From positions 1-64,000 of the forward strand of contig NZ_CANLZW010000022.1 in NCBI RefSeq assembly GCF_947495625.1: DNA of 64,000 nucleotides, in the 5' to 3' direction. This document shows positions 1 through 64,000 of the stretch, one piece after another. Within the stretch, counting starts at the first letter, position 1. The number at the start of each line of letters is the position of its first letter. The notes under the pieces were generated by a model. It was not told where the DNA came from. It saw only the letters and a program-made list of their open reading frames with translations, and ran no database searches. The translations under genes and the position numbers were made by a program. The stretch comes from an uncultured Cocleimonas sp. (GTDB taxonomy: Bacteria; Pseudomonadota; Gammaproteobacteria; Thiotrichales; Thiotrichaceae).

Positions 1-90
1 CCGATAGCAATGGATGAAGGTCTGCGTTTCGCAATACGCGAAGGTGGACGTACTGTTGGTGCTGGTGTTGTTGCAAAAATTATCGAATAA
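1..90 (+). CDS. tuf: Elongation factor Tu, C-terminal end (partial)
   Basis: The first 90 bases read in frame as the last 29 residues of EF-Tu, including the conserved FAIREGGRTVGAGVV segment of the third beta-barrel domain, and end in TAA. EF-Tu delivers aminoacyl-tRNA to the ribosome. The rest of the gene is outside the window. Its position 21 bp before rpsJ is the usual str-to-S10 operon junction of gammaproteobacteria. Confidence 0.97.
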   Translation, partial: PIAMDEGLRFAIREGGRTVGAGVVAKIIE

Positions 91-111
91 TACTTAATTG
101 AGTATATAAAT

Positions 112-423
112 ATGTCAGGTCAAAAAATCCGAATCCGTCTTAAGTCGTTCGATCATAAGTTAATTGATCGTTCTGCTGGAGAAATAGTAGAAACTGCGAA
201 ACGTACTGGTGCTCGTGTAAAGGGTCCTATTCCGCTTCCAACAAGAAAAGAAAGATTTACAATTCTTGTTTCTCCGCATGTTAATAAAGATGCTAGAGAT
301 CAATATGAAATTAGAACGCATAAACGTCTAATGGATATAGTTGAGCCAACTGATCGTACGGTTGATGCTTTGATGAAGCTGGATCTTGCAACTGGTGTAG
401 ATGTACAAATCAAGCTTTTATAG
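112..423 (+). CDS. rpsJ: Ribosomal protein S10 (NusE)
   Basis: The 103-residue product has the same length as E. coli S10 and carries the conserved [13 protein letters not shown] start and the [13 protein letters not shown] segment. S10 is a 30S head protein and, in the family, also NusE, which links RNA polymerase antitermination to translation. It follows tuf by 21 bp. Unlike the usual S10 operon it is separated from rplC by 224 bp holding a promoter-like site and a strong terminator-like hairpin, so it may be transcribed mainly with the str operon. Confidence 0.98.
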
Positions 424-527
424 TGTATTAAAGGGGATTCTCTAGATTCTTTTGCTGTCTTTCTTTTATAGTTTAAAAAATATAATTAAAAATAGTTTTT
501 AGAGTTCCCTATACTAGATTTATCTGG

Positions 528-533
528 CATAAT
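528..533 (+). promoter_or_regulatory. Putative rplC promoter, -10 CATAAT with GC-rich discriminator
   Basis: The stretch GGCATAATGCG at 526-536 is identical to that of the rpsT promoter at 15725-15735. The -35 at 17 bp (TTCCCT, 505-510) is poor. A GCG discriminator is typical of stringently controlled ribosomal promoters. It lies just before the hairpin at 546-575, so an RNA started here would fold at once. Confidence 0.45.
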
Positions 534-545
534 GCGCGGCTTTCT

Positions 546-581
546 TCGGCTCGATACTTTTTTGTATCGGGCCGATTTTTT
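546..581 (+). terminator. Intrinsic terminator or attenuator between rpsJ and rplC
   Basis: A 12-bp stem (546-557 with 564-575, one G-T wobble pair, loop of six T) is followed by a run of six T at 576-581, a textbook intrinsic terminator. It sits inside what is normally an uninterrupted operon and 67 bp before rplC. Because the downstream genes must be expressed, a regulated attenuator is more likely than a plain stop. In E. coli, L4 controls an attenuator in the leader before rpsJ; this one is after rpsJ. Confidence 0.75.
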
Positions 582-647
582 CCAAAAAATATCTTCTGAT
601 GTTGTTTAGATACAAGCATCAGTTTAAAGTTTTAATGAGGTGGCCAA

Positions 648-1280
648 ATGGCAATCAGTCTACTGGGTTCTAAAGTAGGAATGACCCGGATATACAATGA
701 AGATGGTAGTGCAACACCTGTGACGGTTTTGCAAATGACACCAAACCGAATCTCTCAACTTAAGACAGTTGAGACTGATGGTTATAATGCTGTTCAGTTA
801 ACGGCGGGTGTTAAAAAAGCTTCAAAGGTAAATAAGCCTGGTTCTGGGCATTTTGCAAAAGCATCTATTGAGTCTGGCATATTGACTCGTGAATCACGTG
901 TTGATTCAGTCGAGGGTTATGAGGTTGGTTCAGAATTAACTCTAGAGTTATTTGAAGCAGGTCAGAAAGTAGATGTTACTGGTACTACAATCGGTAAAGG
1001 TTTTGCTGGTGTACTAAAGAGATATAACTTTGCTGGTAAAGATGCTACTCACGGTAACTCTATAAATCATAGAACCCCAGGCTCTATTGGTCAAAACCAA
1101 ACTCCGGGTCGAGTATTTAAAGGCAAGAAAATGTCTGGTCATATGGGTGCGGTTAAGCAGACAACTCAAAACCTTACTGTAGTAAGTATTGATTTGGAAA
1201 GTAATTTGATGTTGGTTAAAGGTGCGGTACCAGGTTCTCGTGGCGGTAATGTGCTTGTGAAACCAGCTGTTAAGGTTTAG
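648..1280 (+). CDS. rplC: Ribosomal protein L3
   Basis: The 210-residue product matches the family length (209 in E. coli). It has the conserved loop around residues 147-163 with [17 protein letters not shown]; Gln151 corresponds to the glutamine methylated by PrmB in E. coli. L3 starts 50S assembly near the peptidyl transferase centre. A good ribosome binding site (AGGTGG) precedes the ATG. It is the first gene after the rpsJ-rplC attenuator and 5 bp before rplD. Confidence 0.98.
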
Positions 1281-1285
1281 TTCTT

Positions 1286-1891
1286 ATGAAATTAAAAAGT
1301 ATAGAAGGCAAAGCAGTTGAATTAGATGATTCTGTTTTTGCAAGTGAATATAATGAGACCTTGGTTCATCAGGCTGTCGTTGCATATATGAGTGCTGGTC
1401 GTGCTGGTACAAAAGCACAGAAAACCCGTTCTGATGTTAGTGGTGGTGGTGCTAAGCCATGGCGTCAAAAAGGAACTGGTCGAGCAAGAGCGGGGACATC
1501 ACGTGGGCCAATCTGGCGCGGCGGTGGTGCTACATTCGCAGCAAGACCTAGAGATCATTCAAAAAAGCTTAATAAGAAAATGTATAGAGCTGCTATGCGT
1601 TCTATTTTTTCTGAATTGGTTCGCTCAGAGTCATTGATTATTGTTGATGATTTCTCAATAGCAGAGCCTAAGACAAAAAGTATGATTGATGCTTTAGCTG
1701 GTTGGAAAGTTAGTGCAGATGCATTGTTAGTGGGAGTTGAGAATGAAGATAATGTAAGTCTTTCTTCTCGTAATATCCCTAACTGCGAATATATTGAGCT
1801 TGCTAAGTTGAATCCAGTAAGTTTGGTTTCTCATGATCATGTGGTTATGACTTCCTCAGCTGTTTCAAAAGTTCAGGAGTGGTTATCATGA
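1286..1891 (+). CDS. rplD: Ribosomal protein L4
   Basis: At 201 residues it equals E. coli L4 in length and has the conserved basic loop [19 protein letters not shown] that reaches into the exit tunnel. In enterobacteria L4 also represses its own operon by binding the S10 leader. That makes the hairpin at 546-581 a natural candidate target, although this is only inference. The stop codon overlaps the rplW start (ATGA), implying translational coupling. Confidence 0.98.
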
Positions 1892-2190
1892 TTAGTAAAG
1901 CAGAAGAAAGATTATACCAAGTACTTTTTGGTCCTCATGTTACAGAAAAAGCTGTTTCTGGTAATGAGTCAAATACGCATGTTTTTAAGGTTGCTACTAC
2001 TGCAACTAAAGGTGAGATAAAGACTGCTGTTGAAACTCTTTTTGAGGTAGAAGTTGCTGATGTTCGCTCTGTGAATGTTAAAGGGAAGAGCAAAAACTTC
2101 GGAAAAAGAAAAGGTTCTAGAAAAGATTGGAAAAAAGCTTATGTCAGATTGGCAGAAGGCTCTACTCTTAATGTTGAAGCTGAGGGTTAA
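1888..2190 (+). CDS. rplW: Ribosomal protein L23
   Basis: I chose the ATG at 1888, which gives 100 residues as in E. coli. It overlaps the rplD stop as ATGA and has AGGAG 9 bp upstream; a GTG at 1879 in the same frame lies within that binding site. L23 sits at the polypeptide exit and is the docking site for trigger factor and SRP. Confidence 0.96.
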
Positions 2191-2193
2191 GAC

Positions 2194-3021
2194 ATGGCTA
2201 TCTTGAAAATGAAACCAACCTCTCCTGGTCGTCGTCATCAGGTTAGAGTTATAAATAATGAATTACATAAGGGGAGTCCTTGTAAAGCTCTTCTTGAGAA
2301 AAAAAGCAAATCTGGTGGACGTAACAATAATGGCCGTATCACTACGCGTCATATTGGTGGCGGTCACAAGCAGCATTACCGTCTTATTGATTTTAAGCGT
2401 AATAAAGATGGTATTTCTGCTGAAGTAGAAACTATTGAATATGATCCAAATAGAACAGCTAATATTGCTCTTTTGAAATATGCTGATGGTGAAAGAAGAT
2501 ATATTATAGCTCCTAAAGGTTTGAAGGCTGGTGGATCTGTAATGTCAGGTTCTGAGTCAACAATCGCACCAGGAAACACTCTGGATCTAAAAGATATCCC
2601 TGTTGGTACGGTAATTCATTGTATTGAATTAAAGCCAGGAAAAGGGGCTCAAATTGCTCGTAGTGCGGGTACATCTGCTCAATTGGTTGCTCGTGAAGGT
2701 AGATACTCAACATTAAGATTGCGCTCTGGTGAGATGAGAAAAGTTCTATCTGTTTGTCGTGCGACAATTGGTGAGGTTAGTAATTCTGAGCATAGCTTGG
2801 TAAAGCTTGGTAAAGCTGGTGCAAGTCGTCATCGTGGTGTTAGACCAACGGTTCGTGGTGTAGTTATGAATCCGGTAGATCATCCGCATGGTGGTGGTGA
2901 AGGTAAGACTTCTGGTGGTAGACATCCTGTCTCTCCTTGGGGTACGCCAACTAAAGGCTTTAAAACACGTAAAAATAAACGTACAGATAATCTTATCGTA
3001 CGTCGTAGAAACAAGAGGTAA
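2194..3021 (+). CDS. rplB: Ribosomal protein L2
   Basis: The 275-residue protein is close to the 273 of E. coli L2. It contains the conserved C-terminal [20 protein letters not shown] segment with the histidine needed for peptidyl transferase function in the family. L2 holds the subunits together. It starts 4 bp after rplW stops. Confidence 0.98.
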
Positions 3022-3026
3022 TTGAA

Positions 3027-3299
3027 GTGCCACGTTCATTAAAAAAAGGCCCATTTATTGATCATCATTTGATGGCAAAAGTATTGAAAGCTGTAGATGC
3101 TGGAGACCGTAAGCCGATTAAAACATGGTCTAGACGTTCAATGATTGTTCCGGATATGGTTGGTTTGACTATTGCGATTCATAATGGTCGTCAACATGTT
3201 CCGGTACTAGTTAATGAGCATATGGTTGGTCATAAGTTAGGCGAGTTTTCTCCTACTAGAATGTTTCGTGGTCACGTTGCCGACAAGTCGTCAAGATAA
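3027..3299 (+). CDS. rpsS: Ribosomal protein S19
   Basis: The 90-residue protein begins with [12 protein letters not shown], the family signature, using a GTG start 6 bp after rplB. It has the conserved HNGRQHVPV and [11 protein letters not shown] motifs. S19 binds 16S rRNA in the 30S head together with S13. Confidence 0.97.
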
Positions 3300-3318
3300 T
3301 AGGCGTTAGGATTTTATA

Positions 3319-3660
3319 ATGGAAGTTAAAGCAAAATTAAAGTTCGCACGAATCTCTCCTCAAAAGGCTAGATTGGTAGCGGATCAAGTTCGCGGAATGC
3401 CTGTTGAAAATGCTCTTGAGGTTTTATCCTTCAGTCAGAAGAAAGCGGCTGCAATGGTGAAGAAAATTCTTGATTCGGCAATAGCTAATGCAGAACATAA
3501 TGAAGGAGCGGATATAGATGATTTAACAATCACTCAAGTGATGGTTGATCAAGCTCCTACAATGAAGCGTATACGTCCTCGTGCTAAAGGTCGTGCTAAT
3601 AGAATTTTAAAACGAACAAGTCATATTACTTTGTTTGTTGGCGATGGTGAGGTTAAATAA
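3319..3660 (+). CDS. rplV: Ribosomal protein L22
   Basis: The 113-residue product has the family hallmarks: the start [21 protein letters not shown] and the C-terminal hairpin [20 protein letters not shown] that lines the exit tunnel where macrolides bind. The stop overlaps the first base of the rpsC start (TAATG). Confidence 0.98.
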
Positions 3661-4349
3661 TGGGACAGAAAATACATCCAATTGGGTTTCGTCTTGGTAT
3701 CGCTGCAGATTGGCGTTCTAAATGGTACGCCGAAGGTAAAGAGTATGCAGAATTTTTGCATAAGGATTTGGAAGTAAGAGCTTCTATAGAGAAAAAACTT
3801 AAGCATGCATCAGTAAGTCGTATTCAAATTGAACGTCCAGCTAAGTCAGCTTTCGTGACAATTCATACGGCAAGACCTGGTGTTGTTATTGGTAAGAAGG
3901 GTGAAGATATAGAGCGCCTACGTACTGATACGGCTAAAATGATGGGTTTACATCCAAATAACGTTAAAGTAAATATCGAAGAAATACGTAAGCCAGAGTT
4001 AGATGCAAAATTAGTTGCAGAAAGTATTGCTAATCAGCTAGAAAGACGTATTATGTTCCGCCGCGCCATGAAGAGAGCAGTTGGTAATGCAATGCGACTT
4101 GGTGCGCTGGGAATCAAGATTAGTTGTGGTGGCCGTTTGAATGGTGCTGATATCGCAAGAACAGAGTGGTATCGAGAAGGTCGAGTGCCTTTACACACGA
4201 TGCGTGCTGATATTGACTATTCTACTGCTAAAGCACATACAACTTATGGTGTTATTGGTATTAAGGTCTGGATCTATAAAGGTGATGTTTTCGATCTAGA
4301 GCAAAAACAATCAAATTCTGCTGCCCCTGCTGGCAAAAAGAAGAGATAG
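3660..4349 (+). CDS. rpsC: Ribosomal protein S3
   Basis: At 229 residues it is close to E. coli S3 (233). It starts [14 protein letters not shown] and has a KH RNA-binding domain with the GKKG loop ([14 protein letters not shown]). The C-terminal part has the conserved basic helix [17 protein letters not shown]3 lines the mRNA entry channel. One-base overlap with rplV. Confidence 0.98.
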
Positions 4350-4358
4350 AGGTCTGAG

Positions 4359-4772
4359 ATGTTACAGCCTAAAAGAACAAAATTTCGTAAACAGTTTAAA
4401 GGTAGAAATCGTGGCCTTGCAACTGTTGGAAGTAAAGTAAGCTTTGGAGAATATGGTCTTAAAGCAGTTGGTCGTGGTCGTTTAACGGCTAGACAGATTG
4501 AAGCTGCTAGACGAGCCATGACTCGCCACATCAAACGTGGTGGTAAGATTTGGATACGTGTTTTTCCAGATAAGCCTATTACAAGTAAGCCATTAGAAGT
4601 TCGAATGGGTAAAGGTAAGGGTAATGTAGAGTACTGGGTATGTTTAATTCAACCTGGAAGAGTGCTTTATGAAATGGAAGGTGTTTCCGAAGAACTAGCA
4701 AGAGAAGCATTTGCTTTGGCGGCTGCTAAACTACCTATTAAGACAGTATTTGTCACTAGGACGGTGATGTGA
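4359..4772 (+). CDS. rplP: Ribosomal protein L16
   Basis: The 137-residue product carries [19 protein letters not shown] and the [18 protein letters not shown] segment, which in E. coli holds the arginine hydroxylated by YcfD. L16 organises the A-site tRNA binding region of the 50S subunit. Its TGA overlaps the rpmC ATG. Confidence 0.98.
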
Positions 4773-4975
4773 TGAAAGCGAATGAAATTCGAAAGAAAAA
4801 TACAGAAGAACTTTCTACAGAACTATTAGAAAGTCTTAAAGAGCAATTTGTTTTAAGAATGCAAAGAGCGAGTGGTCAACTTAATCGTCCTTCTGAGATG
4901 AAAAAAGTACGCCGTAAAATTGCTAGAATTAAAACAATTATGAATGAGATGCAGTCAACAGGTGCAGGTGAGTAG
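4772..4975 (+). CDS. rpmC: Ribosomal protein L29
   Basis: I chose the ATG at 4772, overlapping the rplP stop (TGATG), giving 67 residues; a GTG one codon upstream would add a second initiator. The product is two helices with the conserved [16 protein letters not shown] core. L29 packs next to L23 at the exit tunnel. Family proteins are usually 63-70 residues. Confidence 0.96.
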
Positions 4976-4976
4976 T

Positions 4977-5240
4977 ATGTCGGAAACAGCTAAAGTTGAG
5001 CATAGCGTAACTGGTAAAGTCGTTAGCAATAAAATGGACAAAAGTATTGTCGTATTGGGTGAAAGAAAAGTTAAGCATCCTCTTTACGGTAAGTTCATTC
5101 GCAGATCAACTAAATACCATGCGCATGATGCTAATAATGAGTGCAATATTGGTGACACTGTAGAAATTAAAGAGTGTCGTCCACTGTCTAAGACCAAGTC
5201 TTGGACTTTAGTTAAAGTGCTACAAAAAACTGCTTCTTAA
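4977..5240 (+). CDS. rpsQ: Ribosomal protein S17
   Basis: The ATG at 4977 directly after rpmC gives 87 residues, matching the family; the frame stays open upstream inside rpmC but that extension is not conserved. It has the OB-fold signature [14 protein letters not shown] and the KYHAHD segment. S17 is an early-binding 30S protein. Confidence 0.96.
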
Positions 5241-5264
5241 GAAAGCATATATCGGTATATTACA

Positions 5265-5633
5265 ATGATTCAAATGCAAACAAATTTAGATATCGCGGAC
5301 AACAGTGGTGCTAGAAGAGTACAGTGTATAAAAGTACTTGGTGGCTCTCATCGTAGATATGCAGGTATTGGTGATATTATTAAAGTAAGTATTAAAGAAG
5401 CTATTCCACGTGGCAAAGTTAAAAAAGGTGATGTGTACACTGCTGTAGTAGTGAGAACTGCTAAAGGTGTTAGAAGAAAGGATGGTTCAACAATCCGTTT
5501 TGATAATAACTCTGCTGTGCTGCTTAATGCCAAACTAGAGCCTATTGGTACTAGAATCTTTGGACCTGTAACACGTGAGCTTCGTGATAAGAATTTCATG
5601 AAGATCATTTCTTTGGCTCCTGAAGTTTTATAA
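5265..5633 (+). CDS. rplN: Ribosomal protein L14
   Basis: The 122-residue protein is nearly collinear with E. coli L14 (123), with [20 protein letters not shown] near the N terminus and the [13 protein letters not shown] segment. L14 contacts 16S rRNA in an intersubunit bridge. It is the first gene of the spc group here. There is no obvious promoter in the 24-bp gap after rpsQ. Confidence 0.98.
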
Positions 5634-5643
5634 AGGTTACCTC

Positions 5644-5958
5644 ATGAATAAGATAGTTAAAAACGACCAAATAGTAATAGTATCAGGTAAAGATAAAGGA
5701 AGACGTGCTAACGTTTCTCAAGTTCTTGATAATGGTAAATTACTTATACAAGGTCTTAACCTAGCAAAGAAACACCAAAAAGGAAATCCACAAGCTGGAA
5801 TACCTGGTGGAATAATTGAAAAGGAAATGCCAGTTGATGCGTCTAACGTTATGTTAGTTAATCCAGCAACTGACAAAGCAGATCGCGTAGGTTTTAAAAT
5901 ACTTGAAGATGGAAAAAAAGTACGTTGTTTCAAGTCTAATGGTGAAGTTGTTAGTTAA
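5644..5958 (+). CDS. rplX: Ribosomal protein L24
   Basis: The 104-residue protein has the KOW motif [18 protein letters not shown] near residue 11, as in E. coli L24 (104). L24 starts assembly of the 50S subunit and later sits near the exit. It follows rplN by 10 bp and is separated from rplE by 44 AT-rich bases. Confidence 0.97.
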
Positions 5959-6002
5959 TTAATAATTTAATTGATTAATAAATAGAATTTAAAGGTATTA
6001 AG

Positions 6003-6545
6003 ATGTCTAGATTGCAGGATTTTTATCAGGAAACGGTAGTAAAAGAACTTACTGAAAAGTTTTCTTATAAGAATGTAATGGAAGTCCCTAAGATCACTAT
6101 GATCTCGTTAAATATGGGTTTAGGTGATGCTGTTGGTGATAAGAAAATAGTAGAATTTGCTGTTTCTGATATGACTAAGATTAGTGGTCAAAAGCCAGTA
6201 GTGACTATTTCTAGAAAGTCTATTGCCGGATTTAAGATTCGTGATAATTGGCCGATTGGATGTAAAGTTAATTTACGTCGTAGCCATATGTATGAATTCT
6301 TGGATCGTTTGATTAATATTTCTATTCCTCGTGTAAGAGATTTCCGTGGAATGAATCCAAAGTCTTTTGATGGGCGTGGTAACTATAGTATGGGATTTAA
6401 TGAACAAATCATTTTCCCTGAAATAGATTATGATAAAATCGATAAGCTTCGTGGTTTAGATATTGCAATCACGACTACTGCAAAAACCGATGAGGAAGGA
6501 AGAGCTTTATTAGAAGCTTTCAACTTCCCATTTAAGAAAAAGTAA
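6003..6545 (+). CDS. rplE: Ribosomal protein L5
   Basis: At 180 residues it matches L5 (179 in E. coli), with the conserved [20 protein letters not shown] and [20 protein letters not shown] segments. L5 binds 5S rRNA and contacts the P-site tRNA. It has an AAAGG ribosome binding site. Confidence 0.98.
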
Positions 6546-6564
6546 ATACAGGATAGTTTAAATA

Positions 6565-6870
6565 ATGGCTAAGAAATCAATGATAGCGCGTGAAGCAAAA
6601 CGTACTAAGTTAGTTGCTAAATATGCTAAGAAAAGAGCTGCATTAAAAGAGATTATCCGTTCACCTATGAGTAGTTTCGAAGAGGTGATGGCAGCAACTG
6701 ATTCACTTCAGAGATTACCTCGAAATAGTTCAAAGGTTAGGCAGCGTAATCGTTGTGTAATTACTGGTAGACCACATGGTGTTTATAGTAAATTTGGTCT
6801 TTGTAGAAATAAATTAAGAGAGTCTGCTATGGAAGGTGATCTTCCTGGTTTGACCAAAGCTAGTTGGTAA
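6565..6870 (+). CDS. rpsN: Ribosomal protein S14, zinc-independent form
   Basis: The 101-residue product is the long form without the CxxC-CxxC zinc motif; its only cysteines are in [12 protein letters not shown] and [11 protein letters not shown]14 is in the 30S head. This form is standard in gammaproteobacteria and spares zinc, whereas L36 in this operon keeps its zinc ligands. Confidence 0.97.
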
Positions 6871-6882
6871 GGAGTACGTATC

Positions 6883-7278
6883 ATGAGTATGAGTGATCCT
6901 ATCGCAGATATGTTGACACGTATTAGAAATGGACAAAGAGCAAATAAGGTAGATGTTCAATTTTCAGCTTCTAATAAAAAATCAGCAATCTTAGATGTTT
7001 TAAAAGATGAAGGTTATATTGCTGGTTATGAAACAGCTGAAGTAGAAGGTAAGCCTGTTACTACTGTTGTTCTAAAATATTTTCAGGGTGAGCCTGTAAT
7101 AAATACCTTAAAAAGAATTAGTCGTCCTGGGCTTAGAATTTTTAAAGGCAAAGAAGATTTGCCAAGTGTTATGTCTGGATTAGGTGTTGCAATTGTTTCT
7201 ACGTCAAAAGGTGTTATGAGTGGTCGAGCAGCAAAAGCTGTTGGTCATGGTGGCGAAGTTCTTTGTATAGTTGAATAA
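6883..7278 (+). CDS. rpsH: Ribosomal protein S8
   Basis: The 131-residue protein begins [18 protein letters not shown] and has the [14 protein letters not shown] and [13 protein letters not shown] motifs that bind 16S helix 21. In E. coli S8 represses the spc operon by binding near rplE; I did not identify a matching site here. Confidence 0.98.
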
Positions 7279-7291
7279 GCGGTAGTAAATT

Positions 7292-7828
7292 ATGTCTAGA
7301 ATAGCAAGTATGCCGATTGATTTGCCTTCAGGTGTTGAAGCAAAAATCGATGGTCAGAATATTAATATCAAAGGTGCTAAAGGTACGTTTGATTATACTT
7401 TGAATAATCACGTTGAAATTATCCAAGAGGGTAGTCAACTATTAGTTAAGCCAAAGAACGAAAGCATCAAAAAACACTGGGCAATGGCTGGAACCATGAG
7501 AGCAATTACTTTCAATATGGTTACAGGTGTTAGCGAAGGTTTTGAGAAAAAGCTTGAATTAGTTGGTGTTGGTTATAGAGCTCAAGCACAAGGTAATAAG
7601 TTAAATCTTACACTTGGTTTTTCACACCCTGTTGTACATGATATTCCAGAAGGTGTAACAGTTGAGACTCCTAGTCAGACAGAAATCATCATACGTGGTA
7701 TTGATAAGCAGGTAATTGGTCAAACAGCTGCCGAAATTAGATCTTACCGCCCACCAGAGCCTTACAAAGGTAAGGGTGTTAAGTACGCAGATGAAAGAAT
7801 TATTCGTAAAGAAGCTAAGAAAACCTAA
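7292..7828 (+). CDS. rplF: Ribosomal protein L6
   Basis: The 178-residue protein has two repeated L6 folds and the C-terminal motif RSYRPPEPYKGKGVKYADE, as in E. coli (177). L6 lies near the factor-binding site of the 50S subunit. It starts 13 bp after rpsH. Confidence 0.98.
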   Translation: MSRIASMPIDLPSGVEAKIDGQNINIKGAKGTFDYTLNNHVEIIQEGSQLLVKPKNESIKKHWAMAGTMRAITFNMVTGVSEGFEKKLELVGVGYRAQAQGNKLNLTLGFSHPVVHDIPEGVTVETPSQTEIIIRGIDKQVIGQTAAEIRSYRPPEPYKGKGVKYADERIIRKEAKKT

Positions 7829-7840
7829 GGTAATTTTAAG

Positions 7841-8191
7841 ATGAGTAAAAGAGCAGCCAGAATTCGTCGTGGCAAACGTTCTAGAATGAAAATGCGCGAG
7901 TTAGGTGCGACACGTCTTTCTATTTATAGAAGTTCTCGTCATATCTACGCACAGGTTATTTCTGAAGATAACAAAATAATCGCTTCAGCATCGACAGTTG
8001 AAAAAGTTATGCGTGATGATCTTGATTATACAGGTAACGCAGCTGCAGCTTCAGCAATAGGTAAATTAGTTGCTGAGCGTGCTAAAGAAAAAGGTGTAGA
8101 GTCTGTAGCGTTTGATCGTTCAGGTTTTAAATATCATGGTCGTGTTAAAGCGTTAGCAGAAGCAGCACGTGAAGCAGGATTACAGTTCTAA
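7841..8191 (+). CDS. rplR: Ribosomal protein L18
   Basis: The 116-residue protein (117 in E. coli) has an arginine-rich N terminus and the [21 protein letters not shown] ending. It binds 5S rRNA together with L5. Confidence 0.97.
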
Positions 8192-8202
8192 AGGTTAAGA
8201 CA

Positions 8203-8712
8203 ATGGCTAGATCAGATAATACAGAAAAGGCAACAGATGGCCTTCAGGAAAAACTAGTTCACGTTAATCGTGTTGCTAAAGTTGTAAAAGGTGGCCGTGT
8301 TTTTGGTTTCACAGCATTGGCAGTAGTTGGTGATGGAAACGGAAAAATTGGCTTTGGTTACGGTAAAGCTCGTGAAGTTCCTGTAGCTATTCAAAAAGCT
8401 ATGGAAAAAGCACGCAAGAACATCGTAAATGTGGCATTGGTTGATGACACGTTACAATATGAAGTTAATGCTAGACATGGTGCTGCACATGTTTTCATGA
8501 AGCCTGCATCTGATGGTACTGGTATCATCGCTGGTGGTGCAATGCGTGCTGTATTTGAAGTTGTTGGTGTTAAAAACGTTTTAGCAAAATGTGTAGGATC
8601 TAGAAATCCTATCAACGTTGTTCGTGCAACTATAAAAGGTTTGGCTGATATGAATTCACCAGAACTAGTTGCGGCTAAACGTGGCAAGACAGTAGAAGAG
8701 ATTAGAGGTTAA
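8203..8712 (+). CDS. rpsE: Ribosomal protein S5
   Basis: The 169-residue product has the S5 double-stranded-RNA-binding-like domain ([20 protein letters not shown]) and [20 protein letters not shown]5 helps decoding accuracy and mRNA unwinding at the entry. It is two bases ahead of rpmD. Confidence 0.98.
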
Positions 8713-8714
8713 AA

Positions 8715-8903
8715 ATGGCTGCTACTAAAGAACTAAAGCTTACAATGTATCGTAGTATGAATGGTAGATTGAAAGCTCATAAATCTTGTGCTCGAGGCTT
8801 AGGAATCAGAAAAATGCATAACAGTGTAATTGTATCTGATACACCTGAAAATCGTGGAATGATTAATAAAATTTCTTACATGCTACATGTAGAGGAAGTT
8901 TAG
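8715..8903 (+). CDS. rpmD: Ribosomal protein L30
   Basis: The 62-residue protein has the L30 core [19 protein letters not shown] and the ending [16 protein letters not shown]. coli L30 is 59 residues. It lies 2 bp after rpsE and directly abuts rplO. Confidence 0.96.
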
Positions 8904-9338
8904 ATGAAACTTAATACATTAAAACCAGGAGAAGGCAGCGTTTCTAATCGTAAACGTGTCGGTCGTGGTATCGGTAGTGGTTGGGGTAAGACTTGTGCTC
9001 GCGGTCATAAAGGTCAAAAATCACGCTCTGGTGGATTCCACAAAGTAGGTTTTGAAGGTGGTCAGATGCCACTTCAGAGACGTTTGCCAAAAGTTGGTTT
9101 TACATCTCGTGTAGGTCGTGTTTCTGCTGAAATTCGTTTACATGAACTAGCTGCTGTAGAAGCAGATGTAATTGATCTTGATTCACTAAAAGAAGCTAAC
9201 CTTATCAATAAGAGCATACTTAATGTAAAAGTTATGTTATCTGGTGAGCTAAATAAACCTGTTACGTTGAAAGGTATTAAAGTTAGTAAAGGTGCTTTAA
9301 AAGCTATTGAAGCTGCAGGCGGAAAAGTCGAAGACTAA
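8904..9338 (+). CDS. rplO: Ribosomal protein L15
   Basis: The 144-residue protein equals E. coli L15 in length. It has the glycine-rich N-terminal region [20 protein letters not shown] and [18 protein letters not shown]15 is a late 50S assembly protein. It starts at the base after the rpmD stop, and secY follows 14 bp later. Confidence 0.98.
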
Positions 9339-9352
9339 CAGGGGTTAATAAA

Positions 9353-10708
9353 GTGGCAACAAAAAACGCTACAGGAATGCTTTCGGGTGTTGGCAATATA
9401 GCAGAAATCAAACAAAGGCTTGCCTTTGTTTTTTTCGCTTTGATTGTATATAGAATTGGTACATTTATTCCGATTCCAGGAGTTAATCCAGCAGCGTTAC
9501 AGTCATTTTTTGACCAGAATTCAGGAACCATATTAGGAGTTTTTAATATGTTTTCTGGCGGTGCTTTGGAGCGACTAAGTGTTTTTGCTTTAGGTATCAT
9601 GCCGTACATATCTGCATCTATTATCGTGCAGTTAATGACACATGTTGTGCCGACATTAAAGCAATTAAAAAATGAAGGTGAATCTGGTAAAAGAAAGATT
9701 ACCCAATACACAAGATATGGAACAGTTGGTTTGGCTCTTTTCCAAAGTATTGGTATCTCTATGGCTCTTGGTGGTCAGGATTTAGGTGGTGGTCAAACAA
9801 TCGCGTTAAATCCTGGTTTAGGTTTTACTATTACCACCGTTGTCTCACTTGTAACTGGTACTTTGTTTTTAATGTGGTTGGGTGAGCAAATTACTGAACG
9901 TGGTATTGGTAATGGTATTTCGCTTATTATATTTGCTGGTATTGTTGCAGGTTTACCTACAGCAATAGGTGGAACTCTTGAGTTAGCTCGTAATGGTGAG
10001 CTTTCTCCAGCTTTCGTAATTATATTATTAGCGTTAGCAGTTTTAGTAACAGCATTTATTGTTTTTGTTGAAAGAGGGCAAAGACGAATTACTGTTAACT
10101 ATGCAAATAGACAGCAAGGTAGAAAAATGGCTATGGGTCAATCAAGTCATCTACCTTTAAAATTAAATATGGCTGGTGTAATTCCTCCCATATTTGCATC
10201 AAGTATTATATTATTCCCTTCTAGTTTAGGGCGTTGGATATCAGATGCTAATGGAGCTGAGTGGCTTCAGGATTTTGTAACTATGGTTCAACCAGGGCAA
10301 CCACTGTATGTTCTGTTTTATGCCTTAGCTATAATATTCTTTACCTTTTTCTATACTGCTTTGGTTTTCAATTCCAGAGAAACTGCAGATAATTTGAAGA
10401 AGGCAGGTGCTTTTATTCCGGGAATAAGACCAGGGAGAGAAACTGCTAAATATATTGATGGTGTAATGACACGTCTTACATCTGTCGGAGCAATCTACAT
10501 AACTTTAGTATGTTTATTGCCAGAGTTTTTGATTTTAGGTTGGAATGTGCCATTTTACTTTGGTGGTACTTCGCTATTAATTATTGTGGTTGTAGTTATG
10601 GACTTCATTGCCCAGGTTCAGTCGCATATGATGTCTCATCAGTATGAAGGTTTGATGAAAAAAGCAAACTTTAAAGCTGGTGGAAAAAAGCCCAAGAAAA
10701 CAAGTTAA
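9353..10708 (+). CDS. secY: Protein translocase channel subunit SecY
   Basis: The 451-residue protein starts with GTG and has ten predicted membrane helices. The plug region [21 protein letters not shown] and the cytoplasmic loop with [20 protein letters not shown] are typical. SecY forms the inner-membrane pore with SecE and SecG and works with SecDF-YajC, encoded at 40954-44193. The position between rplO and rpmJ is the usual one. Confidence 0.98.
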
Positions 10709-10746
10709 TTGTTCCTTGGTATAAGATTTAATTAGAGGTTTAACTC

Positions 10747-10860
10747 ATGAAGGTTCGTGCATCTGTTAAAAAAATGTGCCGTAATTGTCGTACTGTAAAA
10801 CGTAAAGGTATTGTACGTGTTATATGTACTGATCCACGTCATAAACAACGTCAGGGTTAA
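10747..10860 (+). CDS. rpmJ: Ribosomal protein L36, zinc-binding form
   Basis: A 37-residue protein reads [17 protein letters not shown] and ends in KHKQRQG-like residues (HKQRQG). The zinc ligands Cys11, Cys14, Cys27 and His32 are all present, so this is the ordinary zinc form. It completes the spc group and precedes rpsM by 75 bp. Confidence 0.97.
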
Positions 10861-10873
10861 TATGTTTTTTTTA

Positions 10874-10902
10874 TTGATTAACACTGTGAATTCGGGTATT
10901 GT
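10874..10902 (+). promoter_or_regulatory. Putative alpha-operon promoter
   Basis: TTGATT (10874-10879) and TATTGT (10897-10902) are spaced by 17 bp in the gap between rpmJ and rpsM. This is where the S4-controlled alpha operon begins in E. coli. A short CGGG/CCCG stem (10893-10908) overlaps the -10, so the region may also fold in RNA that reads through. Confidence 0.4.
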
Positions 10903-10935
10903 TGCCCGCTTTTCCAAGCAGTCAGGAGAGTTTTG

Positions 10936-11292
10936 ATGGCTCGTATCGCGGGTATTAATATCCCTGTTAATAAGCATACTGTAATAGCATTAACATCTAT
11001 TTACGGTATAGGTAGAACACGTGCAGCTAATATATGTGTTGAAGCTAAAGTAGCTCCAGCAACAAAGATTAGTGCACTTTCTGAAGACGAAATTGAACGC
11101 ATTAGAAGTGCTGTCGGTAAATTCACTGTTGAAGGTGATTTGAGACGCGAAGTTTCTATGAATATCAAGAGTCTTATGGATCTAGGTTGTTTTAGAGGTG
11201 TTCGTCATCGTCGTGGATTACCACTGCGTGGACAACGTACTAAAACTAATGCTAGAACACGAAAAGGTCCAAGAAAACCAATTCGTAAGTAA
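10936..11292 (+). CDS. rpsM: Ribosomal protein S13
   Basis: I chose the ATG at 10936 with AGGAGAG upstream, giving 118 residues as in E. coli; a TTG one codon earlier is in frame. It has [10 protein letters not shown], the helix-hairpin-helix region [10 protein letters not shown], and the C-terminal [18 protein letters not shown] tail. S13 contacts the P-site tRNA and intersubunit bridges. Confidence 0.98.
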
Positions 11293-11299
11293 TTAATCG

Positions 11300-11319
11300 A
11301 TATAGATTTTGATCTATAT
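11300..11319 (+). other. AT-rich hairpin between rpsM and rpsK
   Basis: ATATAGAT (11300-11307) and ATCTATAT (11312-11319) form a perfect 8-bp stem with a TTTG loop, followed by an AT-rich stretch ending in five T. The stem is weak. It could slow polymerase or affect message stability, but it may have no function. Confidence 0.35.
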
Positions 11320-11348
11320 AAAATATTTATTTTTGTGGGTAATTAAAG

Positions 11349-11735
11349 ATGGCAACAGCCACCAAATCACGTAAAAAAGTTAAAAAGTCGGTTAGCGATG
11401 GAATTGCACATGTGCATGCTTCTTTCAATAACACGATCATTACTATAACCGATCGTCAAGGCAACGCTTTGGCTTGGGCTACTGCTGGTGGCTCAGGATT
11501 CCGTGGGTCTCGTAAAAGTACTCCTTTTGCGGCTCAGGTTGCTGCTGAAACAGCAGGTGAAACTGCTAAGCAATTTGGTTTAAAAAACTTAGATGTTCAT
11601 GTGAAAGGACCAGGTCCAGGACGAGAGTCTGCTGTTCGTGCCCTTAATAACATCGGTTATAAAATTACAAATATTATTGATGTGACACCTATTCCTCATA
11701 ATGGTTGTCGTCCACCTAAAAAGCGTAGAGTGTAG
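11349..11735 (+). CDS. rpsK: Ribosomal protein S11
   Basis: The 128-residue protein (129 in E. coli) has [19 protein letters not shown] and the C-terminal [18 protein letters not shown], which ends at the 30S platform. It binds with S6/S18 and S7 near the mRNA exit. Confidence 0.98.
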
Positions 11736-11748
11736 TCGGAGAAAAGTA

Positions 11749-12369
11749 ATGGCCAGATATATCGGACCTAAATGTAAGTTAATGCGTCGTGAAGGTACAG
11801 ACCTTTACTTAAAAGGACGTGGACGTGCACTAGAGAATAAATGTAACTTGGAAAAAGTTCCAGGTGTTCACGGTGAGAGACGTACGCGTTTATCAGACTA
11901 CGGATTACAGTTACGTGAAAAACAAAAAGTACGTCGTATATACGGTGTGCTTGAAAAGCAATTCAGAAACTATTTTAAAGAAGCTGTTCGCCTAAAGGGT
12001 TCAACTGGTGAAAATCTTCTACAGCTTTTAGAAAGTAGATTAGATAACGTCACCTATAGAATGGGTTACGGATCAACTCGCGCAGAAGCTCGTCAATTAG
12101 TTAGTCATAAATCTATACTAGTTAACGGTCAAGCAGTTAACATACCTTCATACCAAGTTAAAGCTGGTGATGTTGTGTCTGTGAGAGAGAAATCTAAAAA
12201 GCAAACAAGAATACAAGATTCTGTTTCTGTTGCCGATCAAATTGGAATTCCAGAGTGGCTTGAAGTTGATGTGAAAAAGCTTGAAGGTACTTACAAGGCA
12301 AATCCAGAACGTGAAGAATTGCCTGCAGAGATTAACGAATCGCTAATCGTGGAACTTTACTCTAAGTAA
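11749..12369 (+). CDS. rpsD: Ribosomal protein S4
   Basis: The ATG at 11749 gives 206 residues, exactly the E. coli length, starting [16 protein letters not shown]; the frame is open upstream only as an overlap with rpsK. The S4 RNA-binding domain is around residues 95-155 ([20 protein letters not shown]). S4 starts 30S assembly, and in E. coli represses the alpha operon. Confidence 0.98.
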
Positions 12370-12408
12370 GTTTCTATAGTTAGTCTCAGATAAATTGAGG
12401 TTTATATT

Positions 12409-13407
12409 TTGTCGAAAACAACAGATTTATTGAAGCCACGTAATATCCAGGTCAAGGATCTGGGTAATCATACGTCGAAGATTGTACTTGAGCCACTCGA
12501 AAGAGGGTTCGGTCATACGTTGGGTAATGCTCTTCGTAGAATTCTTTTGTCGTCTGTGCCTGGTTGTGCTGTAACAGAAGTTAAGATCACGGGTGTTGAT
12601 CATGAGTACACAGCTCTTGATGGTGTTCAGGAAGATGTAGTTGATATTCTTCTTAATATGAAGAAGTTAGCATTTCGTTTGAATACTAAAGAAGAAGTAT
12701 CACTTGATCTTAGAAAGCAAGGTCCTGGTGTTATTACAGCTGGTGATATTCAACTAGATCATGACGTTGAAATTGTTGATCCGGATGCTGTTATCGCAAC
12801 TCTAACTACGGATAGAGAACTAGAGATGACGATCAAAGTCGAGAAAGGAAGAGGTTATCAGCCTGCTCCAGTTCGTCGTGGTCCGGATTCTCCAGAGCTA
12901 CCTTTAGGAACATTAGTATTAGATGCGTCTTTTAGTCCTGTAGTGCGTGTTTCATACGATGTTGACAGTGCTCGTGTAGAAAATAGAACTGACCTTGATA
13001 AATTAATTATTGAGCTACAGTCTGATGGTTCTATCGATGCTGAAGAAACAATCAGTGATGCAGCAACTATATTGCATGAGCAATTAGCAGTATTCTTTGA
13101 TCTTACTATTATCGAGCCAGAGCCAGAAGTTGAGCCAGAGCCTGAGATAGATCCTGTTCTTCTTCGTCCGGTTGATGATTTAGAGCTTACTGTAAGATCA
13201 GCTAATTGTCTTAAAGCTGAACAGGTTTACTACATTGGTGATCTAGTACAGAAAACTGAAGTAGAACTTCTAAAAACACCTAATTTAGGTAAGAAGTCTT
13301 TAACAGAAATCAAAGATATCCTTGCATCTCATGGTTTGACGCTTGGCGCTCGTTTAGAAAACTGGCCTCCTGCTTCAATTGAGACTAAGGATGTAAGAGT
13401 TGGTTAA
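12409..13407 (+). CDS. rpoA: RNA polymerase alpha subunit
   Basis: The 332-residue subunit starts with TTG preceded by TTGAGG; no in-frame ATG occurs near the conserved N terminus, so the weak start seems real. The N-terminal assembly domain has [22 protein letters not shown]. The C-terminal domain that binds UP elements and activators has [19 protein letters not shown]. The linker (about residues 236-250) is a proline-glutamate repeat, [13 protein letters not shown], more acidic than in E. coli. Confidence 0.98.
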
Positions 13408-13461
13408 TTCGATTTGATCGAATAATTAACTAAATAGAAACAAAAATTTAAGGTTTACAAC

Positions 13462-13833
13462 ATGCGTCATCATAAAATAGGCAGACAACTTAGCCGTAAC
13501 AGTAGTCACCGTAAAGCAACATTGCAGAGCTTATCTACTGCTCTAATTAAGCATGGAGCTATCAAAACAACTGTTGCTAAGGCAAAAGAATTGCGTCGCG
13601 TAGCTGAGCCATTAGTTACACGAGCTAAAGAAGATTCAGTTCACAACCGTCGTACTGCATTTGCAAGATTGCGAGACGATGAGTGTGTAGGTATCTTATT
13701 CAATGAATTAGGTCCTCGCTATAAAGAGCGTCCTGGTGGATACACTCGCATTATTAAGTGTGGATACCGAGCAGGTGATAATGCGCCAATGGCTTACATT
13801 GAATTTGTTGATCGTCCTGAAGCTGCTGAGTAA
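13462..13833 (+). CDS. rplQ: Ribosomal protein L17
   Basis: The 123-residue protein has the L17 signature [22 protein letters not shown] and ends near [14 protein letters not shown]. It sits at the exit tunnel. It is the last gene of the alpha operon and is followed 18 bp later by an intrinsic terminator. Confidence 0.98.
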
Positions 13834-13851
13834 TTAGTATCTTATAAACAT

Positions 13852-13882
13852 AAAAAAAGCCGAGTTTATCTCGGCTTTTTTT
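13852..13882 (+). terminator. Intrinsic terminator of the alpha operon
   Basis: GCCGAG (13859-13864) and CTCGGC (13870-13875) form a stem with loop TTTAT, flanked by seven A and seven T, so it can work in both directions. It closes the ribosomal cluster and would also end transcription of the broken gene on the minus strand at 13881. Confidence 0.9.
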
Positions 13883-14181
13883 ATGTTATTTCAATTGGTA
13901 AAATCTTTTCGCCAAATGTAGTTAGTTGTATTAGTTTCTTTCTGGGCGACTGTTCGTTAAATAGTTTGAATTTCATGCCACACCAGCTCTCCAATTCTAA
14001 CAAGCAACTTATAACGCTTTCTTCTGGTATATCAGATAGAACATCAACGTACTCATAACCTGTGTCAACATATAAAAAACAATAGCTACCACCATGTAAT
14101 AAGCATAAGCGTCTTATAGTTTCTTTATTTGGGGTAGTTGTTAGCCATAGATATAACTTCTTGCTGTTTGATTTTCGTCAT
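13881..14181 (-). pseudogene. Small unknown gene, apparently frameshifted by one C
   Basis: On the minus strand a frame of 98 codons runs without a stop from 14177 to the TAA at 13883-13881, but it has no usable start near its N terminus. An ATG at 14181-14179 in the neighbouring frame opens MTKIKQQEVISMANNYP and hits a stop at once after a CCCC run (GGGG at 14131-14134 on the plus strand). With three C instead of four the two frames join into one protein of about 99 residues containing YCFLYVDTGYEYVDVLSDIP and ELESWCGMKFKLF. I do not recognise the family. It could be a decayed gene, a phase-variable gene or a sequencing error. Confidence 0.45.
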
Positions 14182-14238
14182 TGACTGGTATTGATTAAAA
14201 GCTACACTGTTCGCCTCTAATTTAACAAGTATACGATA

Positions 14239-14640
14239 ATGCCATTAGCAAACACTAAAACTGTTAGCGCTGAACAGTCAAAGAAAAACGCACGGTTATT
14301 TCATTATGGAAATATATTATCCATAGCAATTCCATTTCCATTATTTATATTTTGGTTTGGTGCATCTATGTTTGTTTATGCGTTATATAGGCATCATCCT
14401 AACCCAAGGGTTGGTTATTATACGCAAAAGGGTGCATATTATTTTTATGCGTTAGCAGGCTTTTTAGTGGTTATTCTTACATTTGCACCAAGGGTGTTAT
14501 TTGAAGATATTCGTTATGCGCTATTATTGTGGGGATTGTGTGCATTAGTTTTGATTCCTTTGTCTATTAAAGAGATAATGCAGATCAATCGTGAAGATTG
14601 GAAAGATACTGAGTACAAAGATAATACAAGGAATACATAG
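14239..14640 (+). CDS. Small integral membrane protein, unknown function
   Basis: The 133-residue protein has about three predicted membrane helices, around residues 26-49, 67-85 and 91-110, with a short charged tail rich in Asp, Glu and Lys. I do not recognise a family or catalytic motif. It lies 7 bp upstream of bioB on the same strand and is probably co-transcribed with it, which alone does not imply a role in biotin synthesis. Confidence 0.75.
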   Translation: MPLANTKTVSAEQSKKNARLFHYGNILSIAIPFPLFIFWFGASMFVYALYRHHPNPRVGYYTQKGAYYFYALAGFLVVILTFAPRVLFEDIRYALLLWGLCALVLIPLSIKEIMQINREDWKDTEYKDNTRNT

Positions 14641-14647
14641 GTAATAA

Positions 14648-15643
14648 ATGATGGTCGAAGTACGTAATAACTGGAACACTGAAGATATAGAAGCATTATT
14701 CGACTTACCGTTTAATGATTTGATGTGTAAATCTCACTCGATACACAGAGAATGTTTCAATCCTAATGAGGTTCAGATTAGTACTTTGTTAAGTATTAAA
14801 ACAGGGGCTTGTCCTGAAGATTGTTCTTATTGCTCACAAAGTTCAAAAAATGACACCGGTTTAGAGCGTGAGAGATTATTGCCTATATCTGAAGTCGTTG
14901 AAGCAGCTACTGAAGCTAAAAACAATGGCGCAACTCGTTTTTGTATGGGAGCAGCATGGCGTAACCCAACAGATAAGAGTCTTGATCATGTCATCGAGAT
15001 GATCAAAACAGTAAAAGACATGGGGATGGAGACTTGTGTAACGCTTGGTATGTTAAAAGAACAACAAGCTCAAAAATTAAAAGAGGTTGGTTTAGATTAC
15101 TATAACCATAATCTCGATACATCTCCTGAATTTTACGGCACCGTGATTTCAACGCGTACCTATCAGGATCGTTTAGATACTTTAGAACATGTTCGTAATG
15201 CCGGAATCAATGTATGTTCTGGTGGCATTTTAGGAATGGGTGAGACCCGCAGAGATCGCGCAAGACTTTTGCAAGAACTTGCTAATCTGCCTCAACATCC
15301 TGAGTCTGTGCCTATTAATGATCTGGTTCAGGTTAAAGGTACTCCTTTAGATGGTATTGATAAACTAGATCCATTTGAATTTATTCGTACTATCGCTGTT
15401 GCTCGTATTATTATGCCAAAATCATATGTTCGTTTATCCGCGGGTCGAACTGAGATGAATGACGAAATGCAAGCATGGTGTTTCTTTGCTGGGGCTAACT
15501 CTATGTTCTATGGTGACAGACTGTTAACCACTGATAATCCAGAAGAAAGCCACGATCAACAATTGTTTACTCGCTTAGATATTAATCCTGAAAAAGGGAT
15601 TAATAGTGAACAAGAAAACATGCCAGAAAAACAATTAGCTTAG
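14648..15643 (+). CDS. bioB: Biotin synthase
   Basis: The 331-residue enzyme is a radical-SAM protein that inserts sulfur into dethiobiotin. The cluster motif is Cys55-Cys59-Cys62 in [10 protein letters not shown]. Further conserved parts are [31 protein letters not shown] and YVRLSAGR, which supply the [2Fe-2S] and substrate ligands in the family. There is a second ATG one codon in. No other bio genes are in the window. The C-terminal tail of about 15 residues ([16 protein letters not shown]) is variable. Confidence 0.97.
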
Positions 15644-15703
15644 GGTTGTTAATCACTAAGTAAATTTATTTTCATTTATAATGAAATTATGCCTAAAAGA
15701 CTG

Positions 15704-15732
15704 TTGAAGTTGTAAATAAAAATCGGCATAAT
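15704..15732 (+). promoter_or_regulatory. rpsT promoter
   Basis: TTGAAG (15704-15709) and CATAAT (15727-15732) are separated by exactly 17 bp. The -10 and its GCG discriminator (GGCATAATGCG) are identical to those before rplC. The leader to the TTG start is about 35 nt. Confidence 0.75.
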
Positions 15733-15771
15733 GCGTCCCTTGTTTTTAAATGCCCATGTGGGAGAAGTACA

Positions 15772-16032
15772 TTGCCAAATATTACATCAGCTAAGAAGCG
15801 CGCACGTCAATCAGAAAACAGACGTCAGCATAATAAACACATTCGTTCTGGTATGCGCACAACCGTTAAGAACGTTCTATACGCTATTGAAGCTGGTGAT
15901 AAAGAAAAGGCTCAAGCAGCTTTCAAAGAAGCTGTGCCTGCTATCGACTCTAGCGTTAACAAAGGCATTATTCATAAGAATAAAGCTGCAAGATCTAAAA
16001 GCCGTTTGAATGCAAAAGTTCAAGCAATGTAA
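15772..16032 (+). CDS. rpsT: Ribosomal protein S20
   Basis: The 86-residue protein is of family length (87 in E. coli), with [15 protein letters not shown] and [15 protein letters not shown]. It starts with TTG, as E. coli rpsT does; there the weak start is part of S20 autoregulation, so the same control is plausible. A GGAG binding site is present. It has its own promoter and a terminator and forms a single-gene unit after bioB. Confidence 0.97.
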
Positions 16033-16046
16033 GATCTGAAAGATCC

Positions 16047-16079
16047 AAAAAAAGCCAGCTTTCAAGCTGGCTTTTTTTT
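16047..16079 (+). terminator. rpsT intrinsic terminator
   Basis: GCCAGCTT (16054-16061) pairs with AAGCTGGC (16064-16071), flanked by A and T runs; the T tract runs from 16072. It lies about 20 bp after the rpsT stop. Confidence 0.9.
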
Positions 16080-16106
16080 GCATGAAATTAATAGAAAATG
16101 CCTCTA

Positions 16107-16119
16107 AAGTAGGGGGGTG
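16107..16119 (+). repeat. AAGTAGGGGGGTG dispersed repeat, copy 1
   Basis: Exact 13-bp core between the rpsT terminator and the aldo/keto reductase. It is preceded by a short A-run and GCC about 7-12 nt upstream. The flanks AAAGT and ACTTT (16106-16110, 16120-16124) are inverted and give a 5-bp stem with a G-rich loop. It lies about 95 bp before the downstream start codon. Confidence 0.9.
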
Positions 16120-16214
16120 ACTTTTTGTTTTAAATCATTTGATTTAAAGTCACTAAGCTTATATCAATGCTTATAAGAATTACCCATTCCTTCAAATAAT
16201 AGAAACTATTAACT

Positions 16215-17210
16215 ATGCATTCAAGAAAATTAGGTCCGTTCACAATATCTTCACTCGGTTTGGGGTGCATGAATTATTCTATGGGTTACGGTCCAAGGCC
16301 GACTGAAGAATATTCTCACCAGCTACTCAACGAAGCGCTAGATAGTGGCTACACATTCCTTGATACTGCAGCAATGTATGGAATGGGTCATAGTGAAGAA
16401 CAAATTGGTAAAGCGCTCTCACATCGTCGTTCAGAATTCACGTTGGCAAGTAAATGTGGCATTTATAAGAATGCAGAAGGTCAGACAGAAACAAATGGTC
16501 GGCCGGAAGTACTCTATAAAACCTGTGAAGACAGTCTTAAGCGATTAAACACCGATGTGATTGATCTTTATTACTTGCACCGTATAGATCCTAATATCCC
16601 CGTAGAAGAGAGTGTAGGCGCTTTAGCGCGTTTAGTTGAGCAAGGGAAGATTCGTAGTGTCGGGTTGTCAGAAGTCAGTTCTGATAGTCTCCAGCGTGCA
16701 CACAATGAATATCCTATCACTGCATTGCAATCTGAATATTCATTATGGTCACGAACCCCTGAGAGAAAAGTATTGGATACCTGTCGAGAATTAGGTGTGA
16801 CCTTTGTTGCGTTTTCTCCTTTGGGGCGTCAATTCTTAACGGGTAAGAGTACTGACGTCTCAACTCTGGGTGATGATAATTTTCGTGCGACTATTGCACG
16901 TCCTCGTTTTGAGCCTAAAAACTTTGCCGAAAATACTAAGTTACTTATTCCTTTCGCTGAAATTGCAGAACAAGTCGACTGTAGTATGGCGCAATTATCA
17001 CTTGCCTGGCTACTTGCTAAAGGTGAGGACATTATTCCAATTCCAGGAACCAGCAACATTGATCACATGTTAGAAAATGCAGGGGCCGGTGATCTGCAAC
17101 TCCCTACAGAAATCGTTGAGAAGTTAGATCAATTGATTAATGATGAAACTGTCAAAGGTGAACGTTATTCAAAAGCATTGATGGAAAGCATAGATTCAGA
17201 AAGAGATTGA
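16215..17210 (+). CDS. Aldo/keto reductase
   Basis: The 331-residue protein has the aldo/keto reductase catalytic tetrad Asp50, Tyr55, Lys80 and His122 (LDTAAMYG, SKCG, YYLHRID). The NADPH-binding end has IPIPGTSNIDHMLENAGA. The family reduces aldehydes and ketones in the cytoplasm; it looks closest to the AKR12/13-type branch and the substrate cannot be told. It is convergent with the regulator at 17238. Confidence 0.92.
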   Translation: MHSRKLGPFTISSLGLGCMNYSMGYGPRPTEEYSHQLLNEALDSGYTFLDTAAMYGMGHSEEQIGKALSHRRSEFTLASKCGIYKNAEGQTETNGRPEVLYKTCEDSLKRLNTDVIDLYYLHRIDPNIPVEESVGALARLVEQGKIRSVGLSEVSSDSLQRAHNEYPITALQSEYSLWSRTPERKVLDTCRELGVTFVAFSPLGRQFLTGKSTDVSTLGDDNFRATIARPRFEPKNFAENTKLLIPFAEIAEQVDCSMAQLSLAWLLAKGEDIIPIPGTSNIDHMLENAGAGDLQLPTEIVEKLDQLINDETVKGERYSKALMESIDSERD

Positions 17211-17237
17211 TTATTGTTAAGTATGAGCATCACTTAA

Positions 17238-18035
17238 CTAATGACTGATTGATTCTGCTGATGCTTGTTCAAGATATGAGCGCGTATAATCATCTGCAGG
17301 GTAATACGATTCGATCATAATTTCCGCGGCTGTGATATCTATAGGGGTGCCAAACGAGGTTAATGTTGTGAGAAATTTCAATGTCTGTTTTCCCATACAA
17401 AAATCAACATAAATAAAAGGCTCGGATTTTCTTTCGAGTGTTGCAGATAATGCTAATTCTGCAACACCGGGATAATTCTTAAGGTTGTTTAGTATTTTGT
17501 GATGACGTCCAGGAGACTCTTGTTGTTCTTGTTGTAATCGTCTTAATGTCGTGATGGCTACTTCTTCCCAATTTTGTAAGAAAGTTTTAAATCCATTGGG
17601 TGAGAGAACTAATTCAGCGATATTCATTGAAGAGGTAAATTCTGGGAACTCAGCTCTTATTGTTTGAGTGATAAGATCGAATGCATTATTTTTTAAAATG
17701 ATATTCCACTCCCAATCCAAAACTGTCAAAGGATATGGTTCTTGCTTCTCTAAAATAATTTCCAAAGTTTGTCGTAATCTCGACATTTCTGCATGATCAA
17801 TAGGAGTCCGTGTGTAATGATCTGCAAAACCCGCGGCAGATAGCATTTCATTGCGATTCCTTATCGGTATATTGAGTACATCACAGAGGGTAAGGATCAT
17901 CTGCTTACTCGGTTTACTACGTTCCGTTTCAATAAAACTAATGTGTTTGTTGCTTACGCCGGACTCTAAGGCTAAATCAAGTTGACTAAGTTTTTTGTGT
18001 TTACGCCAAAAACGTAATTGTTCGCCGATATTCAT
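17238..18035 (-). CDS. XRE-family regulator with MmyB-like ligand-binding domain
   Basis: I chose the ATG at 18035 (265 residues); a TTG five codons upstream is possible. Residues 1-60 are a helix-turn-helix (LRFWRKHKKLSQLDLALESGVSNKHISFIETERSKP in overlapping parts). The rest, with YPLTVLDWEWNIILKNNAF and PGVAELALSATLERKSEPF, matches the MmyB-like ligand-binding region known from this regulator family. It is divergent from the small membrane protein at 18180. A 19-bp palindrome overlaps the region expected for its own -35, which suggests autorepression. Confidence 0.88.
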   Translation of the reverse strand: MNIGEQLRFWRKHKKLSQLDLALESGVSNKHISFIETERSKPSKQMILTLCDVLNIPIRNRNEMLSAAGFADHYTRTPIDHAEMSRLRQTLEIILEKQEPYPLTVLDWEWNIILKNNAFDLITQTIRAEFPEFTSSMNIAELVLSPNGFKTFLQNWEEVAITTLRRLQQEQQESPGRHHKILNNLKNYPGVAELALSATLERKSEPFIYVDFCMGKQTLKFLTTLTSFGTPIDITAAEIMIESYYPADDYTRSYLEQASAESISH

Positions 18036-18073
18036 GGTTAGTTTGTACAAATAGAATGTTTCTAGTGATTCAT

Positions 18074-18079
18074 ATTATA
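18074..18079 (-). promoter_or_regulatory. Putative -10 of the XRE regulator gene
   Basis: A perfect TATAAT on the minus strand lies about 40 bp before the regulator ATG. The expected -35 position falls at 18097-18102, where the palindrome begins and where the sequence matches the consensus poorly. Confidence 0.5.
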
Positions 18080-18099
18080 TGACGAAATGACTTTTATAA

Positions 18100-18118
18100 A
18101 ATTACCTCTGAGGTAATT
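18100..18118. promoter_or_regulatory. 19-bp palindromic operator
   Basis: AATTACCTCTGAGGTAATT is a perfect 9-1-9 palindrome in the divergent gap between the XRE regulator and the membrane protein. A further half-site, ATTACCT, is at 18125-18131 and overlaps the -35 of the plus-strand promoter. It is the likely binding site of the adjacent regulator. Confidence 0.7.
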
Positions 18119-18121
18119 GTT

Positions 18122-18150
18122 TTGATTACCTGTCAATGAAAGAATGTATT
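18122..18150 (+). promoter_or_regulatory. Putative promoter of the small membrane protein gene
   Basis: TTGATT (18122-18127) and TGTATT (18145-18150) are spaced by 17 bp, 30 bp before the ATG at 18180. The palindrome ends 4 bp upstream of the -35. Confidence 0.5.
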
Positions 18151-18179
18151 CATCAATTTAAAAATTAATGGAGTACGCA

Positions 18180-18524
18180 ATGACAATTTTAAGAGGTTTC
18201 CTCATGCTATCCTGGCTGTTAATTATGAGTATCACTCTATATGCCGTAACTCAGCTTGGCTTCAATTGGCCTGCGGTTTTCTTTGGTGATCTGTTTGGTA
18301 ATGAATGGCGTTCTCAGTTTAATACTGATTTCCTGATACATTTGTTGTTACTTTGTGCTTGGGTTTATTGGCGGGAAGAATCCAAAGTGAAAGGTTCAAT
18401 ATACGGCTTTCTGAGTATTTTCATGGGGGGTATGTTTGGTTTTGCGTATTTGTTATTTCACTCATATAAATCTAAAGGAAATGTGAAAGCTTTATTGTTG
18501 GGCTCCCATAATGACGATGAATAA
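18180..18524 (+). CDS. Small membrane protein, possibly DUF1475/DUF2834-like
   Basis: The ATG at 18180 is preceded by GGAG at 6 bp spacing, better than the in-frame ATG at 18168, and gives 114 residues. Three predicted membrane segments lie at about 5-25, 51-68 and 75-95, with conserved-looking aromatic and acidic residues in between (FFGDLFGNEW, FNTDFLIHLL, WREESK). This layout resembles small membrane families such as DUF1475 or DUF2834, but I cannot confirm this. The regulator next door, divergent over a shared palindrome, probably controls it. Confidence 0.75.
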   Translation: MTILRGFLMLSWLLIMSITLYAVTQLGFNWPAVFFGDLFGNEWRSQFNTDFLIHLLLLCAWVYWREESKVKGSIYGFLSIFMGGMFGFAYLLFHSYKSKGNVKALLLGSHNDDE

Positions 18525-18640
18525 TAAAGGCTTAAAAAGTATCTAGTCTAAACAGAATAAAATCTCTAAAGTGCATTAATGTCATTTTGATTTATTGAGA
18601 TGTGAAATATTCATGATTACGTCAATTTAGTCATCAATTT

Positions 18641-18684
18641 AAAGATGACCAGAAATTTCTCATTCAAATTACTGGTCATCTTTT
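18641..18684. terminator. Bidirectional terminator
   Basis: AAAGATGACCAG (18641-18652) and CTGGTCATCTTT (18672-18683) form a perfect 12-bp stem with a 19-nt loop in the convergent gap 18525-18825. A-rich and T-rich ends let it act on both strands. I see nothing else in this 301-bp gap. Confidence 0.75.
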
Positions 18685-18825
18685 CTCACTTTGATCATCT
18701 CTAAGCAAGAGATGAAGGTAAAAACTGTTACGCCTAGACTAACCCGTAAATACTAAATTCTAGGGTATTCAATTCGTGAAGGTTAAGCTAACAGAGTTAT
18801 TAAAATCTGTAATGTTTCGATATAT

Positions 18826-19788
18826 TTACTGCGTAATAGTAACTTCTACGATTGCAGAGCCGTTATGCCCGTGATTATCATGTACGCCGTAATAGAATGA
18901 ATCAGTCCCGATATAGCCAGCATCAGGTGTATAAAATACCCCGCCATCTTGTTTTACTATTGTGCCGTGCCTTGGATTGTCTACTTGATCAAGCACAAGT
19001 GCATCACCGTCGGCATCTGAATCATTACCTAATAAATCGATAAAGACAGTTGCACCTTGGGTTGTTGTGGCTGTATCTGCTGTAACTTCCGGCCAGCTAT
19101 CATTGCCGTCATCAGGATCAACACTCGCTACCGTTACACCTGCAGTGCTAAGGCCGCCGTGTTGATCTGAAACGGTATACATAAACGAATGGCTGGCTAC
19201 ATTGCCTTGTGGATCAAAACTTATGGTGTTGTCACTATTTACATAAGCTTCACCCAATGCCGGTTGAGATACTGATACCACAGTCAAACGATCACATTCT
19301 GCATCGTAATCATTTGACAAAACATCCAGTGTAACTACGTCATAATAATTGGTTGTAGTAGAGTCTTGGGTGACATCCGGCACTGTATTTGGCGAGTGTC
19401 TTTGTGCATCTGTGCCAACATATACGATACGTGAATCACTGCTGCTATTTCCTGCGGCATCTTCAACAAAAAAGCTTTGCGTGTAGCAACCAGCAATACT
19501 GGTGTTTATATCATTGGATTCTGAGACTGAATCGCTGATGTCGCCGTCAACATCATCGATAGCTAATGCGCCCGGATCATTAAACGATTCACCTAATGCT
19601 AGCAATAAAGGTGTCGAACCGCGCATGTATAGCGTTGGGGAAGTGGTGTCATTTGGTTGGTTTGCGGTATTAACAGGGTTATTAGCACTGTTGTTTGAGC
19701 TGCTGCTACTGCCGCCTCCACCACAAGCCTGAAGTTGCAATAAAGCAACAGGGATGAGTGTGTATGACAGTAGTTTACGTAATTTCAT
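18826..19788 (-). CDS. Secreted lipoprotein with Ig-like domains
   Basis: With the ATG at 19788 (GGAAGA upstream) the product has 320 residues; an ATG at 19800 is also possible. A lipobox LQLQAC follows a hydrophobic signal, then a Gly/Ser/Asn-rich linker. Residues about 50-125 look like a DUF5011-type Ig domain (GESFNDPGALAIDDVDGD, DAAGNSSSDSR). Two VCBS/cadherin-like modules follow, each with a DVLSNDYDAE or DLLGNDSDADGD calcium-binding-like stretch. It is probably an outer-membrane or surface-exposed adhesion or binding protein. It is a single-gene unit. Confidence 0.85.
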   Translation of the reverse strand: MKLRKLLSYTLIPVALLQLQACGGGGSSSSSNNSANNPVNTANQPNDTTSPTLYMRGSTPLLLALGESFNDPGALAIDDVDGDISDSVSESNDINTSIAGCYTQSFFVEDAAGNSSSDSRIVYVGTDAQRHSPNTVPDVTQDSTTTNYYDVVTLDVLSNDYDAECDRLTVVSVSQPALGEAYVNSDNTISFDPQGNVASHSFMYTVSDQHGGLSTAGVTVASVDPDDGNDSWPEVTADTATTTQGATVFIDLLGNDSDADGDALVLDQVDNPRHGTIVKQDGGVFYTPDAGYIGTDSFYYGVHDNHGHNGSAIVEVTITQ

Positions 19789-19940
19789 TATTTCTTCCAT
19801 TGTGTTTTTGGGGGTCTTAATAGGTATGGAAATAGGGATAAACGGTTCATTTGTCTGTACTTAATAATCATGCAAGCCTTGCATCTGCTGCGGTGAAAAC
19901 CTAGACTCCATGCTTTAAAAAATACAACGAGGGGAAGACT

Positions 19941-20513
19941 ATGCCTAAGGCAAATGAACTAAAGCGTGGAATGATTATAGAATTCGATGGCGTTCCACAT
20001 GCCGTAAAGAGCGTAGACTGCAAAAGCCCATCTTCTCGTGGTGCATCAACCTATTACAAAATCCGTTATAACAATCTACAGACGGGCATGAAGCGTGATG
20101 AGTCGCATAAAGCGGAAGAGATGCTCAAAGAAGCCGATTGCCAGCGCGTTAAAGTTTCATTTTCATATATGGATGGTGATAATTATGTGTTTATGGATAA
20201 CGAAGATTATTCACAACACTCCTTGAATAAAGATGATCTGGGTGACCAAGTGGGTTATATCACCGAAGGTATGGAAGAAATCACGGCCTTATTGCTCGAA
20301 GGCAATATCATCGGTGTTGTTCTGCCATCTACGGTATCTTTAGAAGTGACGGACACCGCGCCAAGGCTGAAAGGCGCAAGCGCAACAAACCGAAATAAGC
20401 CGGCTACATTAAGCACGGGAATTGAAGTGCAAGTGCCAGAATATCTGGAGACCGGTGAAATTATCAAAGTGAATACCGGAACAGGTAAGTTCATGTCTAG
20501 AGACAATGAGTGA
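19941..20513 (+). CDS. yeiP: EF-P-like protein EfpL (YeiP)
   Basis: The 190-residue protein has MPKANELKRGMI and the loop SPSSRGAST, with Arg at the position where EF-P carries its modifiable Lys. It also has VFMDNEDYSQH and KGASATNRNKPATLSTG, typical of the YeiP/EfpL branch. EF-P paralogues of this type relieve ribosome stalling without a lysyl modification. True EF-P is at 45333, so this genome has both. A strong GAGGGGAA site precedes the ATG. Confidence 0.94.
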   Translation: MPKANELKRGMIIEFDGVPHAVKSVDCKSPSSRGASTYYKIRYNNLQTGMKRDESHKAEEMLKEADCQRVKVSFSYMDGDNYVFMDNEDYSQHSLNKDDLGDQVGYITEGMEEITALLLEGNIIGVVLPSTVSLEVTDTAPRLKGASATNRNKPATLSTGIEVQVPEYLETGEIIKVNTGTGKFMSRDNE

Positions 20514-20617
20514 TTTGTCTCTGATTTTATATCCCGTATTTAAGCTAATGCCCTAAATGTAGAACCATCAAGAATGGCTCTATAATAAAGTATCAATAAA
20601 AAATGGCCCCTAGCTCT

Positions 20618-20681
20618 GCATAAATTCTATTTACGTTTTCAAAGAACGAAAACGTAATATCATTCAAAGTAGGGGGGTGAC
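20618..20681 (+). repeat. Composite repeat A: hairpin plus core repeat
   Basis: A 26-bp segment at 20618-20643 is identical to 40719-40744. It is followed by the arm GAAAACGTAA, which pairs with TTACGTTTTC (20631-20640) into a perfect 10-bp stem, then by ATATCATTC and the 13-bp core. The copy at 40719 has the same two ends but about 70 extra bases in the middle. It lies between the convergent efpL and lrp genes. Confidence 0.85.
20667..20679 (+). repeat. AAGTAGGGGGGTG dispersed repeat, copy 2
   Basis: Exact core, 17 bp beyond the lrp stop and in the C-rich orientation for lrp transcription. AAAGT and ACTTT flank it. It is the right end of composite repeat A. Confidence 0.9.
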
Positions 20682-20695
20682 TTTAAGTTATCATT

Positions 20696-21181
20696 CTACT
20701 TTACATATTTAAGTGGTAATGCTCCGGTATCGACCACGCGCCGCATTACAAAGCTCGACGTTACACTGCTCACACCTGGAATAGTGGTAATGTGATTGAG
20801 TAAAAATTCCTGATACGCTTCCATGTCGGGCACCACAACTTTGATGGTGTAGTCCGCGTCCTGACCAGTAATAAGATAACACTCGATCACTTCTTCGTAG
20901 GTTTTGAGTTGGGCTTCAAACACTTCGAATTTTTTAGGCGTATGACGATCCATTCCAATTTGAATGATTGCAGTGATATCCAGCCCTAGCTTCTTACGAT
21001 CCAGTAATGTCACTCTTTTTTCGATAATGCCATTCTCTTCAAGAATCTTTACCCGACGTAAACAGGGTGAAGCAGATAGTCCGATTTTTTCTGCAAGCTC
21101 CTGATTGCTTAAGCCTCCATCAATTTGTAATTCCTGAAGGATTTTAACGTCAAAAGCATCTAATTGGATTTTGGATGTCAT
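20696..21181 (-). CDS. lrp: Lrp/AsnC-family regulator
   Basis: The 161-residue protein has the Lrp helix-turn-helix (LDAFDVKILQELQIDGG, SNQELAEKIGLSASPCLRRV) and a C-terminal RAM domain (CYLITGQDADYTIKVVVPD). Members sense amino acids such as leucine. It is divergent from leuA with 170 bp between, so control of leuA is likely but unproven. E. coli Lrp is 164 residues. Confidence 0.92.
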   Translation of the reverse strand: MTSKIQLDAFDVKILQELQIDGGLSNQELAEKIGLSASPCLRRVKILEENGIIEKRVTLLDRKKLGLDITAIIQIGMDRHTPKKFEVFEAQLKTYEEVIECYLITGQDADYTIKVVVPDMEAYQEFLLNHITTIPGVSSVTSSFVMRRVVDTGALPLKYVK

Positions 21182-21351
21182 GATTTATCTTTTATCTAGT
21201 TTAATATTGTTAATAAATAACAAAAATTGATAATAAATGCTAATTTAATGTAAATTAATGGATTATTAGCAAAGTAATTGCGCGGTTTTTTGCTTATCAT
21301 TCCACTTATAGAATCTAATCAATATTAATCAGGATTAAACTGGAAATTGTT

Positions 21352-23031
21352 ATGAAAGCTGGCTTCGACCATAAAAAATATAAACCATTCGCTCCGATCG
21401 AGATGCCTAATCGTGCATGGCCGAATCGTTCGATAACACAAGCACCAAACTGGTGTAGTGTGGATCTGCGCGATGGCAATCAGGCTTTACCGAATCCGAT
21501 GAATGTCGAACAAAAAACTCGCATGTTCAAGTTATTGCTTGGATTGGGTTTCAAAGAGATTGAAGTGGGTTTCCCGTCGGCTTCGCAGGCAGATTTTGAT
21601 TTTGTACGGGTTCTAATCGAAGAGAATATGATTCCGGATGACGTAACCATTCAGGTGCTAACTCAAGCGCGTGAAGATTTGATTTCGCGTAGCTACGAGG
21701 CATTGGTAGGCGTTAAACAAGCAATCGTGCACGTTTATAACTCGACTTCGTTTGTCCAACGCGAGCAAGTGTTCAGACGCGACAAGCAAGGCATTACTGA
21801 TATCGCGTTGAATGGCGCGAGCTTGGTGAAGTCGTATGCTGAAAAATACCCTGAAACACAATGGATCTTTCAGTATTCTCCTGAAAGTTTTAGTCAGACA
21901 GAATTAGATTATGCGGTCGATGTGTGTAGTCAGGTAATTGATGTCTGGCAAAAGGATAATAAAGACCAGCGTGTGATTATTAATCTACCTGCAACGGTCG
22001 AGTCTGCAATGCCGAATGTGTTTGCCGATCAAATCGAGTGGTTTTGCAACAATATTCCACAACGTGACAGTATTGAAATCAGTTTGCACACGCATAATGA
22101 TCGTGGTTGTGGAATCGCTGCAGCAGAAATGGGTATTTTGGCTGGTGCCGATCGTATCGAAGGAACATTGCTAGGTAATGGCGAGCGCACCGGCAATATG
22201 GATATCGTGACTATGGCGATGAATTTGTATTCGCAAGGCATCGACCCCGAATTAGATTTAAGCAATATGGCTGAAATAGTGGAGTGCGTAGAATATTGTA
22301 CGCAGTTGCCTGTTCATCCGCGTCATGCATGGGCAGGAGAGTTGGTTTACACCGCGTTTTCTGGAAGTCATCAAGATGCTATTCGTAAGTCTATCGACTT
22401 CCATAATGAAAATGGACGCGAACATTGGAATGTCGCCTACTTGCCGATTGATCCTCGCGATATTGGCCGCGAATACGAAGAAGTGGTGCGTATCAATAGC
22501 CAGTCTGGCAAAGGTGGCGTGGCATTAGTATTAGAACGTGACTTTGGTATTACATTGCCCAAATGGATGCATGGCGAGTTGAGTGTATTAGTACAAGCTC
22601 ACGTGGATAAAAGCGGCGAAGAAATTACACCAGCAAAAATTCATGATATTTTCCAAAACAACTTTATTCAAGTGACAGACTTATGGACACTAAGAGATTA
22701 CTCGATTAAAACCAAAGAAGATTATGTGGAACTTGAATTCAATATCGGTCAAGCCCCTGCGTTTAAAGGTACGGGAAAAGGAGCATTTGAAGCACTAGTA
22801 GATGCGGTAAAAAGGCGTTCTAGTATGAATATACGTGTGCTTCACTTTGATGAGTTTGCATTGACTGAAGGAACGCGTTCAGATGCTATCGCAGCAGTTG
22901 CTATTGACGTTGAAGGTGAAAGTTATAGTGCTTGCGCGATTGATGAAGATATTACAAAAGCAGGTTTACAGGCTTTATTGTCGGCAATGGATTCTGCGGT
23001 TAAATTAGAACAACTAGCGCAGGCTGTTTAA
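21352..23031 (+). CDS. leuA: 2-isopropylmalate synthase, long type
   Basis: The 559-residue enzyme condenses acetyl-CoA with 2-oxoisovalerate, the first step of leucine synthesis. It has VDLRDGNQALPNP (metal Asp41), ISLHTHNDRGCG, GNGERTGNMD and a C-terminal regulatory domain with EGESYSACAIDEDITKAGLQAL for leucine feedback. The length and the start KPFAPIEMPNRAWP mark the long LeuA class rather than the short E. coli-like form. No leucine-codon leader peptide was seen upstream; control may be through the divergent lrp. Confidence 0.96.
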   Translation: MKAGFDHKKYKPFAPIEMPNRAWPNRSITQAPNWCSVDLRDGNQALPNPMNVEQKTRMFKLLLGLGFKEIEVGFPSASQADFDFVRVLIEENMIPDDVTIQVLTQAREDLISRSYEALVGVKQAIVHVYNSTSFVQREQVFRRDKQGITDIALNGASLVKSYAEKYPETQWIFQYSPESFSQTELDYAVDVCSQVIDVWQKDNKDQRVIINLPATVESAMPNVFADQIEWFCNNIPQRDSIEISLHTHNDRGCGIAAAEMGILAGADRIEGTLLGNGERTGNMDIVTMAMNLYSQGIDPELDLSNMAEIVECVEYCTQLPVHPRHAWAGELVYTAFSGSHQDAIRKSIDFHNENGREHWNVAYLPIDPRDIGREYEEVVRINSQSGKGGVALVLERDFGITLPKWMHGELSVLVQAHVDKSGEEITPAKIHDIFQNNFIQVTDLWTLRDYSIKTKEDYVELEFNIGQAPAFKGTGKGAFEALVDAVKRRSSMNIRVLHFDEFALTEGTRSDAIAAVAIDVEGESYSACAIDEDITKAGLQALLSAMDSAVKLEQLAQAV

Positions 23032-23090
23032 ACATAACGGCAAGGTATCGATATTAAGTAGTGATATTAAGTTCTAAAAATTACAGGCGA

Positions 23091-23118
23091 AAAAAACCAC
23101 CCGGTAGGGTGGTTTTTT
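23091..23118 (+). terminator. leuA terminator
   Basis: AACCACCC (23095-23102), loop GGTA, GGGTGGTT (23107-23114), flanked by A and T runs. It lies 64 bp after leuA and may also serve the minus-strand gene upstream of it. Confidence 0.9.
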
Positions 23119-23134
23119 ATTCTTGTTATTCGAC

Positions 23135-23578
23135 TTACTTACCGAATAATTTACCAGCGAGGCCAATTGCGCCGCTGATTCCACCGATTGAATCGAGAAG
23201 TGATCCGCCACTGCTTGCCTGATCCATCATCTGTGGCATAGCATCTTGCAAACCACCGACAGCTTCTGACTCGCTCATGCCTAATTTTGAAGCAAACTCT
23301 GAAATTTTATCTGCGCCAAAAAGGTCAGTAACTTGGCTTTCGCCCATTTCTTCGTTTTCGCCATCACCCAGGAATGAAGCAGCCATTCCAGCCATTCCAC
23401 CACTTTGCATTTTTCCAAGTAAAGAGCCGATGTCTAATCCACCTTCTTCACTATCGCCTGTAAGGCCAGACAGTGCAGACATTAATGATCCTGCATCTAA
23501 ACCACTTCCTGCATCGCCACTACGTTGGCTATTCATAAATGCCGAAGCACCCATTTTTAAAAGATCGCCCATATCCAT
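23135..23578 (-). CDS. DUF937/YidB-like protein
   Basis: I chose the ATG at 23578 with AAAGGA upstream (147 residues) instead of the longer frame. The protein is low in complexity, rich in Gly, Ser, Met and Leu, with repeated GSLLGKM / GSLMSAL-type segments and a conserved acidic patch (FLGDGENEE, DKISEFASKLGMSESEAVGG). This resembles the DUF937/YidB family, whose function is poorly known. It follows kbp on the same strand by 72 bp, so the two may be co-transcribed. Confidence 0.8.
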   Translation of the reverse strand: MDMGDLLKMGASAFMNSQRSGDAGSGLDAGSLMSALSGLTGDSEEGGLDIGSLLGKMQSGGMAGMAASFLGDGENEEMGESQVTDLFGADKISEFASKLGMSESEAVGGLQDAMPQMMDQASSGGSLLDSIGGISGAIGLAGKLFGK

Positions 23579-23649
23579 AATAATTTCCTTTAGATTAATT
23601 AATACTTGTTTCAACAAGTATAAGTGTTACTTGTTGAATTTAGGTTCAA

Positions 23650-24081
23650 TTAGTCTTGAGGGATACGTAGCATTTGACCCGGGAATATAAGGTCTGGATT
23701 TTGAATAACTTCTTTATTCGCTTCAAAAATCTCAGGATGACGATTGCCGTCTCCGTATGCGTTTTGAGCAATTTTCCAAAGACTGTCGCCTTTTTTAACT
23801 TCGTAGTATTCAACAGTAACAGTTTGTGCAGGAGCTACAACATCATCAGCACGAACTTCTTCGATACCTAATGCATTACCCGCCATTAAAATTACTTTTT
23901 CCAAAGCGCTAGGGTCGTCTGTCTCGCCCTTGATTGTAGCAACGCCATCTTTAACTTCTACTTCCAGGTTGCTGATTCCAGGATTATCTTCTTCGATATG
24001 TTTTTTTAGTTTTTCTGGTGCTTCATCTTCACTGCCAAAAATTTTCTTACCAATATTCTTGGCAAAGCTTAATAGACCCAT
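23650..24081 (-). CDS. kbp: BON-LysM protein, potassium-binding Kbp-like
   Basis: The 143-residue protein has a BON domain (about residues 25-90) and a C-terminal LysM domain with YYEVKKGDSLWKIAQNAYGD and FPGQMLRIP. The length, order and start MGLLSFAKNIGKKIFG match E. coli Kbp (YgaU), a cytoplasmic K+-binding protein. There is no signal peptide, which fits. It is followed by the DUF937-like gene. Confidence 0.9.
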   Translation of the reverse strand: MGLLSFAKNIGKKIFGSEDEAPEKLKKHIEEDNPGISNLEVEVKDGVATIKGETDDPSALEKVILMAGNALGIEEVRADDVVAPAQTVTVEYYEVKKGDSLWKIAQNAYGDGNRHPEIFEANKEVIQNPDLIFPGQMLRIPQD

Positions 24082-24265
24082 TGTAAATCTCCTTTGATTT
24101 ATTTAGTTTGTAAATTTTAATGATAGTTTATATTTATCAAAATTACACAGCTATCATAGGGTTATATTTAAGTATTTCAAGGAGATTGAAATAAATGCTT
24201 GTTGGGTAATATAGTTGGGCAAGACAATTGGCTATATAAAAATGAAGTTACGAAAAAGGGCCTGA

Positions 24266-24278
24266 AAGTAGGGGGGTG
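24266..24278 (+). repeat. AAGTAGGGGGGTG dispersed repeat, copy 3
   Basis: Exact core, 48 bp beyond the stop of the NlpC/P60 gene. Read in that gene's direction the C-rich strand comes first and a run of five T follows. Upstream of the core on the plus strand are AAAAA and GGGCCT. Confidence 0.9.
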
Positions 24279-24325
24279 ACATTAATTTAAACACCTATGG
24301 CTGTATTTAGCGTTTTTTTGGTGTT

Positions 24326-24979
24326 TTAAAGAAATGACCCAAACTTAACAAAGCGTTTGTGCCAGTAGGCATTATCCATAGAAGCGACGGTGACGCGTTT
24401 TCCGCTTGATGGTGCATGTACAAACTTCCGGTTGCCTATGTAGACGCCAACGTGGTTGGTTCTCGAGCCCGTTTTAAAAAATAACATATCACCAGGTTGT
24501 AACTGTTGAAAGGGAATCGTTCGGCTACGATCTCTTTGCTTTGCCGTGGTTCTCGGGATATTCATCCCCAATGCGTTTTTGTGTACATAAGTCATGAGTC
24601 CACTACAGTCGAATCCTTTTTGTGGTGAATCACCCCCCCACTTATAGCGTGTTCCTACGGCACTTGTTGCGATTTGTACCATTCTGTTTCTGGCTGGGTG
24701 AATATTGTAGACGGCCGATTGTTGAGTTTGTTGTGAAAACTGAGGGCGTGAAGCTTGTTGTTGAGAAGCTTGTGGTGCTGGATTTTGCACCTGTCTTCTA
24801 GATGAAGATTGTTGTGAGTAGCGTTGCCCTTGTCGCTGTTGTGCATTTTGTTCTTGTTGCACGGCTGCCTGCTGTTGATTGCGCTGGGGGTGTTGATAAT
24901 GGGTATATCGACCCTGAGAGCAGGCTGATATTAATTGGGTTAAAACGATTAAGCTTAAAAGTGCGCTTAATTTCTTCAT
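24326..24979 (-). CDS. NlpC/P60 family lipoprotein peptidase
   Basis: The 217-residue protein has a lipobox (LISAC), a long Gln/Arg-rich linker (about residues 25-85) and an NlpC/P60 domain with the catalytic Cys in FDCSG, His in NHVGVYIG and a third polar residue in FVHAPSSG. Such enzymes cut peptidoglycan peptide bonds in the periplasm. The codons for RYKWGGDS contain a near copy of the dispersed repeat. It is transcribed away from mrcB, another cell-wall gene. Confidence 0.92.
   Translation of the reverse strand: MKKLSALLSLIVLTQLISACSQGRYTHYQHPQRNQQQAAVQQEQNAQQRQGQRYSQQSSSRRQVQNPAPQASQQQASRPQFSQQTQQSAVYNIHPARNRMVQIATSAVGTRYKWGGDSPQKGFDCSGLMTYVHKNALGMNIPRTTAKQRDRSRTIPFQQLQPGDMLFFKTGSRTNHVGVYIGNRKFVHAPSSGKRVTVASMDNAYWHKRFVKFGSFL
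24631..24643 (-). repeat. Near copy of the dispersed repeat inside the NlpC/P60 gene
   Basis: AAGTGGGGGGGTG differs from the core at one base. Together with its upstream flank AACACGCTAT it matches the copy at 28172 at 22 of 23 positions. It encodes KWGG, a motif common in this protein family, so it may be coincidence. Confidence 0.55.
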
Positions 24980-25230
24980 TATTATTTACTCTTATTATCA
25001 TTTTTCTGTGCACATAAAATGCACATAAGAAAGGAAGAATGAGTCTCAGTAAATGAATTAGAGACTATTAAAGATGCTAAGAGTACTTGGTCAATGGTTA
25101 CTGTATGCTGAATCAAAATGAACTTAATTGATTCTAAACTTGCTAATCATTATTAATTTTTGATGATTTTTGTAAACCTAGTTATAAATAAATGATCAAT
25201 AACAGCGCGTTTTTGAGAGAATCTTAAGTA

Positions 25231-25259
25231 TTGTTATTGAATTAACTTACTCATAATCT
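25231..25259 (+). promoter_or_regulatory. Putative mrcB promoter
   Basis: TTGTTA (25231-25236) and TAATCT (25254-25259) are spaced by 17 bp, about 130 bp before the mrcB start. The rest of the 408-bp gap 24980-25387 holds no gene that I can see; TGCACATAA occurs twice at 25008-25027, just before the NlpC gene. Confidence 0.4.
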
Positions 25260-25387
25260 CAAACAGTGATGTGTAAATTATTGTAGAATCCACAACACTA
25301 ATTAGAAAACTGCTTTCAGGGTTTAGTTTAGAACTTAAACTACTTAAAACAGTCATAAGCTATTAGTCATATTTCCGGGGCTTTCCT

Positions 25388-28102
25388 TTGTCAGACAATA
25401 AAGACAAACCATTTGATACATTAAACCTCTCCGAGGTTTCAGATATTGTTACCGATTCCACAGATGATGCTGTGGACGTTGAAAACTCTGTGGACGTTGA
25501 AAACAGCAATGAGCATGATGGTGTTGATGTTGAGCCAGATGTGTTGGCAGAAGAAGACGCTGATTTAACAGAACAAGCTGTTCCACCCAGAAAACGTACG
25601 GTTTTCGGCATTATCTTAGGTGTATTTAAAGGCTTATGGCGCGTATCCAGAATCGCTATTTTGATCGGTATTGTGATTGGCTCATTATTGACTGCAGCTT
25701 ATGTTTTACAACAGGATGAACTGGTTCGATCGCAGTTTGAAGGTAAGCGTTGGGCATTGCCAGCGCGTGTTTTTGCAAGACCGCTGGAAATTTACGAGGG
25801 TCAGAGTTTAAAGCCGGAAAATCTACAAAAAGAACTTCAATTATTGGGTTACAGCTATGTGACTCATCTGGTCGGAACGGGACAATTCACCAAAGATAAA
25901 AAAGGATTGTTTTCTATTCAAACGCGTGGTTTTAAGTTTGCTCAAGATCAGGAAATTTCACGCAGAATCAGTATTCAAATTAAAAAAGATAAAATCGTCA
26001 AATTATTGAATACAGAGAGTAATGAGCCATTAACCCTAATGCGCCTCGAGCCCGTTTTAATTGGTAATTTCTATCCACAGCACAATGAAGACCGCGTTTT
26101 GGTAAAGCTGGATGACGTCACACCGCTACTGGCAAAAGGTCTGGTTGCTGTTGAAGATAAGAAATTCTACGACCACTTTGGTGTTAATCCAAAATCTATT
26201 GTTCGCGCAGTGTTGGCAAATGCTGAAGCAGGTCGAAGAGTTCAGGGTGCAAGTACGCTGACACAACAGTTAGTGAAAAACTTCTTTTTAACCAGCGAAA
26301 AAAGTTATAAGCGTAAAGCGCAAGAAGCCATCATGGCGATGCTGCTTGAGGTGCATTACGATAAACAAGAAATCCTCGAAGCCTATTTAAATGAAATTTA
26401 TCTGGGGCAAAACGGTAAACGCGCGATACATGGTTTCGGTTTAGCGTCTCAATTTTATTTCAATAAGCCGATTAGTGAATTAAGCACAGAACAGGTCGCA
26501 CTATTAATTGGTTTGGCAAAAGGCCCTTCGGTTTACAACCCAAGATCTCATCCTAAAAGAGCAATGGAACGTCGTAACCTTGTGTTGGATGTGATGGCGA
26601 GGGAAGGCGTTCTGGAAGAAGAGAAAGTCGCTGTTCTTAAGAAAAAGCCTTTGGGTGTGAATACCTTTGCGCCACCGAGTGTAAGTCCTTTTCCTTCTTA
26701 TTTAGAACTGGTGCGTAAGCAATTACAGAGAGATTACAACGAGAAAGATTTGAATTCCGAAGGATTGCTGATCTTTACTTCGATGGATCCTATCGTTCAA
26801 ATCACCGCTGAAAAAGTATTAAAGAAACGTATCGAGCAACTCGAAAAATCCAAACGCATGGAGAAAGATAAACTCAATGGTGCGATGGTGGTTAGTAGCG
26901 CTCAGGGCAGTGAAGTATTGGCTGTGGTGGGTGGCCGTGATGCACGTTTTGCAGGTTATAACCGTGCTTTAAGTGCTTCACGTCAAATAGGCTCGTTGAT
27001 TAAGCCGGTGGTTTACCTGTCTGCAATTGAATCTGGCGAATATACCTTGGCTAGTCCCGTTGATGCTGGGCCAGTAACAGTGCGCTTGTCTAAAACAAAA
27101 ACCTGGAAACCGAAAAACTATAGCGGAAAAGATTTAGGCATCGTTCCATTTGAAGAAGGTTTGGTTAAATCCCTAAATACGCCAACGGTGCGTATTGGCA
27201 TCACCTTAGGTCTGGAGCAGGTTATTCGTACCTTGCATAACCTGGGTTTAAATCATGAAGTGACAGAGAACCCCTCTTTACTGTTGGGCGCTATACAGTT
27301 AACGCCGATGGAAGTGCAACAGATTTATCAAACATTGGCAGCTGGTGGAAGTTATACGCCGCTAAAAGCGATTCGAAGTGTAATGAATTCATACGGTGAA
27401 ACGCTCAAGAGTTATCCATTAAAAGTTCGACAGGTTGCCAAAGAAGAATCGGTTTATTTGTTAACTTACGCGATGAATAAAGTCACCAAAGAAGGCACAG
27501 CACGTTATTTAAGCCACGCTTTACCCGCATGGAAAAATTCTGCAGGTAAAACAGGTACCACCAATAAAAATGTAGATAGTTGGTACGCTGGGTTTACGGG
27601 CCAGCATGTGGTGTCTGTCTGGGTAGGTCGAGATGACAATAAGCCTACGGGTTTTACGGGGGCTGCTGGCGCTTTACGTGTTTGGGCTGATTTCATGAAA
27701 GAGATTCCGACCAAACCATTTAAGCCCGTTAGACCTAAAGGTATTAAGTTTATGAAGGTTGATACGGTTACAGGTCTGATTTTTAATCCATCATGTGGGA
27801 AATCTCATACAGTGCCTTTCTTTGCCGGAACAGAGCCTAATGAAATCAGTGAATGCGTTCCTGAAGTACAGTATGAAATTAGTAGCGAGTCTACAAATAA
27901 TTCACCAGGTGCACCTGTATGGCAAGATAACAATAGTGCGAATTACGCACCTAATAATCAAAACCGTCAAAATAGAAATCAGACTGATCAAATGAATTTG
28001 TCTGGAAATGGAATGGCTAAGAAAAAAGCCATTCAATGGAGCAATAAACAAAAACAGAAAGCGCCTGTTGATGATGGTCCAATTTGGAGTGGTCAGTTAT
28101 AA
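25388..28102 (+). CDS. mrcB: Penicillin-binding protein 1b, bifunctional
   Basis: The 904-residue protein starts with TTG. It has an acidic cytoplasmic tail, one membrane helix (about 85-107), a UB2H-like region (about 110-200), a GT51 glycosyltransferase with Glu256 in VEDKKFYDHFG and QGASTLTQQLVKN, and a transpeptidase with SxxK at Ser536-Lys539, SLN at 595-597 and KTG at 721-723. It polymerises and cross-links peptidoglycan. The C-terminal tail of about 90 residues rich in Asn and Gln is longer than in E. coli (844 residues in all). It is probably activated by an outer-membrane LpoB-type lipoprotein. Confidence 0.96.
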   Translation: MSDNKDKPFDTLNLSEVSDIVTDSTDDAVDVENSVDVENSNEHDGVDVEPDVLAEEDADLTEQAVPPRKRTVFGIILGVFKGLWRVSRIAILIGIVIGSLLTAAYVLQQDELVRSQFEGKRWALPARVFARPLEIYEGQSLKPENLQKELQLLGYSYVTHLVGTGQFTKDKKGLFSIQTRGFKFAQDQEISRRISIQIKKDKIVKLLNTESNEPLTLMRLEPVLIGNFYPQHNEDRVLVKLDDVTPLLAKGLVAVEDKKFYDHFGVNPKSIVRAVLANAEAGRRVQGASTLTQQLVKNFFLTSEKSYKRKAQEAIMAMLLEVHYDKQEILEAYLNEIYLGQNGKRAIHGFGLASQFYFNKPISELSTEQVALLIGLAKGPSVYNPRSHPKRAMERRNLVLDVMAREGVLEEEKVAVLKKKPLGVNTFAPPSVSPFPSYLELVRKQLQRDYNEKDLNSEGLLIFTSMDPIVQITAEKVLKKRIEQLEKSKRMEKDKLNGAMVVSSAQGSEVLAVVGGRDARFAGYNRALSASRQIGSLIKPVVYLSAIESGEYTLASPVDAGPVTVRLSKTKTWKPKNYSGKDLGIVPFEEGLVKSLNTPTVRIGITLGLEQVIRTLHNLGLNHEVTENPSLLLGAIQLTPMEVQQIYQTLAAGGSYTPLKAIRSVMNSYGETLKSYPLKVRQVAKEESVYLLTYAMNKVTKEGTARYLSHALPAWKNSAGKTGTTNKNVDSWYAGFTGQHVVSVWVGRDDNKPTGFTGAAGALRVWADFMKEIPTKPFKPVRPKGIKFMKVDTVTGLIFNPSCGKSHTVPFFAGTEPNEISECVPEVQYEISSESTNNSPGAPVWQDNNSANYAPNNQNRQNRNQTDQMNLSGNGMAKKKAIQWSNKQKQKAPVDDGPIWSGQL

Positions 28103-28113
28103 GCTGTCATATA

Positions 28114-28142
28114 TTGGTTGCTTATTGAGCTTCTGGTAATAT
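28114..28142 (+). promoter_or_regulatory. Putative promoter of the TPR-yoaA-tsaB operon
   Basis: TTGGTT (28114-28119) and TAATAT (28137-28142), preceded by TGG, are spaced by 17 bp, just after mrcB. The RNA from here would carry the inverted pair of dispersed repeats in its leader. Confidence 0.6.
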
Positions 28143-28171
28143 ACTCCGCGCTCATTCATTCTATTTAAGTA

Positions 28172-28184
28172 CACCCCCCTACTT
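28172..28184 (-). repeat. AAGTAGGGGGGTG dispersed repeat, copy 4
   Basis: Exact core on the minus strand, 69 bp after mrcB, followed on the plus strand by TATAGCGTG and six T. It is inverted relative to copy 5 at 28233, so the 13-base arms can pair across a 48-nt loop. Confidence 0.9.
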
Positions 28185-28232
28185 ATAGCGTGTTTTTTGT
28201 CGTCAAGAAAATTAGAAATAAAAAAGCCCTCA

Positions 28233-28245
28233 AAGTAGGGGGGTG
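28233..28245 (+). repeat. AAGTAGGGGGGTG dispersed repeat, copy 5
   Basis: Exact core preceded by AAAAAAGCCCTC. It forms an inverted pair with copy 4 in the leader of the TPR gene, 46 bp before the first possible start codon. Confidence 0.9.
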
Positions 28246-28291
28246 ATCAAGATAACTCTTACAAGCTTTATAAAACCTGTATTTACTGAAA

Positions 28292-29098
28292 ATGAAAACC
28301 AGAGAAAGCATAAGCAACATGAACACATATCCTCAATACAATAATCAATCTAACTATCAGTTTACTGTTCAATTTATTTACAGACTAAAATATATAGGAC
28401 TGGCGTTATTGCTAATGAGTGTGACTGGTTGTTCGGTGGTCGATTCGTTTCAGTCACCTAAACCTCAAGCTAAAAGCTTACCTAAAATACCCGAAATCAA
28501 ACGCCAACAAGTCAATAAGCCCCGCTATACACAACCAAAAAAAGTGACGCGTGTGCAAAAAGCTCCGGTTAAAAAAGTATTGAAACCTCAAGCGAGAGTG
28601 ATTACTGCTGAGGAAAGAATGCAAGCTAAAGAACTGTTGCAGAAACAGGCTAAGGAGAAAGCTACGGTAGACATCGACCCTTATGCGGCTGTACCAGAGA
28701 GTGACTCTTTGAGTATTACTTCTACAGTGGAAAATCCTGCGCCAGAGGAAGAAGTTACTTCTGGTACTTCTTCGAATAGCTCTCCTGCAGTTAAGTCATT
28801 ATTGATCGGAGCACGTGCAGATTTGGCAATGGGCAAAAATAGCTCAGCAGTGAGTAAACTGGAAAGAGGTTTGCGCATAGAATCCCAGAACCCAGAATTA
28901 TGGCATTTACTGTCTAAGGCGCATTACTCAGATAATGATTACACACAGGCTATTACCATGGCTAAAAAATCTAATCGTTATTCGAACGATGATAGTTTGA
29001 TTGCGCAAAACTGGGCGTTAATTAAAAAAGCAGGTGAGAAATCTGGTAACGCTACTGTTATTAAAGAAGCGCTTGATTACATCAAGTTAAATCCTTGA
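28292..29098 (+). CDS. TPR-containing lipoprotein
   Basis: The 268-residue product has a hydrophobic stretch ending in the lipobox MSVTGC. Then comes a Lys/Pro/Gln-rich linker and a C-terminal TPR pair (LIGARADLAMGKNSSAVSKL, LWHLLSKAHYSDNDYTQAI). The N-terminal extension before the signal is long, so translation could instead begin at the ATG at 28319. It is one base from yoaA and probably in one operon with yoaA and tsaB. No activity can be assigned; TPR lipoproteins usually serve as scaffolds in the envelope. Confidence 0.85.
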   Translation: MKTRESISNMNTYPQYNNQSNYQFTVQFIYRLKYIGLALLLMSVTGCSVVDSFQSPKPQAKSLPKIPEIKRQQVNKPRYTQPKKVTRVQKAPVKKVLKPQARVITAEERMQAKELLQKQAKEKATVDIDPYAAVPESDSLSITSTVENPAPEEEVTSGTSSNSSPAVKSLLIGARADLAMGKNSSAVSKLERGLRIESQNPELWHLLSKAHYSDNDYTQAITMAKKSNRYSNDDSLIAQNWALIKKAGEKSGNATVIKEALDYIKLNP

Positions 29099-29099
29099 T

Positions 29100-31091
29100 A
29101 TGGGAATTGATTTAGATGATAACTGGAAAAAACTGCTTAGTGATGATGGGCCGCTAGCAGCCGCCATACCTGGGTTTCAGGTGCGTGATCAACAACAGCA
29201 AATGATGGAAGCGGTTGGTGAAGCGATTCAAAACCATTCTGCTGCGGTTATCGAGGCGGGTACGGGTGTTGGTAAAACCTTTGCATATTTAGTCCCAGCC
29301 ATAGCTTCTGGCGGTCGAATTATCGTTTCAACAGGGACCAAAACCTTACAAGACCAGCTTTTTGCCAAAGATTTGCCAGTCGTTAAAAATGCTTTAAAAA
29401 CAGATACCCAAATCGCATTGCTTAAAGGGCGTGCAAATTATCTGTGTCGTTATCGCTTAGGGCGTGCGCAGTCGGAAGGTCAATTCGATGATCGCCGTAC
29501 CATTTCTCATTTGCAACGAATTGCTGATTGGGAAGTCATGACCTTTTCTGGTGATATTGGTGAGCTCAATAGCGTTCCCAGAGATGCTGAAGTCTGGCAG
29601 CACGTCACTTCAACGGCAGATAATTGTCTAGGCACAGATTGTGGGGATTACGATAGCTGTTTTGTGGTTAAAGCCCGAAGAGAAGCGCAAGAAGCGGATG
29701 TTGTTGTCGTTAATCATCATTTATTCTTTGCAGATTTAGCCTTAAAAGAAGAAGGTTTTGGCGAATTATTGCCGAGTGCGAATGCGGTGATTCTGGACGA
29801 GGCACATCAACTCCCGGAAGTTGCTTCTACGTTTTTTAGTGAAACATTGAGTAGTCGTCAATTAATTGAATTAGGTCGGGATACTCTCGCTGAAGTTCTT
29901 AGTGGCGCTGCAGATATGACAGATTTGCGCGATGATTTACGAAAGTTAGAAAAGTGCGTATTAGATTTACGTTTAGCGATGGATAAACCGGGCCTTCGCG
30001 AGCCATGGTATAAAATAAAATCAAAGCCTGCGATAGAGAAAGAGATTGCACATTTGGGTGAAATTCTTGATTCATTGTATGACCAGTTAAAAGTCGCAGC
30101 TGAGCGTAGTAAAGGCTTAGAGTCTTGCTATGAACGTATTCAAGTTCAGGTAGAACGTTTACATAACTTAAATGATCCAAAAGCCAATACCGTTCAATGG
30201 TATGAAACCTATACACGATCATTTTCACTGGTTTCAACACCGTTAGATATTGCCGATACGTTTAAAAAACATTTAGAAAGTTGGCCATGTGCGTGGATTT
30301 TAACGTCAGCGACCATCGCAGTGGGTAAATCTTTCGATCATTTTACACAACGTATTGGCATGGAATCACCGAAAGAATTATTGCTCGATAGTCCATTTGA
30401 TTATTGGCATAACGCGCTGCTTTATGCGCCACCGAATATTCCTGAGCCGCAAAATGTTGAGTTCGTACCTGCACTGGTTGAGGCGTCTATTCCTGTTATT
30501 AATGCCAGTGGTGGTAGAACGTTTATGTTGTTCACTAGTTACCGAGCGCTCAATGAAGCCGCGGAGTTATTGCGAGGTGAAATAGATTACCCAATACTGG
30601 TACAAGGTGATTCATCACAAGGTGAGATGATCAAAAACTTCCGTAAACTGGGTAATGCCGTTTTGCTGGGAACCAGTAGTTTCTGGGAAGGTGTTGATGT
30701 CAGAGGAGAAGCGCTAAGTTGCGTGATCATTGATAAGCTACCGTTTGCATCTCCTGGTGATCCGGTTCTTGAGGCGCGTATCAAGAGTATTCGTGAGGCC
30801 GGCGGTAATCCTTTCTTTGAGTATCAGCTACCGCAAGCAGTAATTGCACTTAAACAGGGTGTAGGGCGTCTTATTCGCGATGATAACGATACAGGCTTGC
30901 TGATGATCTGTGACCCGCGTCTACGTACTAAATCTTACGGAAATACTTTTCTGGAAAGTATGCCGAGAGTCCCTAGAACCAGTAAACTTGAAGTGGTTGA
31001 GCGCTTTTTCGAACATCTAAAAACTAAAAAACTCCAGACTGAAGCGTCAAAGGACGAAGATCTGGATAAAGGTAAAACTGCCGATGCCTAA
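29100..31091 (+). CDS. yoaA: ATP-dependent DNA helicase YoaA (DinG family)
   Basis: The 663-residue XPD-like 5'-3' helicase has Walker A GTGVGKT (about 54-60), DEAH at 233-236 and motif VI QGVGRLIR. Four cysteines (116, 176, 181, 187) fit the Fe-S cluster of the family. In E. coli YoaA works with the polymerase subunit HolC on damaged forks. The order yoaA-tsaB is conserved with E. coli, and the stop overlaps the tsaB start by 8 bp. Confidence 0.95.
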   Translation: MGIDLDDNWKKLLSDDGPLAAAIPGFQVRDQQQQMMEAVGEAIQNHSAAVIEAGTGVGKTFAYLVPAIASGGRIIVSTGTKTLQDQLFAKDLPVVKNALKTDTQIALLKGRANYLCRYRLGRAQSEGQFDDRRTISHLQRIADWEVMTFSGDIGELNSVPRDAEVWQHVTSTADNCLGTDCGDYDSCFVVKARREAQEADVVVVNHHLFFADLALKEEGFGELLPSANAVILDEAHQLPEVASTFFSETLSSRQLIELGRDTLAEVLSGAADMTDLRDDLRKLEKCVLDLRLAMDKPGLREPWYKIKSKPAIEKEIAHLGEILDSLYDQLKVAAERSKGLESCYERIQVQVERLHNLNDPKANTVQWYETYTRSFSLVSTPLDIADTFKKHLESWPCAWILTSATIAVGKSFDHFTQRIGMESPKELLLDSPFDYWHNALLYAPPNIPEPQNVEFVPALVEASIPVINASGGRTFMLFTSYRALNEAAELLRGEIDYPILVQGDSSQGEMIKNFRKLGNAVLLGTSSFWEGVDVRGEALSCVIIDKLPFASPGDPVLEARIKSIREAGGNPFFEYQLPQAVIALKQGVGRLIRDDNDTGLLMICDPRLRTKSYGNTFLESMPRVPRTSKLEVVERFFEHLKTKKLQTEASKDEDLDKGKTADA

Positions 31092-31863
31092 TATACTTGC
31101 AATAGAAACTGCTACAGAAGCTTGTTCTGCAGCTTTGATTAGTTTTGAAGATAATTCAATTGATATAGATGTTAACACTGCAGAGCTAAAAGATGTTGAG
31201 CCTAAAATAATCTCTCAATTTAAACTTGCCCCACGAGAGCACACCAAACTTATTCTGCCAATGATAGAAAAAGTGCTGAAAGTAGGGGGGTGTACCATGG
31301 ATGATATTGATGCGATTGCATTTGGTCGTGGCCCAGGAGCTTTCACAGGATTACGTATTGCCGCAGGCATCGCTCAAGGGTTAGCGCTTTCTATAGACAA
31401 ACCTGTGATTCCTGTTTCTACCTTATCTGCCTTAGCACTTCAGACTGTATCAGCGTTGCAGGCAAGCCAACAAAGTTATGCGGGTGAAACGATTATTGTG
31501 GGGCTTGATGCGCGAATGGATGAAGTCTATTGGGGGGCTTTTGAATTCCAAAAAAGTGAATTAATTCTCACAAATGATGAAAAAGTCACAAAAATGGTTG
31601 AGATAGGGGAGTATATTGACAGTTTTGAGGGCAAACATTTTCTAGGTATCGGTTCAGCCTGGGATGCATATACTTTGGAAACATTGGATGGTTCTGTTAA
31701 AAATTCTGAGCAAACCTTAACGATCATCGAGAATGCTTTTCCTAGTGCAACGGAAATTGCTCGCTTAGCGATGATTGAGTTTTTACAACAAAGAACAGTC
31801 GCAATTGAAGATGCGCAACCAGTGTATATTCGTAATAATGTTGCTCAGAAGTCAAAGAAATAA
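31084..31863 (+). CDS. tsaB: tRNA t6A synthesis protein TsaB
   Basis: The 259-residue protein has ILAIETATEACSAAL and AFGRGPGAFTGLRIAAGIAQGLAL. TsaB partners TsaD and TsaE in making N6-threonylcarbamoyladenosine in tRNAs reading ANN codons. It is longer than E. coli TsaB (231) partly through inserts near residues 15-40 and 115-125. The codons for KVGG at about residues 66-69 are an exact copy of the dispersed repeat. Confidence 0.95.
   Translation: MPNILAIETATEACSAALISFEDNSIDIDVNTAELKDVEPKIISQFKLAPREHTKLILPMIEKVLKVGGCTMDDIDAIAFGRGPGAFTGLRIAAGIAQGLALSIDKPVIPVSTLSALALQTVSALQASQQSYAGETIIVGLDARMDEVYWGAFEFQKSELILTNDEKVTKMVEIGEYIDSFEGKHFLGIGSAWDAYTLETLDGSVKNSEQTLTIIENAFPSATEIARLAMIEFLQQRTVAIEDAQPVYIRNNVAQKSKK
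31280..31292 (+). repeat. AAGTAGGGGGGTG dispersed repeat, copy 6, inside tsaB
   Basis: Exact core within the coding sequence, preceded by AAAAAGTGCTG, so the extended pattern (A-run, six bases, AAAGT) is kept even inside a gene. It reads in frame as KVGG just before the conserved GRGPG region. Confidence 0.9.
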
Positions 31864-32132
31864 TAAAAATTATAGGTACTACAATACCTTATGATTCTTA
31901 CCTGAATGGGTAATATCAATAAATACAATTGTTTGAGATCATAATCGACATTAATTTTTAATGTGAGTAAACTGATTTGTAATAGTCTAGTTTATAAATA
32001 ATTATAATTAAAATGAACCTTTGCATACAAATTTCCATCTAACATCCATGAACCTTTTTAATTTTAAGCGCAAATAGAAGCATAAATAGTTAAGCAAGTT
32101 TTGTTTCTTGTTAATTAGAACAATCAAAGTAT

Positions 32133-33008
32133 ATGAAAATTAAATTTTACGGAGTGAGAGGCTCAATAGCCACACCTGGACCTAGTACTATTCGCTATGG
32201 CGGGAACACTGCGTGTGTCTCTGTTAGGTCAGATGATGGTTCTCATTTCGTATTAGATGCAGGGACTGGAATAAAAATATTGGGCGATGAGCTCATGGAA
32301 CAATCTTCTAAAGAAGATATTCATTTGTTTTTTAGCCATTATCACTGGGATCATATTCAAGGCTTTCCTTTTTTCCTGCCTGCCTATCAGCCAGACCAAA
32401 CGATTAACTTACTCGCGGCACACATGCAGGATGAGGAAACACATACTGTGTTAACACAAATGACTGATCCGCACTTTCCTGTACCCAGCGACAGGTTAGA
32501 GGCTAAAGTAAAAGTTTTATCCGTCATTAATAGCATGTTGTTGATCGGAAAAACGCAAGTTAAAACCAAATCCTTGAATCACCCTGGTGGTGGTTCTGCT
32601 TATCGTTTGGATATGCCTGAAGGTAGTATGGCTTATGCAACGGATAATGAGCTTTTCCCACCTAACGAACCAGATACGAATTATCAAGAGTGGGTAGATT
32701 TCTTTCAGGGTGTGGATTATTTGATTCATGATGCTATGTATTTGGATGATGAATTACAAAAAACACATGGCTGGGGACATTCTTTAATATCCCAGACCTT
32801 ACAACTTGCGGTGGATGCAAAAGTTTCTAATCTGATCTTATTTCATCATGATCCTTCAAGAACTGATGAGCAGTTAGATCAGATATTGATTGATAGTAAA
32901 GCGTGGGTGAAGTCACAAAATTCAAAATGCCAAGTGCATATGGCAAAAGAAGGTGATGAATATGTGGTTATGGAAGGCTTAAACTCAGCCAGAGTAGCTT
33001 TTGCCTGA
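32133..33008 (+). CDS. Metallo-beta-lactamase-fold hydrolase
   Basis: The 291-residue protein has the metal motif HYHWDH (His69, His71, Asp73, His74), with further ligands likely in NHPGGGSAYR, YATDNE and LFHHD. The start MKIKFYGVRGSIATPG and GGNTACV are typical of a PhnP/RNase Z-like group often annotated as cAMP phosphodiesterase-like. The substrate is unknown. The preceding gap 31864-32132 shows no gene or clear signal. Confidence 0.88.
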   Translation: MKIKFYGVRGSIATPGPSTIRYGGNTACVSVRSDDGSHFVLDAGTGIKILGDELMEQSSKEDIHLFFSHYHWDHIQGFPFFLPAYQPDQTINLLAAHMQDEETHTVLTQMTDPHFPVPSDRLEAKVKVLSVINSMLLIGKTQVKTKSLNHPGGGSAYRLDMPEGSMAYATDNELFPPNEPDTNYQEWVDFFQGVDYLIHDAMYLDDELQKTHGWGHSLISQTLQLAVDAKVSNLILFHHDPSRTDEQLDQILIDSKAWVKSQNSKCQVHMAKEGDEYVVMEGLNSARVAFA

Positions 33009-33134
33009 GTTATCTGCTGCTTAGCTATTCTGTAGCAAAGCTATCAAGTGATTAGCTATATTCAGATTAAACTCTCTTAAATTCAAAGTTGGGCTCATTT
33101 CTAAAGCCCGAAATCAGTAAACATATAAAATTTA

Positions 33135-33156
33135 CACCCCCCTACTAATAGGGGGG
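33135..33156. terminator. Hairpin made from the dispersed repeat, copy 7
   Basis: CCCCCCTA (33137-33144), loop CTAA, TAGGGGGG (33149-33156), then TTTC. The left half matches the core on the minus strand at 12 of 13 bases (33135-33147). It lies in the convergent gap between the hydrolase and the TRAP permease and would act as a terminator for the former; the T tract is short. Confidence 0.7.
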
Positions 33157-33193
33157 TTTCTATTCCATTTCTTTTATAGAGAGTCGTTGATTA

Positions 33194-35866
33194 TCAAAAC
33201 TCTAATGATAGGTTTCGGTGATGCGATAGACATGCTGCCATTTCTTTAGCCTGTGGATCTGTAAACCTAGCTTGTAAGCGTAATCCAATGTTCTTAGAAA
33301 GTGCTGTTTTATACGCTTCTAAATCAGGCAGTAACTCAGTGGCTGCTTTATTGCGCCATGTTATTTCACTAGCATAAAGTTCTTTTGCCTCATTATAGAA
33401 AACAAGCGCTTTATTTCGGGCTTCGTTGAGCGCTGTTTCATCATTAGCTTTCTTAAAGGCACGTCTGGTTTTTGCGAGCTTGGTTTTAATAGACCCAGAG
33501 CCCTTAACCTTATTAAATTGCTTTTCAAGTGCCTTTACATCTTCAACAATTTTTTCAGCATCATTTGAAGTGATACTTTGTTCAAGCGAATTAAAGCTTT
33601 CCTCAGCACTTGCAAGCAAGTCTTTTGATTGAATAATCTGAGACAGTTCTTGAAGCGGTTCATAAGCAGAATCAACACTGGTATTGTACTGTCTACGTGT
33701 TTTCTTCAGTGCATCATCGAGCTTTTTATAACTAGCATTTTCCTTGATCCACTGTTCTGGAATAGATGCTTCCAGTTCTGCTTTCTTTTGCGTAAGGCTG
33801 CTAATTTTTTCTTTAAGGTTCTCAATGTCAGGATTGTTTTCAGCCAAATCATCAATTTCATTTTGAGTGGCTTCAATTTCATTAGCAAGTTTCTTCATAT
33901 CAGAATTAAGATAACTAACCTGTTGTTGTAATGGTCTGTAAGTTACCGAAAACTTCTCTAATTCTATTTTTTCTTGAGCTATTACAGCTGCTAGCTCCAA
34001 GCCTTTCAGTGCATTTTCTGTGCTTTCTGTAAATTGAGTGCTCAGTTTCTTTGGAAGATAACTTAAATCAAATGTTTGTGCTTTCTTGATGCTTGCTTCA
34101 ATTTCATCGCTATTCAATGCGTATTGCTCTTGAACATAGTCTTCCAGACAAAGCTGTAATTTAGGGTTCAAAGGCGGTGGTGCAGTTTCTGATAGCAAAT
34201 GCGTTCGGTTTGGCAAGTAGTTCACTAGACTTGGGTATAGGCCAACAATAACTAATCCGAGTAATTGCAACAGAATAAAGGCAGAAGCACCTTTGTAGAT
34301 ATCCGTTGTTTTTACGATTTTATCGGCTACACCGCGCAAGTAGAATAGGGCAAAGCCGAAGGGAGGGGTTAAGAATGAGGTTTGGATATTTAAACCTATC
34401 ATCACGCCTAACCAAACTGCAGTTATATTCGCTTCTGGATTAGCCAATAAAATAGGAGCAACTATAGGGACTACTACGACAGCGATTTCGATAAAGTCGA
34501 GGAAAAATCCGAGTAAGAAGATTACAAGCATTACTACGATAAACTGAGTCCAGAATCCGCCTGGTAGAGTGGTTAAGAAATGCTTAACTATTTCTTCGCC
34601 GCCAAAGCCTCGGAAAGCTGAGGTAAGCATCGCTGCACCAATGAGAATAACAAATACCATTGAGGTCATTTTTGCGGTATCAATCATGACACTTTTAAGT
34701 GTGTCGTTGATTTTGAATGCTCTTAACGCGCTCCAGCCGATAGCTATAACAAGTATAGCAACCGCCCCAATAGCGAGTTTTATGCCAAAGAACTGCTCAG
34801 GACTTTTGATACTTCTCACATTTAAATCATAGATATTTGTAAGGAAGCCTATTGCAAAAAGTGAAAATAAAGCCATAAATGCGGGTATATATCTTGTGAC
34901 CTTTTTGCCTTCATGTAGCCTGTATCCCGCCATCACCATGGCGCCTATCGCACCTATGGCACCGGCCTGATTTACGGTAGCTACCCCAAGAATGATTGAT
35001 CCCAAAACAATAAAAATTAAAGTTAGTGGGGGAACTAGTGCAAGTAGAGTATTAACTATAAAGGTTCTGTCATATTCACCATCATAGGGAACAGGTGGTG
35101 CTGCTTCTGGTTTTATCCATGCATAAATAAGTATGTAGAGCATATACAAGCCCACAAGGATCATTCCCGGTATTAGTGCTCCCATGAACATATCGCCCGC
35201 ACTAGCCGAGACTACGTCTAGGTGCGAAGGCATGTTAAATTCACCTGTTGCCTCTTTGTACAGTGTCTTTCTCATGGTGCTGGCTTGATCAGCTGCATTT
35301 GATAGCTGATCAGCGAGTATGATTAATACAATCGAGGGAGGAATTATTTGTCCTAGCGTTCCTGATGCACATATGGTTCCAGTGGCTAAGGATTTGGAGT
35401 AATTATTACGCAGCATTGCGGGTAATGAGATCAGACCCATGGCGATAACTGTCGCCCCTACAATTCCCGTAGTTGCTGCCAATAGTGCACCAACAAAAAC
35501 GACAGATATTCCAAGACCACCTGGAAGAGGGCCGAAAAGCTGAGCCATTGCCACAAGTAAATCTTCTGCAATTTTAGAGCGTTGTAACATTATTCCCATA
35601 AATATGAATAATGGAATCGCAATCAGAGTATCTCGTTCAACAATCCAGTAGAGGCTTCTGAAGTTGGTCACCCCGGCACTTAGCCATTGAGATGGACCAC
35701 CTTCAGCAAAATACGCACTTGGATCACCTGTAAAGAGGTATCCGGTAAGTGCTGCCAAACCAACCGAAATTATGGCAGAACCAGGAAGAGCAAATGCAAC
35801 AGGGAAACCTGATGATAATGCCCAAATCATCAAAAAGAATAATAAACCTAAAAAGAGTAATTCCAT
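33194..35866 (-). CDS. dctM: TRAP transporter large permease DctM with coiled-coil extension
   Basis: The 890-residue protein is about twice the usual DctM length (around 430). Residues 1-555 hold the membrane part with GLGISVVFVGALLAATTGIVGAT, GQIIPPSI and TSFLTPPFGFALFYLRG, including an extra segment around 185-400. Residues about 555-890 are soluble and largely helical, with a strongly charged coiled coil (about 640-720). DctM is the Na+-driven channel subunit. The stop of dctQ overlaps its start by one base. The tail may dock a partner or control transport; this is inference. Confidence 0.9.
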   Translation of the reverse strand: MELLFLGLLFFLMIWALSSGFPVAFALPGSAIISVGLAALTGYLFTGDPSAYFAEGGPSQWLSAGVTNFRSLYWIVERDTLIAIPLFIFMGIMLQRSKIAEDLLVAMAQLFGPLPGGLGISVVFVGALLAATTGIVGATVIAMGLISLPAMLRNNYSKSLATGTICASGTLGQIIPPSIVLIILADQLSNAADQASTMRKTLYKEATGEFNMPSHLDVVSASAGDMFMGALIPGMILVGLYMLYILIYAWIKPEAAPPVPYDGEYDRTFIVNTLLALVPPLTLIFIVLGSIILGVATVNQAGAIGAIGAMVMAGYRLHEGKKVTRYIPAFMALFSLFAIGFLTNIYDLNVRSIKSPEQFFGIKLAIGAVAILVIAIGWSALRAFKINDTLKSVMIDTAKMTSMVFVILIGAAMLTSAFRGFGGEEIVKHFLTTLPGGFWTQFIVVMLVIFLLGFFLDFIEIAVVVVPIVAPILLANPEANITAVWLGVMIGLNIQTSFLTPPFGFALFYLRGVADKIVKTTDIYKGASAFILLQLLGLVIVGLYPSLVNYLPNRTHLLSETAPPPLNPKLQLCLEDYVQEQYALNSDEIEASIKKAQTFDLSYLPKKLSTQFTESTENALKGLELAAVIAQEKIELEKFSVTYRPLQQQVSYLNSDMKKLANEIEATQNEIDDLAENNPDIENLKEKISSLTQKKAELEASIPEQWIKENASYKKLDDALKKTRRQYNTSVDSAYEPLQELSQIIQSKDLLASAEESFNSLEQSITSNDAEKIVEDVKALEKQFNKVKGSGSIKTKLAKTRRAFKKANDETALNEARNKALVFYNEAKELYASEITWRNKAATELLPDLEAYKTALSKNIGLRLQARFTDPQAKEMAACLSHHRNLSLEF

Positions 35867-36903
35867 TAGTGCTCTCCTCCACTAGGTAGCTCTGCATCGG
35901 CTTCTTTGAATAGAAAAGCACAATTCTTTAGAAAATAACTGATAAAAATGAGTGCCATCGAGACAGCAAATACAACTAGAAATGCAGCCATTAAATATTT
36001 TACATACATACCATAGCCACTAGGGGAGGTTTCAAAACTTAATATAGGGGCGATTAAACTGCTCTGACGACTACCTAAGCCATAGTGCAGTATCGTCCAG
36101 CAGACAGGTAATCCAAGGATCAGAGACCCTAAAGCATTAACCCAGGCCTTCTTTTTATTAGTAACACGCGCATAAAGGACATCGACACGAACATGACCAC
36201 CTTCAACCATTGTGTAAGCACTCGCAAACAGGAAGAATGCGGCATACCAGAATCTCACTAAATCTCCCATGAAAGCTTGCTCATAAGAGAAAACAAAACG
36301 TGTAATTACGATTGTGAACTCAGCTAAAACTACCAGAAAAGCTAGCCAGTAAAAGCCTAATGATTTGCTGAACCATGCAACGACAATAGCTAGAACTAAT
36401 AACGGATAGTGAACATAAAGCCCGCGTTGCGTTGATTGATCGAGTATTTGTGCTATTTCTGCGCCAACTATAGGTATAAGGATTTCTTCAACGCGTAAGA
36501 ATGAAATTATTGCATCTGCCAGACCGATAAAGAATACTGCCCAGAATGCTGCTCTAACAATAAAATAAGACAACTCTTTATATCGTTCAGCATCTGAAGA
36601 GAGGCTATTTTCAGGTGTGCGTTTGATTGAAAAAGCTATTAAAACGAATGTGACAATATAAATGAATAGTAAGGCGATACCTTTGTAGAGCCTTGCTGAT
36701 TCTAATGCTTCTCCGCCCATAAATGAGTGTAGGGTTTCAATTAAGGGTGGCCAATCGTGCCAATAGATAAGAAAGCGGCTCAATAAATAGAGTAATACGG
36801 TAGCCACTAATATCCCCGCAAAAATTCTTATTAGATTTCGCGATGATGATTTGCGGGTAGCTGTAGATGTCTGTTGATCAGATAAACTAGAAGCTGAATC
36901 CAT
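35866..36903 (-). CDS. dctQ: TRAP transporter small permease DctQ
   Basis: I chose the ATG at 36903 with AAAGGA upstream (345 residues) over a longer frame reaching 37005. It is longer than typical DctQ (about 160-200). About eight hydrophobic segments are seen; the C-terminal half (RFWYAAFFLFASAYTMVEGGHVRVDVLYARV) matches the DctQ domain, while the N-terminal half adds further helices. Large forms like this occur with long DctM subunits. It couples the periplasmic binding protein to DctM. Confidence 0.88.
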   Translation of the reverse strand: MDSASSLSDQQTSTATRKSSSRNLIRIFAGILVATVLLYLLSRFLIYWHDWPPLIETLHSFMGGEALESARLYKGIALLFIYIVTFVLIAFSIKRTPENSLSSDAERYKELSYFIVRAAFWAVFFIGLADAIISFLRVEEILIPIVGAEIAQILDQSTQRGLYVHYPLLVLAIVVAWFSKSLGFYWLAFLVVLAEFTIVITRFVFSYEQAFMGDLVRFWYAAFFLFASAYTMVEGGHVRVDVLYARVTNKKKAWVNALGSLILGLPVCWTILHYGLGSRQSSLIAPILSFETSPSGYGMYVKYLMAAFLVVFAVSMALIFISYFLKNCAFLFKEADAELPSGGEH

Positions 36904-37054
36904 TGGAGTCCTTTCCTTAGCGCATGAAGTTAATTTTCTTAAACCACCATTTTTACACAAGAATAGCCTTAACAAGAACAACATTCTTATTAAGTGGTGC
37001 TTCACTTGGTTAAGGATAGTAGCTTAAGGAAATTAAATTATGAATTATTTAAAA

Positions 37055-37082
37055 AGAAACGGAACCATGAGGTTCCGTTTCT
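37055..37082 (-). terminator. Intercistronic terminator after dctP
   Basis: On the minus strand AGAAACGGAACC and GGTTCCGTTTCT form a perfect 12-bp stem with a 4-nt loop, followed by TTTTAAA. It lies between dctP and dctQ and probably lowers permease mRNA relative to the binding protein. Confidence 0.85.
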
Positions 37083-37099
37083 GCTTGAGTGTCTAAGTG

Positions 37100-38200
37100 C
37101 TAGAGACCCAGTACTCTATTACGTTGCTGAACATAAGCCTGATCAGAAATCTTGGCCCATGCACCAACATTGGTACGTGCTGCTTCGAAACTCTCGTGAA
37201 TTTCTTTAGCTAGTGGACTGTGTTTTTTAACATCTTCAAACACTTTATCTGAAGCTTCACCGAAGCTATCATAAATGTCATCACTAAATGCGCGAAGTTT
37301 TACGCCATGCTCTTTAATCAGTGATGCTAGTGCTTCACCGTTCTTAGCATTGTACTCAGCCATCATTACGTCATTTTCTTCAGATGCAGCTGCCTCAACC
37401 ATACCTTGCTGAGCTTCAGTTAAGCTATCCCACCATTTCTTGTTCATGCCGACACAAAGCATAGCGCCTGGCTCGTGCATGCCTGGGTAGTAGTAGTACT
37501 TAGCAGCTTCGTAGAATTTCATGATCTTGTCATTCCAAGGACCAACCCACTCTGTAGCATCAATCGCACCAGAAACTAAGTTCTCGTATATTTGACCACC
37601 AGGTAGTGTTACTGGAGAAGCGCCTAATTTAGATAGTACGTCGCCACCAAGACCAGGCATACGCATTTTAAGGCCTTTGAAGTCTTCAGCAGAGTTCATT
37701 TCCTTACGGAACCAACCACCCATCTGAACACCTGTGTTTCCACACATAAGGCTTTTAAGACCGTAGTTTCCAGCAAGTTTGTCCCATAACTCTTGTCCGC
37801 CACCAAAGCGAATCCAAGCATTCATTTCGGTGTATGTTAATCCGAATGGAACAGATGTGAAGTATGCAAAACCTGGGTGTTTTCCTTTCCAGTAGTACTC
37901 GGCACCGTGATAAATCTGAGAGTTGCCAGATGCAACTTCATCAAACGAGTCAAACGCTTTAACGCGCTCTCCAGCAGCATAGTATTTAACTTCCATGCTA
38001 CCGCCACTGATTTTGGTAAGTCTTTCAGCGAAACGTTGTGCACCTGTACCTAAACCAGGGAAGTCACGTGGCCAAGTTGAAACCATGTTGATTTTCATTT
38101 TTTTGCTATGGCTGGCTGCCACTGCTGGTGCTGCAATTGTTGCGGCTGCAGCTGTTGCTGCTCCGGCTACTGCACCTTTCAGTACTTTACGTCTATCCAT
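37100..38200 (-). CDS. dctP: TRAP transporter substrate-binding protein, TakP-like
   Basis: The 366-residue protein begins MDRRKVLKGAVAGAA, a Tat-type signal with Ala-rich core (cleavage near AVAASH). It has KGLKMRMPGLGGDVL, GGQIYENLVSGAIDATEWVGPWND and AAKYYYYPGMHEPGA, which resemble TakP-type proteins that bind 2-oxo acids such as pyruvate with a cation. An organic anion is therefore the likely ligand, but not certain. AGAGGA precedes the ATG. The order dctP-dctQ-dctM is intact. Confidence 0.92.
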   Translation of the reverse strand: MDRRKVLKGAVAGAATAAAATIAAPAVAASHSKKMKINMVSTWPRDFPGLGTGAQRFAERLTKISGGSMEVKYYAAGERVKAFDSFDEVASGNSQIYHGAEYYWKGKHPGFAYFTSVPFGLTYTEMNAWIRFGGGQELWDKLAGNYGLKSLMCGNTGVQMGGWFRKEMNSAEDFKGLKMRMPGLGGDVLSKLGASPVTLPGGQIYENLVSGAIDATEWVGPWNDKIMKFYEAAKYYYYPGMHEPGAMLCVGMNKKWWDSLTEAQQGMVEAAASEENDVMMAEYNAKNGEALASLIKEHGVKLRAFSDDIYDSFGEASDKVFEDVKKHSPLAKEIHESFEAARTNVGAWAKISDQAYVQQRNRVLGL

Positions 38201-38455
38201 CTAAAATATCCTCTGTTATGGGTTAGATCTTCTTTTATAGAGACTTGCCGAATAATGTTCATTCTAGTTTTTTCGAACGAGTCATCTTAGCGTGATTAAT
38301 CACACAAAGAAGACTAGCTTAAGAATGGAAGCTTTGCATCGGTAAAATTACGTAAAAGTTTAATTAAATTACTTATTTTTCTTAGAAACGTTGTAAAAAA
38401 CTCATAGCAGACATGGCTTCAATTTATAATTGAAACAAAAGGCTGGAGCAAAATT

Positions 38456-38477
38456 TTGTGCACAATTTAGTGCACAA
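38456..38477. promoter_or_regulatory. Inverted repeat upstream of the TRAP operon
   Basis: TTGTGCAC (38456-38463) and GTGCACAA (38470-38477) form a perfect inverted repeat with a 6-bp spacer, 256 bp upstream of dctP. It could be an operator, perhaps for the adjacent two-component system. The 403-bp gap 38201-38603 otherwise holds repeat copy 8 only. Confidence 0.4.
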
Positions 38478-38529
38478 GGACGAAAGTTTGCATGGTGAGT
38501 TTTTTATTAAATGAGTAAAAAATGCCTAA

Positions 38530-38542
38530 AAGTAGGGGGGTG
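38530..38542 (+). repeat. AAGTAGGGGGGTG dispersed repeat, copy 8
   Basis: Exact core preceded by AAAAAATGCCTAA. It lies 61 bp beyond the response-regulator stop, in the orientation that places the C-rich strand and then a T-run after that gene. Confidence 0.9.
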
Positions 38543-38603
38543 ACTAAATTTAATAAAAATTAACAGGTTTACTCAGCTTTAACTAGGAACAAACTAGAAT
38601 CGA

Positions 38604-39266
38604 TTAAATATAACCATGCTTTTTAGCATAGCGAATTAAACCCGCCATGGAATGTGTATCTAATTTTCGGTAGATATTGCCACGATGGCATTCGACAGTG
38701 CGAAGGCTGATAGAGAGTTTTTCAGCGACATGTTTATTATTCAGACCGTTTAAAAGTTCTATTAGAATGGCTTGTTCACGTTTGGTGAGCTTGCTTGTGT
38801 CTTTAGCATTATTATCTAAAACATTTGCTGCACTAGAGCAGAAATGTGTCCCACCATCATGTATTTTTCTCACAGCATCAATCATATCAACAGCCGGTTG
38901 ATCTTTTAAAATGTAACCCTTTGCGCCTGAATCGATAGCATTTTGCATATATTCTTTATTGTCATGCATCGTCAGGATCAAAATTTTGATTTCAGGGTGA
39001 GATTGAGACAATAAGCGAGTGGCTTCCAGACCATTGATATTGGGCATACTGATATCAGTGATAATGACGTCAGGCCGGAGCTCAGACGCTATATCGAGTA
39101 GTTCTTGTCCGGTCGCTGCAACACCAATCACGTTAATATCATCTATGTCTTCAAAACGCGTTTTAATACCATCTTGAACAAGCGGATGGTCGTCCGCTAA
39201 AACGACGCTGATGCAAGTAATTGAACTATCCAAGGTGTCTTTAGTGGGTGTAGGTGCTGTGCTCAT
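38604..39266 (-). CDS. NarL/LuxR-type response regulator
   Basis: The 220-residue protein has a receiver domain with acidic pair Asp25-Asp26, phosphoacceptor Asp71 (IITDISMPN) and Lys in GYILKDQ. A LuxR helix-turn-helix follows (LTKREQAILIELLNGLNNKHVAEKLSISLRTVECH in parts). It overlaps the kinase gene by 4 bp (ATGA) and is surely its partner. The nearest likely target is the TRAP operon just downstream. Confidence 0.94.
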   Translation of the reverse strand: MSTAPTPTKDTLDSSITCISVVLADDHPLVQDGIKTRFEDIDDINVIGVAATGQELLDIASELRPDVIITDISMPNINGLEATRLLSQSHPEIKILILTMHDNKEYMQNAIDSGAKGYILKDQPAVDMIDAVRKIHDGGTHFCSSAANVLDNNAKDTSKLTKREQAILIELLNGLNNKHVAEKLSISLRTVECHRGNIYRKLDTHSMAGLIRYAKKHGYI

Positions 39267-40639
39267 AATGGTATGTGTACAATAACGGTAGTGCCCTTAT
39301 CGATGGACGAATTAACGGTTAAAAAGCCTTCAAGTAATTCAGTTCGATCTACCATATTTCGTAAACCAAGTCCTCTTTCCGGGTTTGTTTGTTCCAGTGT
39401 TTGTTTGTCAAAACCTATGCCATCATTACTGATACTCATGTTGATCGAGCTCAGTTTTTTGTCGATATTGAGAATAACATGTTTAGCCGATAAAGCATGT
39501 TTCTCTATGTTGGTCAGTGCTTCTTGAACGATTCTATAAAAGGCGGTTTCTATTTCCTGAGGCAATCTTTCATTAGCGGTGTTATTGCGAAACTCGACAA
39601 CAATATTGGTGCGCTCTTCAAAGTCTGAAATTAGACTCTTTATCGCCGCATTTAATCCGAGATCGTCTAAAAGGCTGGGTCTTAGGTCTCGTGATATGCG
39701 TCGTACTTCCTGAATTCCGGTGTTTAGTATGTCATCGGCCTCATCGATAAGATCTGCGGTGCTTGAAAGTTCATTGTTTTGTTTTAGTAATCTGCTTTTA
39801 GCAGTATCGAGTTTGTATCTGACAGAGACCAGTAACTGGTTGATGCCATCATGCAACTCACGTGATACACGTTTTCTCTCATCTTCCTGAAAGTTAACCG
39901 TTTTATTAGTCAGATCGCGCATTTTTTGGGTGGCAAGCTTACCTTCTGATAAGTTGATTAAAAAACCGATTAATGAAGTCAGTAAAGTAGCAATAATCGC
40001 TATTATAGAGGTAAGTAATAGGGTCTTTTTATTGGTGTTATTGGCTTTGTCTTTAATCCCAAGCACACCTTTTTCGATATCATCTATGTAAATACCAGTG
40101 CCTACCATCCATTGCCATTTTTCGAGGCCGATAGAATAGCTCAACTTTCCAACTGATTTTCCACCAGATGGCTTATCCCAAAGATATCGGGTGAAACCAC
40201 CACCTTGTTTTGCTTTTTCTATTAATTCTTGAATCAATAGTTTGCCGTTGTCATCTCGAAATTCGAAAAGATTTTTGCCTTCTAATTCTGGTTTTCGAGA
40301 GTGAACAATATTGATGCCGTTATAGTCATAAACAAAAAAGTATCCATCCTCGCCATATTCCATGCTTTTAAGAATGTCATAGACTTCCTGTTGGGCATGT
40401 TTTTTAGCGACATTGGGGTTATCGTAAACATTGATAATGGCGGTGTAAGCGAGCTCCATATAATTTTTGAGTTCGCTTTTTTTGGTATTTAGTAATTCTT
40501 GTTCAAAGGTTTCGGCTTGGGTGCTGGCGAGCAACTTGGTTTGATGCACTGTCGCTGCCGCAATCCCTGAAATAGCAATAATCAAGGGGATCAGCGTGAG
40601 TAGTGCGATCTTTAATTTATAGGGTAAGGCTGCAAACAT
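39263..40639 (-). CDS. Cache-domain sensor histidine kinase
   Basis: The 458-residue protein has two membrane helices (about 8-30 and 206-230) flanking a periplasmic single-Cache domain with GEDGYFFVYDYNGINIVHSR and KWQWMVGTGIYIDDIE. The cytoplasmic HisKA_3 domain carries His263 in RELHDGINQ, and the ATPase domain has ISNDGIGF and RGLGLRNM. Cache domains bind small organic acids or amino acids, so this kinase may sense the substrate of the adjacent TRAP transporter. Confidence 0.94.
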   Translation of the reverse strand: MFAALPYKLKIALLTLIPLIIAISGIAAATVHQTKLLASTQAETFEQELLNTKKSELKNYMELAYTAIINVYDNPNVAKKHAQQEVYDILKSMEYGEDGYFFVYDYNGINIVHSRKPELEGKNLFEFRDDNGKLLIQELIEKAKQGGGFTRYLWDKPSGGKSVGKLSYSIGLEKWQWMVGTGIYIDDIEKGVLGIKDKANNTNKKTLLLTSIIAIIATLLTSLIGFLINLSEGKLATQKMRDLTNKTVNFQEDERKRVSRELHDGINQLLVSVRYKLDTAKSRLLKQNNELSSTADLIDEADDILNTGIQEVRRISRDLRPSLLDDLGLNAAIKSLISDFEERTNIVVEFRNNTANERLPQEIETAFYRIVQEALTNIEKHALSAKHVILNIDKKLSSINMSISNDGIGFDKQTLEQTNPERGLGLRNMVDRTELLEGFLTVNSSIDKGTTVIVHIPL

Positions 40640-40718
40640 AGTTATAGTTATAGCGTATTTAATAATTTTCGATGGAGTTTAGTTAATTATGCTTCAATAT
40701 AAAAAACACCCTCGCAAA

Positions 40719-40850
40719 GCATAAATTCTATTTACGTTTTCAAAAAACAAAACCGAGCCGAGATTCATCGAGACAAAAGCATTGTTGTTTAATGCTTACC
40801 CGTAGGGAAGGCGCAGCCGCATAAATATCATTCAAAAGTAGGGGGGTGAC
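40719..40850 (+). repeat. Composite repeat B, with extra internal segment
   Basis: The first 26 bases (40719-40744) are identical to 20618-20643, and the end (40825-40850) repeats ATATCATTC plus the core. Between them about 70 bases not present in repeat A include a 7-bp hairpin (AAGCATT 40777-40783, AATGCTT 40791-40797). It fills the gap between secF and the kinase gene. Confidence 0.85.
40836..40848 (+). repeat. AAGTAGGGGGGTG dispersed repeat, copy 9
   Basis: Exact core at the right end of composite repeat B, downstream of the secF terminator and about 200 bp upstream of the kinase gene. It is in the C-rich orientation for secF transcription. Confidence 0.9.
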
Positions 40851-40893
40851 CTTATATTAGTATTTATTCAGTTTCATTCTGTATTGAAACGAC

Positions 40894-40930
40894 ACAAAAA
40901 AGGCAGGAATAATTAACCTGCCTTTTTTGT
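40894..40930 (-). terminator. secF terminator
   Basis: AAAAAAGGCAGG and CCTGCCTTTTTT form a stem with a 9-nt loop (40908-40916). It lies 24 bp after the secF stop and can act on both strands. Confidence 0.9.
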
Positions 40931-40953
40931 AAATGTTAACTAGAGGATAAGCG

Positions 40954-41892
40954 TTAAGGCATATCTGTTAGTTCTTCTTGATCATCACCTTCTTTTTCAG
41001 GAGGTAATAAGGCTTCACGGGTAATGCCCATCATCAGCAATGAACTACTCGCTACAAATATAGAAGAGTAAGTACCGACAATTACACCAATAATCATGGC
41101 AAGTGAGAAGCCATGGATTATTTTACCGCCAAAGTAGAATAATGCAGACAGCACAAGTAAAGTCGTCAAAGAGGTTACTATCGTGCGAGAAAGTGTCTGG
41201 TTTATAGATATATTAATCGATTCATCTGCTGTAGCTTTTCGGAGTTTAAGGAAATTTTCCCGGACTCGGTCAAACACCACGATAGTATCGTTGAGGGAGT
41301 AACCAATAATAGCCAGAATTGCGGCGAGTATGGTTAAGTCAAACTCAATTCGGGTGATCGAAAATATGCCCACCGTAATCACCACATCATGTATCAGTGC
41401 GATAATTGCTCCAACAGAAAAGCGGAACTCAAAACGTAATGTAACGTAAATTAAGATACCTGCCAAAGCCAGAAGCATTGCTGTACCACCATCATCACGC
41501 AGTTCGTCACCTATTTGGGGACCAACAAACTCCACTCGACGTAACTCTACATCAGCATTGGTACTTTTCAGGATTGAAAAAACCGCATCACCAATTTTTG
41601 CTCGGTCTTCACCTTCGTGCGGTGCGATTCGAATCAGTATATCTTTCGCAGTACCAAAGTGTTGGACTGAGGCATCAAAATTAGCGGCGGTTAATGACTG
41701 ACGAATTTTATCGACATCAGCCGCTTCTTTATAGCCCACTTCAATCACTGTACCACCCGTGAAATCAACGCCCAGATTCAAGCCATTAACAATTAATGAG
41801 CCTATTGAAACGACCATTAAAATTGCAGATAAAATCATCGCAATTTTACGTTTGCCGGTGAAATCGATCATCTTTCTAGTTTTTGTATTCAT
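40954..41892 (-). CDS. secF: Protein translocase subunit SecF
   Basis: The 312-residue protein has six membrane helices and a periplasmic P1 domain, with VDFTGGTVIEVGY, GYSLNDTIVVFDRVREN and an IHGFSLAMIIGVIVGTYSSIF end. SecDF uses the proton gradient to help release secreted proteins. It follows secD by 12 bp. The family length is about 320. Confidence 0.97.
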   Translation of the reverse strand: MNTKTRKMIDFTGKRKIAMILSAILMVVSIGSLIVNGLNLGVDFTGGTVIEVGYKEAADVDKIRQSLTAANFDASVQHFGTAKDILIRIAPHEGEDRAKIGDAVFSILKSTNADVELRRVEFVGPQIGDELRDDGGTAMLLALAGILIYVTLRFEFRFSVGAIIALIHDVVITVGIFSITRIEFDLTILAAILAIIGYSLNDTIVVFDRVRENFLKLRKATADESINISINQTLSRTIVTSLTTLLVLSALFYFGGKIIHGFSLAMIIGVIVGTYSSIFVASSSLLMMGITREALLPPEKEGDDQEELTDMP

Positions 41893-41904
41893 AATAGATA
41901 GCTC

Positions 41905-43770
41905 CTAAATGTGCAGTTTCTTAGGGCGTTTACTACCGCCGTAGATTAAATTAATGACTGCACGTGTGCCCATGATCGCGGTAAACATTGATGAGACAAT
42001 ACCAATTGCCAGTGTTATAGCGAAGCCTTTTATTGGTCCTGTTCCCATGCCGTAGAGTACAACTGCTGCGATCAGAGTGGTGATGTTTGCATCAGCAATG
42101 GTAGAGAATGCTTTTTCATAACCCGATTGAATCGCAGCCTGAGGCGTTAAACCATTACGCAGCTCTTCCTTTATCCGTTCATAAATCAGTACGTTCGCAT
42201 CGACCGCCATACCAACGGTTAGTACGATACCTGCAATACCCGGTAAGGTTAGGGTAGCCTGGAGCATAGATAATGCCGCAACAATCAAAATCAGATTGAG
42301 TGTTAACGCCAGATTGGCTACCAAACCAAATACTCGGTAATAGAATGCCATAAAGATCAATACAAGCACGAAACCAATGACCACTGATTTAAAGCCTGCA
42401 GAGATATTATCAGCACCAAGGCTTGGGCCAATGGTGCGTTCTTCTACAATATAAACAGGTGCTGCAAGTGCACCAGCTCTTAGAAGCAGAGCAAGGTTGT
42501 ATGCTTCTTGCGGGGTATCTAATCCGGTGATCTGGAAGCGTTTACTGAGTTGTTCTTGAATTCGAGCAACATTAATAACTTCTTTAGAGACTTTGGTGTT
42601 TTTGGTGAAAGTGCCGTCGTCTTGTTTGGTGACCACTGTTTTATGTTCAATGAAAACCACACCCATTAGTTTCTGAACATTAGCACCTGTCGATTTAGCG
42701 AATAACTTAGCGCCTTTGCCATCAAGAACGATCGTAACAGAAGGGCGTTGATCACGTTGATCGAAGCCTGAAGATGCGTCAGTAATATAATCACCGGTAA
42801 GCATTACCCGGCTTTTTAGTAGAATAGGGTTGCCGTTTCTTTCTACAAATAATTTATCGCCAACAGGGATACGACCAGAAGCTTGTGCAGAGTAGGGATC
42901 ATTACCCTCGTCTACTAAACGAAATTCAAGTGTTGCGGTAGTTCCAAGAATTTCCTTCGCAACTGAGGGGTCTTGAACACCAGGTAATTGAACGACGATT
43001 CTTTCAAGGCCTTGTTGTTGAATGATTGGTTCACTAACACCTAATTCATTCACACGCTTACGTAAGGTAGTGATGTTTTGCTGTAGCGCAAAGCGTTTAG
43101 TGTTATTGATATTAGTTTGAGTAAGTGTTGCTTTTAACGCAGCGCCTTTGGCTGTTTCTTCATCTTCAAAGTCGATTTCGTTACGATATTCGCCTTTGAT
43201 TTCCTGTCTCGCCTGATCTCTTAGCTCTGTTGTTTTGAATTGAATGATTAGGTGATCTGTAACGCGTTTCACACCAAGGTAGCTGATCTTCTTTTCACGC
43301 AAAAAAGTTCTGAATTCTTCACTGTGGCGAGTCAGAGATTTATCGATGGCAGATTCCATGTCTACTTCCATCAGGAAGTGAACACCGCCACGTAAATCCA
43401 GACCAAGATTCATAGGTTTGAGGCTTCTAAGCCAGCCAGGAGTTGCCGGAGCAAGATTCAAAGCTGTATTGTACTTGCTGCCCAGGCTGGTTTTGATAGC
43501 ATCTGCTGCAGCAAGCTGCGTATCTGGCGTATCAAAACGGATCAAAGCTTTGCTGTTATCTATTGATTGAGTGTCTTCAACAGGGATACCTTTTTCAGTG
43601 AGCGTATCTTTAATTTTCTGAAGAACGGAAGCATCTAGAGGAAAGTCTGGAGAACTAGAGGTAACCTGAACTGCAGGTTGAGAGGGATAAATATTGGGCA
43701 ATGCGAGGATAAGACCTCCCAGCATTACGACAATAATTATGATGTATTTCCACATTGGATAGCGGTTCAT
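41905..43770 (-). CDS. secD: Protein translocase subunit SecD
   Basis: The 621-residue protein (615 in E. coli) has GLDLRGGVHFLMEVD, TLRKRVNELGVSEP, VQLPGVQDP and GMAVDANVLIYERIKEELR. It has a large periplasmic domain between helix 1 and the C-terminal helices. It is encoded with yajC and secF; the usual upstream tgt-queA genes are absent and epmA lies there instead. Confidence 0.97.
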   Translation of the reverse strand: MNRYPMWKYIIIIVVMLGGLILALPNIYPSQPAVQVTSSSPDFPLDASVLQKIKDTLTEKGIPVEDTQSIDNSKALIRFDTPDTQLAAADAIKTSLGSKYNTALNLAPATPGWLRSLKPMNLGLDLRGGVHFLMEVDMESAIDKSLTRHSEEFRTFLREKKISYLGVKRVTDHLIIQFKTTELRDQARQEIKGEYRNEIDFEDEETAKGAALKATLTQTNINNTKRFALQQNITTLRKRVNELGVSEPIIQQQGLERIVVQLPGVQDPSVAKEILGTTATLEFRLVDEGNDPYSAQASGRIPVGDKLFVERNGNPILLKSRVMLTGDYITDASSGFDQRDQRPSVTIVLDGKGAKLFAKSTGANVQKLMGVVFIEHKTVVTKQDDGTFTKNTKVSKEVINVARIQEQLSKRFQITGLDTPQEAYNLALLLRAGALAAPVYIVEERTIGPSLGADNISAGFKSVVIGFVLVLIFMAFYYRVFGLVANLALTLNLILIVAALSMLQATLTLPGIAGIVLTVGMAVDANVLIYERIKEELRNGLTPQAAIQSGYEKAFSTIADANITTLIAAVVLYGMGTGPIKGFAITLAIGIVSSMFTAIMGTRAVINLIYGGSKRPKKLHI

Positions 43771-43811
43771 TATTATTAACCCGGTGTGTTTGTAACGTTA
43801 TAAGTAAATAA

Positions 43812-43840
43812 CCCCCATGCTTAGAACTAAGACATGAGGG
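43812..43840. other. Hairpin between yajC and secD
   Basis: CCCCCATG (43812-43819) with CATGAGGG (43833-43840) and CTTAG with CTAAG form a 13-bp stem with one bulge, without a T tract. It may affect mRNA stability or relative expression of yajC and secDF. Confidence 0.45.
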
Positions 43841-43866
43841 ATTGTTATTCGTTGAATGGTATTTTT

Positions 43867-44193
43867 TTAAGCGCCTTTCATTGTACCTTTTGGAAGTACC
43901 GCTGAGATTGCATGGCGTTGAATAGTGATAGTGCCAGTCTCAGATACTTTTAGCTCGACGAAACTGTCGCCTAGCTTAGAGATTTTTCCAATGATTCCGC
44001 CACTTGTTACAACTTCATCACCTTTGCTGAGTGAATCAAGTAAAGAAGTATGCTCTTTCGCTTTTTTAGCTTGTGGGCGAATGATCATGAAATACATGAT
44101 GCCGAAGAACAGGGCAACCATGAATACAAGTTGTAAACCGCCACCTGCTGGTGCTTCGCCAGCTGCCATTGCGTTTGAAATGAAAAAATCCAT
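43867..44193 (-). CDS. yajC: Preprotein translocase subunit YajC
   Basis: The ATG at 44193 has GGAG 6 bp upstream and gives 108 residues (110 in E. coli). It has one membrane helix and the family motif MYFMIIRPQAKKAKEH, then GDEVVTSGGIIGKI. YajC associates with SecDF. Confidence 0.95.
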   Translation of the reverse strand: MDFFISNAMAAGEAPAGGGLQLVFMVALFFGIMYFMIIRPQAKKAKEHTSLLDSLSKGDEVVTSGGIIGKISKLGDSFVELKVSETGTITIQRHAISAVLPKGTMKGA

Positions 44194-44271
44194 TGTAATC
44201 TCCAAAATTTAAAATTCTTAATATAATCGTTTCTTTAAAGCAGAAACAATTGTTCAATAAATAGCCGTGTA

Positions 44272-45237
44272 TTATGCCTTATCCCACGGAAAGTTAATAA
44301 CTTTCTGTATGGATTTTTCACCTGTAATGCACATCAAAACCCGATCTAAACCTATTGCTACACCTGCCGAGGCAGGAATACCCTTTTCGGCAGCTGCCAA
44401 AAATAGGTGGTCTTTTTTGACAGTCTCTAAATTAAAGTCTTTTCGAGCCTGATTTTCATCATTTAGAATTTGTTTGTTGCGCTTACTGTCTACTTCTTCC
44501 TGGTAGCCATTTCCTAATTCTGATTGGCCTAAATAAACTTCGAAACGTTCGGCAACTGGATAATGCTCAGTTTGCCTGATTTGGGCTAACGCAGATTGTG
44601 AAACCGGGTAGTCATATACAAAAGTTAAATGACTGCTTTCGAATTCAGGTTCGATGCAAAAACTCAATATTGCATCTAGTAATGACTGATTATTCATACC
44701 TTCAGTATCTAAATGGTCGATATGCTCTCTGACGCAGTCAATTAATTGTTCATTTGTAGCGATATGGGGATTGATGTTGAATTTTTCAAGGAATAACGAT
44801 TCATAAGTTTTAAATTGGGGCTTTTTAGGTAAATCAGGCAATACAATACTGAGGAGTTCTTCTACCTCTTGCATTAATTTTTGATAACTAAAACCTACAC
44901 GGTACCATTCAAGTAAGGTGAATTCTGGGTTGTGTTTGTTGCCAGATTCTCCCGCTCGCCATACTTTTGAAATTTGATAGATATCACCACTGTCTGCCGC
45001 GAGAAGGCGTTTCATTGGGTATTCAGGGGAGGTGTGAAGGTACCGAAGCTCTGAGCTTTCTGATTTATGCTGAATACATTGTATTGATTCAATAAAAGGA
45101 TCTGTATTGCCAAACTGAGATAATGCCGGCGTTTCGACTTCTAAAATATTTCGTTGCAAAAAAAACGCCCGAATGTCATGTAACATTTGGGCGCGAGATT
45201 TTCTTGTTTGCTGTGTGGTGTTAGGTGACCAATCCAA
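44272..45237 (-). CDS. epmA: EF-P beta-lysine ligase EpmA
   Basis: The 321-residue enzyme resembles a class II lysyl-tRNA synthetase catalytic core without the anticodon domain (RAFFLQRNILEVETPALSQ, EFTLLEWYRVGF, GVAIGLDRVLM). It joins (R)-beta-lysine to Lys34 of EF-P. It lies downstream of efp on the same strand, with a copy of the dispersed repeat in the 95-bp gap. Confidence 0.95.
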   Translation of the reverse strand: MDWSPNTTQQTRKSRAQMLHDIRAFFLQRNILEVETPALSQFGNTDPFIESIQCIQHKSESSELRYLHTSPEYPMKRLLAADSGDIYQISKVWRAGESGNKHNPEFTLLEWYRVGFSYQKLMQEVEELLSIVLPDLPKKPQFKTYESLFLEKFNINPHIATNEQLIDCVREHIDHLDTEGMNNQSLLDAILSFCIEPEFESSHLTFVYDYPVSQSALAQIRQTEHYPVAERFEVYLGQSELGNGYQEEVDSKRNKQILNDENQARKDFNLETVKKDHLFLAAAEKGIPASAGVAIGLDRVLMCITGEKSIQKVINFPWDKA

Positions 45238-45300
45238 GGCTCTACTTCCTGATTGTCACACCCTGCTTACTTATAAGAATTATATAAAAAAACTGCCCAT

Positions 45301-45313
45301 AAGTAGGGGGGTG
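45301..45313 (+). repeat. AAGTAGGGGGGTG dispersed repeat, copy 10
   Basis: Exact core 19 bp beyond the efp stop, preceded on the plus strand by seven A and CTGCCCAT. A degenerate inverted partner (CACACCCTGCTTACTT, 45258-45273) lies 28 bp upstream, recalling the pair at 28172/28233. Confidence 0.9.
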
Positions 45314-45332
45314 ACTTACTGTTTATTTCTAT

Positions 45333-45905
45333 TTAACTGTCTTTTGCTCTAGATAGGTATTCGCCTGTTCTAGTATCAATTTTAACCATTTCGCCTTCTT
45401 CTACGAATAATGGGACTTTGATTTGAGCGCCAGTCTCAACAGTGGCCGGCTTTGTTGCGCCTTGGGCGGTATTCCCTGCAACACCAGGGTCGCATTCTGT
45501 AATTTGTAATTCAATGAAATTTGGTGGTGTCGCGCTTAATGGTGAACCATTCCAAAGCGTAACGATGTATTTTTCCTGTGGTTTCAGCCAATGCTTAACA
45601 TCCATAACTGCGGTTTCTTCTGCAGCGTGTTGTTCAAAGCTGGTTGGTTCCATAAAGTGCCAGAACTCTCCATCTTCATACAAATATTCCATGTCGACTT
45701 CCATGACATCGGCCGCTTCAACTTTTTCACCAGACTTAAATGTCTTATCAACCACTCTACCGGTTTTAAGATTACGTATCTTTACTCGGCTAAATGCCTG
45801 ACCTTTACCGGGCTTAACAAACTCATTCTCAACGATGGTATAAGGGTCTCCGTCTAGTATGAACTTCAGACCACTTTTAAACTCACTTGTGCTAACAGTT
45901 GCCAT
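45333..45905 (-). CDS. efp: Elongation factor P
   Basis: The ATG at 45905, with AAGGAG 8 bp upstream, gives 190 residues; a GTG three codons earlier overlaps that site. The modification loop is KPGKGQAF with Lys34, so it is the type modified by EpmA/EpmB. Conserved [12 protein letters not shown] and [16 protein letters not shown] are present. EF-P rescues ribosomes stalled at polyproline. It is divergent from epmB. Confidence 0.97.
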
Positions 45906-46047
45906 CGATGGCACTCCTTACAAATTGGAAAAATAATAAGCCGATCATAATAACGTGAAATTAGGGCATAGTCTTTGAGAAAATCGAACTTGTTGGTGCT
46001 ATTGTTCACTTATTTTTTTAATCGATAGTTTTCCAAGAGGAAAAGCC

Positions 46048-46068
46048 ATGAAAACCATTCAATGCTAA
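46048..46068 (+). other. Six-codon ORF with strong binding site ahead of epmB
   Basis: AAGAGGAAAA precedes ATG at 46048, which opens MKTIQC and stops at 46066-46068, overlapping the epmB ATG at 46062 in another frame. It may couple translation to epmB or mark a frameshift at the true N terminus. Confidence 0.4.
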
Positions 46069-47105
46069 GTTCACATCCTTTGGAAAGAATCCAGCTAAAC
46101 AATGAATCCAATTGGCGTACCGTTTTAAAAAAAGCATTCAAAGATCCGTTGGAATTATTAGAGTTCTTAGGATTGGATCGCGCTGAATATTTAGATAAAG
46201 TTAAGACAGACAGTCGCTTTAAAATGTTGGTTCCATTGTCTTATGCCGAAAAAATGCAAAAGGGTGACTGGAATGATCCTCTGTTGCAGCAGGTGTTGCC
46301 GATCAACCAGGAAAATATTGAAACACGGGGTTTTGTGAATGATCCTATTGGTGACTTGCAGGCCGAAGCATCTTCAGGGTTACTCCATAAATATCAGGGA
46401 AGAGTTCTATTGGTAACAACCGGTGCATTTCCAGTGCATTGCCGTTATTGCTTTAGGAGAGAATTTCCTTATGCGGATTCATCGCCCGATAAAAAACAAT
46501 GGCAGAACACCTTAGATTACATTCAGGGCGACAACAGTATTCACGAAGTTATTTTTAGTGGTGGTGATCCTTTGATGTTGTCTGATGATCGCTTGCAGAA
46601 AATGTGTGTTGAAATTACAGCCATACCACATGTGAAAACATTAAGGTTCCACACCAGAGTTCCTGTATTCTTACCGGAAAGAATAAATCAAAGTTTGCGT
46701 AAAATGTTTACAGCACTATCTGCTGTTCAAGATATTCAGAAAGTTATGGTCGTTCACATTAATCATGCTAACGAAATCGATGAACATGTAAGTCGTGCTT
46801 TATCAGATTTAAGAAAAGATGGTTTTAGCTTGTTGAATCAATCCGTCTTACTGAAGGAAGTGAATGATGATGTCGCTACCTTGTCCGAGTTGAGTCATAA
46901 ACTCATGGCGAATCATGTTTTGCCCTATTACCTACATCAGTTAGATCGCATCCAGGGAGCCGCACATTTTGAAGTGGAAAGAGATCGGTCGATAAAGCTT
47001 ATGGAAGGCTTAAGAAACAACTTGCCTGGTTATTTGGTGCCAAGATTGGTTGAAGATATTTCCGGCAAACGGTCTAAGCTACCTATCGAAAAAAATCCTG
47101 AATAA
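46062..47105 (+). CDS. epmB: EpmB, lysine 2,3-aminomutase-like, missing one cluster cysteine
   Basis: The 347-residue protein matches EpmB along its length (FSGGDPLM, LNQSVLLKEVNDD, LPYYLHQLDRIQGAAHF) and keeps the candidate PLP lysine Lys339. EpmB makes (R)-beta-lysine for EF-P using a radical-SAM cluster held by CxxxCxxC. Here the motif reads Phe123-x3-Cys127-x2-Cys130: the codon TTT at 46428-46430 stands where TGT or TGC is expected. Loss of a cluster ligand should abolish activity. It is a recent mutation, a sequencing error, or a real divergence. The start is weak; AGAGGAAAA instead precedes a six-codon ORF at 46048 that overlaps it. Confidence 0.9.
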   Translation: MLSSHPLERIQLNNESNWRTVLKKAFKDPLELLEFLGLDRAEYLDKVKTDSRFKMLVPLSYAEKMQKGDWNDPLLQQVLPINQENIETRGFVNDPIGDLQAEASSGLLHKYQGRVLLVTTGAFPVHCRYCFRREFPYADSSPDKKQWQNTLDYIQGDNSIHEVIFSGGDPLMLSDDRLQKMCVEITAIPHVKTLRFHTRVPVFLPERINQSLRKMFTALSAVQDIQKVMVVHINHANEIDEHVSRALSDLRKDGFSLLNQSVLLKEVNDDVATLSELSHKLMANHVLPYYLHQLDRIQGAAHFEVERDRSIKLMEGLRNNLPGYLVPRLVEDISGKRSKLPIEKNPE

Positions 47106-47191
47106 TGTTAGTATTATCAAGAATAATAAAAATAAAAAACGATTTAAATACCATTTAAAAAGATAAAACTAACAATAATTAAGGTCGTCTC

Positions 47192-48931
47192 ATGAGTATC
47201 TCTTTGTTTAAGAAAAAAAATAATAGTAACGAAACTACTAAAAAATCTACTCCACAAGCTGAACCCAAATTAATTGATACTATCGATATTCGTACTGTAT
47301 CGAAGGCACGTTCCTGGGTTGGTGAGTTACCAATGATGGATATGGGTGAGACAACCAGACGTTTATTTGCTGGAATCACCAAACTTAATCAAGAGCCTGT
47401 ATCACCTCAGATTAGAATAGATGTGACAGAAATTTTGTTGCCTTATGTGAAAATGGCGTTAGAAAATTTAGACAGGCATTTTCAGACGCGTTCATTCCCT
47501 TTGCCTGAGAGAAGTCAAAAAGTATTTGACCTGAAAAGATCATTATTAATGGAGCTGGCGGGTTCGTATCAATTAGCAGCGCTTGATATGTTAACTAAAA
47601 ATTCTGTGTCTAAAAAGAAACTACTGGTTTCAATTGGCAGAGCTATTCAGTACATGAGCTCAGTCATTGTCAATGATTATGGGGTGTATGCTAAAAACCA
47701 GAAAACTATCTGGCATGATATTCATCACTTATATCTGCTTGCCTGCGAAAACAAAATTGAAACAAAAGAAATACCGCATAAAGATGATGTAAACGGTGAA
47801 AACTTTAGTATTGAAGAGCAATATAAATTAATTAATCTGGTTGCCTTGGCTGCTCCCAACACTTTGCGTCATGGAGAAGTCACCAAAGTACGCGAGTTTT
47901 TTGTTAAAACGCTTAATGAAGTATCTATTATTTCCAACCCAGACAACGTTAAGAGTAAGTTTGCACATATCGCATTAATGAATAGTGATGAGCCGGCAAA
48001 CTTAATGCCTGTCAGCGATTTACTGAATTCACCAACAAGCAGAATTTTTGATTTATCAAAAGTTATTAAACTCATAGACCAGTTTGTGAGCTTAAGTGAA
48101 GAGTCAGATTTGGGTGTCCACGATAAATTACCCATGCTAACGCACAGCTTGGCAAAGCGCTTAGTGTATGTTTTAACAACTATCCGTAATCGTCGTTATA
48201 AACGCTTTCTTCGCGAAGAGAAAGCTTCTTTGGTCATTAAGATGCAGGATGTGATTACGATGATTCGTGATAACGAGCCTGAATCTTTCATGGATCAAAT
48301 CAATGAAGATGTTGAGGATGATAATATCTATGAGGCGCTGGCCGCAGAAGACAATATCTCTAGTCCATGGTCTGATATTGATGTTGAAGCCTTGGCGGAT
48401 GAGCGTGAAGTACAGATTCACAGCTGGCAGATAGAAAATAGCAGTTCTGGTGGTTATGGACTAAAGCAGGTGAAAAATGAAGCAAGTACTGCTCGTGTAG
48501 GGGAGCTTGTAGCAATTAAAGACCCGAATGATACGGCTGGTTTATGGCAGGTTGCGGTAACACGCTGGATGGATGCCTTTAAAAACATAGGCCTTAAAAT
48601 GGGGCTAGAGATTCTTTCTCTACATGGAATGGTAGTTCAGGTTGATGAAATCTCAAACCGTGAGATTTCACAAAAACTACCGTTAGAAGGCGTTCTTCTT
48701 CCTACCATTGATGGCGCAAGGGATGAGGCTAATCTGATTTTCCCTGGTTTTATTTTCCAGCCTGAAGATGAGCTTGTTATTACACTAGGCACACGTCAAC
48801 AGCATGTTAGAATTACTGCAATAGATGATACAGTGGGTAATTTTGCCTATTGTAAATATGAAGTCTTAGAGAAAGAAGAATCAGCGGATGGTTCTTTAGA
48901 GTCTTTCGAAGATGTTTGGGAGTTTTTATAA
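47192..48931 (+). CDS. Large cytoplasmic protein of unknown function, weakly PilZ-like C terminus
   Basis: The 579-residue protein has no signal or membrane segment. Residues 1-370 are mostly helical. A C-terminal beta-rich part from about 405 has NSSSGGYGL, which fits the NxSxxG half of a PilZ motif, but I see no clear RxxxR before it. It might bind cyclic di-GMP or be a distant relative. It lies between epmB and the polysaccharide locus, where such control would make sense, but the assignment is weak. Confidence 0.7.
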   Translation: MSISLFKKKNNSNETTKKSTPQAEPKLIDTIDIRTVSKARSWVGELPMMDMGETTRRLFAGITKLNQEPVSPQIRIDVTEILLPYVKMALENLDRHFQTRSFPLPERSQKVFDLKRSLLMELAGSYQLAALDMLTKNSVSKKKLLVSIGRAIQYMSSVIVNDYGVYAKNQKTIWHDIHHLYLLACENKIETKEIPHKDDVNGENFSIEEQYKLINLVALAAPNTLRHGEVTKVREFFVKTLNEVSIISNPDNVKSKFAHIALMNSDEPANLMPVSDLLNSPTSRIFDLSKVIKLIDQFVSLSEESDLGVHDKLPMLTHSLAKRLVYVLTTIRNRRYKRFLREEKASLVIKMQDVITMIRDNEPESFMDQINEDVEDDNIYEALAAEDNISSPWSDIDVEALADEREVQIHSWQIENSSSGGYGLKQVKNEASTARVGELVAIKDPNDTAGLWQVAVTRWMDAFKNIGLKMGLEILSLHGMVVQVDEISNREISQKLPLEGVLLPTIDGARDEANLIFPGFIFQPEDELVITLGTRQQHVRITAIDDTVGNFAYCKYEVLEKEESADGSLESFEDVWEFL

Positions 48932-49017
48932 TAGGTAACAGTTTTGTTTCTTTTTTATAAACTTTTCTTCTTCTATGGGTTACTTAATTAAAAATAAAAT
49001 TTCAAGGATGAATTATT

Positions 49018-50184
49018 TTGAGTGATTTTTTACCTTTCGCCTTGCCACTCATTGGTGAGGACGAAATAAATGAGGTTGTAGATACTTTACGATCAGGTTG
49101 GTTAACAACGGGGCCTAAAACGGCCCAGTTTGAGAAAGACTTTGCTGAGTTTGTTAACGCAAAACATGCACTAGCGGTAAATTCTGCAACATCTGGCCTT
49201 CACCTTGCTTTGGAAGCAGTAGGAGTAGGTCCGGGTGATGTAGTTATTACAACGACTTATACCTTTACCGCTACGGCAGAAGTAATTAGATATTTGGGTG
49301 CTGATCCCATTCTTGTCGATATAGATCCCAAAACATTTAATATGAATCCGGAGCTTTTAAGAGAAGCTTTGGAGGGTCACGATAATGTTAAAGCAATCAT
49401 GCCTGTTCATTTTGCAGGGCAAGCCTGTGATATGGATGCTATTTTAGCCTTAGCTAAAGAGTTTGATGTTAAAGTCGTTGAAGATGCTGCTCATGCGCTT
49501 CCCACGACTTATAAAGGTAAAGTTATAGGCTCGTTGTCAGATATTACCGTTTATAGTTTTTATGTCACCAAGACAATTGCAACGGGTGAAGGTGGAATGA
49601 TTGCCACCGAAAACGAAGAATATCTCTCTCGTATGAAAACCATGCGTTTACATGGCATTAATCGTGATGTCTTCGACCGATATACTTCTGATAAACCTTC
49701 GTGGTTTTATGAAGTGGTAGAACCGGGTTATAAGTACAATATGACGGATATTGCTGCGGCTTTGGGAATTCATCAATTGAAACGAGCTTGCGAGTTTCAG
49801 CAACGTCGTGAATGGATGGCAACTCAATACAATCAAGCTTTTGCCTCTTTGCCTTTAAATACCCCTTATCTTGCGCGACCTGAAGATACACACGCCTGGC
49901 ATTTATATGTGCTCCAACTTGATTTGGAATCAATTACTGTCGATCGCAACCGTTTTATTGAACTCATGGCAGAGGAAAAAATTGGAACAAGCGTTCACTT
50001 CATCCCGTTGCACCTACAGCCATACTGGCGTGATCGTTACAACTACAAACAGGATGATTATCCCGTTGCTTTAGATGTATTTAATAGAGCCGTGAGTTTA
50101 CCCATTTATCCTAAAATGACCGATGAAGATGTGCAGAATGTTATCGATGCCGTGGTAAATGTTTGTGCCAAAGTCGCTAAATAA
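49018..50184 (+). CDS. DegT/DnrJ/EryC1-type sugar aminotransferase
   Basis: The 388-residue PLP enzyme starts with TTG after AAGGATG. It has [32 protein letters not shown] and the PLP lysine in [14 protein letters not shown]. It transfers an amino group to a nucleotide-linked 4-keto sugar, as PglE/WbpE/ArnB-type enzymes do. With the dehydratase at 50891 and the transferase at 50199 it probably makes a UDP-4-amino-4,6-dideoxy sugar. Confidence 0.92.
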
Positions 50185-50198
50185 GGGAATGTGTAAAC

Positions 50199-50792
50199 AT
50201 GCTTAGCAAACGTTTATTTGATTTGTTTTTTGTCATTCCTGGTTTGCTAGTTCTGGCTCCTTTTTTGTTGATAATTGCGCTTGTAATCAAGTTAAAAGAT
50301 GGTGGTAATGTACTTTTTAAGCAAGTTAGAGTGGGAAAGAATGGTAAATATTTTGATGTCTTAAAATTTAGAACCATGGTTTTGGATGCTGAAAAACTGG
50401 GCAACAAAGTAACTACGGGAGATGACCCGCGCATCACGCCTATCGGAAGAGTACTAAGAAAATACAAACTGGATGAACTTCCTCAATTAATCAATGTACT
50501 AAAAGGGGAGATGAGTTTGGTCGGTCCCAGGCCTGAAGTGCCTGAATATGTTGAGTTTTATCCAGAAGAAACACGGAGTATCGTGTTATCTGTACCACCT
50601 GGCATGACCGATAAGGCATCAATTGAGTTTGTAAACGAAAATGATTTACTAAGTGGATCGGAAGATCCAGTAAGTGATTATAAAAATAAAGTATTGCCGA
50701 TAAAACTTAAATATTACGTAGAGTATGTAAAAGAACGTTCTTTATGGATGGATTTTAAGCTAATCATCAAAACGGTGATCGCAATTTTTTAG
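50199..50792 (+). CDS. Priming sugar-phosphate transferase, PglC-like
   Basis: The 197-residue protein has one N-terminal re-entrant membrane helix and the catalytic set KFRTM, RKYKLDELPQ (the Asp-Glu pair) and GPRPEVPEY. Such small enzymes move a sugar phosphate from a UDP sugar to undecaprenyl phosphate and start an O-antigen, capsule or glycan. It is 14 bp after the aminotransferase. Confidence 0.93.
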   Translation: MLSKRLFDLFFVIPGLLVLAPFLLIIALVIKLKDGGNVLFKQVRVGKNGKYFDVLKFRTMVLDAEKLGNKVTTGDDPRITPIGRVLRKYKLDELPQLINVLKGEMSLVGPRPEVPEYVEFYPEETRSIVLSVPPGMTDKASIEFVNENDLLSGSEDPVSDYKNKVLPIKLKYYVEYVKERSLWMDFKLIIKTVIAIF

Positions 50793-50852
50793 ATACTTTT
50801 TTAATCTAACTTTCAAATAAACGATTTGAATCCAATACTAATAATTATAAGG

Positions 50853-50865
50853 CACCTCCCCACTT
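50853..50865 (-). repeat. Degenerate copy of the dispersed repeat, copy 11
   Basis: AAGTGGGGAGGTG on the minus strand differs from the core at two bases and has TATAG plus seven T on the plus side. ACCTC and GAGGT can pair before the T-run, so it may act as a terminator for the priming transferase. Confidence 0.6.
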
Positions 50866-50890
50866 ATAGAGGTTTTTTTGAAAACATAAA

Positions 50891-52849
50891 ATGATAAACG
50901 CAGTAAAACAATTCTTTTTAAAGCGAACACGAATGCAAAAGCGTTTATTCATACTTTTGCTCGATGCTTTATTCTTACCCATGCTTCTTTGGGCTTCATT
51001 ATCATTAGGTAAAAATGAGGTAATGTTCCCACATGCTGGTGAATGGTGGATTTTCCCATTAGCGTTAGCTATTTCATTTCCTGTTTTTATAAACTTTGGC
51101 TTGTACCGAGCGGTATTACGTTATTTTCGTAACCAAACGATATCCGCAATTTTACTCTCAACCTTAATAACGACCATTATCTGGGCGATTACGGTGAAAG
51201 TGACTGGTATGGCAGATTTGACCAAGTCTGGTGTAATTTTGTATTGGCTAAGCACCTTTACATTCATTGCCGGAAGTCGTTTACAGATTCAGCAATGGCT
51301 GTATGGGACCAATAACGATAATAAAACATCTAGGAAGCGTGTGTACATTTATGGTGCCGGGGAATCAGGTACTAAATTAGCCGCTTTATTAGATGGAGAT
51401 CCAGCTTATGTCGTAGAAGGTTTCATTGATGATAATGCATCGTTAAGAGGCTGGAATATGCTTGGTTTTGATGTGCAAAGTTATGATAAAACGGCTGCGA
51501 CATTGATGAATGCTCCAGAAAACACTGAAGTAATTATTGCCATGCCTTCGATAGATAGAGAGGAAAGGCAATTTATCATTGAAAGATTAGAACCCTTTCC
51601 GGTAAAGGTACGAATTATTCCTGCGATTGAAGATTTCGCGAGTGGTAATTTTAGAGTATCCGATATCAAAGATATCGATATAGATGATTTGTTGGGTAGG
51701 GAGCCGGTAAGTCCTGATAAGCAGTTATTGCCTGCGAATATTCATGGTAAAACGGTATTAATTTCGGGAGCGGGAGGTTCGATTGGTTCTGAACTTTGTC
51801 GACAGGCGCTTAACTTAAGACCGAAGAAACTTGTATTGCTCGAGCTGAGTGAGTTTGCCCTCTATAAAATCGAACAAGAACTGAATGAAATTTTGTCATC
51901 AGTGCATTTCAGTGTGGAAATTGAGAGAGTGTTAGGTTCAAGTGGAGATATAACGTTACTCGATAAGTTGTTTTCGAGAAATGAAATCCAGACGGTTTAT
52001 CACGCTGCTGCTTATAAACATGTGCCATTGGTTGAAGAGAACTCAGTAGCTGGAATCAAAAACAATGTATTCGGTACTAAAACTTTGGCAGAGAAGTCTT
52101 TGGCATCGAAAGTAGAAACATTTATTTTGATCTCTACCGATAAAGCTGTTAGACCGACTAATGTGATGGGGTGTACCAAACGTATAGCGGAGATGGTGTT
52201 ACAGTCATTAGCTAATAGCAAAAATTGTGAAACGACTTTTTCTATGGTCAGATTTGGTAATGTTCTGGGTTCATCAGGGTCAGTCGTGCCTAAATTCAGG
52301 CAGCAAATAGCGGATGGTGGTCCAATCACTGTTACACATAAAGAAATAACGCGTTACTTCATGTCAATTCCAGAAGCGGTTCAGCTTGTTATTCAAGCGG
52401 GAGCCATGGCTAAAGGCGGTGATGTTTTTGTTTTGGATATGGGTGAATCTGTAAAAATCACTGATCTGGCAACCAAAATGATTAGCTTGGCTGGTCTACA
52501 ACTTAAAGATCAATATAACCCTGATGGAGACATCGAAGTTAAATATTCTGGTTTGCGTCCGGGTGAGAAATTATATGAAGAGTTGCTAATTGGCGATAAT
52601 GTAAGTGGTACAAAACATAGTCGCATAATGCAGGCAAATGAAGAGTTTTTAAGTAAATCCCAGTTGGAAGTTCTTCTGAAAAACTTACAAAATACCTTAA
52701 CTGACGATAACCTTGATGAGATTAAAAAATCACTAACCAAGATCGTAAGTGGCTACACACCTTGGGAAAACACTGCAAATAACGACTCAGCCATCAGCAA
52801 TGATGACAAGGGTAAAGTGATTCCTATTAAGAAAAGTTACCCTGTATAA
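50891..52849 (+). CDS. UDP-sugar 4,6-dehydratase, WbpM/PglF-like
   Basis: The 652-residue protein has four N-terminal membrane helices, a CoA-binding-like domain with YIYGAGESGTKLA, and a Rossmann domain with GAGGSIGSEL (292-301), VYHAAAYKHVPLVE and ISTDKAVRPTNVMGCTKR. It turns UDP-GlcNAc into the 4-keto-6-deoxy sugar used by the neighbouring aminotransferase. It seems to begin a unit after the short hairpin at 50853. Confidence 0.95.
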   Translation: MINAVKQFFLKRTRMQKRLFILLLDALFLPMLLWASLSLGKNEVMFPHAGEWWIFPLALAISFPVFINFGLYRAVLRYFRNQTISAILLSTLITTIIWAITVKVTGMADLTKSGVILYWLSTFTFIAGSRLQIQQWLYGTNNDNKTSRKRVYIYGAGESGTKLAALLDGDPAYVVEGFIDDNASLRGWNMLGFDVQSYDKTAATLMNAPENTEVIIAMPSIDREERQFIIERLEPFPVKVRIIPAIEDFASGNFRVSDIKDIDIDDLLGREPVSPDKQLLPANIHGKTVLISGAGGSIGSELCRQALNLRPKKLVLLELSEFALYKIEQELNEILSSVHFSVEIERVLGSSGDITLLDKLFSRNEIQTVYHAAAYKHVPLVEENSVAGIKNNVFGTKTLAEKSLASKVETFILISTDKAVRPTNVMGCTKRIAEMVLQSLANSKNCETTFSMVRFGNVLGSSGSVVPKFRQQIADGGPITVTHKEITRYFMSIPEAVQLVIQAGAMAKGGDVFVLDMGESVKITDLATKMISLAGLQLKDQYNPDGDIEVKYSGLRPGEKLYEELLIGDNVSGTKHSRIMQANEEFLSKSQLEVLLKNLQNTLTDDNLDEIKKSLTKIVSGYTPWENTANNDSAISNDDKGKVIPIKKSYPV

Positions 52850-52981
52850 CTGAATGTTAAGAAAAAACGAGTCACATTTTTCTGTGTGCTCGTTATCGTA
52901 AGATGTTCCATCTATCCCTATTCTTTAAACTATAGTCGGTAATAGCTGTATATAAAACAGGGCTATCGTATTGTTCATCTT

Positions 52982-54670
52982 ATGATAAAAGGTGATTTAC
53001 AATGCGTGCTGATTGGTCAGAATAAACCATTATACTCTGAACTAGTAAGTACTCTAAGAGGGCAGGAAGCCCATTTTAGATTTAAACAGGTAGATAACTC
53101 CAAGAGAGCTATCATCAATAGTCTCAAGCGCTTGAGAAGCGCAAGTCTTGTGTTTATATCTGATGATGTACCATTCTCGTTGGAGAGTTTGTCTGATCTT
53201 GTCTGGCAATATGCCTCTGACAGTATCATCGTTATTCTGACGAAGAAGACACAATCTCTTTCATTGAAGACACCTTATGATAATACTCAAATATCAAAGC
53301 TTCACTTCGACAAAGATAAAAAAGAAACTATTCTGCAGCTCCAGTTTCTCCTTCAAACAGCCTTTATAAAATCAGACTTCAGGAAGTGTAAAACACTACT
53401 GGGTATTTCTGAAAAACGTTGCCAATGGCTGGTAGATTCAAGCAGAGAAGCGATTGCTTTTATTTCAAGAGATCTACATCTTTACGCAAATAGAACTTAC
53501 CTCAATCTTTTTCATTTGGACTCAATTCAAGAATTGAGATCACTCTCTGTTAGAGATTTTATCTCGGAAGATGAGCATCGTCTATTTGATGGATTTCAAA
53601 ATGATCAACTAAGAAAGCCAGACCTAAACCATTCATTAGTGTTAACGATGAAAAAGAAGAATGGAGCAACTTTCAGAGCAAACACTTATCTAATACCAAC
53701 AGTTTATAAAAGTAAAAAATGTTTACAATTCTGGGTTCGAGTAATGGGTGAAGTAGAAGACTCAAATCAAGTAAACTTAAGTGATTTCCCAGAATCTGAA
53801 AGTGTACCTAGCAAAGATACTGCAATTAAAAAGAAACAGGAAAAACGAGAACCCCCAAACCCTTTTGAGGTTTTATTGAAAAATGATAATGAAGGTAATT
53901 CTGAGACTATGAATACCAAACAAAAAAAGATCTATACACCTGCGAGTTTACTAAAAGGAATTATTAACCGGAAAGAGGCTGTAATCTCTACTAGTAGCTT
54001 AAAGCGTTTAAAGAAAAATGAATTGAAATTCGATAAATTCGATTCACATTATTTATTATCTTTGAAGGTGCCAATCGCTCAGAGAAAAGGTGTTGATGAT
54101 ATTCTGCAAGATCTCTCTGGGGCACGCTCACAAGAGGTCTGTTCCATTTTTTGGGATAAAGTGAAGCTTACTCGTCTTCTTCAAATTCTACTTAAGAAAC
54201 GAAATGTAGAGCCAAATTTGATTGTAAGATTGAATGGCGTGTCAGTGGCAGATAAACAATTTTTGGAGTGGTTGATTCCAGGACTAAGAAGATTAGGAAT
54301 CAAATCATCTCATATTACTTTTTTGGTACCTTCGCAAGTAAGCGAAAAGCAGGCTAAAGCGACAATAGTTTTCGCTAATAAAGTTCGTGCGTTTAATTGC
54401 CAAATAGCTTTGGAAGGCTTTGCTGTCTCAAAAGATTCCGTACAGTTGTTAAAGAGATTGCATCCTGAAATGGTGTCCTTGTCGTTGCCTTGGACAAGAC
54501 AGATTCAAGGAAATGAAAATAGAGAAATAGGTTTGAGCAGTGTAATTAGACAACTTGAATCTAAAGATATCAAAGTAATCGCACCTTGTGGGTTTAGCAT
54601 TGATATGAAAAAACTATTCATCCTATCGGGTGCTTCCTTCTGTCATGAAAGCTCTACTAAACATGGCTAA
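52982..54670 (+). CDS. PAS plus degenerate EAL protein, FimX-like
   Basis: The 562-residue protein has an N-terminal receiver-like region (LQCVLIGQNKPLYSELV), a PAS-like domain (WLVDSSREAIAFISRDLHLYANRTYLNLF), a charged linker and a C-terminal part that follows the EAL fold (LIVRLNGVSVADKQFLEWL, IALEGFAVSKDSVQLLKRL, VIAPCGFSIDMKKLF) but lacks the EAL catalytic residues. No GGDEF domain is seen. It looks like a cyclic di-GMP receptor or pseudo-enzyme resembling FimX. Its place inside the polysaccharide locus suggests control of glycan production or pili. Confidence 0.75.
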   Translation: MIKGDLQCVLIGQNKPLYSELVSTLRGQEAHFRFKQVDNSKRAIINSLKRLRSASLVFISDDVPFSLESLSDLVWQYASDSIIVILTKKTQSLSLKTPYDNTQISKLHFDKDKKETILQLQFLLQTAFIKSDFRKCKTLLGISEKRCQWLVDSSREAIAFISRDLHLYANRTYLNLFHLDSIQELRSLSVRDFISEDEHRLFDGFQNDQLRKPDLNHSLVLTMKKKNGATFRANTYLIPTVYKSKKCLQFWVRVMGEVEDSNQVNLSDFPESESVPSKDTAIKKKQEKREPPNPFEVLLKNDNEGNSETMNTKQKKIYTPASLLKGIINRKEAVISTSSLKRLKKNELKFDKFDSHYLLSLKVPIAQRKGVDDILQDLSGARSQEVCSIFWDKVKLTRLLQILLKKRNVEPNLIVRLNGVSVADKQFLEWLIPGLRRLGIKSSHITFLVPSQVSEKQAKATIVFANKVRAFNCQIALEGFAVSKDSVQLLKRLHPEMVSLSLPWTRQIQGNENREIGLSSVIRQLESKDIKVIAPCGFSIDMKKLFILSGASFCHESSTKHG

Positions 54671-54809
54671 TAAATGTACAATTAACAGGTAACATTATTT
54701 TCATATGACTTAATACTAATTGAATGTTGGCGCATTTCCAGTTTAATAACTAAAATAATACAAGTGAATCAACTATTTAAAATAAAATTATCCATAAAAA
54801 ACCTCCTTA

Positions 54810-54822
54810 AAGTAGGGGGGTG
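54810..54822 (+). repeat. AAGTAGGGGGGTG dispersed repeat, copy 12
   Basis: Exact core preceded by AAAAAACCTCCTT and ending 3 bp before the ATG at 54826. Its AGGGGGG (54814-54820) is the only Shine-Dalgarno-like sequence there. Confidence 0.9.
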
Positions 54823-54825
54823 TCT

Positions 54826-55950
54826 ATGAGTTTATCAATACGTGTTATCGACACTGATTCTGGTTTTTCCGATATTCAAAAAGACTGGGATACTTTGTAC
54901 GATAATTGCAATGCCGCTTCAATCTTCTCTAGTTGGGACTGGATGCATACCTGGTGGGAAGTTTTTAAAGAAACTCTCAAATCAGAATTATTTATTGTTT
55001 GTTTGTATGACCAGGATAATCTGGTTGGGTTAGCTCCTTTTCATATCGTATCTACATTTCCAAAGTCATGGATTCAGGGTAAAACACTTTGTTTTATCGG
55101 ATCTGGTGAAGAGAAGAAGGATATGATAGTTACCCAGTTTAACGATTTTATCGTTGCAGATGGTTATCAAGATCAGATGGTTGATCAAATGTCTTATTAC
55201 CTAGAGAATGCTTCTAATAAATGGAGTTTCGCAGACTTCGAGTTTCTTCTAAAAAATTCTTTAATAGCTAAATGTTTTTCAACTGCGGACACAAAAATTA
55301 TCAAAGAAGAAGTGCATTATGGTGTTCGCTTTACTGTCTCTGGGATGACAGATTTCGAGCAATATCAGTCTAAAATGGGTAAGCGCTGGAAAAAAATGTT
55401 TGCCAAAAAAAGTCGCATTTTATCTAGAGATGGTGAAGTCACAACAAAAGTCACTGAAGATTCTCAATCCATTGATGAGCTATTTGATCTTCTGTCAAAA
55501 ATGCATAGTTCTCGCTGGAATGATAGAACAAAACTAAATATATTTGATTCTAAGATTTTTAGAGACTTTCACTTAAAAGCATTAAAATGTTTAGTGCCTA
55601 AAGGTAAAGCATTTATCAAAACACTGTATTTAGATGAGATGCCATTAGCAACATATTACTGTTTTGTCGATAAGGGAGTGATTCATTATTACCAAAGTGG
55701 ATTTTATTCTGAAAATGCAAATCGTTATTCTCCTTTATTTATTCTGGTATGTAATGAAATCGGTGAGTCGATAAAAAATAATCAGGTTTTTGATTTTATG
55801 TTTTCTGATGCGGGTGATTCTTATAAAAAAGAACAATATGCCGCTGAAACTGAGCCAATGTATCGATTAAGGTGGTCACCCCATAAATATCGATTTACCC
55901 TTTTTAATATCGCTAAATTTATCCAGTTGAAAATACTTAAAGTCGATTGA
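54826..55950 (+). CDS. GNAT/FemAB-type acyltransferase of the CelD/BcsL group
   Basis: The ATG at 54826 gives 374 residues. It has SIFSSWDWMHTWWEVF, GLAPFHIV, GKRWKKMFAKKSRIL, ATYYCFVDKGVIHYYQSGF and DFMFSDAGDSYKKEQY, matching the Acetyltransf_6 group often found in exopolysaccharide loci. It probably acylates a sugar or glycolipid. A GTG two codons upstream is unlikely because it lies within the binding site formed by the repeat. Confidence 0.87.
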   Translation: MSLSIRVIDTDSGFSDIQKDWDTLYDNCNAASIFSSWDWMHTWWEVFKETLKSELFIVCLYDQDNLVGLAPFHIVSTFPKSWIQGKTLCFIGSGEEKKDMIVTQFNDFIVADGYQDQMVDQMSYYLENASNKWSFADFEFLLKNSLIAKCFSTADTKIIKEEVHYGVRFTVSGMTDFEQYQSKMGKRWKKMFAKKSRILSRDGEVTTKVTEDSQSIDELFDLLSKMHSSRWNDRTKLNIFDSKIFRDFHLKALKCLVPKGKAFIKTLYLDEMPLATYYCFVDKGVIHYYQSGFYSENANRYSPLFILVCNEIGESIKNNQVFDFMFSDAGDSYKKEQYAAETEPMYRLRWSPHKYRFTLFNIAKFIQLKILKVD

Positions 55951-56023
55951 GTTACTATAAATAAATTGAACAATAAGACACATACAGTCACAAAATAACT
56001 AAAAATAATATAAAGAGACAATT

Positions 56024-57130
56024 ATGCACATCGTACATGTAATAGAGCCAATGGAACATGGTGTTTTCATTTGGGTAGTAGATATGTCAAACCGTTTAGT
56101 AGAAGACGGTTATAAGGTAACGGTTCTACATTCTATACGTGAGCATACTCCTCCAAACTGGCGAGAAATGTTTGATCCGCGTGTGGAATTAATTCATGTG
56201 CAAATGAGCCGCTCAATTGACCCAGTGATGGATGTTAAAGCACTGATAGGCCTCACTAAAAATATCAAACGTATCAATCCGGATATTATTCATACGCATT
56301 CCTCTAAAGGTGGTTTTTTAGCCAGAGCTGCAGGATTTATGCTGAGAAAAAATAAGCGATTACTATACACTTCACATGCGATTCATTACCCCTTAATTGA
56401 ACAACCTATTAAGCGAAAACTGTATAAATACTTTGAGCATATTGGTTATTGGTTAGGTGGAACAATCGTGGCCTGTGGAAAAGAGGAATATGAAATTATT
56501 CGCAAAGACATAACCAATGGTAGTGGAAAGCGTTTAATCCGAATAAGCAACGGTATTGATACTGTTCAGTTAACACCTAAAGACTATTCTGTTAAAAACG
56601 AGAAGGTTAAGGTTGGAGTTGTAGGTCGAATTTCTTTACAAAAAGCACCATGGGTTTTTGCCGCTATTGCTGACAAAGTTAATAAGAAAAGAAACGATGT
56701 CGAATTTATCTGGATTGGTGGTGGAGAAAAAGATGATGTTGAGATGCTCAATAAAGCAGGTGTTGAAGTCACGGGTATGCTTGATAGAAGTGACGCATTA
56801 AAGTTGATTCCATCTCTGGATATTTACTTTCAGACTTCAGCCTATGAAGGGCTATCTCTAGCTTTACTAGAAGCGCAGGCTTCAGGTATTCCTGCAATAG
56901 TGACAAAGATCCCAGGCAATGATGAAGTGGTTCAACATGGTGTAACAGGTTATGTTGGAGAAGACGAAGAAGCTCTAATGACTCATCTGGAAGAATTAAT
57001 TGATTCACCAGAAAAAAGAGAAGAAATGGGACATAACTCAAAAGAACATACTGAAGAACATTTCTCTTTAACTGCGATGGCGGATCAATACAAAGCGGAA
57101 TACCAAAAAATGGTCGATGCTAATAGTTAA
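56024..57130 (+). CDS. GT4 family glycosyltransferase
   Basis: The 368-residue protein has a GT-B fold. The N-terminal half has HTHSSKGGFLARAAG and the C-terminal half VGVVGRISLQKAPWVF and the nucleotide-sugar motif SAYEGLSLALLEAQASGIPAI with its E-x7-E pair. It adds a sugar to a lipid-linked oligosaccharide or nascent polysaccharide. A purine-rich RBS (AAAGAGA) precedes it. Confidence 0.93.
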   Translation: MHIVHVIEPMEHGVFIWVVDMSNRLVEDGYKVTVLHSIREHTPPNWREMFDPRVELIHVQMSRSIDPVMDVKALIGLTKNIKRINPDIIHTHSSKGGFLARAAGFMLRKNKRLLYTSHAIHYPLIEQPIKRKLYKYFEHIGYWLGGTIVACGKEEYEIIRKDITNGSGKRLIRISNGIDTVQLTPKDYSVKNEKVKVGVVGRISLQKAPWVFAAIADKVNKKRNDVEFIWIGGGEKDDVEMLNKAGVEVTGMLDRSDALKLIPSLDIYFQTSAYEGLSLALLEAQASGIPAIVTKIPGNDEVVQHGVTGYVGEDEEALMTHLEELIDSPEKREEMGHNSKEHTEEHFSLTAMADQYKAEYQKMVDANS

Positions 57131-57202
57131 ATAAGAGCTTGGTTTAATAACCAAGAAAGCCTAGTTCGGTTAGAGATTCTAAAGAGATTTTACTAGCATA
57201 CT

Positions 57203-57250
57203 AAACAGACATAAAAAAACACCCGTATGGGTGTTTTTTTATGTCTGTTT
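57203..57250. terminator. Convergent bidirectional terminator
   Basis: A perfect 22-bp stem (57203-57224 with 57229-57250, loop GTAT) including ACACCC/GGGTGT and A/T runs. It ends both the GT4 gene and the deacetylase gene. Confidence 0.92.
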
Positions 57251-57266
57251 AGTTGCTTCTTTCGTC

Positions 57267-58187
57267 TTATGAAGAGAAAGAGGTTTTAGCAACGATATTG
57301 TCATGGCTTATTCCAGAATGATCGTGCTCAATATCATCTAAGTTACTCTTGGTATTCTGTGGAATAGAAGATGATGACTCGCTGTAATATTCTTGTTCAA
57401 AAGATGTAAATTCATAATCAGTGAACAATCTGTGTAGTTTCTTCTCAACTGTATTTCTGCCAACAAACTGAGAAAGTCTCCACTTTAAAGGTATGTGTTT
57501 ACCTTCGCCTTTAATTGCAGCAAGCTCTTCTGTATCAATTTCATAAGGATGCATATAGAACACAGCACGATCTTGATTCAGCTTTTTGCTTAAATGTTTG
57601 GTAAGGAAATAGGGTGTTACTCTGAAATACCCGCCGCCAAAAAACGGAAGTTTAGAATTTCCTATTTTCATATAACTTAAGTAATGTTCATTCAGATGAT
57701 ACTTGTTAAATATCTTCAAAGAATATTCTTTCTCAATCCCATATTTGATCACTTTCATTGGGAATAATGAAGAATCATATTTTAAACCATTCTCTGCAAG
57801 GGCTTCGCAATACCATTCGAAAAGATATTCACGAATGGAAAAATCAGGCGCACGAAAACCAATGACTTTCTTGCCAACAATGTCTTCAAGAAGCTTTACA
57901 GAATTGCCGACATCTTTCTTAACTTGCTTCGGTGAAAGGTTAAATATTGAATGGTGATGATAGCCATGAGAGGCTACTTCGTGTCCAGCATCTGCAATTC
58001 TTCGAATAAGATTAGGGTGTTTTTCGGCAACATTTCCTAAAATGAAAAATGTACCTTTTTGCTCGTATTCGTCGAGCAAATCTAATATGCGCGATGTGCT
58101 ATTCAGGACTCGATCAGATACAGGATTATTATTATCCAGTACCGACTGAGTCCAGTCTTCAACATCTATTGAGTAAATCATATTCAC
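57267..58187 (-). CDS. Polysaccharide deacetylase (NodB fold)
   Basis: The 306-residue protein has SIDVEDW with the catalytic and metal Asp pair, SHGYHHHSIF with metal His residues, and GFRAPDFSIREY. This group, often with a DUF3473-like C terminus (AVFYMHPYEID), occurs in exopolysaccharide loci and removes N-acetyl groups. No clear signal peptide is seen, so it may act in the cytoplasm on lipid-linked sugars. The tail of about 40 residues is Ser/Asp-rich. Confidence 0.9.
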   Translation of the reverse strand: MNMIYSIDVEDWTQSVLDNNNPVSDRVLNSTSRILDLLDEYEQKGTFFILGNVAEKHPNLIRRIADAGHEVASHGYHHHSIFNLSPKQVKKDVGNSVKLLEDIVGKKVIGFRAPDFSIREYLFEWYCEALAENGLKYDSSLFPMKVIKYGIEKEYSLKIFNKYHLNEHYLSYMKIGNSKLPFFGGGYFRVTPYFLTKHLSKKLNQDRAVFYMHPYEIDTEELAAIKGEGKHIPLKWRLSQFVGRNTVEKKLHRLFTDYEFTSFEQEYYSESSSSIPQNTKSNLDDIEHDHSGISHDNIVAKTSFSS

Positions 58188-58432
58188 TACCTAATTTTTA
58201 TTTTTAATGTGTACGTTTGCATGATAAACATATCTACAGTTGACTTGGTTTTAATCCACTTTAATGGTCTAGTATTGACGATGAAGTGCATTTCATTTGT
58301 TATTAAATGCAGATTGCTAATTATTTTATCAATTAGCTTAATCTCTAAATTAAGTGGAAATCTGTAGTACATATTGGTTAAGTATCCGTTTTTCTTTCGT
58401 TTTATCTACACATCATGTATTCTTCGCAGCTG

Positions 58433-58460
58433 TTGAAGAACTGGGTGTTATGGATAAAAT
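58433..58460 (+). promoter_or_regulatory. Putative promoter of tRNA-Pro
   Basis: TTGAAG (58433-58438) and TAAAAT (58455-58460) are spaced by 16 bp, about 58 bp before the tRNA. The gap 58188-58517 shows no gene otherwise. Confidence 0.45.
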
Positions 58461-58517
58461 ATTCTTAAAACCTAAGCTCATACATATCAAGACATGTATA
58501 GCTAATTGTTCATATAT

Positions 58518-58594
58518 CGGGGTGTAGCGCAGTCTGGTAGCGCACCACACTGGGGGTGTGGTGGTCGTCAGTTCGAATCTGGCCACCCCGACCA
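58518..58594 (+). tRNA. tRNA-Pro (anticodon GGG)
   Basis: The 77-nt cloverleaf has acceptor CGGGGTG/CACCCCG, D-stem GCGC/GCGC, anticodon stem CCACA/TGTGG with loop CTGGGGG (anticodon GGG), T-arm GTCAG-TTCGAAT-CTGGC and an encoded CCA. It reads CCC and CCU codons. The rpfE-like gene begins 16 bp later and may be in the same transcript. Confidence 0.97.
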
Positions 58595-58609
58595 ATTCTC
58601 ACGAGAAAT

Positions 58610-59725
58610 ATGTCTCCTAAACCTCAAATCCATCTTTCTATTCCCGCTTTATTTGAGCCCTTGGAATTGTGGAATAAAGATTTCAGATTTGAAGTAACTT
58701 CTAACTATCTCTCACTGCTTCTTACATCATTAGAGTTTGTCCACGTTCAAAAGGTTCATGGTCTATCTGCTTGTTTTTTTAGCAGTCTAGGGTTCAATGA
58801 CACTGAAATTCCCGCGGCGCATTATAGAGCTTTAGCTCATCGAAACAACCTTTTAGATGCAACATTAAATAATCAGAAAAATGCGATACTTTGCGCAGAT
58901 CCTGTGCATTTTGAAGTAGGTATGAGTGATGTCACACTCACTGAAATTATCTCTGACCTTAGTGAAGCTGAAGCTCAAGAGATATTAGATTTACTCAATC
59001 AGCATTTTCATCAGGATGGATTGCAGTTTTTTTATGGTAACAATCAGCACTGGTATGTCACTTTTCCAAAAAGTGAATCCATCAAAACTACGCCTTTAGA
59101 AGCAGTGTTAAATAAAAACATAGTAGGTTTACTTCCCGTTAGTGAACAAAGAAACTGGCAACAAATTCAAAATGAAATTCAAATGCTACTGCATAGCTCT
59201 GAACTGAATAATCAAAGAGAGATAGCAGGTTTGACTAGCTTAAATAGTTTATGGTTTTGGGGTGGGGGAAAGCCTGAGTCAATTAAATCAGACTATGAAA
59301 AAATATTCTCAAATGACGTTCCAGAAAATAATGAAATAAAAGGTGAAATGTTTGCCCAAGCTGCGAATTGTGATTGGCAAAAATTACCTCAAAATGGCAG
59401 AGAGCTTATAAACCAACTAAAAAATCAGGGGCAACGGACTGGCAAATTTTACATTTTGCTAGATCAACTTCAGCAGCCAGTTAGAGAAGAAAATCTAGAT
59501 GCTTATCAACGTGTGTTTACGCATATTGATGAGGATTACATAAAACCATTGATGCATGCATGGAAGAAGAATCAAATAGATTTAGTGATTGATGACGCTG
59601 ATGGAAGCCTGATTCGACCGCTTAAAACACCTGTCTGGAGTTTCTGGAAACAACCGCAACCACTTTCTAATATCGCAGCGAGAATTAATCAGCAAAAAAA
59701 CAAAGTTAGGATAAGATTAATATGA
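58610..59725 (+). CDS. RpfE-like protein, COG4255-type
   Basis: The ATG at 58610, just after the tRNA, gives 371 residues; the frame stays open into the tRNA but that part cannot be protein. It has PALFEPLELWNKDF, HYRALAHRNNLLD, CADPVHFEVGMSDVTL and SLWFWGGGKPE, which I associate with a conserved family annotated as RpfE or as a phosphoglycerate-mutase-like protein, found next to recJ in Xanthomonas and others. Its biochemical role is unknown. It overlaps recJ by ATGA. Confidence 0.8.
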   Translation: MSPKPQIHLSIPALFEPLELWNKDFRFEVTSNYLSLLLTSLEFVHVQKVHGLSACFFSSLGFNDTEIPAAHYRALAHRNNLLDATLNNQKNAILCADPVHFEVGMSDVTLTEIISDLSEAEAQEILDLLNQHFHQDGLQFFYGNNQHWYVTFPKSESIKTTPLEAVLNKNIVGLLPVSEQRNWQQIQNEIQMLLHSSELNNQREIAGLTSLNSLWFWGGGKPESIKSDYEKIFSNDVPENNEIKGEMFAQAANCDWQKLPQNGRELINQLKNQGQRTGKFYILLDQLQQPVREENLDAYQRVFTHIDEDYIKPLMHAWKKNQIDLVIDDADGSLIRPLKTPVWSFWKQPQPLSNIAARINQQKNKVRIRLI

Positions 59726-61482
59726 GGTTAGTACAACGTGAACACAGTGGCAATATCGGCAAAGATGATCAGCAGGCTGATTTACTTTCAAGGGTGCTAG
59801 CTAAACGAGGTATAAACTCAGAAAGTGAATTAAGTGTTGAGCTCAAACAGCTACATCCCATTTCATCGCTTTTAGGAATTGATCCCGCTGTTCAGATACT
59901 TGTAAATGCCTTTGAACAAAAACAGAATATTCTGATAGTAGGTGATTTTGATGCAGATGGTGCAACGGCTACTGCTGTTGCGGTAAAAGCTTTTAAGATT
60001 CTAGGTTATCCCGGTCAGGTTGATTATTTAGTGCCTAATCGGTTTGAATATGGTTACGGTTTAACGCCCGAAATTGTCAAAGATGCTCAACGCTTTTCTC
60101 CTGATATTATCATTACCGTGGATAACGGTATTTCAAGTATCGAAGGTGTCGCCGAAGCTAAAAAATATGGCAATAAAGTCATTATCACCGACCATCATTT
60201 ACCCGGTAAAAAAACGCCTGATGCAGAAGCCATTATTAACCCAAATCAAAAAGGTGATGATTTTCCATCAAAGAATCTGGCAGGTGTAGGCGTTATTTTT
60301 TACATGATGTTAGCGCTCAAAAAAGCGCTGACTGAACAGGGATACTTTATAAAAAATGATCACCTGAAGCCGGATTTGATTAACTTATTAGACCTAGTTG
60401 CTTTAGGTACGGTTGCTGATGTTGTTCCTTTAGATCAAAACAATAGAATTTTAGTGGAACAAGGCTTGCGTCGAATGAGGGGTGGTGTTGCTTGTGAAGG
60501 CATTCAGGCCTTATTCCGAATTGCCAAACGCAATATCCAAAGTGCGGTAAGCTCGGATTTAGGTTTTGCCTGTGGTCCAAGATTAAATGCTGCTGGTCGC
60601 TTAGACGACATGTCTTTAGGTATTGAATGTTTATTGAGTGAAGATGCTAATCATGCGATTGAAATAGCCGAAGCATTAGATGATTTAAATATTGAGCGGC
60701 GTGCGATAGAAGACGGTATGAAAGCAGAAGCCCTGGCCGCATTGGAAGAATTAAATCTGGATGAATTAAAAGGCAATATTCCTCCTGTAATCTGCCTTTA
60801 CAATCCATCGTGGCATCAAGGGGTGATTGGAATACTGGCTGCAAGAATTAGAGAAAAATACCATCGACCTACAGTGATTTTTGCTCCTGCCGATGAGCAT
60901 GATCCAGATAATAGCGACATCAAAGGCTCAGCCAGATCAATCCCTACCATTCACATTAGAGATACGTTTGATGAGGTCGCTTCTGGTAATCCGGGTTTGC
61001 TCGATAAGTTTGGTGGCCACGCAATGGCAGCAGGTCTGACACTCGATGTATCCAATTTAGAAGCATTCAAGAAAGCTATTTGTGACGTCGTTGCAAGGCA
61101 TGCAGATGATGAGACTTTCGAAGAAATTCATTACAGCGATGGTGAATTAGAGGCAGATGATTTTCAGTTAAAACATGCAGATCAGTTACGTTTTGCCGTG
61201 CCGTGGGGGCAACATTTTCCAGCCCCTGCGTTTGATAATAAATTCATCATTGTGAATAAACGTATACTCAAAGAAAAACATCTGAAGATGGTATTGAAAC
61301 CTATAAGTGTCGACTCAGATGGTGTCTTTAATCAAGGTCGAACCGTCGATGCCATAGCTTTTAATATTGATGTAAATAGCTGGCCGGTCGAAGGCGATGA
61401 AGTGCATTTATTGTACCGATTGGAAGTGAACGAGTTTAGAGAAACCTGTTCGTTGCAATTGATGGTTGAGAAACTTTTATAA
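59722..61482 (+). CDS. recJ: Single-strand-specific exonuclease RecJ
   Basis: The 586-residue enzyme (577 in E. coli) has the DHH-family motifs GDFDADG (74-80), VDNGIS (133-138) and TDHH (156-159), then GPRLNAAGRLDD and a DHHA1 region with FGGHAMAAGLTL. It degrades single-stranded DNA 5' to 3' in recombination and mismatch repair. It is coupled to the RpfE-like gene by a 4-bp overlap. Confidence 0.97.
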   Translation: MRLVQREHSGNIGKDDQQADLLSRVLAKRGINSESELSVELKQLHPISSLLGIDPAVQILVNAFEQKQNILIVGDFDADGATATAVAVKAFKILGYPGQVDYLVPNRFEYGYGLTPEIVKDAQRFSPDIIITVDNGISSIEGVAEAKKYGNKVIITDHHLPGKKTPDAEAIINPNQKGDDFPSKNLAGVGVIFYMMLALKKALTEQGYFIKNDHLKPDLINLLDLVALGTVADVVPLDQNNRILVEQGLRRMRGGVACEGIQALFRIAKRNIQSAVSSDLGFACGPRLNAAGRLDDMSLGIECLLSEDANHAIEIAEALDDLNIERRAIEDGMKAEALAALEELNLDELKGNIPPVICLYNPSWHQGVIGILAARIREKYHRPTVIFAPADEHDPDNSDIKGSARSIPTIHIRDTFDEVASGNPGLLDKFGGHAMAAGLTLDVSNLEAFKKAICDVVARHADDETFEEIHYSDGELEADDFQLKHADQLRFAVPWGQHFPAPAFDNKFIIVNKRILKEKHLKMVLKPISVDSDGVFNQGRTVDAIAFNIDVNSWPVEGDEVHLLYRLEVNEFRETCSLQLMVEKLL

Positions 61483-61497
61483 AAAGAAATGCGGTAG

Positions 61498-62091
61498 CTA
61501 AGCCAGCTTTTTAATTTCTTGTTCCAATAATTGAATAGCGCCCTCGGCATTTATATGAAAGTCATTAAATAAGACCTTTCCTTCTGGTGAGATCAGCACT
61601 GCCCATGGTGTACCGCCAGAGCGATAATCCATCATGGTTTTAGGATGTCCATGAGATTTTGGGTCTCCTGCATCATGCCCAAACACGATATCAAGGTCAT
61701 AACGCTTTTGAATTTCTCTCATTTTATTTGACGTGTTTACCGTATGGCCTTCGAAAGTGGTTTGAATCGCAATAGCGGTAAAGTGTTCACTATTTTTAAA
61801 TGCATCTGAAATCTTTTTTAACGTAGGAAAGCCGTGTGCATGGCATCCGGGGCACCATGATTGCCAAAACTCCATAAACACATATTTGCCCTGATGGTCA
61901 GCTAGTTTGAACGAGGTAGACTTTCCTGAGCCATCAATCCAGTCAGAAATCTCAAGCTCAGGCGCTAACTTTCCCGCAATACCATAGTCATGTTTTTTGG
62001 CGGCTAATGCAGTTGTTGGTAACAACATGGCGGCCGTACTAGCAGCGCCAGCTTTTAAAAGTTTTCTACGATTATGGCAAAAGTGTTTCAT
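61498..62091 (-). CDS. TlpA-like periplasmic thioredoxin with Tat-type signal
   Basis: The ATG at 62091 gives 197 residues; a TTG start eight codons earlier is possible. The signal has NRRKLLKAGAAS, a twin-arginine type, and an AlaLeuAla cleavage region. The thioredoxin-fold domain has WCPGC, GTPWAVLISPEGKV and FEGHTVNT. It may reduce disulfides or mature cytochromes in the periplasm. It is divergent from the octaheme cytochrome, which needs reduced heme-binding cysteines. Confidence 0.88.
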   Translation of the reverse strand: MKHFCHNRRKLLKAGAASTAAMLLPTTALAAKKHDYGIAGKLAPELEISDWIDGSGKSTSFKLADHQGKYVFMEFWQSWCPGCHAHGFPTLKKISDAFKNSEHFTAIAIQTTFEGHTVNTSNKMREIQKRYDLDIVFGHDAGDPKSHGHPKTMMDYRSGGTPWAVLISPEGKVLFNDFHINAEGAIQLLEQEIKKLA

Positions 62092-62200
62092 GGAGTGATC
62101 CCGTTCTATTATCAATTAGATACGGTTCTGTTTATTTTTGGGATGCAATTTTTAAAGATATGGTTTTATTGATCGCTAAACATTTCAAAAAATGACCTAA

Positions 62201-62213
62201 AAGTAGGGGGGTG
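62201..62213 (+). repeat. AAGTAGGGGGGTG dispersed repeat, copy 13
   Basis: Exact core preceded by AAAAAATGACCTA. It lies in the divergent gap between the thioredoxin and the octaheme cytochrome, so it is not at a gene end. Confidence 0.9.
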
Positions 62214-62366
62214 ACTTAAAATAAATGACTAGTTGTCACTGAGTAAAAGACTGATAACTAATAATATTAAGATATATTTTTTATTTTATTTTCAATTGCG
62301 TTATATCAAGGTAGTAAACAGTAACTTTTTATATGCTATACGGCCTCTATTCTGAGGTTAGGGCAG

Positions 62367-63989
62367 ATGAAATTTAAATATTCGATTGTATTTTTTATAG
62401 CGCTTTTTTTTGGTATTGCACAAGCAGAATCACCGCCTAAAGCAATTGTAAAAGCACCGAAACACACATCAACTTCTACAGCTGATCACAGTAAATTTGA
62501 AATCCTGCAACAGCAGTTTAAGTCTGGTCCAGAACTCACCGCAGCGTGTTTGACTTGTCATACCAAGGCCGCCCATCAGGTGAAACAATCTCTGCATTGG
62601 AAGTGGGAATTTGAACATCCCGAAACTGGTCAGATGCTGGGTAAGCGTCATGTCCTTAACTCTTTTTGTGGAAATGTGGCATCGAATGAGCCTCGCTGCA
62701 CCAGTTGTCATGTTGGTTATGACTGGAAAGATATGAATAAAGCACCTCCACCCGAAGATAACAAGGTGGATTGTGTCGTATGTCACGATACTACCGGCAC
62801 GTATTCCAAATGGCCAACAGGCGCAGGGCATCCTCTATACGAGCCTAAGGAAAGTAATGGTGTGATGCAGATGCCACCTGATTTAAGCAAGGTAGCTCAG
62901 AGTGTGGGTCTGCCAGAACGTGAAAATTGCGGTAGTTGTCACTTTTTTGGCGGTGGGGCAGACAATGTAAAACACGGTGATTTATCGACAGCATTATTAG
63001 CACCAGACAAACACGTAGATGTTCACATGGCAGCAGATGGTCTTAACTTTGCCTGTACTACTTGTCATATTTCTACAGAACATATGATTGAAGGAAGTCG
63101 ATATGCAGTCAATACACATGACGATGGCAACAAGAAACCAGGTGAACGCCGCGATGTAGCGACCTGTGAATCTTGTCATACAAATAAACCTCACCCAGAC
63201 AATTCACTAAAACACGTCAAATTAAATAATCATACCGAAAAAGTAGCATGTCAGACCTGTCATATTCCTGAGTTTGCGAAAGGCGGTGTCGCTACCAAAA
63301 CCTCATGGCGCTGGTCTGAGGCTGGCAAATTAAAAGACGGCAAGCCTTACAGTGAAGAAAATTACACTCAGGGTAATGGCAAACACCTGCATACCTATCT
63401 CTCAACCAAAGGCACGTTTGAATACGGTGAGAACGTTGTGCCGTATTACTCATGGTTTGATGGTCAGGTGCAATACACTTTGCAATCAGAAAAAATTGAC
63501 CCTACAAAAGTGGTTGATGTAAACAGAATTGAGGGTTCTGCGGCAGACCCCGATTCTCGTATCTGGCCGTTTAAGCGAATGTCTGGTTCCCAGGCCTATG
63601 ACAAAGTGAAGAATACCTTGGTGTTAAGCAATGTCTGGGGGCCAACCACAGATACTGCGTTCTGGACAAACTTTGACTGGGCTAAAGCTATACAGGCTGG
63701 GATGGATTCGGTCGGTGCAGACTATTCTGGTGAGTTTGGTTTTGTCGATACCTATATGTATTGGCCAATTACTCACATGGTTGCACCAAAAGATGAAGCT
63801 CTGGATTGTGCCAGCTGCCATGCAAAAGATGGACGCTTAGCCGATATCAAAGGTGTCTATATGCCAGGTCAAAGCAATAATGGAACATTAGACAAGTTGG
63901 GTATATTAGCCGTATTACTCACGCTACTAGGAGTAATTGGTCATGGGCTTATGCGCCTGGTTTTCAAAAAAGGAGGTAAACAGTCATGA
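62367..63989 (+). CDS. Octaheme c-type cytochrome, tetrathionate reductase (Otr) family
   Basis: The 540-residue protein has a signal peptide (cleavage about 20, AQA) and eight CxxCH motifs starting at residues 61, 111, 136, 188, 230, 267, 295 and 481. The region after the third heme, HDTTGTYSKWP, holds Lys148, which matches the lysine ligand of the active-site heme in Shewanella Otr. The family reduces tetrathionate, nitrite and hydroxylamine in vitro; its natural role is unsettled. A membrane helix (about 508-530) and a basic tail anchor it. It overlaps the next gene by 4 bp. Confidence 0.93.
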   Translation: MKFKYSIVFFIALFFGIAQAESPPKAIVKAPKHTSTSTADHSKFEILQQQFKSGPELTAACLTCHTKAAHQVKQSLHWKWEFEHPETGQMLGKRHVLNSFCGNVASNEPRCTSCHVGYDWKDMNKAPPPEDNKVDCVVCHDTTGTYSKWPTGAGHPLYEPKESNGVMQMPPDLSKVAQSVGLPERENCGSCHFFGGGADNVKHGDLSTALLAPDKHVDVHMAADGLNFACTTCHISTEHMIEGSRYAVNTHDDGNKKPGERRDVATCESCHTNKPHPDNSLKHVKLNNHTEKVACQTCHIPEFAKGGVATKTSWRWSEAGKLKDGKPYSEENYTQGNGKHLHTYLSTKGTFEYGENVVPYYSWFDGQVQYTLQSEKIDPTKVVDVNRIEGSAADPDSRIWPFKRMSGSQAYDKVKNTLVLSNVWGPTTDTAFWTNFDWAKAIQAGMDSVGADYSGEFGFVDTYMYWPITHMVAPKDEALDCASCHAKDGRLADIKGVYMPGQSNNGTLDKLGILAVLLTLLGVIGHGLMRLVFKKGGKQS

Positions 63990-64000
63990 GTACGCGTCGT
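63986..64000 (+). CDS. Partial gene coupled to the octaheme cytochrome
   Basis: ATG at 63986 overlaps the cytochrome stop (ATGA) and is preceded by AGGAGG. Only MSTRR is inside the window. The tight coupling suggests a redox partner, often a membrane cytochrome b in such loci, but this cannot be seen. Confidence 0.6.

Follow-up and report, generated by a model that had tools for sequence, protein, structure and literature searches.

Among the genes for the modification of elongation factor P (EF-P) in a marine Cocleimonas-group genome, one raises a double question: can an EpmB whose cluster motif reads FPVHCRYC (F-PVH-C-RY-C), where CxxxCxxC is expected, still work as a radical-SAM enzyme, and is the base behind this change real? 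The locus lies in a stretch of 64,000 nucleotides, hereafter the window, whose relevant features are collected in Table 1. In its layout, efp is divergent from and upstream of epmB, and epmA is found beyond efp.

Table 1. Positions in the window of the EF-P modification genes, the efpL paralogue and the critical codons of epmB.
Feature	Coordinates	Strand	Basis
efpL (yeiP), EF-P paralogue; its E. coli counterpart needs no EpmA/EpmB tag to work	19941..20513	+	NF003392, 256.6 bits (cut-off 216); 99.5% identity to C. flava
epmA (genX/poxA), EF-P lysine ligase, apparently intact	44272..45237	-	TIGR00462, 345.6 bits
efp, elongation factor P, modifiable lysine in KPGKGQAF	45333..45914	-	TIGR00038; Lys in 96/96 relatives
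Divergent efp-epmB spacer	45915..46061		0/147 differences from C. flava
epmB (yjeK), 347 aa, homologue of the aminomutase forming (R)-β-lysine for EF-P	46062..47105	+	TIGR03821, 430.4 bits; 97% identity to C. flava
TTT, Phe123, site of the first radical-SAM cysteine	46428..46430	+	Sequence; Cys in 109/109 relatives; TGT in C. flava
C127-R-Y-C130, the two cluster cysteines left	46440..46451	+	Sequence
Glu266 at a near-invariant Gly	46857..46859	+	Gly in 92/107 relatives and in C. flava; aligned to the LLRGVND Gly of 2A5H
Lys339, PLP-binding lysine, intact	47076..47078	+	Invariant in 109 relatives; pairs with the equivalent lysine in the 2A5H alignment

The identity of the protein is clear. Its whole-length score of 430.4 bits against the TIGR03821 equivalog lies well above the curated cut-off (369.3), and the two partners that an EpmB needs, an efp with a modifiable lysine and epmA, are both encoded. 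The PF04055 domain is also matched (31.4 bits, with a cut-off of 29.5), in an alignment that begins at profile position 9, past the first cysteine. When the protein is aligned to the crystallised lysine 2,3-aminomutase 2A5H, Phe123 falls in the region of the first cysteine of the cluster motif, so that C127 and C130 alone are left for a [4Fe-4S] cluster that takes three cysteine ligands, and no new cysteine or histidine has been gained near Phe123. The preliminary description of this DNA had read the site in the same way, and both the codon (TTT, codon 123) and its coordinates are correct. Judged by its sequence, the protein is an EpmB by descent, but its defining cluster motif falls short of what a working radical-SAM enzyme requires.

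How exceptional this residue is can be seen from its relatives. Cysteine occupies position 123 in all 109 aligned sequences, a set in which whole genomes across the wider group supply 29 loci and a genome collection a further 80 sequences, in which a few relatives, C. flava among them, are one record present twice. The closest of them, Cocleimonas flava DSM 24830 (NZ_SMFQ01000002.1), carries a 97% identical EpmB with a TGT codon, and a single difference at position 368 of the reading frame separates it from TTT, which bears out the earlier proposal that one base explains the phenylalanine. A comparison with related strains had also been suggested, and it gave TGT or TGC in the ten genus relatives (10/10) with a readable motif. 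A clade-wide loss of the cysteine is ruled out, since it is present in C. flava and in every one of those genus relatives. The EpmB matches of four relatives (L009, L010, L011 and L018) each hold one TAA inside the match, which may simply be terminal stops.

A wider search points in the same direction. The codon-degenerate pattern of the intact motif, with TGY for the cysteine, was found in 228 of 369 Gammaproteobacteria genomes, the other 141 either lacking epmB or having a diverged motif, and the version coding for Phe, Tyr or Ser (THY) instead of TGY was found among the 369 in this genome only, a count that is a lower bound on the frequency of cysteine loss because Arg, Gly, Trp and other replacements fall outside it. 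A literature search for a natural cysteine variant of EpmB brought up only one survey, on other matters, and the titles or abstracts of Cocleimonas genome papers contain no information on epmB.

A residue that is unique across all the collections searched is also what an error of the consensus or of the assembly at codon 123 would produce, in a strain whose EpmB is in fact normal. This is the main rival to a real mutation, and we regard it as possible though not probable. It fits a change of one base in one codon of a gene that otherwise shows purifying selection (dN/dS against C. flava of 0.086, close to the 0.081 of epmA), next to an efp-epmB spacer that is untouched, and the near-repeat GTGCATT at 46423 and 46434 makes a local mis-call conceivable, if speculative. 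Against it, no stop interrupts any of the 29 window genes aligned to C. flava, and the other radical-SAM domains of the genome (17/17) keep their three cysteines; the assembly is thus not generally poor, and a general loss of radical-SAM cysteines is likewise ruled out. The DNA around the Phe123 codon occurs in one copy in the genome, which discards a paralogue or a second haplotype as the source of the phenylalanine codon and leaves the error without an alternative copy of epmB to draw on. Moreover, EpmB is its own sole match at E<=0.001, with no second EpmB, KamA or AblA in the genome, and a second epmB copy or a KamA paralogue supplying β-lysine can be rejected. Nor does dN/dS, which is low, show any long-term relaxed selection on epmB or visible decay. 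Because of this low ratio and the unchanged spacer, any loss of function must be recent.

A second change in the same protein also bears on the base error. According to the preliminary description all other motifs were intact, and this stands for the PLP lysine, for the EF-P lysine and for EpmA; it does not stand for the conserved LLxGVND segment of EpmB, where G266E is a second unfavourable change specific to this branch. Asp, Asn and other residues occur at position 266 among the relatives, and G266E could itself be tolerated. We scored each residue at which this EpmB differs from its C. flava counterpart against the profile of the relatives, and the scores sum to -25.5 bits, against this genome, with sums of -2.2 to +2.2 for the control genes (EpmA, SecD, PBP1b and the ORF at 37100). 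A sum of the size seen for EpmB is drawn from the control differences with p 0.002, or about 0.02 when C123F is left out, values to be read with the small size of the controls (46 differences, four genes) and with the fact that the test was devised after G266E had been seen. Taken together, G266E and this burden of substitutions tip the balance slightly away from a base error and towards a gene that is real and relaxed.

The rest of the pathway shows no parallel deterioration. The EF-P protein is identical to that of C. flava, and EpmA has seven differences from its C. flava counterpart, each at a variable or mildly variable site and none of them a strongly unfavourable branch-specific change; decay of either protein is therefore ruled out. 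Phe193 of EpmA, a position held by His in 27 of 29 relatives, looked at first sight like an oddity of this branch, but the same residue occurs in C. flava and is shared. EpmC was found neither here nor in C. flava with a search that recovered the E. coli positive control. Ribosomal protein L9 is encoded in both genomes. Besides the EF-P modification genes, the window also contains efpL.

On balance we favour, with moderate confidence and from comparison of sequences, a recent and real missense loss of function in an orthologous epmB, at the level either of the lineage or of the isolate. The motif CysXXXCysXXCys binds the [4Fe-4S] cluster with one site free for SAM (PMC5352715), and in spore photoproduct lyase a mutation at any one of these three cysteines leaves the cluster drastically less stable and the enzyme inactive (PMC3742179). 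By analogy with this established radical-SAM chemistry, we infer that both the cluster and the β-lysylation of EF-P would be lost. Phe123 would offer no ligand to iron, and the cluster would not be held in a geometry able to bind and cleave SAM; without a working cluster, EpmB should make no (R)-β-lysine, an expectation that follows from the missing ligand and from the lack of any Cys or His gained nearby. The only remaining substrate of EpmA would then be α-lysine, and EF-P would be left either unmodified or poorly α-lysylated. EpmA α-lysylates EF-P at low efficiency.

The contrary reading, in which EpmB still works through a cluster held by two cysteines and some other ligand, or in a role independent of the cluster, seems to us highly improbable. 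The remainder of the protein is certainly kept, including the PLP lysine, and dN/dS is low, as would be expected of a functional enzyme; but the first-position cysteine is invariant in the 109 relatives, no substitute ligand has appeared at the site, single motif-cysteine mutants are inactive in spore photoproduct lyase (PMC3742179), and G266E adds a further unfavourable change.

A real loss of EpmB function need not be lethal. In E. coli the loss of epmB is viable and EF-P without its modification is partially functional (PMC4399890), which makes a natural loss plausible. There, cells without EF-P modification become very sick when L9 is lost (PMC4399890), and the E. coli EfpL, whose loop tip is unmodified, resolves stalls at proline-containing sequences (PMC11611912). 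The cell considered here would likewise survive on a partly active, unmodified EF-P, with EfpL relieving some of the stalling at prolines and L9 present. Within the loss of function that we favour, the mutation could have arisen in a cultured isolate during laboratory passage and be absent from the wild population. We think this fairly unlikely, while recognising that laboratory E. coli can do without epmB (PMC4399890), that selection in Klebsiella yields spontaneous disruptions of epmB (PMC12959161), and that every other sign of epmB function is kept. More doubtful still is the idea that the whole species abandoned β-lysylation but retained EpmA and EfpL together with a lysine-type EF-P that has not changed, which would represent an early natural stage of a switch to unmodified or α-lysylated EF-P.

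Comparison with known systems helps to place the allele. Whole-length homology, the PLP lysine, the CxxC half of the motif and the gene order with efp and epmA are those of EpmB (YjeK, TIGR03821), from which this protein departs in the phenylalanine at the first cluster cysteine and in the glutamate at the near-invariant Gly266. The EpmB of C. flava DSM 24830, with its almost identical protein, common neighbourhood and identical spacer, differs in having Cys123 (TGT) and Gly266. The clostridial lysine 2,3-aminomutase KamA (2A5H) belongs to the same family of radical-SAM aminomutases and its motif positions can be aligned, but it has a complete CxxxCxxC and no link to EF-P. Closest in its expected outcome, EF-P without β-lysine in viable cells, are the laboratory epmB nulls of E. 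coli (e.g. W15am, PMC4399890), from which the present case differs in being a missense allele, either natural or at the level of the isolate, of a marine relative of the Thiotrichaceae. Most likely, a known enzyme has here acquired a null allele in nature, and nothing suggests a new mechanism or a new kind of enzyme.

The interest of the Phe123 allele hangs on the confirmation of its base. If the base is right, this would be a rare natural case of an EpmB null at its active site, with the system of EF-P modification otherwise complete, offering a way to ask how much β-lysine matters to EF-P alongside EfpL, and how modification pathways start to disappear. If it is wrong, the case would warn that one wrong base in a consensus is enough to imitate the loss of a pathway.

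Some minor observations concern the rest of the window. Across the syntenic 96 kb of C. flava, blastn (E<=1e-20) finds no match to the first part of the window (1-18839), which is either a different island or a rearrangement. An unusually diverged gene lies at 58556-59725 (71% protein identity to C. flava, dN 0.18), with better conserved neighbours. Between 18826 and 61482, the synonymous divergence from C. flava ranges from about 0.03 (43867-44205) to about 2.0 (38604-39266), a spread from gene to gene that may reflect recombination or differing levels of expression.
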